A stretch of 64,000 nt of DNA, taken from assembly GCA_964023275.1 (NCBI GenBank), contig OZ029916.1, positions 20,963,389-21,027,388 on the forward strand, in the 5' to 3' direction. Of this stretch, positions 1-64,000 are shown piece after piece. Numbering within the stretch: position 1 is the first letter of the stretch; each line of letters opens with the position of its first letter. The stretch comes from Norana najaformis. Its lineage: Eukaryota; Annelida; Clitellata; Crassiclitellata; Hormogastridae. The notes under the pieces are model-generated. The model worked only from the letters and a program-made list of their open reading frames with translations. It had not been told where the DNA came from and made no database searches. The translations under genes and the position numbers were made by a program.

Positions 1-3000
1 TCGGAAAAGTCCGGAAGGGAAGGCGATTGCTCCATGGACCTGGTCCTATTCTAGTGTATCCACGGATCTGGAATATAAAATCTGTTGTTGGTTCGAGACC
101 GTCCACAATCATTGATGTTTCTGTCATGTTGGTCATCATTGCAGCCATGGGATTTCCCCGTGGATGATGCATGACCTCGTAGAGAATGATTTCCCCATTC
201 TGGTGAATTACTGACGGTGGATCCCACTGCAGGCGAACAGCCGTTGAACTGATTCCAATCGCAGTAAAATTTTGTGGTGCTCCAGTAGGCACTGATAACA
301 GAAGAAAATAAATATCATCACAATCATCAGCACTACTTCCACAGATATACTGGCAATAACCCCTGTAAACAGATATACTGGCAATAACCCCAGCAAGCAT
401 CTCTGTTGTGGTCACGTAGAATAAATGTAATGTTGTCACTGAAGGCTGTGCAATTCTTTGGATTTTTCAGATTAAAACCATTCGATTGCATGAAGCCATC
501 CTCAATTGAATGGGCAACACAGAAGCCATCCTCAATTGTTTGGCCTAGATAGAAGCCATCTTCATTCATATACACACAAAGAAGCAGTCCTCGCTTGTAA
601 GGCCCATAGAGAATCCATCCTCAAAATTGCATGGCTCAAATAGCAGCCATCTTCAAAATGGTGTAAGCCATAAAGAAACCATTCTCAACTAAATGGGCCA
701 CATAGAAGCCATCATCAGCTGTATAATCTACCAGCTTTTGCGAGGCTCAGCATGGAGCTACATCAATGTCTGGTTATGTTACATTACCATATATATCATG
801 CTGAAAATTTATTGCATAGAGTGTATGAAGGAAACAGTGTATTATTCACAGACAATGAAAAATACAAAAACAGACTTCTTGATAAGAGTCAGATCAATAA
901 CTTCCACCCAGAAATCTCAAGTCCTCTCAGTTTGCAGAAATTAAATAAAAAAAGCTGCTTACAGAAAAAATCGATGGTCGAACAATCGTTGGCACAGAGG
1001 AAGTCTTATCTCTGACCAGCGACAAAAGCTGCGCTCTTTGATTTATCAGCGGCAGGGTCAACCAAAACTTCACTGGACCACATAAGCGAATAGCAAAACT
1101 GAGCATATTTTATCCATGCTGCCACACTGAGCCACGCATCAATGAAGTCACATGTCGAAATGCTAACTGCATCATCCAGATGCTGTGGCTTAGAGCCAGC
1201 CAAGCGGCCATCTGATCGTTGTTGAGAAAGATAGATGCCAAGTGGCTGGCTGATGGGAATTACATGGTATCAAGCGACCATTTAAAAACAATAGACCTTG
1301 TATTCCTGATAAAGGCAAGCTGTGTTTAAGCAGGGAAGCATCATCTCAAAAAACTCAGACCACAGGTCAGTGGAAAATGCAAGAGATGGGTTCAAAAAGT
1401 TTGTTGAAATCCAAAAAATGGCAACATCGAGCTTTATTATAAATTTTCTAAACACAGTCAAAGGTCTTCGAAAAAGCAATACTTTTATTGACTTTAAGCC
1501 CTTTAATATTATACTTTCTAAAAACCCAACTACAACCACCACTGAAATATATCATTGTCATTACAAATACATATAAATATATATTTACTTATTACCATGT
1601 CACACAATTTGGTTTGTATTCCAGGAATAATAAATAATTTTACATACATGATAAAAATGGTTGAACTAACCTGATTCTCCAGTCAAAACATTAAGCGGAA
1701 AGCTTGGAACACCACGACCAATGTTATTGACAGAAGAGACATAGAACTCAAACATGGTAAATGGACTTAGGTCTCGGATGACATACTCCGTAGTCCAGAC
1801 GTCTTTCACTTCATCCATGTTCTGACCAAGCATCGCATCTTTCCGCCTGTAATGAATCACATAAGATTCCACCAATTCACCTGTGGGCGGAATCCACGAC
1901 AGCTTCACCGTTGAACCAGTCACCTCTGAAGCAACCAGGTCAGTTGGAGGATTTGGAAGAGCTGGATAACAGAAAATTGGTACAAACAATGCCTGCTATC
2001 AATAACAGCTTAAAAGGATTATTAAAAACAAGTTGCAGCAAGTAACATTTGAACAAGCAAACAACGCAAAAGGATATAATACAATTCATGAAACAGGTTT
2101 GCTCAAGACAAAAAAGCTGAAGTGCAGGTAAGTAAACACTAAAAATTTGACTAGTGTGCTCTTCAAGGTTTTATGCACTTGTCCTCCATATTCAAGCATC
2201 CTACTGAAATATGTCATGGAAATGATGAAAAAAACATGTTTCTTAAATATTTTAGACGAGTGATAGACTGTAAAACCATTACACCACCCATAATCCTCAG
2301 TACTTATTCTTCTTTACCCACCCATAGCTGGTAAATCTCTGCTTCCCTATGGCATTGGTAATACATTCAGAATCAGTATTGCTTGTCCAGACAGAACAGT
2401 CAGCCATTGAGGACTCTATAATCCTTTCCAATAACTCTGAACACACGCTGACTCTTGAACTGATTTAGCATTCATGGTTTGCGTTGTCTGCAGTTTGACA
2501 AATGACCAATGCTGACCATATTGTTAAGAATAAATGAAAGCAGATAAATAATCACTTGATCCACCACCTCGGCACCTTCACACAAAGATGTTATTATCCA
2601 CAAAATTTCCATTATAACTGGCTGGATCATGTTTATGGCTTTGGTTCATCGATAAACCTCTTGTAGAGAACTCAAGTTTTCATAATAGCGTGAAATCTGT
2701 TGGCATATTTTGAAACGCATTCAACAACTGGATAATATTTTTTATTATTTTAGCTCCCAATCTTCGCAATGGCTTAAATGGAGTTTCAATAAAAAGAAGA
2801 AACTTTATTTTAAAACTCTTCTAGATTATTAGGCATTTGTTAAAGTCTTTGCATAGGGAACTGTAGTGCAATGTGAGCAGAAAGGTCATAAGCAAAGATA
2901 CAGACATAACAGAAACAATTATGAAAACTGTTTTTCTGTCTCATACATGGTTATCATACATTTCTGCACACGAGGTTCAACTATACAAAACATTTAACCA

Positions 3001-6000
3001 GGTTTGTGCAAAGATAACCATCAGCAAACTTTCGAAGACAACTATCAACAGCTAACAGTGTTCCAGTTTTCGTTCTTGGAAGAGTTAAATATCAAGAAAT
3101 GTTAAGCTTTGAAAAGAAAATCTTGTAGAATTATCTGCTATATATCTGAATTTTTGTCACACTATGCTCATTATAACATTATTAAATACAAACAAGAAGA
3201 GTAGACAAGCAGTTCCTTGAGCCAATTCTGAGAGGCATCTAATAATGGGGATGAACAAATAGCAACTACGTTTTTCCCTCGGTAGCTGATCTTCCCAATG
3301 ACGGTGTATGGTCAGCGTACTACTCATTTTACAGTTGAGTTTGCAAGGAGTAGAAGTGCAACAGAAGTCTCAAAAGACCCTTCTTGCCTTGGCAAGGATC
3401 TAAGCCCTGACATCTGATTAAAGTTGGTTCCCCAACTTAGCTGACTGTGGGTGCTGTAGAAATCTCGAGATTATGATTATGATGATTTGACAGTCCGCAA
3501 GCTAACCACTAGACTATCATGTACCCTATATACAAAAACCAACCCAAGTTTAAGTAATTTCCATCTACCTTTAACGGAAACTTCGACCACAGTTTCAACA
3601 TTGCCGAGATCTGAGGACGCAACACAAGTGTATTTCGCTGACCCCCTGACATCTCGAAGCACGAGAACATTCCGGCCAATTGGAGTCTCATTTTCTCTTG
3701 TCAGTTCTAGACCACCCAGGCGCCACTTGACATATGGCATTGGAGATCCAGAGGCTACACAAGTCAAATTGACATTGCTGCCAGGCATCACCTCAACGTT
3801 GTCCGGACGAACTGAGAAATGTGGCGGAACACGTCTAACTATCACGTCACGTAATAAAAAACAATTTCGTTACACGGTACGGTTGCAACAGGAATAGCAG
3901 TGACATTAAGAGTGAGAATATTAGTAGTGGTAATAGTAACAATTCTGAGTGATGATGATGATGATGATGATGTTGTTGATGATGATGATGATGTTGTTGA
4001 TGATGATGATGATGTTGTTGATGATGATGATGATGTTGCTGATGATGATGATGGTGGTGGTGGTGATGATGATGTTGATGAAGTTGTTGTTGTTGATGAT
4101 GATGATGAAGACAATGATAATGGTCTACAGTATAACATTACGAAATATCTTTATAAACAACCTCCTATTCTTCCTTCTCTGCCTCCTCCTCTCGCTCCTC
4201 ATAAACATCATTATGCATGAATTAGTCATCTGCCATTTTTTATTAATTCAGTCCATTTTCACATCATGCACAAAACACTTACATGCAGAATGTACGAATT
4301 TGGCAAAACTATCATCCTGAAACTTGATCTCTAGAAATCGGAAGTGTTTGCTATAAAATATATTTGACCAGTTCCATTGCCAGTTAATTCTTTTGCTTGT
4401 ATGCAGCAGTTAGTTGTTCAGAATAATTCCTCTTACCTTTGACATACAAATTGGCACCATAGGAGTACGCAACCCCAACTTGGTTCTCAGCCACACATTC
4501 ATACTTTCCTTCATCTGACTCCATGCTCTTTGAGATGTGTAATGTTCCTAGATCCGGAAATAACAACAGATTAAAAGAAGAAAGCAGACAACAAAGTCAT
4601 TGTAAGATATAAATCTCTTTTCACATGATGACTTCTGTTGAAGCCCAGCCTACAATAATCATAAATATTTACCCTGACTTCAGTGTTTTGGGGCTCAAAG
4701 AAATACAAAGTTTATGCTGATGATAACTGCATAAGTCACATATCGGAATTTGACTTGGCTTCTCCGACCGATTATGATATTCGATTATGATTTCATCTGA
4801 AGCAACCATTACTTGATGCCTTGGAATGTTTGAGATGCGCAGTGCTGATCAGATGTGTGCAGTGAGACCCAGATAATGGCCAGGGTATTGGAGATGCACA
4901 GATTGTGGAAAGACTAGATTAGATTAGATTAGAATAGAACACTTCTATGCTCGGGATAGGCATTCAAACAGAAAGGAAATTGTCGACAGATCATTTAACT
5001 TTGAAAATAAAAATCAATGATTACAGTGAATGGAACTGAAATCTTAACCTTACAATGTCAAAACTTGAACATTTATTTTATTTATAAGTTAAGCCAATGC
5101 AAGAAATTGCAAATGATAAATGGGACAAAACATTTTTAAAACTTTTCAAAAACTTCAGTAATTGAATACTTTCAAATTACCAACATCGGAGACTTTAAAT
5201 ACAAATGGAAAATGTTCATTTCCATTCTACCTGAGTGCATAATTTTTATGCGTGAATCTGAAAAGTTGACAGGAATGTAGTCTTTCAGCCAAGAAACTGT
5301 GGGCTCAGGATAGCCAGTAGCATTGCATACTAAAGTTGTATCCTTGTCCTTTTCCACAGATTTCAGTGATGGATTAACCACAATCCGAGGATATCCGCTT
5401 GGAACTAAAACACAACAAACTGGAAAAAGTCTACTGTGTCCAACTGTGTTCAGCTAAACGCATGTACAAAGTTATTCCTGCAATCAGTCTTAGAAAGGAA
5501 ACTGTTTAGTTTTGTTTTTGCAGGAATAAATTTAGAGGTTTAAACAGTTACGTAGCAATTCTTCTTATGTTCACATTTACCTAGGTTAAAAGTGATAGCT
5601 TGTTTGTCTGTAATGATTATATAATCCTAGGTTAGAGGTAGGTAGGTAGGTATGTGTGTTATTGTATAATTGCCAGCATCTATCTATATGCCAGCATTGT
5701 AGGGTAGGCATAATTATTAATATTAGGCTTTGGGAAAAGTGTCCAATATACAAGTTAGTTAAGTGGATAGTTATATATTCTTGGCAAAGTGAAAGTTTAT
5801 AAATCTATTTCCAATAATTAAATCAGTCCAATAATTCAAAACTGAATCAAGAAAAAACTGGGTTTTACACCATGAAACTAAACCCATTGTCAACATAGCA
5901 AAACAGAGAAATGGAAATCTCTTTAAAAGTGAAACATTATGCTCACCCTGCTCTTCAGGATAGACATCTAACACGGCAATCGTAACAGCCGGATCCCCAA

Positions 6001-9000
6001 GTCCATTCGTTGCAACACATTCAAACAACCCGTTATCTATTCCGGGTTTTGCAGAATCGATACGCATGACTGATGCTGATCCACCCAGTATGGTCAGAAC
6101 CATGTATCGACTGTCCTTGGGGCCAATACGCCTCCCTGCCCTGCGCCAGTGAACTTCGGGATGAGGGTTTCCAGACGCTCTGCAGAAAAAGCTCACAACA
6201 CCATTCTCTGCGACCTTCTTATTCTTTGGGGCGAAGATAATCTTTGCCGCTTCTAGGAAATGATAAAGTTTGATAAGCCTTTTCTGTAGACAGAGAGTCG
6301 CATGAGATAAAAATAATGCCTGTCTGGAGAAACATTCGATCAGCCATAAAATCACAGGCCTACCGAGGATACATACCAAACTTGACTGCTCCACAGAAAT
6401 TTAAAATTTTCTCAAGCTACAGCTAAAATTCTCCAACAACTTCCATAACCTGAATTAGCTAAACAAAAACTCACAATCAGTCCATTCTATGCCTATGGTA
6501 ATCTAATCACTCTCAGTGCTGGCACAACCCAGAAGACGTATTTAACTCAAGACTAAAAAATTACACCGGAATCTCCTTATAACACACATCATTAAAACAT
6601 GGTTTCTGATATGACACAGTTGGAGACATTGATCTCAATTGGGTTCAGCTCTAGAAAACAACCTCATTATAACAGAGGACTCAATAAATAATAAGCAGGT
6701 TCTTGATATGGCTCCCAAAGACTACATACAAAGGAGGTTCCGGTGTACTACAACAAACTTAGAGCTAATCACATCAATATTCCTTACAGAGTGGGGCATG
6801 GTAGCCGATTGGATATATGCAATCAATCTTCTTACCAGAACTAACTTCATACCAGAACTACTTTCCTCAATCACTAGCACATTCAAAACCGATCTCAATG
6901 CACAGCATAACAAGTATAATGACCATCTAGAAGGTACAAAAAAGAACCATCCTGGACTAATCTAATCAGTTAAATACACCAGACCTTCACTGTATCAGGG
7001 ATTTGGGATCCATGTTATGGTGAGGGCTGTATTAAACCGAAATGGTATTTTGCAACCATGCACATGTCTTCAGCTGCATATCTCCAGGTTGCAGTGGGCT
7101 AAAAAAAACATTACAACTTAGTATGGTCATGAAAAATGAGTCTACGAGATACTCACCACGGGCATCATTGGGCTTGTATAGGCTGCCAGAAAATCTGTTT
7201 TATTAAAATTGCGTATTTGGACTTGAAGTGATTTTTAAATACATTGGTTGATTGCTTAGAATTCTTTGTTTTGATTATCTAAACCTGCACGAGTCAATCA
7301 GTTCACTGGCTACCTTGAATGACATAACTTCACATATTGGGTATAAGAAACAGGCACTTTATGGAGGTATGATGATGATGACAACAATGACAATGACAGT
7401 GATGTATCAATACCATTTGGTAAGGCAGCATGAGTTGAAATATTACTGTACTTCCATATGACACAACTATGGTGCATTTTAATTCCTTAACTCAGTCACT
7501 AATGTCCTCTTCAAAGTGACTAGCAATCCAGTCAAGATGATGAACCATGTATGTAATTTTATGATGATGACAATGATGATGATGACGACGACGACGACGA
7601 TGATGATGGTGTCAACAATCAAGTATACATATTTCATGATGAAAGTTCACACATATCCACATTATCTACAGTTTGGTTTAAAAAATACAGATATGTGTGA
7701 TCCTTGTTGGCTTATGAAATAATAATGTATTATTTTTACGATACAGGTTGAAAGCTGTGAATTAAAACAGACAGCCTAGAATTCTGCATTGAATAAATTC
7801 TAATGTGTTACTGCACTCTGCATAACAAGAACTGAATTCTTGCATTAGATGGTCTCTGTTTTAAGGAATTCACTCAACTAATGGACCCTGTTTGCAACAG
7901 TGGCAGGTTAATCTTCATTACAATGCCATCTCCTCCAGTAGATAAGCATGGCTTTCAGGAGAGAAATGAATCACAGTGTCAGCTTGATACTGATTAATTA
8001 TACCTCTGGACTTCAGGTCAGTCAAACGGTATTGGTAATCACGGCCCCAGTTCATAATAGAACTGAAAGAGTGCATTGTCTAATATAACAAGTGAGCACT
8101 GCATCTTATCTGCTTTGTCAAACATATATGCAATTTTAGATGTATAGTGATTTCAATGCTTTGACGGTGAATAAAAAGACAATGAGTCTTACTCTAAAGA
8201 TGATTTAAATCACAGCCAACACCTAGGCAGCAATTGAATAATTTGGGTCTGAACTTCAGAAACTGCATGAAAATGTCAGTTACAGGTCATACGGCATAAC
8301 CTGTCACCACAGCTACAACCTTTATTTACTCCTTCATCCTGGTGTTCACCTACTACTGCAACTTCACCTTTGCAGTCCTCCCAAAGTCCAAGATACTATC
8401 AGCTCTAGTCTTTCCACAATCTGTGCAACTCTCATAGCCTGGCCATTATCTGGGTCTCACTGAACACATCTGATCAGCCCTGCACATCTCAAACATTCAG
8501 TTTCAACCTACACCAGTATAAAAGTTAAACACTGCTTGCACTTAATAAAATCATCGATTTAGTTTACTTTATAAATAGCAGTCAAATCAATTGAAAGTAG
8601 AAGAGAAGGTGGCAAAAGATTTGTTGCACATCGCATGCCAGTCAGAAGAACAAGCCATACAGCTTGAAAATTATTTGAATGACAATCTTAACAGATTGAA
8701 GAATTACACAGAGCAAAACAACTCTAACCCTCCCACCTCCTGCATCTTAACCCTTGCAGCTCCATCTACATTCTTTCTATGATTTGCAGTTAACCCTTAA
8801 AGGTCCCATCCAGTCCTTTGCACCAGGTTTATGACTTCCACTGCAAGCCTTAATCTGAACATCTCATGGAGTGTAGCCACTTCCTGTGGGTCAGGCGGCT
8901 GCCATGATTTTACCAAAGAAGGCCACTTCCACAGTGAACTTATGCAAGACGAAGCGAGTGACAAATGCTGATGCATTCGATGCCAAGAATTGGTGCAGCA

Positions 9001-9934
9001 GCGCAGATGGTTCGGTTGGAAGAAATCCAATAAAAAATCGTCTTGATAAACGGGACACATGCAAGCGCATGAATCTTGTGGCGATGGAAGGCATGCCACA
9101 GAACAATGGGATCTGATCAAAATTTGCAATCTAACAGAGGTGGATGAATGATATGATTCAAGATAAAACACCACTCCAAACTGAAAGCATTTCAATGCTG
9201 TTAGAAATTAACATCTCCAAAGTTCAATGTATCAAAATGAGTGAGTCTCAGTCCACATTTTACAAGCACATAAAACGATCAAATCTGCTTAAACAAACAT
9301 CATGATAACTTTAAACTGGATATAATGTCACATAAGGCAACCAAGTTGAAATCTTATGACACATCACCAGAACTGTCACTAAATAGAAGTGGCTTTTCAT
9401 GAAATATTTACAGCTTGAATTTATTGGGCCAACAGACGCATCTCGTCCAGAAGCGGAGTGCATTAGACGTAAGCATGACAGAAGCTATTAATTATATTTG
9501 TACATTTGCCATGTTCATGAAAGACCATGAACGGACAGTATTTGCACTGCAATGTAATGCAGTGGTAAAATTTATATATCAGCCCCACACTGCATTTTGT
9601 TCCTCTAATTGAAATTTAAAATTTGACACCAGTATATAATAAATTGTTTTGTTGATGATGATGACAACAACAACTATGGCGATGATCCAATGAAGATGGA
9701 GATGATGTGATGACCATGATGACATCACACTGCACATAGAAATAACTATATGTTTCAGTAGGAATCGACCAAAACAATCCATACAACAGACAATAACATG
9801 TTGTTTTTTGAGGAATACTTTGTACTTACGAAGACGTTCTGTGCTTTGGCTGCAATGCAGGTCAACCAGAAGGAGGTAAACACTTACGAAATCCAGAATT
9901 ACGTTCATGATTCTAGTCAAACCACAGAGTGAAT
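1..9934 (-). CDS. Lar (PTPRD/F/S family): LAR-type receptor protein tyrosine phosphatase, N-terminal part (partial, runs off left edge)
   Basis: Single-pass cell-adhesion receptor phosphatase that binds heparan/chondroitin sulphate proteoglycans and synaptic partners. Coding exons in transcript order, all junctions phase 1: 9908-9830 (start ATG at 9908, signal peptide), 6252-5947 (Ig1), 5404-5231 and 4547-4437 (Ig2 split), 3838-3569 (Ig3), 1961-1671 (FNIII-1), 291-1 (a second FNIII, open at the edge). About 507 residues are visible; LAR proteins are usually about 1,900. Ig Cys pairs are intact ([40 protein letters not shown]). Family landmarks are the Ig2-Ig3 join [11 protein letters not shown] and the Ig3-FN1 join [11 protein letters not shown]. 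The first exon reads M-N-V-I-L-D-F then a hydrophobic stretch ending near C-S-Q-S. Splice phase fits exactly from start codon to edge. Further FNIII repeats, the TM segment and both phosphatase domains lie outside the window. Orthology to the single invertebrate Lar is inferred. Confidence 0.93.
330..395. repeat. Short tandem duplication (about 27 bp, two copies) in a LAR intron
   Basis: The phrase ACAGATATACTGGCAATAAC occurs twice in direct orientation (about 341 and 368), followed each time by CCC. It lies just upstream, in transcript sense, of the second FNIII exon. Confidence 0.7.
470..725. repeat. Degenerate tandem repeat, about 38-40 bp unit, six or more copies
   Basis: A diverged unit built on AGAAGCCATCCTCAATTG plus ATGGGCCACAT recurs from about 490 to 720 with substitutions and small indels. 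It sits in the intron between the two FNIII exons. No coding signal is seen; the short open frames over it are repeat by-products. The rest of this intron (725-1670) shows no further gene or element that I recognise. Confidence 0.65.
3220..3535 (-). mobile_element. Decayed repeat: non-LTR 3' tail plus tRNA-like SINE fragment
   Basis: At about 3445-3480 the sequence GTGCTGTAGAAATCTCGAGA followed by TTATGATTATG matches the 3' terminal motif shared with the tails near 12.0, 13.6, 16.5, 37.1 and 58.3 kb. Next to it, the reverse complement of 3486-3520 reads AGTCTAGTGGTTAGCTTGCG, which resembles the A-box half of a tRNA-derived SINE. The fragment lies in the intron between Ig3 and FNIII-1. The remainder of that intron (1962-3220) holds nothing I can identify. 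Confidence 0.5.
3949..4125. repeat. GAT-rich trinucleotide microsatellite
   Basis: Long runs of GAT punctuated by GTTGTT in a regular pattern (five or six GAT then TGTTGTT), passing into GGT and GTT runs. It would translate as poly-Asp/Val in one frame, but lies in the intron about 110 bp upstream of the Ig3 exon in transcript sense and has no coding role. Confidence 0.9.
4750..4940 (+). mobile_element. 3' end of a non-LTR retrotransposon with ATTAG-repeat tail
   Basis: The segment runs through TGAAGCAACCATTACTTGAT and GTGAGACCCAGATAATGGCC, ending in a short (GATTA)n tail at about 4915-4935. The same core occurs inverted at about 8380-8510. A related tail with ATTAGATTAGATT occurs at 30200-30285, and diverged copies lie near 43.75, 53.5 and 57.25 kb. 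Simple-repeat tails of this kind are typical of some CR1/L2-like non-LTR elements; the clade is inferred. Confidence 0.6.
6562..7045. mobile_element. MITE-like element(s) with pogo-type TACACCRGA ends
   Basis: TACACCGGAATCTCCTTATA at 6562 and TACACCAGACCTTCACTG at about 6975 resemble the terminal inverted repeats of the short element at 43455-43645. TTTGGGATCCATGTTATG, present here near 7000, is shared with that element's interior. The structure is decayed and may be two overlapping copies. It lies in the intron between the signal-peptide and Ig1 exons. Confidence 0.45.
7366..7612. repeat. ATG/ACA/ACG microsatellite patches
   Basis: Two imperfect trinucleotide tracts (about 7366-7405 and 7560-7610) of ATG with ACA, ACG and GTG variants lie in the large LAR intron. 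They carry no coding potential beyond repeat-derived open frames. Confidence 0.7.
8380..8515 (-). mobile_element. Inverted copy of the ATTAG-tailed non-LTR 3' end
   Basis: The reverse complement contains GTGAGACCCAGATAATGGCC and CACAGATTGTGGAAAGACTA, near identical to 4855-4915. The pair are inverted copies about 3.5 kb apart inside one LAR intron, which could form a large hairpin in the pre-mRNA. The stretch 8515-9830 shows no recognisable gene; small open frames at 8.6-9.2 kb match nothing I know. Confidence 0.6.
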
Positions 9935-10736
9935 CTGATTGAACAGAAAAACACAAGAACGTACAGTACCGGGCAGGCATCATAATTAGGCAGTGATGTC
10001 TAATGTGTTTCATTAACGGTAACAACATAATCTGCTGAATTCATTTCTCCTTCAATTCATTTAGCCCAGTGATATAATTTCTATAAAGACATCAAAATTT
10101 CCATATTTTTGCACAACTATGTAAAACAGAGTTCGTATCTTTGCTATTTCATCACTAACAAAGAGTTCGGTACAGAGGGTTCCAAACAGTGATAACAATT
10201 TTTGGTGAGTAATTTTTCCATCAGAAGTAAAGAATTGGAAATGCATCATAAGTAACGAATTGTTTGATACACGTTGTGTGAGTGTGAAAAAAATGCAAAA
10301 ACGAGCAAGATTTTATACCGATATAAAGCACAATTGTTCATTGACCCTTCTGGATCTGCTGGTCAATGCTTCCACTCTTAGAACTGTGCCGACACGATTA
10401 GTTAATATTCTAAATTGTTTATGTTTAAATCAGTTGGATAATTAAACAAATATTCTATTTCTCTTCAAGCTGCTACTTACAGCTGTTGTGTGAATAGCAA
10501 CCATAATTATTTTGGATGCAGATAGCGTGGGTGCAGTGATCTGTAAACAAGCAGCAAGTAACCTACACTGCAGTTACACATGAGAGACCACATCCGAATA
10601 AAGATAAATCCGACTAAATTCGTAAACATGTTTAAATATGTATGCAAACATTAATAGCATCGCAAGTAATCTCATTTCCCCACTATCCTAGTCGTAATTA
10701 TAAAACAGGTGAATCACACAACTAAGCAAAACTCAC

Positions 10737-10950
10737 CGCAGGCCTCTTTCTCCCAGAATCAGTTGTTATTTCAAAGTGCTGCGTGCGTCCAACACAAGAT
10801 CTGCTGAAGCCAGGCTGCTCGCACTGATCGTCGCAACCGGAGGAACTATAGGTAGAGGTAGGTAGGCCGACCTATCACTCGCACATCACACACGACGCCT
10901 TACATCAGTTGGAGACACAAGCTCGTCTTCGCGTGCAGCGGCTTTGCTTA
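10737..10950 (-). other. Probable 5' UTR exon 1 of the LAR-type phosphatase gene
   Basis: On the minus strand a strong splice donor (CCTGCG|GTGAGT) ends at 10737, upstream of the signal-peptide exon. That exon has its own acceptor (CTGTTCAATCAG) at 9935 and carries 27 nt of 5' UTR before the ATG at 9908. No in-frame start is needed here, so the exon is read as non-coding. Its 5' limit cannot be seen and 10950 is a guess. Other alternative first exons are possible. Confidence 0.45.
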
Positions 10951-11110
10951 TTTGCTTTAGGCGGACGCAAGGAGGAGTGATGATCAATAAATGCACATTT
11001 ATCCACGACCAGGAGCGAGCGAGCGAGCGAGCGGAGCCCGCGCGGCCGTCCGCACACGATGAAGCCGATCCTTCCTCGCTCTCCCTCGCCAGTACGTACT
11101 AATCAAGCTG
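10780..11110 (-). promoter_or_regulatory. CpG-rich putative promoter region of the LAR-type gene
   Basis: This is a local island of CpG-rich sequence in otherwise AT-rich flanks. It includes a GAGC/GAGCGA run at about 11011-11032 and GCCCGCGCGGCCGTCCG just after it. It lies next to the donor of the presumed non-coding first exon. No convincing TATA box was identified. Function is inferred from position and composition only. Confidence 0.35.
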
Positions 11111-11939
11111 GTGCAGACGGGTGGGTCAACCAGTGGACTCAGCGGCTCGCCGACGTCCGATCCCAGGAGAGGATGCAACATATGCTTGCTGCTCATCCGG
11201 ATGCTGGTGGTCAATCCCCTCCCTCACGCCAAACCCCTGCCGTCCTCCCACCCCCTCAATTAGCATTATTGAACACCTGTTGTCCGCATTGAGCCCCCTC
11301 CCAAGAAGCGATGATAAGCATCGCCAACAGTACAAAAGGCATGATGTATAAATCCTTCAGGCTTAATAAAATTAATACAAGCACACCGACATATACGTCC
11401 ATGTATCTTAATTGAATATGTATATGTGCATAGGCCTATAGTCTTTAAAGTAATGTTGGTTAATAGCAGGCACTGTTGTGGCTAGAGCACCCAGTCGAAT
11501 AGAAGCTTGGCCTTTTGTGTTTCTCTGACTAAAGGTTTTACCTGCAACAAGACATGACTGTGTTCTGTTCTTAGACAATTCTAAAGCTATGAACATCCAC
11601 GTATGCTTTTAGCACACACATTTGCAAGAATGCATGCAACATCGGGAAGGAGGAACGCCGCGACATCAGTGCCGTTTCCCGATCTTGTGAGAACACCTGA
11701 ATGTGAGCCGAGGAAATTCCTGGAGATCATTGATTTCAATGGAGAGACAGAAGCGACGAGAGGGCAGAAGAACTTGGCAGCAGTGACAACTGATGAGACG
11801 GCCAAAAGTTACAACCACGAGACCTGGCGTTACAATGTTAACTACCTTGACCAACTGTCTGAAGAAGACGTCGATGAAGCAGGAAAATTCGATGGTGCTG
11901 GATCCTTCGAGTCGTTCCCTACCCAGTGTGAGGACCGAA

Positions 11940-12335
11940 ATCGCAATCGTAATCTCAAGAATTCTACAGCGCCAAACGAAAGCTAAGTCGTGGGGACCAG
12001 CTTATTCACAGGCGCTCAGTTAAAACAAAATCGATAGGCAAAAGGGTTCAGTTCCAGGTCAAGATCCAAGAGTCAGGCAATTAGGCAGTCAGACACCATC
12101 AAACACCACACACCTTAAGGTGGGTGGTGTTTGGAATCGGATCTGCAAGATAGGTAAGGGGAAGAAGAGGACTCAGGATAGGATCTGCGAAACAGGAGTG
12201 TTTTCAATTTTGAGTGGAAGACCTGCGGAGAGATTGCAAGGGGTGAAGTTATGGTGAGTTCGTAAGATGGATCAGATAGTTGTCGTAACTGAGGTATGTG
12301 CACGTCACAGTCAGTGGTCAACAGCTGACAAGGTT
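11940..12335 (-). mobile_element. Non-LTR retrotransposon ORF2 3' end (truncated), minus orientation
   Basis: Read on the minus strand it encodes a terminal stretch with VFHSKLKTLLFRRSYP, a common way for CR1/L2-like ORF2 proteins to end. The 3' end follows with the CTGTAGAATTCTTGAGATTA type tail at about 11940-11970. It is the same family as 13260-13620 and 58323-58930. It separates two parts of the gypsy gag relic. Confidence 0.7.
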
Positions 12336-12764
12336 GGTTTTTTAGCCAGCGTTTTAGAAAAGGCTACTATGTGACTTAGGGTCTAAGGCAGACGTCTCTT
12401 TCAAGTAACTCGTTGCGAGGCTCTGCGCCAAAGATATGGGGTTTGAAGGTCTGGCAGCAAAGTTTCAAGCCCTACTTCATTGCCGCCTGAAACGATCGGA
12501 GGAGAATGCGAGTGATCTGCTGCATGACATCCGGAGGTTGTTATGGTAGTGCTGGCATATTCGGTACCATCCAGTGATAAAACAGAGGTAATAGCCCTTG
12601 ATGAGTTTCTGGAAGCGCTTTGTGACCGCGAACTCTTTTTGTAGATGAGTAAGAGAGAATCGAAAACGTCAGACGAGGCATGTCTTATAGCTCTGCGGTT
12701 AGAAACATACCGCGCCTCAGATTCAGGTGTAGGCCCTACTGACATTGCGCCCGTTATAAATGCT

Positions 12765-12812
12765 TTAATAAATAAATAAATAAATAAATGTAAATAAATA
12801 CCAACGGAAGCG
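12765..12812. repeat. AATA microsatellite
   Basis: (AATA)n run with one AATG-TAA interruption inside the gypsy relic, between the gag core and the zinc knuckle. Confidence 0.85.
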
Positions 12813-13259
12813 GGGCGCAGAAGAATATAGGCAACCATACGTAATCGCGTTAGAGGAGCGAAGATTCCCAATTTAGCATTTCAACTGCAGATGAAGATGA
12901 TGATCGACAGACAGCTGAACGAAATAAGAAAGCAACAGACACTGTTGACGCCAGCGAACCCCGAGAACCGTTCTGACGACACGCAACCAAGAAATCGGTT
13001 AATCGTCTGCTACAACTGCGGAGGGCCATTTCACGTCGCCAGGGAGCGCAGTACGCGACGGCTCCCGATTCCTAGCAACTGCGACTTGGACGCTGGTGAT
13101 GGAACAGTCGTCAACCACAACATGCGCCTCCAGACAGACAGACGGCGAAGCCAAGAACGACATTTACAGCAACGATTGTTCTCAGCTCTGCTTAATTGAC
13201 ATCCAATCGGTGGCGAGTCTTGTGCCTGCTACTGTATAGTGGACATCTGGCCCTGTATA

Positions 13260-13620
13260 AACTCCCCCAGAATTGCGACAGTTTTCTGACCCATCATACA
13301 AACTCATCTATGCCCCACCGCTTGTAATTTCTGCACCGGTCTTTCACTCAAAGCTGAAAACATTCCTCTTTCACAGATCGTACTCTGACACCCCTTCTTC
13401 CTCTTATCTCTACCTCCTCTCCAACCCCAAGCAGTGCAAGCACCATCCCTATAGCTGCCACGCTGTCTCTCCGTCTGACTTTGGGATCTTGACCTGGAAC
13501 CGAACCCTTTTGCCTATCGATCTTATTTTGACTGAGCGCCTGTGAATAAGCTGGTCCCCCGCGACGTGGCTTTCGTTGGGCGCTGTAGAAATCCCGGAAT
13601 TACGATTACCATTACAATAC
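13260..13620 (+). mobile_element. Non-LTR retrotransposon ORF2 3' end (truncated), plus orientation
   Basis: The ORF ends with VFHSKLKTFLFHRSYSD and then LILTERL-stop. A 3' UTR follows, closing with GCGCTGTAGAAATCCCGGAA and a TTACGATTACCATTAC tail near 13585-13617. It is in inverted orientation to the copy at 11940-12335 and is inserted within the protease part of the gypsy relic. Confidence 0.72.
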
Positions 13621-13869
13621 TGTGCTGCAAATGGGACGGGCATAAGAGTGTTGGGCGAAATACGTGTCCCTGTCAAAGTCCGTAGGGGTTTTGGCAATTT
13701 TGACTTCCTTTTGTTGTCTGACCAACAGAACGAGGTAATGGATTGACTCCCACAACATCGCTGTCGGTTGGGATACGGAACGGGAGCTCAATTTGTGGGA
13801 CGCAACCTCATACCTCTGGCTAAAGGAGATGGGCTTTCGTGGTGCCAACGAATTCAGGTAGCAAAAATG

Positions 13870-15560
13870 TAAATGTAAATGTATAGGTTTTATATTGCGA
13901 CCGTATGGCCTCGACCCTGATCGAAATAGGCCTACATTCGCACGCTAATTAGGCCTACTTAACCGCATCATAATGATAACGTTTTCATTTGGATGGTTTT
14001 AAATGCACCAATGGATGTGGCTTCACGCAGATACGTTTTATAAACTAATGCTAACTCTGAGATGATCCGGGTTATGTTGACAATACGCAGGGAAGGTATT
14101 TTTAGTGCCTGTGACAAACTGAATCAGAGACTGATCTGATATTTCCATAATTTATTTGGTTTAGGCCCTACTGCACAGACGATAATTAGTGTGATGATAG
14201 TGAATTACTGTTAGCTAAGGCTATGCTTATAAATATATACGTATTTATCAGCATAGCATTTGTTTTTAATTGGAATTTTAAATTTATCTTGGAAAAAATT
14301 TCAAGCTGAACAATACATATATGCCTACACCGAAGTCTAGTTATGGTTCACAGACTGTACAGGTATAAATTTCCTATGTTATAAAGAAAAGTTGGGAATT
14401 GCATAATAACTGCACATGGAGGCATATTAAGTTTCACAAATACACAGAGAAACTGAAGTTACGACATACCGTCACTATAACGGAATCTGTTTAAACTATT
14501 AGGAAGCTTCCGTATATTCAGGAACTCTTCAAGTTCATTTTTAGATCCTACCTCACAGATTTTCATTTTTTCTTATCATGTTGTATAGACAAACACACAT
14601 CGTGAGACTGATATGCAACCGATCTATATATTCGATATTATTTTAGAAATAAGAAATGGCTTTATACTACAAACATGCAAGCATAGATAAATGTACAATA
14701 CATCATATATTTATATGGCCAACTTAGCCAACATATAGACACGGATGATTTAGAATGTAAATAGAGAATGAATGGTTTAGAAGTGTCTATAGAGATCGGA
14801 GGGACAAGACAGAAAGGCAGACAAGAGACAGAGACACACATACAGACAAAAAGACAGGAACTGAGATACAGGAAAAGACAGAGGCCAAGAGACAAAGAGC
14901 AAAGCGACCTCTTCCCCGGAAATTGGCAGATAGAATGTTGACTAGTCGATGAAAGGCCTCTCAAACAAGACAGGACGGGAATCAAATGTTGGATAGGGAC
15001 AGCCTATACACAGCGGACATTAGCCAGGATGAGATTGCATGTTGAAGAAAAATAACCGAAAAAGGTACAGTGCATATTTTATTGTTATGCTGCATTGACA
15101 TAGATATTAGGACTGAGAAGACCCCGTCGGAACCAACAAAATACTGCACTGTGGACATGTTCTCAGCTCTTCAAAAGCTAAGGCATGAAAAGTGACAAAT
15201 CTAAGACCACTGCTTTCATGGTCTCAGCGTTGCCATGGAACAGGCAACAACAATCTTCTCTGAGAACTGGAGAGTTTATGAGAAGAATCTGAGTTTGTAA
15301 TCTTGCAGCCACATAAGTGAGCGAGTAAGTAAGTAATGTAATTCTGATTAGAAGGCCTATGTAGGCCTATGATTTTTCTTTGTGTTTTGCAATCTATGTG
15401 TAACTGTGTGCCTCTGCCTCTGTGTTTATGTGCCAGTCTGTATCATGTCTGCCGTTATGGCTGTGCATCTTGCTTTATTTGTTTGCTTTGTCATGTATTT
15501 AATTGTGTTTGTCCACGCCAACGATTCCTTGCTTAGCCGATGGACATATGGCGTGATGTA
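13870..15560. other. Intergenic stretch with no identified gene
   Basis: AT-rich sequence without convincing coding potential. A 25-bp phrase near 13890 (CGTATGGCCTCGACCCTG) recurs near 55450 (CATATGGCCTCGACCCTG), so at least part is dispersed repeat. The rest I cannot classify. Confidence 0.5.
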
Positions 15561-15572
15561 TCCTATGTAGGC

Positions 15573-15632
15573 TTATGTATGTATGTATGTATGTATGTAT
15601 GTATGTATGTATGTATGTATGTATGTGTTTGC
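15573..15632. repeat. GTAT tetranucleotide microsatellite
   Basis: Nearly perfect (TATG)n tract of about 14 units, ending in GTGTTTGCATGTATG. Confidence 0.95.
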
Positions 15633-16349
15633 ATGTATGAAGTAGCGCCTTTGTGGGGTGGGAAAGCAGGAGGTAGGAAACTAACTCCATCTCCCATCCC
15701 CAATGACTGACATAATTTTAAACCGATTGAGGACACCGACTGTAAACTACGCATCATGTAATATCAATGTGTCAACAACAGCTCCATATATTGCAGTTCT
15801 GGTGGCATTTTGTCATAGCATGATTAAATATGCATATCAACATCCGAATGAATGTTTCTATTTCATGCATATAATCGGGACGGCGTCCTATGCATGAACG
15901 CGTGAAATGCGATGTAATAGACGTATGATCGTGAGCCTGTCAACAATAATTCATTGCATCCGAGTGCCAGACGTTTTCTCACCTACAGCACTTTAGCGAT
16001 CAAATTCAACCATCAAATTCACAGAAACCTATAGGTGATGCTGAGTGCGCACTGCTGCACTTTGATCCAAATCCCTGGGGCGTGAGTTCGTACGAGAAGA
16101 ACTGTCCAAAGAGACCTTACTGTTTAAACGTGCATGTTTCAATTTGTCACAGATAAAAAACCTATCACATATATTGGCCTACTAGCCATTCCCGCGCAGA
16201 GCAACTGCTTTTTGGTTCAGCAAAATGTCTCCGGAAGAAGATAGGTTTATTTATTGCTCACACTTATTTAAATATTTCGTTTGTTCTCATATTATTCTCA
16301 AGATGGGCCCGGCGTTATTCGTCGCCTTTTCTAAACGTACCGAATAGAC

Positions 16350-16890
16350 CAGATTACGCGATGTCTAAACGTCCATTTTTGCTTTGGTGCATTCTGACTC
16401 TTAAGTCCCTTCCTGAAATAAGCGCACTAGCAGAGCTGTAGAGGCCGCACATTGCCATCGCACATTGTAATCGTAAACTCGAAATTTCTAAAGCGCTACT
16501 TAAAAGGTAAGTACACGGCACCAGCTTATCCACGAGCTTATCCATCAAGTCAGTGGGGTTGTCCAAAGATGCCATGTTAAGAATCAAGTCCGGTTGCCAG
16601 AAGACCAGAGAGAGAAGCAAATGGAACTGTTAGGGTGCGTTGTGTTTTAGCTGAGAGATATGGGAAACCAAGGGATTCGATGGATCAGGGTGGGATTCTT
16701 GACAAGGTGAGACGTCAGTTTTGAATTAACACCGGAGGAGTAATGGATAGAGGGGCTTGATACAGATGATGATGAGTGAACGACGGAATTGATGAACAGA
16801 GAATTTGCGAACTTCAGGAGGGAGATCGTTCCAGAGTTGAGATGCAGTGTAGTAAGGTTAGAGAACTTAAGACATGGAGTTACCAATGTT
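16350..16890 (-). mobile_element. Non-LTR retrotransposon ORF2 3' end and tail
   Basis: On the minus strand the sequence near 16845 reads SQLWNDLPPEVRKFSVHQF, the conserved LWN-x-LP motif close to the C-terminus of CR1/L2/Rex-like ORF2 proteins. It is followed downstream by an AGCGCTTTAGAAATTTCGAG type 3' end near 16490. The copy is truncated at its 5' side. Confidence 0.65.
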
Positions 16891-17099
16891 CTCTGTACCA
16901 ATGTTCTCGTTCGCGCGCACACAAGTTTTAAGGATAGCGCGCACAACAATTTTCTGCCAGCGCACACATTTTGTGAGCATTCCGATTACTTAAAAGTTAA
17001 ATTCAGCTCACTGTTGCAGCTTCTGGCATAGCTGTCCGACTTAGCTCAGACGGCGAAATATTCTTTACCCTATATTGCAAAGAATTCTTCCCGCCTGGT

Positions 17100-17240
17100 C
17101 CACATAATATATTTGACCAAACAGCTGGTCACTAGTTGTCAAAAGTCCAACGGTGCGCGCTCTGCTTGAATTCTGAACTCTGGTTTCTTTATAAAGGATG
17201 CTTGAATGACACCTCCATCTAATGGTCAATGGTCGCAGCA
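17100..17240. repeat. Left copy of the direct repeat flanking the minisatellite
   Basis: It shares CCAAACAGCTGGT, CTAGTTGTCA, CGGTGCGCGC, TTGAATTCTGA, GGATGCTTGA and ACACCT-CATCT-TGGTC in the same order and orientation with 29416-29572. Identity falls across the segment but the order of blocks is unmistakable. Confidence 0.8.
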
Positions 17241-17279
17241 TTTTATTTAAAAGACTCAGACTAATAAACTAAAAGTAAA

Positions 17280-20200
17280 CCACGACACAGAACCGACCAG
17301 CATCGACAAATAAGCGGCCAGAATCAATTCGCGGCGGACCAGCATCGACACAAAGCCGGTCAGCATCGACTCCCAATCGACCAGCATCGACTCGCAGACG
17401 GCCAGCATCGATACACAGTCGGTCAGCATCGTCTCGCAGCGGGCCAGCATCGACACAGCCGACCAGCATCGACTCACAGCGGGCCAGCATACACACAGGC
17501 GGTCACCATCGACTCACGGCGGGCCAACATCGACACAGCCGGTCACCATCGACACGCAGCTGGCCAGCATCGACACGCAGCCGTTCAGCATCGACACGCA
17601 GCCGTTCAGCATCGACTCGCAGCCGGCGAGCATCGACACAGAGCAGTTAAGCATCGACAAAATAGGCGGCCAGCATCGATTCGCAGACGGCCAGCATCGC
17701 CACAAAACCGGTCAGCATCGACACAGCCGGTCAGCATCGACTCGCAGCAGGCCAGAACCGACACAGCCGGTCAGTATCGACACACAGCGGGCCATCATCG
17801 ACTCGCAGCCGGTCAGCATCGACTCGAAACCGGCCAGCAACGACACACAGCCGGTCAGCATCAACTCGCAGCAGGCCAGCATCTACACAGCCGGTCAGCA
17901 TCGACACGCAGCTGGCCAGCATCGACACAGAGCAGGTCAGAATGTACAAATAGGCGGCCAGCATCGACTCGCAGCAATCCAGCATCGACACTGCCGGCAT
18001 CGACACACAGCGGGTCAGCATCGACAAATAGGCGGCCCGCATCGAATCGCAGCGGGCCAGCATCGACACACAGCCGGTCAGCAACGAAACAGTCGGTCAG
18101 CATCGACACACAGCCCATCAACATCGACACGCAGCCGGCCAGCATCGACTCGCAGCCGGTCAGCATCGACTCACAGCGGGCCAGCATTGACACGCAACCG
18201 GTCAGCACCGATAAATAGGCGGCCAGCATCGACTCACAGCGGGCCATCATCGACACAGTCGGTCAGCATCGACACGCAGCCGGTCAGCATTGGCTCGCAA
18301 CCGGCCAGAATCGACTCGCAGCCGGTCAGCATCGACACGCTTCGGGCCAGAATCGACAGCCGGCCAGCATCGACTCACAGCGGGCCAGCAACGACTCGCA
18401 GCCGGTCAGAATCGACACGCAGCTGTCCAGCATTGACACGCAGCCGGTCAGCATCGATAAATAGGCGGCCAGCATCGACTCACAGCGGGCCAGCATCAAC
18501 TCGCAGCAGGCCAGCATCGACACAGCCGGTCAGCTTCGACACAGCGGGCCAGCATCGACTCGCAGCCGGTCAGCACCGACTCGAAACCGGCCAGCATCGA
18601 CACACACCCAGTCAGCGTCAACTCGCAGCAGGCCAGCATCGACACAGAGCCGGACAGCATCGACAAATAGGCGGTCAGCATCGACTCGCAGCCGACCAGC
18701 ATCGACACATCCAATCCGCATCGACACGCAGCTGGCCAGCATCGACACAGAGCCGGTCAGCATCGACAAATAGGCGACCAGCATCGACTCGCAGCCGGCC
18801 AGCATCGACACAGTCGGTCAGCATCGACACGCAGCCGGTCAGCATTGGCTCGCAACCGGCCAGAATCGACTCGCAGCCGGTCAGCATCGACACGCTTCGG
18901 GCCAGAATCGACACCGCCGGCCAGCATCGACTCACAGCGAGCCAGCATCGACTCGTAGCCGGTCAGAATCGACACGCAGCCGTCCAGCATTGACACGCAG
19001 CCGGTCAGCATCGATAAATAGGCGGCCAGCATCGACTCGCAGCCGGCCAGCATCGACACAGTTGGTCAGCATCAACTCGCAGCCGGCCAGCATCGACACA
19101 GCCGATCAGCATTGACTCGCTTCGGGCCAGAATCGACACAGCCGGTCATCATCGACACGCAGCGGGCCAGCATCGACACAGAGCAGTTAAGCATCGACAA
19201 AATAGGCGGCCAGCATCGATTCGCAGACGGCCAGCATCGCCACAAAACCGGTCAGCATCGACACAGCCGGTCAGCATCGACTCGCAGCAGGCCAGAACCG
19301 ACACAGCCGGTCAGCTTCGACACACAGCGGGCCAGCATCGACTCGCAGCCGGTCAGCATCAACTCGAAACCGGCCAGCATCGACACACACCCAGTCAGCG
19401 TCAACTCGCAGCAGGCCAGCATCGACACAGAGCCGGACAGCATCGACAAATAGGCGGTCAGCATCGACTCGCAGCCGACCAGCATCGACACATCCAGTCC
19501 GCATCGACTCGCAGAGAGCTAGCATCGACACGCAGCTGGCCAGCATCGACACAGAGCCGGTCAGCATCGACAAATAGGCGGCCAGCATCGATTCGCAGAC
19601 GGCCAGCATCGCCACAAAGCCGATCAGCATCGAATCGTAGCAATCCAGCATCGACACTGCCGATCAGTATCGACTCACAGAGGGCTAGCATCGACTCGCA
19701 GCCGGTCAGCATCGACTCGAAACCGGCCAGCATCGACACACAGCCGGTCAGCATCAACACACAGCCGGTCAGCAACGAAACAGTCGGTCAGCATCGACAC
19801 ACAGTCGATCAGCATCGACACGCAGCCGGCCATCATCAACTCGCAGCAGTCCAGCATCGACACAGCCGGTCAGCTTCGACACACAGCGGGCCAGCATCGA
19901 CTCGCAGCCGGTCAGCCCCGACTCGAAACCGGCCAGCATCGACACACACCCAGTCAGCGTCAACTCGCAGCAGGCCAGCATCGACACAGAGCCGGACAGC
20001 ATCGACAAATAGGCGGTCAGCATCGACTCGCAGCCGACCAGCATCGACACATCCAGTCCGCATCGACACGCAGCTGGCCAGCATCGACACAGAGCCGGTC
20101 AGCATCGACAAATAGGCGGCCAGCATCGATTCGCAGACGGCCAGCATCGCCACAAAACCGGTCAGCATCGACACAGCCGGTCAGCATCGACTCGCAGCAG

Positions 20201-23200
20201 GCCAGAACCGACACAGCCGGTCAGTATCGACACACAGCGGGCCATCATCGACTCGCAGCCGGTCAGCATCAACTCGAAACCGGCCAGAATCGACTCGCAG
20301 CCGCTCAGCATCGACACGCTTCGGGCCAGAATCGACACCGCCGGCCAGCATCGACTCACAGCGGGCCAGCATCGACTCGTAGCCGGTCAGAATCGACACG
20401 CAGCCGTCCAGCATTGACACGCAGCCGGTCAGCATCGATAAATAGGCGACCAGCATCGACTCACAGCGGGCCAGCATAGACTCGTAGCCGGTCAGAATCG
20501 ACACGCAGCCGTCCAGCATTGACACGCAGCCGGTCAGCATCGATAAATAGGCGGCCAGCATCGACTCGCAGCGGGCCAGCATCGACACAGTTGGTCAGCA
20601 TCAACTCGCAGCCGGCCAGCATCGACACAGCCGATCAGCATTGACTCGCAACCGGCCAGAAGCGACTCGCAGCCGGTCAGCATCGACACGCTTCGGGCCA
20701 GAATCGACACAGCCGGTCACCATCGACACGCAGCGGGCCAGCATCGACACAGAGCAGTTAAGCATCGACAAAATAGGCGGCCAGCATCGATTCGCAGACG
20801 GCCAGCATCGCCACAAAACCGGTCAGCATCGACACAGCCGGTCAGCATCGACTCGCAGCAGGCCAGAACCGACACAGCCGGTCAGCTTCGACACACAGCG
20901 GGCCAGCATCGACTCGCAGCCGGTCAGCATCAACTCGAAACCGGCCAGCATCGACACACACCCAGTCAGCGTCAACTCGCAGCAGGCCAGCATCGACACA
21001 GAGCCGGACAGCATCGACAAATAGGCGGTCAGCATCGACTCGCAGCCGACCAGCATCGACACATCCAGTCCGCATCGACTCGCAGAGAGCTAGCATCGAC
21101 ACGCAGCTGGCCAGCATCGACACAGAGCCGGTCAGCATCGACAAATAGGCGGCCAGCATCGATTCGCAGACGGCCAGCATCGCCACAAAGCCGATCAGCA
21201 TCGACACATCCAATCCGCATCGACACGCAGCTGGCCAGCATCGACACAGAGCCGGTCAGCATCGACAAATAGGCGACCAGCATCGACTCGCAGCCGGCCA
21301 GCATCGACACAGTCGGTCAGCATCGACACGCAGCCGGTCAGCATTGGCTCGCAACCGGCCAGAATCGACTCGCAGCCGGTCAGCATCGACACGCTTCGGG
21401 CCAGAATCGACACCGCCGGCCAGCATCGACTCACAGCGGGCCAGCATCGACTCGTAGCCGGTCAGAATCGACACGCAGCCGTCCAGCATTGACACGCAGC
21501 CGGTCAGCATCGACACAGTTGGTCAGCATCAACTCGCAGCCGGCCAGCATCGACACAGCCGATCAGCATTGACTCGCTTCGGGCCAGAATCGACACAGCC
21601 GGTCACCATCGACACGCAGCGGGCCAGCATCGACACAGAGCAGTTAAGCATCGACAAAATAGGCGGCCAGCATCGATTCGCAGACGGCCAGCATCGCCAC
21701 AAAACCGGTCAGCATCGACACAGCCGGTCAGCATCGACTCGCAGCAGGCCAGAACCGACACAGCCGGTCAGCTTCGACACACAGCGGGCCAGCATCGGCT
21801 CGCAGCCGGTCAGCATCAACTCGAAACCGGCCAGCATCGACACACACCCAGTCAGCGTCAACTCGCAGCAGGCCAGCATCGACACAGAGCCGGACAGCAT
21901 CGACAAATAGGCGGTCAGCATCGACTCGCAGCCGACCAGCATCGACACATCCAGTCCGCATCGACTCGCAGAGAGCTAGCATCGACACGCAGCTGGCCAG
22001 CATCGACACAGAGCCGGTCAGCATCGACAAATAGGCGGCCAGCATCGATTCGCAGACGGCCAGCATCGCCACAAAGCCGATCAGCATCGAATCGTAGCAA
22101 TCCAGCATCGACACTGCCGATCAGTATCGACTCACAGAGGGCTAGCATCGACTCGCAGCCGGTCAGCATCGACTCGAAACCGGCCAGCATCGACACACAG
22201 CCGGTCAGCATCAACACACAGCCGGTCAGCAACGAAACAGTCGGTCAGCATCGACACACAGTCGATCAGCATCGACACGCAGCCGGCCATCATCAACTCG
22301 CAGCAGTCCAGCATCGACACAGCCGGTCAGCTTCGACACACAGCGGGCCAGCATCGACTCGCAGCCGGTCAGCCCCGACTCGAAACCGGCCAGCATCGAC
22401 ACACACCCAGTCAGCGTCAACTCGCAGCAGGCCAGCATCGACACAGAGCCGGACAGCATCGACAAATAGGCGGTCAGCATCGACTCGCAGCCGACCAGCA
22501 TCGACACATCCAGTCCGCATCGACACGCAGCTGGCCAGCATCGACACAGAGCCGGTCAGCATCGACAAATAGGCGGCCAGCATCGATTCGCAGACGGCCA
22601 GCATCGCCACAAAACCGGTCAGCATCGACACAGCCGGTCAGCATCGACTCGCAGCAGGCCAGAACCGACACAGCCGGTCAGTATCGACACACAGCGGGCC
22701 ATCATCGACTCGCAGCCGGTCAGCATCAACTCGAAACCGGCCAGAATCGACTCGCAGCCGCTCAGCATCGACACGCTTCGGGCCAGAATCGACACCGCCG
22801 GCCAGCATCGACTCACAGCGGGCCAGCATCGACTCGTAGCCGGTCAGAATCGACACGCAGCCGTCCAGCATTGACACGCAGCCGGTCAGCATCGATAAAT
22901 AGGCGACCAGCATCGACTCACAGCGGGCCAGCATAGACTCGTAGCCGGTCAGAATCGACACGCAGCCGTCCAGCATTGACACGCAGCCGGTCAGCATCGA
23001 TAAATAGGCGGCCAGCATCGACTCGCAGCGGGCCAGCATCGACACAGTTGGTCAGCATCAACTCGCAGCCGGCCAGCATCGACACAGCCGATCAGCATTG
23101 ACTCGCAACCGGCCAGAAGCGACTCGCAGCCGGTCAGCATCGACACGCTTCGGGCCAGAATCGACACAGCCGGTCACCATCGACACGCAGCGGGCCAGCA

Positions 23201-26200
23201 TCGACACAGAGCAGTTAAGCATCGACAAAATAGGCGGCCAGCATCGATTCGCAGACGGCCAGCATCGCCACAAAACCGGTCAGCATCGACACAGCCGGTC
23301 AGCATCGACTCGCAGCAGGCCAGAACCGACACAGCCGGTCAGCTTCGACACACAGCGGGCCAGCATCGACTCGCAGCCGGTCAGCATCAACTCGAAACCG
23401 GCCAGCATCGACACACACCCAGTCAGCGTCAACTCGCAGCAGGCCAGCATCGACACAGAGCCGGACAGCATCGACAAATAGGCGGTCAGCATCGACTCGC
23501 AGCCGACCAGCATCGACACATCCAGTCCGCATCGACTCGCAGAGAGCTAGCATCGACACGCAGCTGGCCAGCATCGACACAGAGCCGGTCAGCATCGACA
23601 AATAGGCGGCCAGCATCGATTCGCAGACGGCCAGCATCGCCACAAAGCCGATCAGCATCGACACATCCAATCCGCATCGACACGCAGCTGGCCAGCATCG
23701 ACACAGAGCCGGTCAGCATCGACAAATAGGCGACCAGCATCGACTCGCAGCCGGCCAGCATCGACACAGTCGGTCAGCATCGACACGCAGCCGGTCAGCA
23801 TTGGCTCGCAACCGGCCAGAATCGACTCGCAGCCGGTCAGCATCGACACGCTTCGGGCCAGAATCGACACCGCCGGCCAGCATCGACTCACAGCGGGCCA
23901 GCATCGACTCGTAGCCGGTCAGAATCGACACGCAGCCGTCCAGCATTGACACGCAGCCGGTCAGCATCGATAAATAGGCGGCCAGCATCGACTCGCAGCC
24001 GGCCAGCATCGACACAGTTGGTCAGCATCAACTCGCAGCCGGCCAGCATCGACACAGCCGATCAGCATTGACTCGCTTCGGGCCAGAATCGACACAGCCG
24101 GTCACCATCGACACGCAGCGGGCCAGCATCGACACAGAGCAGTTAAGCATCGACAAAATAGGCGGCCAGCATCGATTCGCAGACGGCCAGCATCGCCACA
24201 AAACCGGTCAGCATCGACACAGCCGGTCAGCATCGACTCGCAGCAGGCCAGAACCGACACAGCCGGTCAGCTTCGACACACAGCGGGCCAGCATCGACTC
24301 GCAGCCGGTCAGCATCAACTCGAAACCGGCCAGCATCGACACACACCCAGTCAGCGTCAACTCGCAGCAGGCCAGCATCGACACAGAGCCGGACAGCATC
24401 GACAAATAGGCGGTCAGCATCGACTCGCAGCCGACCAGCATCGACACATCCAGTCCGCATCGACTCGCAGAGAGCTAGCATCGACACGCAGCTGGCCAGC
24501 ATCGACACAGAGCCGGTCAGCATCGACAAATAGGCGGCCAGCATCGATTCGCAGACGGCCAGCATCGCCACAAAGCCGATCAGCATCGACTCGTAGCAAT
24601 CCAGCATCGACACTGCCGATCAGTATCGACTCACAGAGGGCTAGCATCGACTCGCAGCCGGTCAGCATCGACTCGAAACCGGCCAGCATCGACACACAGC
24701 CGGTCAGCATCAACACACAGCCGGTCAGCAACGAAACAGTCGGTCAGCATCGACACACAGCCGATCAGCATCGACACGCAGCCGGCCATCATCAACTCGC
24801 AGCAGTCCAGCATCGACACAGCCGGTCAGCTTCGACACACAGCGGGCCAGCATCGACTCGCAGCCGGTCAGCCCCGACTCGAAACCGGCCAGCATCGACA
24901 CACACCCAGTCAGCGTCAACTCGCAGCAGGCCAGCATCGACACAGAGCCGGACAGCATCGACAAATAGGCGGTCAGCATCGACTCGCAGCCGACCAGCAT
25001 CGACACATCCAATCCGCATCGACACGCAGCTGGCCAGCATCGACACAGAGCCGGTCAGCATCGACAAATAGGCGGTCAGCATCGACTCGCAGCCGACCAG
25101 CATCGACACATCCAGTCCCCATCGACACGCAGCTGGCCAGCATCGACACAGAGCCGGTCAGCATCGACAAATAGGCGGCCAGTATCGATTAGCAGACACC
25201 CAGCATCGCCACAAAGCCGGTCAGCATCGACTCGTAGCAATCCAGCATCGACACTGCCGGTCAGTATCGACTCACAAAGTGCTAGCATCGACTCGCAGCC
25301 GGTCAGCATCGACTCGAAACCGGCCAGCATCGAATCGCAGCGAGCCAGCATCGACACACAGCCGGTCAGCAACGAAACAGTCGGTCAGCATCGACACACA
25401 GCCCATCAACATCGACACGCAGCCGGCCAGAATCGACTCGCAGCCGGTCAGCATCGATACGCTTCGGGCCAGAATCGACACAGCCGGCCAGCATCGACTC
25501 CCAGCGTGCCAGCATCGACACGCAGCCGGTCAGCATCGATAAATAGGCGGCCAGCATCGACTCGCAGCCGGCCAGCATCGACACAGTCGGTCAGCATCAA
25601 CTCGCAGCCGGCCAGCATCGACACAGCCGATCAGCATTGACTCGCAACCGGCCAGAATCGACTCGCAGCCGGTCAGCATCGACACGCTTAGGGCCAGAAT
25701 CGACACAGCCGGCCAGCATCGACTCCCAGCGTGCCAGCATCGACTCGCAGCCTGTCAGCATCGAATCGTAGCCGGTCAAAATCGACACGCAGCCGTCCAG
25801 CATTGACACGCAGCCGGTCAGAATCAATAAATAGTCGGCCAGCATCGACTCAGAGCGGGCCAGCATCGACTCGCAGCCGGTCAGCATCGACTCGAAACCG
25901 GCCAGCATCGACACACAGCCGGTCAGCATCAACACACAGCCGGTCAGCAACGAAACAGTCGGTCAGCATCGACACACAGCCGATCAGCATCGACACGCAG
26001 CCGGCCATCATCAACTCGCAGCAGTCCAGCATCGACACAGCCGGTCAGCTTCGACACACAGCGGGCCAGCATCGACTCGCAGCCGGTCAGCCCCGACTCG
26101 AAACCGGCCAGCATCGACACACACCCAGTCAGCGTCAACTCGCAGCAGGCCAGCATCGACACAGAGCCGGACAGCATCGACAAATAGGCGGTCAGCATCG

Positions 26201-29200
26201 ACTCGCAGCCGACCAGCATCGACACATCCAGTCCACATCGACACGCAGCTGGCCAGCATCGACACAGAGCCGGTCAGCATCGACAAATAGGCGGCCAGCA
26301 TCGATTAGCAGACGGCCAGCATCGCCACAAAGCCGGTCAGCATCGACTCGTAGCAATCCAGCATCGACACTGCCGGTCAGTATCGACTCACAAAGTGCTA
26401 GCATCGACTCGCAGCCGGTCAGCATCGACTCGAAACCGGCCAGCATCGAATCGCAGCGAGCCAGCATCGACACACAGCCGGTCAGCAACGAAACAGTCGG
26501 TCAGCATCGACACACAGCCCATCAACATCGACACGCAGCCGGCCAGCATCGACACGCAGCCGTCCAGCATTGACACGCAGCCGGTCAGCATCGATAAATA
26601 GGCGGCCAGCATCGACACGCAGCCGGCCATCATCAACTCGCAGCAGTCCAGCATCGACACAGCCGGTCAGCTTCGACACACAGCGGGCCAGCATCGACTC
26701 GCAGCCGGTCAGCCCCGACTCGAAACCGGCCAGCATCGACACACACCCAGTCAGCGTCAACTCGCAGCAGGCCAGCATCGACACAGAGCCGGACAGCATC
26801 GACAAATAGGCGGTCAGCATCGACTCGCAGCCGACCAGCATCGACACATCCAGTCCGCATCGACACGCAGCTGGCCAGCATCGACACAGAGCCGGTCAGC
26901 ATCGACAAATAGGCGCCCAGCATCGATTCGCAGACGGCCAGCATCGCCACAAAGCCGGTCAGCATCGACTCGTAGCAATCCAGCATCGACACTGCCGGTC
27001 AGTATCGACTCACAGCGGGCCAGCATCGACACAGTCGGTCAGCATCGACACGCAGCCGTCCAGCATTGACACGCAGCCGGTCAGCATCGATAAATAGGCG
27101 GCCAGCATCGACTCGCAGCCGGCCAGCATCGACACAGTTGGTCAGCATCAACTCGCAGCCGGCCAGCATCGACACAGCCGATCAGCATTGACTCGCAACC
27201 GGCCAGAATCGACTCGCAGCCGGTCAGCATCGACACGCTTCGGGCCAGAATCGACACAGCCGGCCAGCATCGACTCCCAGCGTGCCAGCATCGACTCGCA
27301 GCCGGTCAGCATCGACTCGAAACCGGCCAGCATCGACACACAGCCGGTCAGCATCGACAAATAGGCGGCCAGCATCGAATCGCAGCGGGCCAGCATCGAC
27401 ACACAGCCGGTCAGCAACGAAACCGTCGGTCAGCATCAACTCGCAGCCGACCAGCATCGACACAGCCGATCAGCATTGACTCGCAACCGGCCAGAATCGA
27501 CTCGCAGCCGGTCAGCATCGATACGCTTCGGGCCAGAATCGACACAGCCGGCCAGCATCGACTCCCAGCGTGCCAGCATCGACACGCAGCCGGTCAGCAT
27601 CGATAAATAGGCGGCCAGCATCGACTCGCAGCCGGCCAGCATCGACACAGTCGGTCAGCATCAACTCGCAGCCGGCCAGCATCGACACAGCCGATCAGCA
27701 TTGACTCGCAACCGGCCAGAATCGACTCGCAGCCGGTCAGCATCGACACGCTTAGGGCCAGAATCGACACAGCCGGCCAGCATCGACTCCCAGCGTGCCA
27801 GCATCGACTCGCAGCCTGTCAGCATCGAATCGTAGCCGGTCAAAATCGACACGCAGCCGTCCAGCATTGACACGCAGCCGGTCAGAATCAATAAATAGTC
27901 GGCCAGCATCGACTCAGAGCGGGCCAGCATCGACTCGTAGCCGGTCAGAATCGACTCGCAGCCGGCCAGCATTGACACGCAGCCGGTCAGCATCGATAAA
28001 TAGGCGGCCAGCATCGACTCACAGCGGGCCAGCATCACTCGTAGCCGGTCAGAATCGACACGCAGCCGTCCAGCATTGACACGCAGCCGGTCAGCATCGA
28101 TAAATAGGCGGCCAGCATCGACTCGCAGCCGGCCAGCATCGACACAGTCGGTCAGCATCAACTCGCAGCCGGCCAGCATCGACACAGCCGATCAGCATTG
28201 ACTCGCAACCGGCCAGAATCGACTCGCTGCCGGACAGCATCGACACGCTTAGGGCCAGAATCGACACAGCCGGCCAGCATCGACTCCCAGCGTGCCAGCA
28301 TCGACTCGCAGCCGGTCAGCATCGACTCGAAACCGGCCAGCATCGACACACAGCCGGTCAGCATCGACAAATAGGCGGCCCGCATCGAATCGCAGCGGGC
28401 CAGCATCGACACACAGCCGGTCAGCAACGAAACAGTCGGTCAGCATCGACACACAGCCGATCAACATCGACACGCAGCCGGCCAGCATCGACTCGCAGCC
28501 GGTCAGCATCGACTCACAGCGGGCCAGCATTGACACGCAGCCGGTCAGCATCGATAAATAGGCGACCAGCATCGACTCGCAGCCGGCCAGCATCGACACA
28601 GTCGGTCAGCATCGACACGCAGCCGGTCAGCATTGGCTCGCAACCGGCCAGAATCGACTCGCAGCCGGTCAGCATCGACACGCTTCGGGCCAGAATCGAC
28701 ACAGCCGGCCAGCATCGACTCGTAGCCGGTCAGAATCGACACGCAGCCGTCCAGCATTGACACGCAGCCGGTCAGCATCGATAAATAGGCGGCCAGCATC
28801 GACTCGCAGCCGGCCAGCATCGACACAGTTGGTCAGCATCAACTCGCAGCCGTCCAGCATTGACACGCAGCCGGTTAGCATCGATAAATAGGCGGCCAGC
28901 ATCGACTCGCAGCCGGCCAGCATCGACACAGTCGGTCAGCATCAACTCGCAGCCGGCCAGCATCGAGACTGCCGATCAGCATTGACTCGCAACCGGCCAG
29001 AAGCGACTCGCAGCCGGTCAGCATCGACACGCTTAGGGCCAGAATCGACACAGCCGGCCAGCATCGACTCCCAGCGTGCCAGCATCGACTCGCAGCCGGC
29101 CAGCATCGACAAGCAGCCGGTCAGCATCGACACACATCCGGTCAGCATCAACTCGCAGACGGGCCAGCATCGACACATCCGGTCAGCATCAACACAGCCG

Positions 29201-29412
29201 GCCAGCATCGACACAGAGCCGGCCAGCATCGGCACACAGCCCCGCAGCATCGACTCGCAGCCGGCCAGCATCGACACAGCCGGCCAGCATCGACACAGAG
29301 CCGGCCAGCATCGGCACACGGCCCCACCAGCATCGACTCGCAGCCGACCAGCATCGACACAGCCGGCCAGCATCGATATACAGCCGTCCAGGATCGAATC
29401 ATAGCCGGCCAA
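17280..29412. repeat. 12-kb GC-rich minisatellite (21-bp unit with 18-bp variants)
   Basis: The array is built from CAGCCGGTCAGCATCGACACG (21 bp, in two parts: CAGCCGGTCAGCATCG and ACACG). Variants include GCCGGCCAGCATCGACTC, an 18-bp form lacking CGC (CCGGTCAGCATCGACACA), and a GATAAATAGGCGGCC variant. Units are diverged from one another in the left and right thirds. The middle is organised into larger near-identical blocks (listed separately). No reading frame is open across it: the longest open frames are 268-280 codons of pure repeat, and AAATAG in one variant stops two plus-strand frames. I read it as non-coding tandem repeat in the intergenic region between the LAR and TATDN1 genes. Confidence 0.97.
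19100..24060. repeat. Higher-order repeat of about 2,457 bp, two tandem copies plus start of a third
   Basis: Landmark phrases recur at a fixed offset of 2,457 bp: for example 19112 and 21569, 19252 and 21709, 20017 and 22474, 20823 and 23280. This equals 117 units of 21 bp. The next step (21569 to 24068) is 2,499 bp, because two 21-bp units with the GATAAATAGGCGG variant near 23968 are absent from the earlier copy near 21510. Within one copy, a segment also recurs at 1,571 and 886 bp, which add up to 2,457. Confidence 0.93.
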
Positions 29413-29415
29413 CAT

Positions 29416-29575
29416 CCACATATTATATTTGGCCAAACAGCTGGTTGCTAGTTGTCAGTAGTCTTACGGTGCGCGCGCTGTTTGAATTCTGATCGCTTGC
29501 CTTTTTGAGGGATGCTTGATACAGGTGTAAAACATGAAAAAACACCTACATCTTCTGGTCGGTGGCCGCGGCTAT
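29416..29575. repeat. Right copy of the direct repeat flanking the minisatellite
   Basis: Counterpart of 17100-17240, immediately after the last recognisable unit. It continues into AACACCTACATCTTCTGGTC and GGTGGCCGCGGC, matching CACCTCCATCTAATGGTC at the left end. Confidence 0.8.
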
Positions 29576-30059
29576 ATCATATGAGTCGGTCTGCTATGTA
29601 AGAAGCATATAGTACAGACACTCTTGGTTAGTAGGCTTATTTTATTCTTGCAGACTAGTGTGTTTGACTTGATAGCTCTATACTCTTTATATTCAACCGT
29701 TTACAATTAAATAATTCACACAATAATTATCCGCCCGCGGTTTTTTGGCGTCAAAAACAGCTTGTGAACGATTTAAGACATAAAGGTTAAACGAATAAAA
29801 TTGAGACTGCTGTCATTGGATAGAAAATGCAAACCGTCATGTTAAAGGCACTTTTATATGTCATGACAAATCTTAAAACGTTGTCTGCAATATGCGAACG
29901 TGCTTGAGGAAAATATCCTCACAAGGGTGGAAAATTATTCGCGTAAGCCAACTCTCATGTCCATTTAACAACTGCAGACGTGGTAAATGATGAGATGTAT
30001 AGAAGTTGAATTATATTTAATGTATATACCCACAAAATTATGTGATTCTGTCAATTCTT

Positions 30060-30290
30060 TGAAGTCACTCATGAGGTCTTAACCTAAGACTCATCTCTTT
30101 CAACTCGCTTATCCACTGTAGCCTAACTTCTGGTTTTTCTGACTTATAGGAATTCGATTTATGCTTCTACAATGGATTATGTATTTGATTACGATTTCTC
30201 AGTTGCATCGACCATCGACTGATGTCTTGGGCATTGTGATAACGGCGCTATAGAAGTCATTAGATTAGATTTTCAAGACAGTCCAGGAAT
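30060..30290 (+). mobile_element. Non-LTR retrotransposon 3' end with ATTAGATT tail
   Basis: TCATCTCTTTCAACTCGCTT, ATCGACTGATGTCTTGGGCA and GATAACGGCGCTATAGAAGT precede the tail ATTAGATTAGATT at about 30263. It is the same family as 53090-53545, which still shows the ORF2 end. The 5' part is missing. Confidence 0.65.
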
Positions 30291-31480
30291 TGACCACGCA
30301 GGTTTTTAAAGCCTAATTGACGTGCATTGGAAGAAATCAACCTGGATCATGTGTACGATCGTTGGCAATTGCACAAAGGGTCGTCCATTAAGGACATCCG
30401 AAAAGGGCGGAAGAAGGGGTCACCCAAATGCAGACAAGCGGGAGCTATGCCCAAATGAGGGTGTCCAAATCTAAATTGTTATTTCTGTACACTCTGTACC
30501 TTAAACACCAACTTCTGTCAGACAGCAGTCTGTACCACATCGGATCTAATTAGATCAGATCTAATTGCTGGATGCAGCAGTATCAAAGTAACTCACTACA
30601 TAGCTCAATTAGCCCTGCAAGATCAACAGGGAAGCCCAATCCATATGCCTTAGTGCTCCGCTGGAGTGCGGACGTCGGCAAAGAGGATGGGCGGTAATGC
30701 CAAATGCTGACAAATGCAGAGAAGATTAGGGAGGGTCGATTGTAAGTCTTTTCTCTAATGTCCTCTATGGACGATCGAAAATACAAACTAGAGATAATCC
30801 TAATATAAATTTAACTTGTTCTGATCGTCTTTCTTTCTATACAATGCAAATTTATAGACTTTTAGTTTAGGCTTACACAGACCATAGCTCAGGTCTCAGA
30901 TGTTGCTGCTCACGCGGTACGCCAGTGCGCGCACGAAGAAAAAAATAGAGGGAACATCGGTAGTTATATAAGAACACGCAAGAGTGAGGTAAGAGGATAA
31001 GCGAGCAGAGCGGTCTGATAGGGTGGTAAACAGTTTGCGAAGATAATTAGGTCGGGAAATTGGAGAGTTATAGGTTAGGGAGAGAACTAAGTGAAAGCGT
31101 TTAGGGATTTTCAGTGGGTGGGGTACTTACAGGAAAGGATTGATATGATGATGCTGAGATAGAGAAAGGTATGATTTATTTATACGCTACCGGGAAGCTG
31201 GTTTTCACGACGTTGGCCTACATGTAGCTTTTTGCGCTGAAAAATATTCGCAGATAAAAATTACAAAATCTAAAGGCTGTATGACATCGTTGATCTACGT
31301 CATTAACGTAACTTCTAATGGTGGACACATACTACTATCTTTAATTAACAAATGCCAAATAAGTTTTCAGCGACGAGGTCAGATTTTAAGTCAATAGAAG
31401 CCTCTGGCCTTAACGTTACATATTATTGGAAGCAGCTGGCCTTCCCGTTTTAAAATAGAAGGCTCTGGTTTGAGTCAGAG
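30290..31480. other. Region upstream of TATDN1, no gene identified
   Basis: Mixed sequence with a local CpG-containing patch at 30900-30945 (CACGCGGTACGCCAGTGCGCGC) and A/G-rich sequence at 31000-31170. It could include the TATDN1 promoter, but no core promoter element is certain. There is no recognisable coding sequence. Confidence 0.35.
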
Positions 31481-31609
31481 CCTGGTTTGAGTTGGCTGGT
31501 TTTGAGTCGAAGACTTTTAAGGACAATCCGCAAGTCATGGCGCTTGATTGAGATTAACCAGTTAACATCATTCAGTATTAGTTTTTGTAGTTTGTTAAAG
31601 ATCGAAGCG

Positions 31610-32857
31610 ATGGCGAAATGTGTCGGTTTAATAAAACCTATGCTTCGGTGTATTGGTAGGTTGTGCATTTTAAGTAAAGAAAGGTATAATTATTATATGT
31701 AAGTAAAGTTTTGTAACGCTGTAAAGTTTCATAATATAGAAGGACCTTAAACTTTTAGAAACCCATCTAAATCGCGATTCAGCGATTTCTGCAACGATGT
31801 AAATTATTTACTTACATTTTAAAGAGGTAACTTCAGTTAAGTAAACATATTCGTTATCCAACCATCAGCGATGCGATTTCTTAGAGTAAGCTTTCATTGG
31901 ATCTGAAGAAATGCTTATGGTATGTCAGTGGTGGCACTTGATTTTCAAAAATGAAGGGGAAGAGCGTGTAAGGGGGGACAACAGTTCCAGTCCATGACCA
32001 CTGACATATCCAAAGGCTGTACTTAACTGTGCGCCAAAAATTCACCGTTTGTTTTAGTCATTACAACTTTTATGTGTTGTTTTGTGTCACAAAAACTTTA
32101 TCATCATACCACAACTTTCCAGACTTTTATAAACATTGTGTGTAACCAAAATTTTGCTTTCCTTTTTTTGTCAGCTGTTTGGGGTATGCTTTTTGGTTTT
32201 GCATTATTCGAATTGACTTTTTTCATCCCTTTTTCAGTACTGTTAATGACAGTGCCCTTTTTGTCTAAATGATCCATATTCCAATGTTTACAAGTGACCT
32301 ATAATTGTGGGAATGCATAGGTAGCCAAAGGCTCGGTTGAGCCGTGGGCTTTCCTGTAGAACAGCCACTGCAGTCATTTGTGCATCATGATGTTAAAACT
32401 TTTAGGCAGGCTTCAAATGCCCAATGCTATTTTAAAGACTGCTGTGTTACTTTTTGTTACTTGCTTCCATTCTCTCTATGACTGGTTTCGTTGTACTGAC
32501 TGATGATGTTGACGAACATCTACCTAATTCATGGAACAATGCAGATATCGGAGCAAACCTAACTGGTAAGTTGAGCAGGTTTTTCTGCACAAAGGAAGGA
32601 AGCATATTGGGAATTATTGAAACAACAGATACACTGACATACAGTTTGTAGAACTTTGTAGGTTTAATTTGATTGTATTACATGAGGTCATCTGATAAGC
32701 TGCATACACAGACATCCACAGATGTACTGTTTTCTGTTTATTTCAAAGATGATAAATTCTAAAAACTTTTCACTGTAGGCTTCTCCTTTTCTTGCACATT
32801 CTTTGGCCTTGAAGCACTTTGTTACCCAAAGTTTTGTCTTCATTTTTTTAAGTAACG

Positions 32858-32910
<53 letters not shown>

Positions 32911-35900
32911 ATGTTCATAGTTTGGTCTGCAGTAGATATTGGATTAATGATAATATGTGAGAGTGCTGAAATGCACATCAACAAATGCATGGGCATTTCA
33001 ATTATAATTATAATTTTCAGATCCTATGTTCCGGGGTGTATATCATGGCTCTGTCAAACACAAAGGTAAATTTGAGACAGTCTTTTAAATTGATAGCTAT
33101 TAGATTTAATAAATGTGATGGCATTTTGGGAAAGACATGTTAGGATAATGTTCTTGCACATACAAGTTGAATTGGACTGTATTTGGTAACCATAATGAAA
33201 GTGTTTCATGTTTCACTTGTATACATTGTTGTTATGGCATTAGTGAATGACACGGGCATAATTCATCTTTTCAGAGATTTGAGATGATTTTTTGGTTTAT
33301 TGTATATGCATGTTTAAAAATCAACATTGTGTGAACATGTTATTAGACGACTTTCAAGATGTCCTTAAACGGTCGTGGGATACTGGAGTTGAAAAGGTAT
33401 CCTGTTATTGCCATTGCTTTAGTTGGAATTTTAACAGTATTGTATAATCAGTACAGTGGAGACCTGTTTAAATGTGACCCTTTTATGCACAAATCCGCTT
33501 AGCAAGTGGTTATGCCATGGCTACTAACGATGGCTATTTAACACACAAAATATGTTAACACACGTTACTAGAACTTGCTGTGTAGCACTACTTGTTGCTC
33601 ATCAACTTACATAGCATCTGTTGGAAGTCTAGAACAGAAACATGCTTGAGCCAACTGGATTTTCCTCTTCCTTTGACTACTGACATTGGTAAAGTCAAGT
33701 TATGCAGCTTACTCATAGATAGATTGCAAATGAGGAATATAACATATAGAGTATTTAAAGAATTTATTAACTTAATATAAAGACAGAGGAAAAGCATCAA
33801 TGTTCTTACAGTGTAGAAGAATAGCTAGCAGCAATGGAGCAAGTGAATAGTGAAGAACCCCAAAGTTTCAAAAGATATTGGAGTTGCTGAATCTGCTCTC
33901 AGAGGATGGCTGAACAAATCTAAACAGAAAAGCTTTGATACAAAATATCGAATCTACCGGAGGGCTTGAGCAGAAACATGTGCACTATTCTGCAAAGCCC
34001 AAAACAGACAAAGCCATGAACTTGTTGTTTGCTCAGAAAAAGGCATAAAGGAATGCTGCTAAGTGGCCCAGTTCTGCAAGCCCAAGTGATAACATTTGGA
34101 AACTTAAAGGGGGGATGATAATTTCAAGCTAGCAAGGTCTTTACAAGTCCCTTTAAGAAGTGTCATTGCCTAGCGCAGATGTCAATTTCTGGAGATCGAC
34201 GATCAGCTGATGAATCCTCTGCAAACGCATTTCCTCTCAAGTTAAAATCTGTTTTAGAAAATGAGGGCTACCGCAAAGAACAACTATATAATTGTAATGA
34301 AATGGCTCTGTTTGCCAAAATGCTACCTGACAAAACTTGAACCTTTAACCACGAGACAGGGAAAACAGCTGCATTAAACTTGAGATCAAATCTTTGATTG
34401 TGTTACATCAGCATTCGTGTTAAGTGATGCATGTTTTAAGGAGATTCTGGTGTATTAATGAAAGTTTTACTTGAAATGTGCAGAGGCAAGCTCTTATGTT
34501 CTTTATTTTTCAGATAATCGTAACAGGGGGTAGTCTGAATGACAGCAAAGAAGCCCTGGCAATAGCACAAATGCATGGTTAGTTCCCGAGCAATGTGATA
34601 GTTTCACATGTTAGCATTTCCTTTAAAGAGTACTGGTATTTTCATATCTTGAGCAAGTGCTGCTTAGCTTGTCTGCAGCTTTATTGAACCATATGCTATA
34701 AATAGACTTGAAAGATTGCTTTTATCTAATTTGAATAGGGAGGTAAAGCTAAAATCCTCAGTATTGGAACTCTTTTCCTGCAACTTTTCATTCTGCTCAG
34801 TCTCCAGTGTCACTTCAGGCTCTACTTAATACTTATCTTTTTGCTTATAACTCCCATAGGCTGCCTTTCTGTTTCAGATGAATGAATTTCTAGGTATTTA
34901 CCACACTGCGGCTTGATTTTGGTGCGCCATCAATTGATGGCCCTTACTGTAATTGGTGGGCATTCTCTTTGAGAACATCTTCTCTTTGCATTCTGATACT
35001 GGTTACCTCAATACCAGCAACCCTCAAGATGGGAGCACCTCAGAGAATATTTTGTATGAGGTGCTATATCAGTTTTGCTATTATATACACTTAATTTGTA
35101 TAGGCAGGATGGCTTGACAAATATGGTAGCTGGATTTCATGTATTAATTACTTAGCATTAATCAAAGTTAAAACAAAAAACGGTGCATAATTAGTAGTAC
35201 TTTGTGAATATTTCTAACTAAATTTGTTTCCATGGGAATGACTAGTATTGTATCTTGTTTCTATTGTGAGATTAATTGAAACCGTTGTAATTTTTGTTTT
35301 ATAGTTGAGACAAATGTAAGGGGATTAATTGCCCATAGAGGAATTATCAGTAAAAAGAACTAACATGATTTGAGTCATTAGCTTGCATATTGTCTAGCAT
35401 AAGGATATGCTTTTTGTCTGCAGAAAGACTTTACAGTACAGTCGGTTGTCATCCTACTCGTTGTCAGGAGTTTGAATCCGGGGGAAATCCTGGTGAATAC
35501 ATGGAAAGCCTTCTGCAATTAGCAACTGAAAATCAGGGCAAGGTAGTTGCCATTGGTGAATGTGGTCTAGGTAAGCTAATTACATCTCTTGAAATATCTA
35601 TATGTATAGCTATATTACAGGAAACAGCATTTTAATATAATTAAATGTAATCAGGCATCTATTAGTGTAGTAGTTAGCCTGCCAGAGTTTGCAGGTTCAA
35701 ATCTCCACTCAGCTACGACCATATTTTCAGGACTGTAAGTTGTGGTTTTTTACATGAACTTCTAGAGGTGCATGTTATTGAAAGGGGTGACTAGATATGA
35801 ACTGTTCATAAATTTTGGACTACCCTTGTATATAATCTGTAGTACTGAAAAGATGAATAAAAGTAAAAGATATTAAAATGTATTCTCCGTGCTGATGATG

Positions 35901-38900
35901 CCTGGTTTGTGTATTGTCCTGTTAAATATTTAACTCTAAGCACATTTAAAAGTAGTGTAAGATTTATGCAAGCCATAATTTGGGTAGAAGGCTCAAAGGC
36001 ATAAACTGTCGGATGTGAAGGCACTTATGTTGTAGATTGCTGCCAGATGATAATGTCCAATACTTTAAAAGGCGACATTGCAATGTAGTCAAAGGCCAAA
36101 ATGATTGATTTAATACCAGACGATTTATGTTTCTGGCTACATTAATATCTCCTGCTTGTAGATATTACTTTTAACCACAAACAGCCTGCACCCAACTGCT
36201 TTGGGGTACCAAACTGTCTGGGCTGTTACACACAGAAATGGTCTGGACTGATGACTTTTTGCCAGTTTTGATGAATAAATTTATGCCATCGTGTTTATTG
36301 TGAATATTGTTCAGAAAATTAATCATTTCATCACTACCAGGTGTAAATTTGTTTTAGATTATGAACGACTGCAGTTTTGTCCAAAAGAAACTCAACTCAA
36401 GTTCGTTTAATTTATTTTATCTCTTTTAAAATAAATTACCAATCATATTATTTGATTTTTGTGTTTCTTAAGATATAATTATTTATTAGTTAAAGATTTA
36501 TTCTAATAATAATAATTAAGTGTAATTAATGTTTTTAATGAATGAATGAAAATGATTATCTGGACTGAGTGTACGGATGATCGCATCTAGACTCTATTGC
36601 TGTCGTGACATGCACATAATGCTGCTATCTCAGTTACTGGGTCGAGTGGTAATGCACATGCATTTATGTGACAGATACTTTGAGAAGCAAATTGATTTGG
36701 CTGAGAAGACAAAGTTGCCAATGTTTCTGCATTGCCGAGCAGCTGCCCAAGATCTTGTAGAAATAGTCACACGACAACGACATAGAATCTCTGGTGCTGT
36801 TGTGGGTATTCAGAATTCTTAAGTTATTTCAGATTTATGAAGGTCTCTCAGTTTACTCAGCATGACCTAAGACATGTGCAGTTAAATAGAGGCAGGATAA
36901 ACTGTACAATAACTTTTGCCCTTTCATCTAATCTTGCCCTTAATAAGTTATGGTAATCCCTCGTTTTATCACTTTACCTCACTTCTGTATAACTACTCAC
37001 AACTGATTACTGATGGTAGGATGTCATTATGCTTGAGAGGCTATTTAAATGTGCTATATAAATATGCTGTTATTTACATATAAACAGATACATTGTGCTC
37101 ATGTGTAATCATAATCTTGACATTTCTACAGTGTCCAAAGAAAGCTAAGTCTTGGTGAACCAGCTTATTCACAGGTGTTTAGTCAAACCAAATTGGTAGG
37201 CTTGAAAAGTTAGGTTTGGTTTCAGATTGAGATCCAGCGTCGTACAGGTAGAGGAGAGTCAGGTAGCCATAGTGGATGAGTCAGACAGGTCTGGGGGACG
37301 ACAGATCAAGGATAGGCTAGGTGATTACTTGCAAGTGTTTATTGTCATGCATTAAAATGTAGAGATTATCTTATCAAACCCTTTGAGACCATAAAGATGT
37401 TTAATGAAGTTGTTCGGACTTACTGGTAATCAGCGTTATAAGACACAATTTGTACAGGCAAGGTATTGTTGCTTATTTATTTCTGCCGTGTTGTATGTAC
37501 TTGTGAGATACTTGCTCTTGTTTGTATATGATGTTAAGTATGTAATATGAGTTAACTGCAAACAGATGTCATTTCCATGGATAAATTAGTTGGACACATG
37601 AAATGATTCAACTCTTACACTGTGTTAGTTTGGTTTGTGAGTTATTTTAAATGCAAAATGTTTTGAAATTTATCATGGATTCGTTGGAAGGAAGCAAAGG
37701 AAGGCCAAAACTACATAGGATAGACAATGTAAACAAAGACACTGGACTTGAGAAATAATTGAAAAGACTAGATGGGTTATCATGAATGCATGGATGAAGC
37801 ATTTGTTGAGTAGAGTTCTGTTGTTATCAGGTCCATTCATTTGATGGAACAAAGGCAGAGGCAGAAAGCTTCTTGGAACTTGGTTTCTACATAGGAATTA
37901 ATGGATGGTGAGATTGGATCATCAAATTTGTGTCTAACGAAGTCGTACTCGGTATTACAGATTACAATACTCTACACAAAGACCTAGTTGGTGGCTATGA
38001 GTAGGATCTTTTGTTCATGTCTTGCATTCTTGTAGTTGCATATCTTTGCATTCTATATCTTGTCAGAATGTTGGTAAAATATGGCCCAACTACTTAAGTT
38101 CATTCTGAGCGGATACTTGACTACTTGTCAATTCATCACTGGATTTTTAAAACAGTTGCAAGTCGTTATATGCAAGGCCACGATATCATTTAGCCCACCA
38201 AACTAACATCAAGCTTAAGGGCTTAAGATACTGACAGTACAGGTATAAATTTGTTGTATCTAGTTTGTCATTGTTTTTACTTTTTAGCTCGTTGAAAACA
38301 GCGGAAAATCTTACAACTGTAGCAGCTATACCAATCAACAGACTCATGATAGAAACAGGTATATTGTATTTAATTCACCAATTTGATCTTTCTCTGATTT
38401 GCCGCTAACGATTCAATAGCTTTTTGGATTAATCAGGTAGCCATGTTTCAGCACCGTTGAGTTTCCTCGCAGGTGCTGTATCAATAACCGGACACATACA
38501 TACATACATCACAACTAGTGTGCAGTAGCCGAGGCATTACTAAGCCATCTCCTTTTAATATAAATGCATTAGTGCTGGTAGACCCGTTACTTTCACTGAT
38601 GCGCGACATTTCTACAAGTTTGACCTGGAGACAGTTAATCTGATTTGTTGCTCAATTGTTTGGAGCTTGGAGGCCATTCTAACACTTGTATTCAGACTCT
38701 GGTTTAGTATATCTGTTGGACCACACTCTTGAACTTGACCATTTTGAAGTAGTAATGTGGTTAACATGGCGCCAAAACATTTCCTATGAAAAACCATGCA
38801 TTACATTGACTCTGTATGTTACACAACATTTAATAATACTAATAATAATACAATTTATAGAGTGCCATTGTACTGCTGAGGTTGAAAAAAGGGTGCTGTA

Positions 38901-39915
38901 CAGGTACAACATTTGGAACTATCGCTTTGGACTCTCCACTCTGGAGAGGTTTTCCTTGGTTCAATGTCTGCTTATCAGTGACGATGTGTCCCATAAAGTA
39001 ACAGGTTTTGTATAAATTGCATATGTTGTGGACAAATAAAATGTGTACACTGTGGCTTTACAATTTTTACTAAAAGCTTCGAGTTTCTAAGTAACAACAG
39101 AGTCAGTTAATTCAAAATGTGACTTTACCTAATTATATATGGCTACAGTTGATGTTTTAACCAATGAGCACTGGTCAGCTAAACAAATGCTGCACTAAAG
39201 TCAAGAAGTGCACTTTATAGTACCTGCTTCTTTATGCATTTGAACATCACAATTGAAACATCAACACAAGTGCTGAAATAGCTTACTATACAGCCTATGT
39301 CATCTGTTTGTGTAATCCAACAGATGCACCGTGGTGTGAAGTAAAACCAACACATGCTGGATTTAAATATGTCAAGAGTAATTTTCCATCACGGAAGAAA
39401 GAGAAGTTTGAGGATAACTGCCACGTAAAAGGTCGCAATGAACCATCCTGTATTGTGTAAGTAGTTGGTCAACTTGCCTTCAAGTGAGTTTAGTAAACTT
39501 AGTAAAAGTTGGCCACAGATGTTTGCAGTGTGGAATTAATGTGATAATAATAAAGATCATCTTGATTTCTAATACCCTTCCTTAACACTTGCTTACAGTG
39601 CAAAATGCATTTTTGGAATTAAAGCCTAGTTTGATTGGGTTTCAAAATCCATAGCAGAATGTTTATTTGCAAGAAATTTCAGTTTGAAACAATATGCTGA
39701 ATTTTCTTGTTCATGTGCGAAACAGAAATTTATGAATTGGCTTAATTTTGGCTATTTTTGGTTCATGAATAGGGAATGAATAGGGGGTTATGGTGGCACA
39801 TTTCTGGTTATGCAGGCAAGTGTTGGAAATTGTTGCTGCTGTCCACAATGAAGACGTCGAGTCTTTGGCTGGTGTAATCTGTGAGAATACGAAGACATTG
39901 TTCCACTTTTCGTGA
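31610..39915 (+). CDS. TATDN1: TATDN1, TatD-family deoxyribonuclease (complete, 12 exons)
   Basis: Metal-dependent TIM-barrel DNase of the TatD family. Exons: 31610-31655, 32545-32565, 33021-33065, 33347-33396, 34514-34577, 35424-35570, 36358-36400, 36675-36801, 37831-37907, 38288-38358, 39324-39456 and 39816-39915. They sum to 924 nt, 307 codons plus stop; human TATDN1 is 297 aa. All junctions keep frame. Family motifs appear in order: [17 protein letters not shown] (N-terminal metal site), [31 protein letters not shown] (catalytic Glu), [16 protein letters not shown] and LMIETDAPWC. The start at 31610 has a purine at -3 and G at +4. The 21-nt second exon is inferred because it alone joins RCI to DIGANL in frame. 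Donors at 34578 (GTTAGT) and 36802 (GTGGGT) are slightly weak. An in-frame upstream ATG at 31487 is less likely. Confidence 0.95.
32859..32907. repeat. TA dinucleotide microsatellite
   Basis: Perfect (TA)n of about 24 units in the TATDN1 intron between exons 2 and 3. Confidence 0.97.
33452..34454 (+). mobile_element. Fossil pogo/Tigger-like DNA transposon in a TATDN1 intron
   Basis: Bounded by TACAGTGGAGACCTG at 33452 and an inverted-repeat-like GAGATTCTGGTGTA ending at 34454. Broken coding fragments read in the plus sense. [17 protein letters not shown] (about 33866) looks like the CENP-B/Psq-type helix-turn-helix. [16 protein letters not shown] (about 34188) is followed by [20 protein letters not shown] (about 34260), matching the YN-x-DE-T-x-L signature of pogo/jerky transposases with the catalytic Asp changed to Asn. 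Stops and frameshifts show it is dead. It is contained in the intron between exons 4 and 5 (33397-34513). Confidence 0.75.
34770..34990 (+). mobile_element. Diverged non-LTR tail remnant
   Basis: TTGGTGCGCCATCAATTGAT near 34918 resembles TTGGTGCACCACCCACTGAT near 43752 and the CATCAATTGATGTTTTATGC region near 53490. It is an old fragment, assigned by similarity to the better preserved copies. Confidence 0.4.
35655..35730 (+). mobile_element. tRNA-derived SINE fragment
   Basis: TAGTGTAGTAGTTAGCCTGC (A-box-like) and GCAGGTTCAAATCTCC (B-box-like) are spaced as in a tRNA gene. No acceptor stem closes and the sequence is too diverged to be a functional tRNA. Confidence 0.5.
37110..37330 (-). mobile_element. 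Non-LTR 3' end (GCGCTGTAGAAAT family) in a TATDN1 intron
   Basis: GTCCAAAGAAAGCTAAGTCT, ACCAGCTTATTCACAGGTGT and CAGATTGAGATCC match the copies at 11960-12070, 42968-43100 and 58330-58445. In this orientation the element's 3' end faces left. Confidence 0.65.
38845..38915. repeat. Short dispersed repeat shared with 56885-56955
   Basis: ACAATTTATAGAGTGCC and GTGCTGTACAGGTACA occur here. The counterpart near 56.9 kb reads ACAATTTATAGAGTGCC and GCGCTGCACAGGTACA. This is probably a retroelement 3' terminus. Confidence 0.6.
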
Positions 39916-40966
39916 CAAGCAGAACTTTACTGAACATTCACGGCATGATTGTGATTTTAAAAACAACAATCCCTAACTTTATAGTACCAATTAGGAGATT
40001 TATTTACACATTTAAAATGCATAAATTTCCTTGTAAATTTATTTCTTCAAATAAAATGGATGGTTCACATTGTAAACAAACTGCCTTGCTTAGTCACTGC
40101 AGTTAGCTCTTTTACATGATAACACTAGCAATATTGACTTCCTGTCAATGCCTCATTAGTTAATACAATGGTACAGAACCTGGTTTTAGAATGTTTTACT
40201 GCTAATCACAGAAAGTCTTAATCAAACGTTGTCATTAGTTTCCGTTTTTTACTCTTGAATTCTGGAAATTCATCTTCACCTAAATAAAGAATGAAAGAAA
40301 AAAATGTAAGCAGAGATTGAATCCAAGCAAGGCATTGTGCCAGTACACATTCTTTGTATCTAACACATGTGCATCAAAACACTGGAAGAAAATATATTTG
40401 GACTGAAATGGTGGTTAGTCATGTGTAACATCCCCTCTGTTGTCATCCTAGCAAAAGAGCTTCATACTTGCTGGCCATCAGTTTTCCAAAGTAAGAATGC
40501 ACACAAAACTGACGGAAAGGTACTGACTGTTGTATACAATCACTCTGAAATGCCTTCCAAAGTGTCGGCTGCCGAATTCTAAAATGTGAAGCAGATCGAT
40601 CTGCATTGAAACTTGATTTCTTGCATGGCTTAGTCAAACTGATGTCAAACATTTTTTAATTCTACCATTAAACTATATGGCTAAACATTAGGGTCAGTAA
40701 GCGACCTGTAAATATTAAAATGTTTTGCTCAAAATTTGCACAGTTTTTTTATAATAAGGAATATCTTGATATTGCTTTGCAATTAATTTTTGCCATATAA
40801 ATAAGGGCCACCCTACTATACATACTGTAGGCCTGGATCTGCACTTAAGTAGTATCAGCTTAACTAATGAAGGTAGGAATTGATGCTGAGAATCAGCAAA
40901 AGAGAAATCACGTCCTCCAAGGACCATACCTGTTTACAGAACACAAAGGATAAAGTAATCGCTTCT
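39916..40966. other. Convergent 3' intergenic region between TATDN1 and the Patched-family gene
   Basis: About 1.05 kb separates the two stop codons, which face each other. AATAAA hexamers on the plus strand near 40050 and 40282 could serve TATDN1. TTTATT/TTTATA motifs could serve the opposite gene. No further gene is visible and the two 3' UTRs may overlap. Confidence 0.5.
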
Positions 40967-43900
40967 TCATTGCACGCCTCTGTCAACATTAGTTGCAAAC
41001 CATAAGAACTGTGAATTAGCAGCTCTATGGCCTGGTGAGAAGGCAATTCTGAAGCCAAAGCAACAATTTCCCACTCCCTGTGTGTCATCAGCAGACAACA
41101 GAAAGCTTTCTTGAATATCTTGGTTTGAAGTTCAACAGAACCGAAATGTATTGTGTAAAAACTGTACAAAAAGTCATGCAAATTACACTGAATGCACTGC
41201 TGGTACCTTGCATTTCTGTGTCAGTTTCAACTTTGAACATCGCTGTAGCTTTAGTCTTCCTAATCTGATTCTCAGAGGGATTCACATGCGAAAGCTGCAA
41301 ACAAGAAAGATTTATTTCCAAATAATAGTTCACGAGATACTGTGCATCCAAAGTTTTTGTCAGATTTTACCAGCAAAACCCAGTTCACTAATTACAAATT
41401 TACACATATATATGAAAGTTTGGGTCTGTGACTATGCAACAACTGAAAGACGACTGGATATATACCCAAACTTCATCTTAACTTTGAAATGAAAATAAAA
41501 TAGTTTAAAATATTTCCCACCTAGGTTCTACCTAAAGACCTGGGAATCCTGGTTACCTTTGGCAAAAACAGATTTAATGATTTTTTAAGAAATTTATGGG
41601 AATTCATTATTTCTGACTTTCTACAAGAAATATGTTTAATCCTATAATTTTTCTGCAACGCCTGAAAGACGGAATGAATAAAAACACAGTGTGTTGTTCA
41701 ATCACGGTAAACTGGATTGAGTAACTTACTTCTGTATTCTTTGCAATTAAAAGTTGATCTTCAATACTTTCATTGTCTGAAGTTTTTGCTGAACTATGAC
41801 TGCAAAACACAGACATCTCAAAAGCCACATCTGACGAGATTTCTGTAGACTTGGCCAAAGAATTAAGGAAGACAAACTTTGCATCTGAACCTGTGAAGGT
41901 TGTAAAAACAAAATGCGGACTGCCCTGGTTCATGTTCTGTTCAGAGTTTGCTTGCCCTTGAGTTTTGTTTAGTTGTAGTCTTAGAGACAGAGTTGGAATC
42001 TGGTTCTTATGATCAGATACTGCATCTATCTGTACAATAAAGAATAGCAGCCTTCTAAAAAAACTATTAATCAAGATCAGATTTATATATTTATGTAGTT
42101 GCACCCTCTGAAACTTAAATCAGGTTATTATTTAATAGTAATTGAGACTTTTCAGATTAAGGAGTAGGTTGGCTCAAAAGCAATCTACATGTATTAAATT
42201 TACCCATTTTAGCCAGCTTTTCTCTTGAGCTGATAATTCATTTCCATCCGTTTCTGGAAATTATTTTGTTTAATGCCTTTCTGTTAGCCATTGGGACATT
42301 AAGCCAGGCTTGATGGGAGACTCCAACTGCTTAGTGGACTCTGCATGTGGGGTATGTTGTGCACATCGTACTGGGGTTGATCATAGACAAAATGCAAGGC
42401 AAGTTCTGTGACACATACCTAAACCCTGCATCTAATACCTAAACCCTGGACTTGGGAATTCATCCAGTGGTGACAGAAGAGACTAAGAGAAGAAAATCAG
42501 CACATCCCATTTGTCCCACTGTGAGGTTTAACACTTTACACATACTACAGTTTAAAAATAACTCAAAACAAATCAGTGGCAGACTCCTACTGAAAGCTAC
42601 AATGGATGCACTGTATAATTCTCTGTAAAATCATGAAAATTGTGTTTTACATGGTAATTTGGTGCAGGGTGCATGAAATGACAATAAGTTTGGTTAATTT
42701 AAGTAATTTAAACCAACCTTTGCTGGAGGTCCAATCAGGGATAGGAGTACAGGCAGAACCACCAAACCATCAAAAACACCAAGCAGTATGAAAGCCACAA
42801 TAACAATTAAGATATACCTGCGATAACAAGCCAATTACAGCCAAGATAAATTGGTAGCAACTGTAGTCTTGTTGAAGTCTTGTATAACAGTGACATAAAA
42901 AGCAATCCATCCATTCAACTCCTGTTACAGATTTGTATTGCAACTGTGGTTGCACTTCTTTTGTGCCTAAAAAGCTATAGTTGTGGAAAACAACTTATTC
43001 ACTGGCACTCAATCAAAACAAAATTGATGAGGCAGGTTGGCTGAGGTCAGTTTCTTATTTAGTATGAAAATATTACGTGTTTAGTGGATGCAGTTTGGAG
43101 GAAAAGCAACAAGGAAGATAAGGAGAAAATGGAGAATCTGGGTATGATTTATTTAGTTTTTTCGGCTTCAAGTGGAAGGCCTGATGAGAAATTTGCAATA
43201 GAAGCAGTGTAGGTAAGCACTGCATGGGTCATAGATATGCCCTAGTTCTGGATTAGATTGTACACCCTGGATTATGATGTGAGTTACTGGTATTAGGGGT
43301 TGATTAGGCGGCAACTGTGTTACTACAAGCGTCCACACACAAATGTCTCCTGCAGTTTGTTGGCTGCTACCAAACTGGAATTTGTTATTTATGCACTGTA
43401 TTTGTACAGAAAAACTGAGAGAATTATACATGAGAACTATGTAAAAATTTAAAATACACTGGAACCTCCTCACACTGCTGTCGTTGGCAGCTATATTAAG
43501 AACCACCTTATAATGATGCTAATGCTAATCATGTTATAATGAGGGCATTTTCTAAAGCTCAACAAAATTTGGGATCCATGGACCCAAGTGTGTTATATCA
43601 GAATCCATGTTATAATGAAGTGTGTTAAAAGGAGGGTCTGGTGTATTAACCTGAAAGAGGACTGCATATTTCAGCACTCCAATCCCCAGTATGGCTGAAT
43701 CTCAAGTCCTTTTGTATTGCCCTGGCATTGACTAATATGCTTATCAGTTTTGGTGCACCACCCACTGATGCCTTGGGTGTTATCACAGTGTGCTTAAGAA
43801 ATCATTAAATTTAATGAGTACCTATAAACTGAAAGCCCAGAAGACATGATACTCCTCAAACAAGAACAACTAATTTCAGTACAAGTATTATCAAGCACAA

Positions 43901-46900
43901 GTAATGGTAAATCCAAAATCAAACAAGAATAGTTCCAATCTAGCTAATGGGTGGCAAGACAGCCTAAACTGACTAAGGTAGCTAGACAGTCTTTCAGACA
44001 CATTAAGCTGGAAGTGGCCTATACCACACCACTGTACTTAAAGTAATACAGGAGTTATCTCAGCCTCCAAGTGGCAGCCTGTTTACCATAGCAACATGAA
44101 TAACTGCCTTTGTTGCTCTTAAAATGGCGTATCAAAAGCGACAATGCAGGAAAAATGGCTTCTGGAGGTTGCTGCCGCAGCTGTCAGGAGAAGAGTGCTT
44201 TCTTTGAGCAGCGAAACCCTCGCATGGTGTGTCCGTAACAATGTTCATTGCAGATGTTCATCAGAATCGCAAACTGCTCAGTGACTCAAGTGGAAGGTAT
44301 TAATGGCCAGGAAACTGGGTGTTACTCGCAATTTATGGCATGACTCAAGAGTTGCTTGTGCATCTGGTATTTTCTGATCTCTACAGATGCTAATAAAATC
44401 CAAACAGCAGAAACGATGCAAAGAGGTCTTGTGTTATTATGAATAAAACTGAGATAAGTATTTCTGCCACTTAGGATAAGACTATGGGGTGATGACGACT
44501 ACAGCCTTGGTGATGAAAGCAATTATCTTTCTCAATTTTATCTAATGTCCTCGTTTATCATCACGTTCACTAGACGATACACAAGGAACAGAAACCACAC
44601 TACATAATTCAGCCCCAATCTGAACTACTGACCTCTAGACAGCCCCCCACCAAGCTATGTACTACACTGCTATGTTACAATTGCATATCAAAACTTAGCG
44701 TTGTAAATCAAAACGTTCAGGCCTACAGAGTGTATAATCAGTAATGCAAGGCTCAAGCTGTAAAAGAAAAAATAATTTATCACTTCAGAGCATCAGAGAA
44801 TTAAAATACTTTCCGATTGGTCTGATGAATTACTGCAACAGAAATTTGTGAGAAGACAATAACTTAACCATGTAATTTGCAGATAATATTTTTCAGTTAA
44901 TTTACACAAAACTAAAAAGCTCACTTAGTAATGAAATCAAAGTCTGAACTGACAAATCCAATAATTCCAATGACTGTAATTATTGATCCATGGAAAATGG
45001 AATTTGCTGAAGTTTCCAGGGCCGCCGCCATCCGATAGTTTTGACTTCCCAAAAGCATGAAAAATTTCTGAAATGAAAAAATGATCTCAACATGTCAAAA
45101 TTTATCAAGTGATAACATATGTCAGGAAATGCAGAGATTAATAATAATCACTCAGCAGTTTTACTTGGGTTATGCAGCCCCTTACAGAAAATTCCATGGG
45201 GCCATTATTGATGGATGTTGTATGACTGGATGCCCTTCCTATTACCAACCTCCATTCATCGTCTGCACATACGTTCTCTAGTTATCCATTCTTTAACCAT
45301 CATTTATCAACTCTAATTACTTTCATCCTTGACAGACATATGCTTCTAAACTCAAACTCGTTAAGAAATGTTTAACTGTCTACTATTTATATAATTTGTT
45401 TTGTCTGATGCCAAAATTAGGGGAAAGTAGCAATATAATAATTTACATCTACACAGCCAGTGAGAGATATAGTAGAATCAAAAACAACACCCAAATTACA
45501 AGCAGCATCAGCCAAATCAACAAGTGAGTCACAGTTAAATAGCCATGTGCACAGCATTTCTGAAAGGTAGTTAAAAGGTGTTATATTAAATGCCCTGATA
45601 CATACATATATCTTGATACACACATAGTAGTACACAGTAATGGTACCTGTTTCAATCAAATGTAAAAATGAATTTTTATTTCCAATGAAAATCTCTGTAG
45701 GAAGAAAAGCATCTCTCCATTGGAAATTATTTTTATGAAAAGCGGTTCTGCATTAACCATTAACCACAGAAATGTTATATTAAGCTGCTTTTATTACCAA
45801 TGATAGATGAACAGTGAACTTTGCTCCAAAACCAATGCCCACAGTTATAAATGTAGCTGTAATGGCATTTATGCCGATGCCAAATAACCCAAGAAAACCA
45901 AGAACTTGTATAGTCAAGACTGTCACAACAACCACCTAAATCACAAATAAATTTAAATATAGACAATTGCACAAATTTTAAGATGAAAACTAATATTTCA
46001 CATTTTAAAATTAAAGTCCACATGCAAACCGAGAAGTCAGTTTTAATGCCAGCTCATGGCAGAATTACCACATAATAATTACTTTTCAATGGTCATGAGA
46101 TCAAAAGACCTAATGGATTCAGCCCTGTGAAACGAAAAAACTCAGAAACTACACTTTCCAAGCAGTATGTTTCCCCTAAACTGGCCAACTATTGCCATCA
46201 TTATTAATCGAAAAAATGACCATCACTGTTAATCAACACTGATATGACAATAATATTATGCCAATTAATTATTTAAACTTAAGATGCATGAAAATAATTC
46301 ACCTGGTTCAGTGCCTGTAATTTGTAAGAGCCCAGGTTTTCCTGACCACTTTGCAAGGAAATTACATGACTTTCACATTATATTTCCTTACATAATCAAA
46401 AGACGTTAGAAAATTTCTTGTGAATTTGTACATTACTCTGCACCTTCTGCTTAGCTTTTAATGCTTCTAAGCAGTTACCTTTTTTCAATAAAGTGAATTT
46501 CTAAGAGAAAGTTTTGCTAATTACTGTCAAACAAAGATCCTAGAATCATGAAAGACTGAGGCAAAAGCTCTGAACTCACAGCAATCGTTGCAGTCCTAGC
46601 ATCCATGAGTGCCAGACAAAGAATGAAAAACACAAGAAGGGAAGCAACTATTGCAATTCCCAGGAAGAAGTGTAGACTGTTGTACTGTTCAAAGAACGTG
46701 AATATGAGTCCTGCTGGAAAATTGGGCAGATCTCTTGTCACAAAAAAATCACTGATGTTGCGGATCTCCTGACAGTGCAACAAGAAGTTTCAGTAGTTGA
46801 GGCCTAATTCCAAGCACTTGTATGCATCATGAACTCCAGCAAATAAATTTGAAAGATTTAAAAACACTAATGCTACGATCAGCAAAAATAATATTATTTT

Positions 46901-49900
46901 GAAAAACCTTAACAAAACCATATCTTCTTAGACAAAATTAAGTTTGTAAAACAAGAAGTTACAGACTAAAATTAGGTCTGATTTAAACTGTCATCATATT
47001 TAACTGATATTAGATTTCAAAACAGTGGATAAAGTTACCAAATACACAAACAATCTAGATGCAAGATTATTTTGTGACTGCTGAGATACTTACTTGAATG
47101 GTGGCCATTGCTGTTTCTGTGTCTTTTACATTACGAAGATGAAATGGCAACTGAGTAAGCGTCAGATGCTGTGACTTTGGGACTAAAAATTAGTACAGAT
47201 TTTATCCCAAAAAAGTACTTAATGCAAATTGTAAACAAATTTAAAGAAAAATTGTTAGTCATTAGCTTAAAATAGTGTATGGAGAATTACTTCTCAGAAA
47301 AGAATTTTTCAACTGAATTTCACACAGGGCAGAGGAGCAGAGTAAACGATTAAAATTTCAAACCAGACATGTGAATCAGTCAATGGGGAGTTTAGAGGTA
47401 TTTTGCTGTAAAACAATTAAACATGAAATATACAGTGATTAACAGTGACAAAATGAAACTCACTTTCTAAATTTTGATCATCTTTGTCATGAAACCATTG
47501 ATGGGGTGATGGTTCCAGGTTACCCTCTGAGAAGGTGAATTCTAGGGCACTGTTGGAAGCCCATGCCGAGAGGTAAATGTAAAAGCCAGGAGGGTATATG
47601 ACACCCTTCTCATCAACAAGTCGTCCCCCAAATACCTAATGCAAAAATGTTTTGCATTAGTTATTAATTAATCTGTGACTTTTTTCAAGCCAATATGCTT
47701 TATTGTCTCAATGTAATTCACAGAAATAAAATTTCAGTTGGGGCTTGAATTTGAATCCACTAGCTTTGCAAGAGGAAGAAACACATCACTATTTTATTAA
47801 TAATAATAATAACAACACTATAATGTAAATAATTTACCAATTACACTGCTTCTTTAGTGGTGCTTTCAACAACACTTAAGGTACAATCACACAATATGAT
47901 TTCCGGTCAACACTAAATGAAGACAGAGAAATTGCTCAAGACCTCTGCAACAGATTTGAATCTCTGGCTAACACAGTCCATACATGGGGCCCATTCAAAT
48001 GGGCAGTAGTGATGAAGTTTTCACCAATAAATTCATTGCAAAATGAGCAGGGTTGAGGTCACACGGTTGCTATATACTGTGTACATTTACATTTACAATG
48101 ACAAAGAATGACTAGAGGAAACACACTGCTATGGCACATAAAGCATATCACAGAGGAACCTGTGTGATGTACTTCAATTGCCTTACTAGACGAAATAAAT
48201 CAATGAAGTAAAAGCTAACCAAATCAAAGACAGAATGTAATCAACACAAATAATGAATGGAATCTTTCCCTACATCTGTATTCACAATGTTAACCAAGTG
48301 ACAACCTGATAGGCTGACTGACTAACTAACTGACTGACTGACTCGTTGCTTGTCGAATGGATTGTTTTCATTGCCCGTCTGGATGATGAGTTTGTACCCA
48401 AGGCGCGCATCAGATGAAGAATTGCCCAGCCAACCATCTTCCGTGATACATTTAGACCTCAACCCACTGTCAAATGCATCTTGTACATCTAAGAAAATTT
48501 AAGCAAAATCAACTGTTTAGCACATCCAAAAAACCTTATCCTCAATATCTTAGTATCTGAAAAATAGAATTCAGATAAATAATAAGAATTTAGAATTTAG
48601 ATAATAATAAGATAAAAATAATAAGAATTTTGAATTTAGAAAAATGATAATAATAATAAAAATAAATAATAATAATAAATAATAGACAAATAATAAAATA
48701 ATCTGACCTATGAAATGAAGAGAAATAAACCGAATAAACAAGAAAGGCATGTAAAATCTAGTGGTTGGCATGATGGGCTGTCAACCCCAGAGGTCAGAGG
48801 TTCAAATGGTTACCAGGACAGAAAGATATTCCAAGACTTTTGCTCCATTGGTAAAACCCCTAGCTATTATCACTAAATATAAAATATTATAAAGTGTGAG
48901 TTAAATTCACTGTAAATGCACTAGTGATAGCTTGGCTTAGTCAGATGACATGAACATGTGTGGTTTCAGTTTACCATAATTCATATTTAAGTGGAAAGAG
49001 CAGGTTCCAAGGAGAACTGGCCAACCACCTTTATATGCTGAGACCAAGAAAATGAAGTTGCTGACATTTCATACCATCACCAGTTACTTATATTAAGCCT
49101 TATATTAAGTGTAAAAAGCAGGTTGGAGTCGAACAATCAATCCTAAGGTGTTGTTTTTATATCAACTTAATGACTTAACTAAACCAGAAGTTACTAAACT
49201 AGACCACACAAGTTGTCTGAATTGAATAAATTGCTACAAACTTTTCACTTACAGAAAATGCAACCTAAAGTAATAGACCTACTGATAAGCCAAGATCTGA
49301 AGAACTGAAGCCAGAAGCCAGGACGTTGACCATCAGATGTCTTCACAATGGCATCCACATGAAGAAAAGCTTGGTGATACGTATACAAGAGCAGCTGACC
49401 TCTCGCAGATGAATAGTCAAATTTCTCCTGCAAAGAGTTTAGCACTGTGTCCAGAAAAATGTTTTTAAAAGCATTATACATGGATAGATATTTAACTCTG
49501 CATACCAAAATAAAGTGACTCAATAAGAATATTCACATGAGAAACACCAGTGAATCAAGATGAATTAATGAAAAGTCACCAAAGACGAAGAATGCTGCAA
49601 ATATTTGAATCCTTGTCAAATATGAAATTCAGGACAACTCACAAGCATAGCTGACTGGACTGGCTTCTGAATTTTTGTTTCCCATGTTTAATATTCAGCT
49701 TAAAGATCCTCCAGCCATGAACCTTGCCTTCGGGAACCAGTGCTGATGACTGCATTAAATAACATTCAAACAGTTCACCAAACACACCTCACCTTTACCG
49801 AGTGAGGTAAGTCAAGCGATATAAACGCTTTGTTGTCGAGTCATGTAAGCCAAAAGGAAAGGTTTCCTTGGATTGCTGTTGTTCTTCACTTGAAGGATCC

Positions 49901-52900
49901 CTCAACTTTCAAGATCATGTCCTCAGAACTAATGCTGACAGCGACATGTAATAAATGAGCAAGTACATACCTCACTTGACCTTACCTTAGGTGAGGTACA
50001 GCGAGCTAGGCTGAGCATAAATGCTGAGCCACAATCCAAACAGCTAATAAAATTCCAACTCCAACCACTGCAATCAATATAAGGCATTCATCACACTCTT
50101 CAATTACCAATTATAGATGCTGGCAATCATAAGCAGCAACCTACCATTGTAACAGCAGAGAAACTGGAAAATCCAAAATGCCTGAACTCAGATTCAAGAA
50201 AGCCATGCACAGGAGACGAATGTGGAACTAGTTCACGGAGGCTGAGACTGTCATTTAAATGTGTCATTCCATATACACCAACAACCAGAGATATAAAAAA
50301 TATGCAGATGACCACAACCTAAGTACAACAAGACAACTAAATAAATAAATGGTAAGTACAGATAATTAATCCCAGTAAACAACTACATGTATTTGTATAG
50401 TGCAATTTATGGTAACTGCTTGGGTTAGAATAGCATCACTTCATTATGCGTGCTGTAGAAAAGCATCTGACCATGAATTTTTAACTACTAATTAAATCTC
50501 GAAGAAATTCCGGTACAAGTACTCGAATCATAGCCTATATCCTCGGAGGAAAAGGACAATACTTGACCATTTTACTGAATGTCATAACTGTTGCACAACA
50601 GAAAACACTTATTTCATTACCTTGGTGACAGCTTCTTGCAAAAGTGGGCCATATATATTTCTGATGAAATAAGAAATCTGAAAAAAATGGAATTTTGTCC
50701 ACATTATTGAAAAATACTCTTTGCATTTGTTCTGGTTTTCATCAGTGAGACACTGTTGAGATGACACAGCAGCAGCACGTTGGCAGACAAATGTATCAAC
50801 TACAGCAACAAAATTGCAATCCGACAATAATTGGTAGAAATGCACCTGAATAACGCTCCTGTAATTCACAACCAAGATCTGAAAATCATAATCATAATTG
50901 CACATTCATGTAGCACCTCAAGAAAACTGCTCAGAGGAGCTCCTGGCCTAATAACACAAGACGACGATCAACTAGAATAATCCAAAATCACTGATGAAAT
51001 AGAGGCAGAGAAAGGCAAGAAGCTCATATTTCAAGTTGCAAGGTAGTCTGTTTCAGAGTGAAAGGCCAACGATGGTGAAGCCACCATGTTGCACTGCAGA
51101 AGTACTGGGTGGAGGGACAACCAGAACACCTTGTGCTGCAGAACGAAAAGATCTACGGCCAGGGATGGATGACACCGGAGTACAAAGCTCCCTAAGATAG
51201 GATGCAGCACAACTGACATGGCAGTTACGCATCAGCAAGAGGTTCGTAAACCTAATGCACATTCAAATGGGCAACCAATGCAGCTCATCCAGTATGTAAG
51301 TAGAAATCTGACCAAACTTATTGGTTAAGTGGGCTACAGCTTTTAAAACAGACTGAAGTTGCTAATGTGAAAAAGAGAGAGGCCTGCACAGATGGCATAA
51401 CCATGGTCAACCTCAGTACATCTGAATGAGTGCACCACAGCAGAAGCAGCCTTAGAAGAGAGTGAGTGGCATATAGTGCAGATCTGGCACAGATAATTAA
51501 AGGGTGTACTACACACTGTCTTCACATGCTCAGAGAAACTTGTCAGAAGCAAGGTCCCAGGGTATAGTAAAGTATCCCATATCCCATAAGTGAGACATAG
51601 AGGAGGTGCTCATCTCCTTTTCTTGACCCTTGACCTGGCAATGGACAAATCTCAAGGTCTTGGACATGGAGCCAGTGCATCCCAGGACTTGTCATTTACT
51701 TCCAATCTTATGCTGGTACCAAATCATACTGCTTGGTGACAGAGGCACGGTGTGCACGAACAACTTGCCCAGGGTTGTTACATGAAATTGAACCCGCAAC
51801 TGCATGATCATTGACCAAACGCTTTACCGATAGACCATCGTGCTGCACATAAGGTCCCAGGGTGGAGCAAAGGATCTTTTGACTGGAGCACACATAACCA
51901 CAGCAATCCAAAAAGGACACCTTTTAACTGTCCAACTTCTACTGGTACTCATTTACTGACCACATAGTTTTGGCATGCAAATCTGACGCAGATCAGCTGG
52001 TATCGCATGAACAGTTACTCATCCAAATACTACTGCACTCATTGTTGCTTAACTTCACTCCCTATGCTAGCACAGTAATCCACGACACCAAGCCATAGTC
52101 AGAAACAGGATCAGAGTCTTTGGTTCAAATCTGACCAGATTACATAAAAATGGAAAATAATGTCAATACTGGAAAACCTGCCAGGAAAATATGTTTATTT
52201 TTTGGTAAGTAGATACTGTATATATAACATATATAACATAATATATAACATATATATATATATAATATATAACAGTCGACGATCAAGTATGAACAGATAT
52301 GAAAACAAAGGCACACAATAAATGTATAACAACACACTTGAACTTCTTAGAATACCATCAAAAGCTCTAAAAACTTTCCATCAGATCAGAGTTAGTTTAA
52401 ATAATCAAATTACAAATCTACCTCCATTCTGCATTTGTGATATGAAAGTTTCCATAGATTTGTTCTCCGCAGCGCTCTCGGTTACTGTAGCAACCTTTCC
52501 ATGGCACAACAGAGTTTCATCTCTTGAAAAGCATCTGGACCAGAGTTGATTCCCAGGAGCAAAGTCATTTTCTGTAGGCTGGAAATTTCTCTCACCAGTG
52601 CACAGCTTTTGACCACTGCTTTAAAACACGGAATATCATGAAACCATAACCTAACTATATCTAATAACAAACCATCTACAAAATATTACTGACTAAGTAA
52701 ACAAGTTGATGCCAGCTTTAGCAATCTCCTGTACCTTTTTGCTCACAAAAAGCACCAAAAATTATTGTTACTATGATTCTCATCATAAATTATGTTGTAA
52801 TTATAATGAGTTTGCAAATTCAAGAACAAATGTAGAACAAAACTACGATAATTTCCATGATTACAGTAATCCACGATTACCACAAAATTAATTGTCATAT

Positions 52901-55900
52901 AATGAAAACAGCTAAACTAATGACAGAAACTGATGGTACATCAGAACCTAGCCAAAAAGCCCAGCTGAATTAAGAAAGTCAGTCTACAGAGATGTAACAC
53001 AGAAGCTTATGTGCTACATGGTGGCTGAACAGAAATGTTTGCAAATTTAAAATAATATCCAGAACTCCTGAACTAAACCTCTGTTGGGCTCAGGTGTCTT
53101 ATTCACCAGACCAGCTGTACCCAAAAACCATTTTCATGATCAGGTATAGAAAGAATGTTTCCCATGAATTTAGGCCCATGTGACAGCCAGTTTGTGACAG
53201 CTTGTGCCAACAGTGTCATTTTACTTCCCCTACTCCCAGACACCCTGATCCTTGATGTGCCGTGCACAAGGACAGCATTAGACTCTCATGTGTTCATGGT
53301 GGCTGGTCCAAGAATTTGGAATTCACTGCCTAGTTCTGTGCATTCTGTCAGTTCTTTACTGTCAATTAGGTCTAAACTTAAGTCTCATCCGCTTTAACTT
53401 GCTTATCTGACTTCTGATTTCCCAGATTTGTTGGATTTTGACTGTGCTTCTCCAACAGATTAAGAATTCTGTCTACAGTTTCACCTGAAGTGACCATCAA
53501 TTGATGTTTTATGCCTTATGATAACTAGATCAGATTAGATGGGTTAGGCAATGTCTAATAAACAATAAACATATATCATAGACTTACGGTAATCAAAATA
53601 ATATTTATAAAAGACAATTGCTTCATAGACTAAGTTGATAATCTGCCAATCAATCCTTAATGCTGAGCACATAAAAATTATCATAATATCATAATAATCA
53701 TAATAACAGTATTTTAGTAATTGCAATAATAATAACATGAAGAAGAATGATAAAGAATACATTGGGTGTTTATGTTACTAACCACAAGGAACAGCAGAGA
53801 GGGTCAAGAGACATCTTTTTCTTTTGCCAAAGGAGACCATGATTTACGAAACCAAGATAGATGAGCAATATAGACACCATGTTGACAAACATCAACACTG
53901 CACCCTGTAAACACAAAATAAACAAAAACAGACTTAGCCTATTTACAACAAGTGATGAAATTGTTTCACATAATCATCTGTCTTCAAGTTGTCCGATCCA
54001 ATTCACTTTCTCCTGAAGCCAAGGAGATGTTCTTGTAATATGCCTTATAACGACTCATCTTCCTTCAACCATCTCTGCCACTTTATTTCTAGTCATTTTC
54101 TTTTTCAGGTACGTCCTGGACCACAGGTGCATCCATGAGGGGAGAATGCCCTCATTTCCCTAGACTTTGAATGAACATGAGTGTAATTGTACCCCTTACA
54201 ACTTTTGCATGAAGCCGATGTTTTCATAGGCACAAAGCTGGCTTGAACGCCCAATAATTTCATTGACAAACTTACATGTTTTAGCCAACCCTATATTTTC
54301 ACAAGTCAACTTACATAAAAACAACAGTCTTTTGCCAAATCAAAATCCAGACTAAAGGGTAACCTAAAAACTAATGCAAACAAAATATGTAAAAAAATTA
54401 GCATAAAGACAATTTCTGAAGGGTGAGAGTAAGAGCACACTCAACAACGTTCATCCTAGACGTTTAAGCACAGACTTTAAGACTCCATTATGCACTGAAA
54501 AGATCAAAGGTTAAATGAAACATCAAAAGATCTGCTGGCAGTGTGCCATGCAAACAAATGAACATCATGCTCCAGCAACAGAAAAGATTACAAATTTATA
54601 TGCACCTAATCAGAGCAAAACACAGGAGCAAAAACAACACTGATAAAGACCACCATGCATAAGACTACAAAAGCCATCTGTTTTCTGTGCAATGCCATTC
54701 ATTAGGCAAAGCCCATGTTTCGTCTTAACTTCTCCCTTAGCAGCATTTGATTCCATTCCGACTTGATGACAGCTACACTTAAAATTTATTAATGATTTCC
54801 AGTCCCACACAGAACTCCTTCAAGTCTCACAGCATTAGTAACATTTTCAGCCTGTTCTACATAGATATCTGGTTACAACAAATATATAATACACCTACAC
54901 ATATACTGATATATTATATATATAAATACTGTATATCTGGTAAAGGCATTTTTATACATTTATATTTACTTTAAATATTTTGTATAACTATATTTTATAT
55001 ATATGTATACTAGCCAAGTTATTTTATGCCTTATATCAAGGAACTCTTGCAAAACACTAGAACTGAACTATTGAGACAAGCAAGCAACAGTTCAAATATC
55101 AAGGCAACAACAACAACAACATAATCCACTTCAGAAAATGAATTAAGATGCTTATTCAAGAATTACAAAAACTTAATTCCAAGCAATTAACCTTGGCAAA
55201 TAGATAAAAAAGTATTAATAGTACATTTTTAGTTGCATTATCTCATGATTATCTGATTAGCAGTAAATTTAAAGACCAAATTAACAGCTGTGCCAGCAAG
55301 AATAATTTTAATATTCAAACGAAAAACAGCAATACGTATACATCAATGTTTACTGTAAACAAGTGCTTACGGTAAACATTGCAGTGTCAGTCAGCTTTTG
55401 CCAAGATGTAGGTGAGTGTAAAAGTACAGGTTTTTCTATAGCAACCATATGGCCTCGACCCTGCTAATTTTTCAATGAATTACTCAGCTAAGATCCTTCA
55501 ACACTGCTGCCTGTTTGGATGGGTGCCACACCATTTAAGGTCCCTGTGTAGGTGGAGAGCTCCTAAATAGTCACAGCTGTGTTCACCAGATTTTAATCAC
55601 AGCAGAGGCTGCAACAGCTAGCTTCACAATTAGGTGCCACAAAAAATCCAGATTAGGCAGTCACGAAAAAGACACTGAGATGAACAGGAGCATTATAAAT
55701 GAGAACTGTCTACTTCACCTGAAAGCAGAAACTCTGTATAGCAGGGATCGAACTAATGGTCCATATGAAGAAGGTGAAACTGATGCAAACTGATGTCGTA
55801 AGGATGACTTTACAACATTCTCTATGGCACCTGGTAACTAATTCCTAACAAAGAAATCAAATTTCACCTAATTAATCAGTTAATCAATTTAAAAATCAAA

Positions 55901-58900
55901 CAAACATATATGAACTAATCTAATTCATCAGAATGAAAAACTTGCATTATGATCTTTATTTATTGCTTATTTGTTTATTTACCATACAGACTCACATACA
56001 AGTGAACCCCACATATAATAACCAGCATATTATTATAAAGTGCAAAGGTCCCTCTCTCTGATGTATGACTAAAGTTGGTGTTTAAGTTGGTGTGCTGAAA
56101 TAACAATCTGTAGATGTGTTGATGTCCTCCCACAGATGTGTCGTATGATCTGCAGATGTGTCTAGCAATTTTGGCTTAACTGTCCTGTAAGGTGACCCAC
56201 AAGTTTAGACATTCAGAACTGTCCAAAGCTGCTCAACTTGTGTGCAAGTATATATGATGTTTAATTAATTATTATGTTCTTACTGTTTGACGAATGTCCA
56301 ACTTGGTCAGCTGAGCGTAATTTTGCACAGTTAGAAAAACATCACTGGCTCCCAATCCAATGATCAAAAAAGGTAAAATCTAAAAGAAAAACAGACGAAA
56401 GAGGAGATAAAATTAAACCAAGAATTGCGTACTTGATCATCAGTGAGAACTGATAGAAATAAAGGCTGGCACACATACTTGCACAGTGGCAACATTGAAC
56501 TTCAGGCCAAGAAGTGAACAGATTCCAAATCCAGCAACTGTTGACAGCAAGACGTGCATCAGACCAGCACATCCAAGAGCCACCAGATAAGGTGCAGGAT
56601 CAGGCAGCTCAACTAGCATCAGACAGATGTAAATCAACTGAAATGCAAAAGAAGTCAAACCTAAATTATGCAGAATGCAGTCCTAAATGCCTAACCATAG
56701 TGCAGAACATCTTCATCAAGTTACGTTTGAGAACAGAGGATGGAGTAGGATCATCAAATAGAATACTAGTTTCTCCTTAGTGATAAAGTACTCCTGGTTA
56801 CCCTGATCTAATGGATTTTGACTGCACTTCTCCAACAGATAACGAATTCTGACTATTGTATCATCTGATGCAACCAACGATTGATAATAATAATGACAAT
56901 TTATAGAGTGCCGTAGTACAGTCAAGGCCAGAAGAGGGCGCTGCACAGGTACAGTTAGTTGCTGACTGCAGCCACATGTGGTGCAAGTGTCAGCTTATAC
57001 ACTGCACAACAATTAATTAACAAATTAAAAAATATGTGTCCAGTCAATTACTCCATTATCTTTGAATCCTTTTCTACAGAATTCCTCACCTACTGTTTTG
57101 CTTGGATATCTTCCACGAATGACTTCTACATGGCATCACAAAAACAAATTTGTGTGAAGTACAAGTGCTTTAGCATTCCATAGCTATTACTAAAACTCCC
57201 ATATTTCAATACATTACCTAGATCAGATCAGCTGGCATAAGTGATGCCTTGTGCATTATGATAACAGCTCTACAGAAGTCCTTAGATTAGATTAAATCTA
57301 TGCCGAATAACTAGTTTAGTTTCTGCTTGCTTACCAGGACAATGCACACAAGCGCAACTGTTGTGATATTAACTTTGGAAGATTCTTCTAAACAGTCTTT
57401 AAGATTCAATAACGAGAAGGAATAGACATCATCTGCATTCGAGTCATTTGTTGTCGACAAAGATGAAATCTCCTGGATCTTCTAGAAAAATATGTTGCAA
57501 ATACAGAAACATCTACCACTGCACGTTCTAGCAAAGCAATTGTTTCTCAGCCTCTCCAAGACAATGTGTTAACAAAGTTAAGCTAAGTCAACATAAGATA
57601 AGGCAAGGTACTATTATATAAGCTAAGGTAATACAAGGTCAGATAAGGCAAGGAAAGGTAGGATAAGTTAAGCTAAGGTAAGACAATTATCAGTGAATAG
57701 GATTCACATATCCACCAACAAGTGAGGCAAAGTGGTTCCTTCACTGGTGCACGCTAGGTCTCTAGTCAGACAAGTGTGGGTTTGTGCCTGCCCAGCAGAC
57801 TCTGTGTGGTGAAACTGGACTTTCTTCTAAACAGTCTTTAAGATTCAATAACGAGAAGGAATAGACATCATCTGCATTCGAATCCTGGAGCGGGTGTTTG
57901 TGCACACTTGTCTTGCACCCTGGATTCAGTTCAAAAATACCTTGCACACATAACAAGTGCAATAAACAAAATAAATAATTCAAAAACACTGAAAATATAA
58001 ATAAACAATGTAAACATGAGAACCCACCTGAGTGAACACTCGCTGCCATGCCTCAAGGACTTGTTTTGTAAGACTCAGGTTCCAGTTCAGATCATGAACT
58101 TTATAGGTGTCACGGTAGAATTCATAAAGTTCTTTTTCACCCATCAGCTGCACAACTGACTGAATGGCTTCAGCTCTGAAACACAATTATTTAATTTCCT
58201 GGATTAATTTTCCTGGTTAATGAAGGGAAGTAAAATAAAAGACTGACAGCAAGGCAGTCAATAAACTCCATTCATCTACCAACGATGACTTTGTGCACAG
58301 AAATATTTGTAATCATAAACTCAAGATTTCTACAGCGCCCAAAGAAAGCTAAGTTGTGGGAACCAGCTAATTCACAAGTGCTCAGTCAAAACAAATTCGA
58401 CAAGCAGGATGGATCAGATTTGGTTCCAGGTCAAGATCCGAGAGTCAGGCAGGAACTGAAGCGGCAAGATAAATAAAGGGAAGAGCAGAAATCAGGAATA
58501 GATTTGTGGAAGAGGAGTGCTTTCAGTTTTGAGTGAAAGACATGCTTAGAGATTGCAAGAGGTGAAGTTTTGGCAAGCTCGTATGATTGGCAAGAGATTG
58601 TGGTATTTGGCAGGAATTTACTTCAGAGGAGAGGAGCAGCTATGGCAAGGAAGTGATTTCCAATTTTTAGGATGAGGTTACAGGAGGGTGGAGAAGCGTT
58701 AGGGCAGAAAAGGGGCAGGTTAAACAGTGGTTGGATTGTAAATAACTGACAAAGATAGGAGTGTTGGGAGGACTGAAGTGTGTTGTAGGTAAATGATAGG
58801 ACTTTGTTCAGGTATTTTAAACCATGGAAGTAATTAGAGAACAGAAGTGATATGATGATGTTTGGGGTTTTGGTGACCGCAACAGTAAGAGCATTAATTT

Positions 58901-61900
58901 TGTAGATGGTTGATAGGTAGATGTCTAAGTTGTTTCCAACACTTAGATACCAAGGCATCACTGACTGATCCCACACATTACCACACCGACCTTTAACCGG
59001 CCTTTCAAGGGTTCGCCAAACATTACACAGCTGAGAAAAGTGACTTTCCCCAATGCAGCTAATTTAAAGAAAAGGAACATGAAATAATATCTTAAACAAA
59101 ATAAATATTTGTATGACATGACACCCTAAAATGTGAAGTGAAGCAACAATGCCACATACTAATAAGGTCTGTAAGACACAAAATAATGATGCTTTCAATC
59201 ATCCAAGAGCTGCTAATAATTATTCACAGCTAACTTCAGTGCAAGGTTATGAAAACTAAAAAGTGAAACCACTAAAATAGGCCTATCTCTTTGAACTGGT
59301 AGAGGTTTCCCATTAGTGTTCTTTTCTAACTTCAGAGAAAACTGTCAGAGTAAATAATTTAAGTTAACTTTCTAGTAACTACAAGCATCAATCAGACAGA
59401 TTTCAAAGGGTGCCAGGATGAAGTCTCTCAAAAACAGCTATCCAAGTGCTGTACCCAGTCATCTGGAATGGCAGGCTTCATAATTTTTTAGATCCATAAC
59501 ATAGCCACATATGCAGTACTGCTGAGAAGTTCCAAATGGCACCTCGCACTCTCTCTCTATATATATATGCATATATATAATATATACATATATATGTCCA
59601 GGTGCAAACACACAAACATACCTACATACGCACATACCTACAAACACACATACATACATACATAATAAATAAGGCATACATACAAACACTAGACAGACCA
59701 CACAAACAGACATACATGCATATACATGTATGCCCATTCAGCCATTTTTAATCTAAACTAATCTACTGATTTTTATTCTGTCAATTACAATAGGGAAAGT
59801 CAATTCGCTTAACAGACAGACAGAGTAGGAAAGATAAGCGTACAACAACGCATCTGATGAGAAGCTATCCCATTTCAAAAGAGCCTCTGAGAACTAAATA
59901 TTCTTAAGATCCGTTAGTGGTGGCAGGCTGAAGCCAAGACCACCCAGAGACCATCCACTTGGGTGGTCTTGCTATCAGAAACCAGGACAACTATCGGCAA
60001 AGGTCGGTGCACACAATGGGTGGTAGCCAAACCGAGGTGTTTATAATAGGTGCCATCCATATCACTTTCCACCAGATTATTGAAAGAGATCAAATGCAAG
60101 GCAAACCTCCTACATCTGTCCTCCTTTTCCTTCTCTCTCTCTCTGTCTGTCTGTCTGTCTCTCTCTGTCTCTCTCTCATGGCTCAGCCAGCCAAACTGTT
60201 TGACAATAACCACAAGCCGAGCAATCCAATCAGTGTTTGTAATGCTAAACGGGGGTCAGGATAAGGTAAATCAAACATTCCCCTTTCTCCCGCAGACAGG
60301 CTTTAGCACAAATTCCTCAAGCCTTGCTAAGAATAAGAAACCATGTCAGACAGACAGATACAGACAGGCAGACAGATGTGACAGACACACAGGCATGCAG
60401 GCATAGGCGCAGGACTTGGGCTTAAGATAAGAGGGGTCTGGACCCACAATGAGCCAAAACAGAACGGGTGCTAAAAGTCAGCAATTGTAGGTTAAAATCA
60501 TAAAACTGACAGACTACTGCAACAGTCAAAAATCTCCACAGGTCAAAATCTCCGCAGGTCAAAATCTCCTCAGGTCAAAATCTCCACAGGTCAAAATCTC
60601 CACAGGTCAAAATCTCCACCTATAAAGACCAGATGCCCACATAAGAAGAAAAACCAGACCAGTCCCTTAAGCTAGCCTGACTTCATTTTCTTAGCCTCAG
60701 CATATGACGGCAGGCGGCCAGCCTTTTCCCACTCTTCCTCATCTTTCCACTGACAATGTATCATCAATGTACTCATTATAGCTTAGCCATGGGCACAATC
60801 TTAAAACAAATTTCTGCCCTGGCAGGGATTTGAACTACCAACCCCTTGACTAACAGTCCAGCACATCAATCGCTAGACTTAAACCAGATAAACTATACTG
60901 ATAGGTACACTCAGTACACCAGGCTAGTACACCCAGATAAAACACCAGCAACGACATTACACGATATTACACAAATTAGGAAAGTGCAGGAGTATAGATA
61001 CAATAAGAAAAGGAGGATTGTAGAAAGATAGCCTAACTCAGCAGAATGCAGCAAAATCATATCCATGCTACAAAGTATGTCAGCGCTGCAAAAAGAAAAT
61101 CTGGAAAAGCTGTAAATCTAAATAAACATAGGCTTGATTGTGCTTTGTATTGGTCAGAGTTCGTCTGGCGATTGTTCTGCGTGGACTGTATGACAGTTGG
61201 TGTTAATTATAATAGAACCATTGACAACAGATGTTCAGCATTGTTGCAAATTATTTGTAAATGAAGTCATGACTCACAGAAGCATGCATGATAAGATTTA
61301 ATTCAGCGTTAAAGCTACTAACCATTAATGATCAAATTTTACCAACAAGATTAAATTTTAAAGGAATGGTTCAGTTTACCTCAAAATGCGTCCAGATGCA
61401 CTTTTTGAAATGCCACCAATGATCAAGTCCTCATCCCACACCATATACCTTGTGGCAAATCCAGTGCATCCATTTGCCAGTACCTTCTCCACATCAGGTA
61501 ACTGAATCACAGCACAGCAGAGTTCAATTAATCAACAGACTGTTATAAGAACTCAATAAATTTAAAAAAGTCAATTTAAAAAAAATTGTTTAAAAGTCTA
61601 ATAAGCCAAAATTCAGAAATTTGATAGTTAAAACTTACAGACAACAGTTATAACAATGATAACATAATAATAATAACAATAATTTCCAGCCTGGAAATTA
61701 ATGACAAAGAGCGACGACTGATAATGATAATGATGATGACAACGATAAAATTATGACAACAACGATGATGATGACAATGATGATGGCACTGTACTGATAA
61801 TGATAACTGAAAACAGTTGTATCACTGGCAACAATGCTGATGAAAATTGAGCCTGTGACTGCATGTGACTGCATGGCTGCAAGGGCCAGGAAACTAAAAC

Positions 61901-64000
61901 TGTCAGTAAATAGAATTATGATCACGACAGCAGTGATGATGATAACAACACTGATGATGACAACGACATTGATAACAACAAAAAAGATGCTAACATGTAT
62001 ATTTATGCATCAGAGCATGCCAGGCTAGGAGCTTTTTCCTTGGTCAGTGTCAAAAGCACCTAGGACTAAGGGACTTGATATTCTAACATATTTGTTGAAT
62101 TCTTGATTCATTTCTAATACAGATTTTGTATGGCATACAAGTGGCACACACCATATCAGTGTACCATATGTAGGACATACGGAGCCAATTTGTGGAATTT
62201 TTCATATTCTCACCATATGTTCAGCACATGATGTGTTGTCGGGGTAGCAAAAATAATGATGACAATAATGGTGGCAATGAAGACAATGATAACGTTAACT
62301 GCTACCACACAAAGTGGCACGTATTTAAAATACGACTATAAAAAATTATACCTGTTTGTTGAGATAATTTGGAGCTGTTACAGGACATTCTGGGTCGAAT
62401 GGGTTCAGACACGGCAGCTCCTGATAGGCTGATGTAATTCCAGCCTATGAAAAAGCAGCTACAAAGTTTTACGCTCTACTTTGGCACTGCTGATAAGACA
62501 CCAGTAGGAACATTGAAGGTAAGCAGTAACTGTCTGTGGAATACCATTCCACCTGATGCCCACTTAGTCATTCATTATTTTGGAGTCAGTAAACTATTAC
62601 GAACAAAAGTTGGAAGGTTTATCAAGATGTCCTGTTGTCGATTGGCTTTGGTTGTGTTTGTTACGCAGTGAAAAGGTCCTCCAACCTTGAGACCATGAGA
62701 CTGAGCAGTTTCTACACAGGCATGCAAACAGGTACTACCTTTACCTTTAAATATTCTTTCCAACTCCTCAAACAAGGCCTTAACCTAAATCCCCACCCAA
62801 ATTTTTAACTGAAATTGTCAACTAAGTGTCAGCGATCAAGATTCACTTCTTAAGGTAAGTTTTCCCTTAAGTTGAGGTAAATTAAGGTGAGGTATAGTAA
62901 GTAGATGGAAGGAAGATAAGCTTAGGAAAGGCAAGATAAAATAAGTAAATGGAAGGTAATGTTGGGTCGTTATCTATTCCACATATATCCTAAAGCATCA
63001 AACAGTGCTCTGCAGTACTTAGTTACTTTTCAAGTGGAAATATTTTCCTGTGGATATGTGCCTCGTTGGTCGGTACCACACCATTTGCAGATCCTTCTTT
63101 CTGCAATTCAATTCATGCTAAGCATGCCTCGTTGTGCATCAGACCTCAACCATCTTTTTGGAATAATCTTCCAATGCATGTACATGCAAGCCTCAGCTCA
63201 ACATTCACATTCAGCTTACAATAAGTCAGACTCTTTCATATCAGTAGATAGCCACATGTGTGGCACTCCTGAGAGGTTCTTAGACGCACGAAGTGATTTG
63301 CGGTTGGAAGCAGTGGGGAAAAGACATTTGAACAGAAGCATCATTACCAGTGAAAATGCATCTTAGAAGGTTATCATCTGAACCAGTAAGAGAAAGACCC
63401 TAATTCCTCTCTCTAGAAATCGCTGTTCAAAAGCAGCTATATAATCATCATGATATATATATATATATATATAAACATATATGTAAGAGCAAGACAGCAA
63501 TGGGATAACCTCATCTTGTGGGTTTGTGGCTTGACATTTAATTGCAAACTTTGCAAAACCCATGCTCAGGAAGTGGACTCCAAATTCAAAGGTTAAAGGC
63601 ATTTCAACATTTTCCATCTGCTAAATATTGGTTTAATAGCTGCAATTCACATAATCATCAGTAACCTGTAACTGTCTACTTAAGAAAGCAAGATGGGCTC
63701 AATACAATAAAATACCAACTTTTATTCTGCTTCTATTGTGTAACAACTCATTAAAACCTTCTTCTTCAGAAACTATCTAGGCAAAAACCACAACTTGGTT
63801 TCACTCTATGTCTCACTTCTATCACAGTTTCAGAACAGTTCAATATAAATGTGCATATGTTTGTTCCATAATCATCATGAACACATTACATTCAAAGATT
63901 CTGCTTTGATTCATTATTACTTAATCTTCATGAAAGTTAAATTATTTATAAAGAACATGAAATTATTTATAAAGACTCACGAAAGGAACTGTTTTAAGAA
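40967..64000 (-). CDS. PTCH-like: Patched-family 12-TM protein with sterol-sensing domain (N-terminus beyond right edge)
   Basis: RND-superfamily membrane protein; classical Patched is the Hedgehog receptor that exports sterol from the inner leaflet. Exons in transcript order (descending): 64000-63981, 63620-63510, 62444-62352, 61501-61380, 58175-58028, 57481-57335, 56637-56479, 56379-56284, 55844-55719, 53904-53783, 52615-52422, 50878-50846, 50677-50621, 50318-50145, 49427-49283, 48488-48343, 47635-47464, 47182-47094, 46768-46580, 45935-45798, 45067-44925, 42817-42718, 42029-41730 and 41077-40967. Matches include PCLNPFDPECPVTAPN, QVLEAWQRVFTQ, GFGICSLLGLKFNVATVQ, VVGVYGMTHLNDSLSLREL and FYIYLSAWASN. 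About 1,040 residues are visible and roughly 280 are missing. Phase is continuous except in the central cytoplasmic loop (52615-50621), where exon choice is unresolved. The C-terminal tail is short, with no PPxY seen. Its last exon is supported only by phase. TM4 and TM10 relay acids are replaced. Confidence 0.93.
41730..42029 (-). CDS. Patched-family exon for the cytoplasmic tail
   Basis: A 100-codon exon, phase 0 at both ends, directly after the TM12 exon that ends LLSLIGPPAK. It is rich in Ser, Asn, Gln and Thr, and I see no recognised motif in it. PTCH C-terminal tails are poorly conserved. A good acceptor (TTGTACAG) and donor (GTAAGT) support it. The final exon 41077-40967 adds 36 codons then TGA. 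Another open frame over that exon exists and would give a different end. Confidence 0.75.
42968..43235 (-). mobile_element. Non-LTR 3' end (GCGCTGTAGAAAT family)
   Basis: AACTTATTCACTGGCACTCA and AAACAAAATTGATGAGGCAG followed by a CTTCAAGTGGAAGGCCTGAT region match the copies at 12.0-12.25 and 58.33-58.57 kb. It lies in the Patched-family intron between the TM11 and TM12 exons. Confidence 0.6.
43455..43645. mobile_element. MITE of about 190 bp with pogo-type terminal inverted repeats
   Basis: It starts TACACTGGAACCTCCT and ends AGGAGGGTCTGGTGTA, whose reverse complement is TACACCAGACCCTCCT. The two ends match at 13 of 16 positions. The interior is AT-rich with repeated TTATAATGA. The ends resemble those of the pogo-like element at 33452-34454, so that family may have mobilised it. 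Confidence 0.65.
43735..43820 (+). mobile_element. Non-LTR tail remnant (ATTAG-tailed family)
   Basis: TTGGTGCACCACCCACTGAT, GCCTTGGGTGTTATCACAG and GAAATCATTAAATTTAATG correspond to the 3' end at 30200-30285. Confidence 0.45.
44590..44700 (-). mobile_element. tRNA-derived SINE fragment (minus)
   Basis: The reverse complement shows TAACATAGCAGTGTAGTACA, CTTGGTGGGG and GAGGTCAGTAGTTCAGATTG, with A- and B-box spacing like a tRNA. It is diverged. The neighbouring 44100-44460 stretch looks repeat-derived but I could not assign it. Confidence 0.4.
45798..45935 (-). CDS. Patched-family exon carrying TM9-TM10 (GxGxE motif altered)
   Basis: It reads VTVLTIQVLGFLGLFGIGI and ends TVGIGFGAKFTVHLSL. 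The PTCH1 equivalent is ASVGIGVEFTVHVAL, aligned without gaps over 25 residues. The conserved Glu is Lys here (AAG on the minus strand, 45821-45819). It is phase 0 on both sides. The flanking FTVH is kept, so the alignment is secure. Confidence 0.92.
48302..48344. repeat. GACT/AACT microsatellite abutting a splice donor
   Basis: CTGACTGACTAACTAACTGA continues with GACTGACTGACT up to the exon edge at 48343. On the minus strand it is a (GTCA)n tract whose first unit provides the GTCAGT donor of the exon ending PFDKQR. Confidence 0.8.
48755..48835 (+). mobile_element. tRNA-derived SINE fragment (plus)
   Basis: TCTAGTGGTTGGCATGATGG (A-box half, very like the tRNA-Glu/Asp type TCTAGTGGTTAG) is followed by AGAGGTTCAAATGGTTACC (B-box half). 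There is no complete cloverleaf. Confidence 0.6.
51030..51580 (-). mobile_element. Unassigned decayed repeat
   Basis: A GC-richer segment with several overlapping short open frames on the minus strand and no family motif I can name. Its composition differs from the surrounding intron, which suggests an old transposon fragment. It is not a recognisable host exon. Confidence 0.3.
51695..51860 (-). mobile_element. tRNA-derived SINE (minus)
   Basis: Reverse complement: GCACGATGGTCTATCGGTAA (A-box region), GCAGTTGCGGGTTCAATTTC (B box), then a tail CTGGGCAAGTTGTTCGTGCA. This is the best preserved SINE head in the window. It lies in the Patched-family intron covering the central loop. Confidence 0.6.
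53090..53545 (+). mobile_element. Non-LTR retrotransposon ORF2 3' end (ATTAG-tailed family)
   Basis: The plus-strand frame reads AGPRIWNSLPSSVHSVSSL then IRSKLKSHPL near 53300-53395. This is the conserved terminal region of CR1/L2-like ORF2 proteins. A 3' UTR ends in AGATCAGATTAGATG near 53540. It is 5' truncated, and it links the ATTAG-tailed fragments elsewhere in the window to a coding element. Confidence 0.75.
56284..56379 (-). CDS. Patched-family exon carrying TM4 (GxGxD motif altered)
   Basis: The exon starts ILPFLIIGLGASDVFLTVQ. In PTCH1 the equivalent is VLPFLALGVGVDDVFLLAH, so the first of the two acidic residues (GVGVD) is Ser here. The codon is AGT on the minus strand at 56346-56344, and the following Asp is kept. 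It is phase 0 on both sides, with a clean acceptor (TTTCTTTTAG) and donor (GTAAGA). Confidence 0.92.
56800..56960 (+). mobile_element. Composite retroelement tail remnant
   Basis: GATTTTGACTGCACTTCTCC and ATCTGATGCAACCAACGATT match the ATTAG-tailed family. Downstream, from 56885, it passes into the short repeat shared with 38845-38915. Confidence 0.5.
57223..57300 (+). mobile_element. ATTAGATT-tailed non-LTR fragment
   Basis: GTGATGCCTTGTGCATTATG, ATAACAGCTCTACAGAAGTC and the tail TTAGATTAGATTAA match the 3' end at 30215-30285. It lies about 35 bp from the donor side of the Patched-family exon 57335-57481. Confidence 0.6.
57585..57690. repeat. Degenerate AAGGTAAG/TAAGCTAAG repeat
   Basis: Loose repetition of TAAGCTAAGGTAA, ATAAGGCAAGG and similar words. 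A similar tract lies at 62850-62960, and a related one around 49790-50010. Many words resemble splice donors on the plus strand, opposite to transcription. Confidence 0.5.
57822..57881 (-). pseudogene. Perfect 60-bp duplicate of part of the Patched-family exon 57335-57481
   Basis: 57822-57881 is identical to 57383-57442 over 60 bp. On the minus strand it encodes SNADDVYSFSLLNLKDCLEE. It sits in the intron upstream of the parent exon. It is preceded by CACCCGCTCCAG|GA, which could act as an acceptor in the correct phase 0, and is followed by in-frame codons to a stop near 57762. It is probably a recent insertion or duplication rather than a used exon. Confidence 0.85.
58323..58930 (-). mobile_element. 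Non-LTR retrotransposon ORF2 3' portion
   Basis: On the minus strand the motifs are GLKYLNKVLSFTYNTLQ then SSQHSYLCQLFT (the usual 'LLLTYKALNGLAPSYL' region), IGNHFLAIAAPLLWNK, and VFHSKLKALLFHKS. These are followed by the CTGTAGAAATCTTGAG tail at about 58323. Stops and frameshifts are present. It is the longest copy of this family in the window and defines the coding identity of the fragments at 11940, 13260, 37110 and 42968. Confidence 0.8.
59560..59690. repeat. AT and ACAT microsatellite cluster
   Basis: (TC)n, (TA)n and (CATA/CACA)n low-complexity tracts, with no gene content. Confidence 0.75.
60128..60178. repeat. TCTC/TGTC microsatellite
   Basis: CT-rich run TTCTCTCTCTCTCTGTCTGT continuing as TCTGTC/TCTC repeats. 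It accounts for the Ser/Leu-rich and Arg/Asp-rich open frames here. Confidence 0.85.
60526..60618. repeat. 18-bp tandem repeat, about five copies
   Basis: The unit CAGGTCAAAATCTCCACA is repeated head to tail with single-base changes (CCACA, CCGCA, CCTCA). It lies in the Patched-family intron between exons 61380-61501 and 58028-58175. Confidence 0.9.
60785..60890 (-). mobile_element. tRNA-derived SINE fragment (minus)
   Basis: The reverse complement reads AAGTCTAGCGATTGATGTGC and GGGTTGGTAGTTCAAATCCC, then TGCCAGGGCAGAAATTTG. The A and B boxes are well spaced and the B box is close to consensus. Confidence 0.6.
61695..62000. repeat. GAT/GACAAC-rich low-complexity stretch
   Basis: Alternating GATAATGATGATGACAACGA words with no coding role. 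It lies in the Patched-family intron between 62352 and 61501. Confidence 0.6.

Follow-up and report, generated by a model that had tools for sequence, protein, structure and literature searches.

A Patched paralogue of Norana najaformis with serine and lysine in place of two acids of the RND cation site

The minus strand of the window (the whole 64,000-nucleotide stretch of Norana najaformis DNA analysed here) contains most of one intact Patched gene, with coding exons 1-5 lying just past the window end. Its product has Ser and Lys where PTCH1 has D513 and E1095. Both acids have been lost in two genes of this animal, one of which (C2) is strongly constrained. The window protein is most likely, with a probability of roughly 0.42, a transport-uncoupled Patched whose cation site was dismantled and which would bind, hold or clear Hedgehog, the canonical genes being C14, C2 or both.

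The gene (L007) spans from position 40218 to at least 2777 bases past the right end of the window (Table 1). All introns between the 27 coding exons found are GT..AG and the exons form a single, lesion-free open frame whose first stop is the terminal TAA at 40218; the splice phases are intact, as the earlier note had stated. The exons which that note placed in a gene spanning 45798 to 56379 are real, but the gene is longer, extending from 40218 to beyond the right window end. The note had also named frame-breaking lesions as the mark of a pseudogene, and none was present in the 27 coding exons. With lost splice sites counted as well as broken frames, 0 of 27 exons were broken.

Table 1. Coding exons and replaced codons of the Patched gene, in window coordinates.
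Feature	Position	Strand	Basis
Coding exon 6, ECD1, PCLNPFDPECP	62352..62444	-	spliced frame, aligned to PTCH1
Coding exon 7, ECD1	61380..61501	-	spliced frame, PTCH1 alignment
Coding exon 8, ECD1	58028..58175	-	spliced frame, PTCH1 alignment
Coding exon 9, ECD1 end into TM2	57335..57481	-	spliced frame, PTCH1 alignment
Coding exon 10, TM2-TM3, sterol-sensing domain	56479..56637	-	spliced frame, PTCH1 alignment, domain profiles
Coding exon 11, TM4, GLGASDVF	56284..56379	-	spliced frame, phmmer
AGT, Ser at PTCH1 D513, first Asp of GxxxDD	56344..56346	-	codon counted from exon start
Coding exon 12, TM5	55719..55844	-	spliced frame, phmmer
Coding exon 13, TM6	53783..53904	-	spliced frame, phmmer
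Coding exon 14, large cytoplasmic loop	52422..52618	-	weakly conserved; ends set by splice signal and phase
Coding exon 15, loop into TM7	50621..50799	-	5' boundary set by splice signal and phase
Coding exon 16, TM7 and ECD2 start	50145..50318	-	spliced frame, PTCH1 alignment
Coding exon 17, ECD2	49283..49427	-	spliced frame, PTCH1 alignment
Coding exon 18, ECD2	48343..48488	-	spliced frame, PTCH1 alignment
Coding exon 19, ECD2	47464..47635	-	spliced frame, PTCH1 alignment
Coding exon 20, ECD2	47094..47182	-	spliced frame, PTCH1 alignment
Coding exon 21, ECD2 end and TM8	46580..46768	-	spliced frame, phmmer
Coding exon 22, TM9-TM10, GFGAKFTVH	45798..45935	-	spliced frame, phmmer
AAG, Lys at PTCH1 E1095, GxxxE of TM10	45819..45821	-	codon counted from exon start
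Coding exon 23, TM11	44925..45067	-	spliced frame, phmmer
Coding exon 24, TM12	42718..42817	-	spliced frame, phmmer
Coding exon 25, cytoplasmic tail	41730..42029	-	open frame and splice signals only
Coding exon 26, cytoplasmic tail	41207..41294	-	open frame and splice signals only
Coding exon 27 and stop codon TAA	40218..40279	-	open frame and splice signal only

The predicted protein belongs with Patched, as had been proposed, on the strength of a full-length match to PTCH1. This match scored 670.9 bits over residues 13-1113 of the 1116-residue query, far above the more distant NPC1 (best score 98.6 bits), and within the 115-residue TM4-6 stretch PTCH1 (E = 2.6e-9) stood well above Dispatched (E = 0.028). 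Window protein and PTCH1 share the full-length architecture, with the sterol-sensing domain (SSD), two ectodomains and twelve hydrophobic spans; at the cut-off used, 12 hydropathy peaks were detected in the window protein, PTCH1 and C2 and 11 in C14. All six of the ECD1 cysteines are retained, and the single ECD2 cysteine examined is now Ser (0/1). In a comparison covering PTCH1, NPC1 and Dispatched, the whole-length PTCH1 score would also argue against membership in the PTCHD/PTR group.

The TM4 exon translates as ILPFLIIGLGASDVFLTVQ... and the TM9-10 exon as ...TVGIGFGAKFTVHLSL. Alignment to PTCH1 by phmmer was gapless at both motifs and placed Ser at D513, Asp at D514 and Lys at E1095, so the replacements reported earlier, D to S in TM4 and E to K in TM10, were recovered at the codon level. 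The second TM4 Asp is likewise retained as reported, encoded by the GAT that follows the Ser codon. In place of GxxxDD in TM4 and GxxxD/E in TM10, the motifs of cation-coupled RND proteins, the window gene has GLGASD and GFGAK. In fly Ptc the first of the two TM4 aspartates is present and the TM10 motif is not known to contain an acid, so a Patched missing just the TM10 acid may be nothing unusual.

Two Patched loci, C2 and C14, were found in the genome besides the window gene, making three in all. C14 is the canonical Patched that the earlier note had suggested looking for: it keeps the full triad (DD and E), plus a Lys at T551. C2 is the slowly evolving sister of the window gene in the tree, and its site is N-D and Q (codons AAC and CAG). 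The note's expectation of a clade sharing S and K beside a canonical Ptch was borne out in part, in that the sister gene also lacks both acids but has N and Q rather than S and K. One animal accordingly holds three versions of the cation site, DD/E (C14), ND/Q (C2) and SD/K (window gene). D1128 and H520 were considered as further cation-path losses in the window gene, but neither was kept as evidence: all three genes have His at D1128, and C14 has Asn at H520. A first look with PF02460 gave six genome matches. As candidates for a canonical Ptch, L002 and L003 were rejected as NPC1-like by eye, L004 and L005 as resembling Dispatched/PTCHD relatives by eye, L001 as Dispatched-like by eye, and L006 as lying inside the C14 gene. 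Hedgehog signalling domains were found at five loci. Annelid haemoglobin linker had 29 matches in the genome, the best at 118 bits, and molluscan haemocyanin had none; the control genomes matched neither, so the haemocyanin negative carries little weight.

The ends and surroundings of the three genes were also compared. The C2 and C14 tails, taken as open frames rather than spliced models, match each other (E = 6e-4). The tail of the window gene gave only chance-level matches to that of C2 (E 6.6 and 8.0) and none to that of C14, and the N-terminal SWVDA motif of C2 and C14 had no match in open frames up to 12 kb upstream of the window gene, even with E values as high as 10 allowed. In a synteny check for segmental or whole-genome duplication, three exon queries from the neighbours of the window gene (Ig, Fizzy-like and Kv-like) were not found in the 60 kb surrounding C2 or in the 60 kb surrounding C14. 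The codon comparison omitted three short upstream segments of the automatic gene models, two from C2 and one from C14; the C14 model is uncertain in its cytoplasmic loop, where two runs differed, and in a 7-base piece after the TM1 exon.

Rates of change differ between the sister genes and, in the window gene, between domains. Position counts exclude columns gapped in any row. Among the membrane positions at which PTCH1 and C14 agree, 96/184 (52%) were changed in the window gene and 39/184 in C2. In C2 there was no bias, with 53/256 ectodomain positions and the 39/184 membrane positions changed (both 21%). Where PTCH1, C14 and C2 all agree, the window gene was changed at 47/203 ectodomain positions (23%) vs. 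64/145 membrane positions (44%; Fisher p = 4e-5). ECD2 of the window gene is clearly less conserved than that of C2 (50/130 vs. 23/130 PTCH1=C14 positions changed). When private changes in C2 and the window gene were compared, the counts (ectodomain 11/47, membrane 7/64) did not differ significantly (p = 0.20). The overall branch length of the window gene was 0.72 and that of C2 0.18; for the membrane domain the values were 1.004 and 0.163 (6.2 times) and for the ectodomains 0.554 and 0.210 (2.6 times).

These counts bear on the earlier argument that losing both sites speaks against drift. For the window gene alone that argument is weak, since with 96 of 184 conserved membrane positions changed a double acid loss would not be rare by chance. 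The double loss is more than chance because the sister, C2, lacks both acids despite so few membrane changes.

Published work connects these acids with function. Human PTCH1 D513Y is reported to be inactive (PMC9949057), a putative ion in PTCH1 is described as surrounded by D513, D514 and E1095 (PMC8654371), and the function of C. elegans PTC-3 is reported to be abolished by D697A in GxxxD (PMC3078328). In the window protein the Lys ammonium would sit at the place of the PTCH1 cation, paired with the remaining Asp, and the paired site would be neutral and would not cycle with Na+, K+ or H+. A neutral, non-cycling site would mean no cation-driven sterol transport and no repression of Smoothened by the protein itself. 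Release from transport may have allowed the membrane core to drift as selection held the Hedgehog-facing ectodomain, and the protein would then serve as a receptor-derived sink or co-receptor for one or more Hedgehog ligands, with C14 and/or C2 carrying out canonical Patched work. C. elegans PTR-18, a sink for a Hedgehog-related protein, is reported to require its GxxxDD and GxxxD/E motifs (PMC8104386), which weakens the idea of a motif-free sink. The decoy, sink or new-coupling roles put forward in the earlier note remain inference. Counted in favour of the uncoupled, Hedgehog-handling receptor were the greater change in membrane than ectodomain positions, the six ECD1 cysteines, the twelve peaks, the terminal motifs not found and the five Hedgehog loci; counted against it were the weaker ECD2 conservation, the Ser at the examined ECD2 cysteine and the non-significant private-change count.

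In one history, less likely than not, the common ancestor of these two sister genes, C2 and the window gene, would have replaced both acids by their amides (Asp by Asn, Glu by Gln). C2 would have kept a constrained, cation-independent core, and the window gene would have gone on from Asn to Ser and from Gln to Lys, giving an ion-pair-locked site in a ligand-handling receptor of an animal with five Hedgehogs; a whole Patched branch would then lack the cation engine.

A rather unlikely reading is that the window protein has remained a sterol carrier or sensor but works downhill, uncoupled from cations, in the way suggested for PTCHD1; this would apply to C2 as well. The SSD is recognised (PF12349 at 63 bits and PF02460 at 53 bits, both above cut-off), TM4 Pro504 and both TM4 glycines are retained, and the slow evolution of the C2 membrane core with N and Q indicates that a core lacking these two acids can remain constrained. 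PTCHD1, without both motifs, is reported to bind cholesterol and has been proposed to act along the gradient (PMC9917202). However, the membrane domain of the window protein evolves faster than its ectodomains, which is unexpected were carriage its main task.

The long branch, the 52% of membrane positions changed and the C2/C14 terminal motifs not found within 12 kb upstream or in the tail would also suit a recently released gene heading for decay, with both replacements due to drift. We consider this improbable. The 27 exons are lesion-free, whereas simulated neutral evolution, carried to an equal level of replacement, produced a mean of 25 stops, and none of the 200 runs had fewer than 13. 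The ECD1 cysteines are all present, and in the comparison of the window gene (C4) with C2, a count that includes the C2 branch, divergence is lowest at second codon positions (0.276, vs. 0.610 for the third).

By analogy with D407/D408-K940 of AcrB, the TM10 Lys and the remaining TM4 Asp might form a switchable, proton-coupled ion pair, the triad positions of the window gene holding one Asp and one Lys; this appears more improbable still. Endosomes do have a proton gradient. AcrB is reported to work by its TM4 Asp pair and TM10 Lys940, so a TM10 Lys near TM4 aspartates has a precedent among RND proteins, and in some transporters one acid by itself may be the protonation site (PMC5719797). However, the window gene has Ser at the first Asp (GxxxD), a residue still present in AcrB, charge-changing mutations in the MexB cluster are reported to abolish transport (PMC5719797), and no proton gradient is said to exist across the plasma membranes of metazoans (PMC8654371). 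Assembly error or RNA editing is a very improbable source of the missing acids: one change, which A-to-I editing could make, turns AAG into GAG (Glu), but an Asp codon takes two changes from AGT, which editing would turn into GGT (Gly), and the separate C2 gene lacks both acids too, though editing could turn its AAC into GAC (Asp).

Motif loss itself is already known from PTCHD1 and PTR relatives; no report of annelid Patched paralogues without both acids was found in the open-access literature searched. Both motifs are described as absent from PTCHD1 (PMC9917202), at least one of the two is reported missing from 19 of the 24 PTR proteins of C. elegans, and DAF-6/PTR-7 is said to lack the TM4 motif and to have a dispensable TM10 motif (PMC3078328). 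PTCHD1 thus resembles the window protein in having neither RND motif; its SSD is reported as 23% identical to that of PTCH1, compared with 54/161 (34%) for the window protein, and it is reported not to bind Shh (PMC9917202). NPC1, a sterol carrier with one of the two motifs, reportedly moves cholesterol along its gradient (PMC9917202). The C. elegans PTRs are a nematode expansion, from which the window protein would be set apart by its end-to-end PTCH1 score.

The identity of the cation gradient used by Patched is disputed (PMC8654371), and the window gene and C2 are natural test cases of whether Patched needs an ion-driven engine. The three cation-site versions in one animal are ready-made separation-of-function proteins, comparable with human PTCH1. 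According to an annelid paper, only one Ptc is found in invertebrates (PMC9695228); the three Patched and five Hedgehog loci described here do not fit that statement. C. elegans has been credited with three ptc genes (PMC3078328), so there is a precedent for an invertebrate with multiple Patched genes.

The assembly totals 608 Mb in 17 contigs, and the window is part of contig C4; the exon-intron organization of the gene is eukaryotic. Reading frames, together with splice signals and exon phase, served to rebuild the Patched gene on the window's minus strand. It comprises 27 coding exons running from 66777, 2.8 kb past the right end of the window, to a TAA at 40218 (1265 residues), with GT..AG at every intron and no internal stops. 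Exons 1-5 lie in L007, the stretch adjoining the window's right end. An acceptor site precedes the first exon found, and one more 5' exon, whether coding or noncoding, is therefore still expected. The rebuilt exons carry AGT at 56344-56346 and AAG at 45819-45821, bearing out the codons behind the earlier note's claim that the TM4 Asp had become Ser and the TM10 Glu Lys. The predicted protein is a Patched by anatomy. A phmmer query of residues 1-1116 against the PDB gave PTCH1 670.9 bits over almost the full query and NPC1 98.6 bits, and the Pfam matches were the sterol-sensing domain and the Patched SSD. All six ECD1 cysteines are retained and the one ECD2 cysteine position compared is Ser.

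When the window protein was searched against the genome (42 matches in total), exon series emerged at two further loci, named C2 and C14 after their contigs. A query with the C14 ectodomain and SSD (36 matches) recovered the three Patched loci plus weaker NPC1-like and other matches, and no fourth Patched was found among the matches listed when the best candidates were scored. Spliced models of C2 and C14 (24 and 25 pieces across the compared region) had open frames, and their exon lengths equaled or nearly equaled those of the window gene. Hydrophobic peaks at a single cut-off numbered 12 in the window protein, PTCH1 and C2 and 11 in C14. C2 and C14 share an RTSWVDA N-terminal exon and have similar tails in open frames (TITEE/TIAEE and PEVVVET/PEVMVHT; E = 6e-4 between the two). 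Relaxed searches found neither SWVDA upstream of the window gene (open frames of at least 18 residues, 12 kb) nor the shared tail in it (tail matches of just E 6.6 and 8.0).

The acidic triad (D513 and D514 in TM4, E1095 in TM10; PTCH1 numbering) was complete in C14 (GLGVDDLF and GIGVEFTIH). The corresponding motifs were GLGINDVF and GISFQFTIH in C2 and GLGASDVF and GFGAKFTVH in the window gene. Formal charge, tallied over the four positions D513, D514, E1095 and T551, was -3 in PTCH1, -2 in C14, -1 in C2 and 0 in the window protein. The triad-bearing C14 has Lys in TM5 at T551, adjoining the proposed cation site; T551 is reported to contact the ion occasionally in PTCH1 simulations (PMC9949057). 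The C2 gene (C2:21935708-21967695) is slow-evolving, with its acids swapped for their own amides (D513N, E1095Q), and of the three genes it may hold the most interest.

A four-sequence tree (940 aligned columns) favored pairing C2 with the window gene (AU p 0.998 vs. 0.003 and 0.00004 for the alternatives), also without the triad columns and from ectodomains only; membrane columns only left the topology undecided (AU 0.85, 0.23, 0.12). The codons at D513/E1095 are AAC/CAG in C2 and AGT/AAG in the window gene, and single replacement changes suffice for each step from Asp via Asn to Ser and from Glu via Gln to Lys. The codons are thus compatible with such a stepwise path, which we infer; independent losses of the acids in C2 and the window gene would cost an equal number of amino-acid changes.

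At positions identical in PTCH1 and C14, C2 changed equally in the ectodomains (53/256) and the membrane domain (39/184; 21% each), whereas the window gene changed at 89/256 (35%) and 96/184 (52%), respectively. Changes in ECD1 were 39/126 in the window gene vs. 30/126 in C2, and in ECD2 50/130 vs. 23/130. At positions common to PTCH1, C14 and C2, the window gene changed 47 of 203 ectodomain (23%) and 64 of 145 membrane positions (44%; p = 4e-5). The ectodomain/membrane contrast in private changes of C2 vs. the window gene was not significant (p = 0.20). Branch-length ratios (window/C2) of 2.6 for ectodomains and 6.2 for membrane columns agree with the first count. The transport core of the window gene was thus freed to a greater extent than the part that faces Hedgehog. 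Random mutation to an equal replacement level produced a mean of 25 stop codons (minimum 13 in 200 runs); with none, the window gene was thus constrained through most of its history.

In human PTCH1, an ion-like density enclosed by D513, D514 and E1095 has been described (PMC8654371) and D513Y is reported to be inactive (PMC9949057); a C. elegans PTC-3 GxxxD mutant reportedly gave no rescue (PMC3078328). With S, D and K at the triad, the window protein would not be expected to run on a cation gradient. It may act in ligand handling rather than transport, because its core has drifted faster and ECD1 is better kept. Counting against ligand handling, PTR-18, described as a sink for a Hedgehog-related protein, requires its own motifs (PMC8104386). 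A role as an uncoupled carrier would apply more readily to C2 than to the window gene.

Loss of both motifs is reported for PTCHD1 (PMC9917202), and 19 of 24 PTRs are reported without at least one (PMC3078328). Two annelid transcriptomes are described with one Ptc each, and invertebrates are said to have one (PMC9695228). We found no description in the literature searched of double motif loss in Patched proper beside a triad-bearing Patched in the same genome. Fly Ptc is not known to carry the TM10 acid, and in that case losing the TM4 Asp would be the more informative part of the change.

Hedgehog signaling-domain exons were detected at five loci (11 matches; stretches L053-L059). Translated pieces contained the domain core at all five, and one piece was backed by Pfam (145 bits). 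Annelid hemoglobin linker models gave 29 genome matches (best 118 bits), which makes an annelid the probable source of these five loci and of the Patched genes.

Coordinates of Hedgehog loci and of genes neighboring the window Patched gene
Feature	Location	Strand	Remarks
Hedgehog signaling domain	C6:6150218-6156797		matched stretches spread across 6.6 kb; variant of CGPGRG start
Hedgehog signaling domain	C10:979074-980017		CGPGRG start
Hedgehog signaling domain	C7:859816-863709		CGPGRG start
Hedgehog signaling domain	C11:8665448-8666254		two matched stretches ~0.3 kb apart; CGPGRG start
Hedgehog signaling domain	C1:25020485-25021624		variant of CGPGRG start
Immunoglobulin-domain exon	window 3477-3869	minus	Pfam
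Immunoglobulin-domain exon	window 5771-6400	minus	by eye
CDC20/Fizzy-type WD40 gene and ion-channel gene (upstream neighbors)	L007-L009, ~73.7-89.4 kb in continued window numbering	minus	

We take the two immunoglobulin-domain exons to resemble a LAR-type receptor tyrosine phosphatase, and the ion-channel gene is presumably a voltage-gated K+ channel. A 12 kb tandem array (window 17293-29420; GC about 0.6) consists of ~588 copies of the 21-base unit CCGGCCAGCATCGACACGCAG plus longer periods, and the length of the unit probably suffices to explain the long open frames in the array as a by-product.
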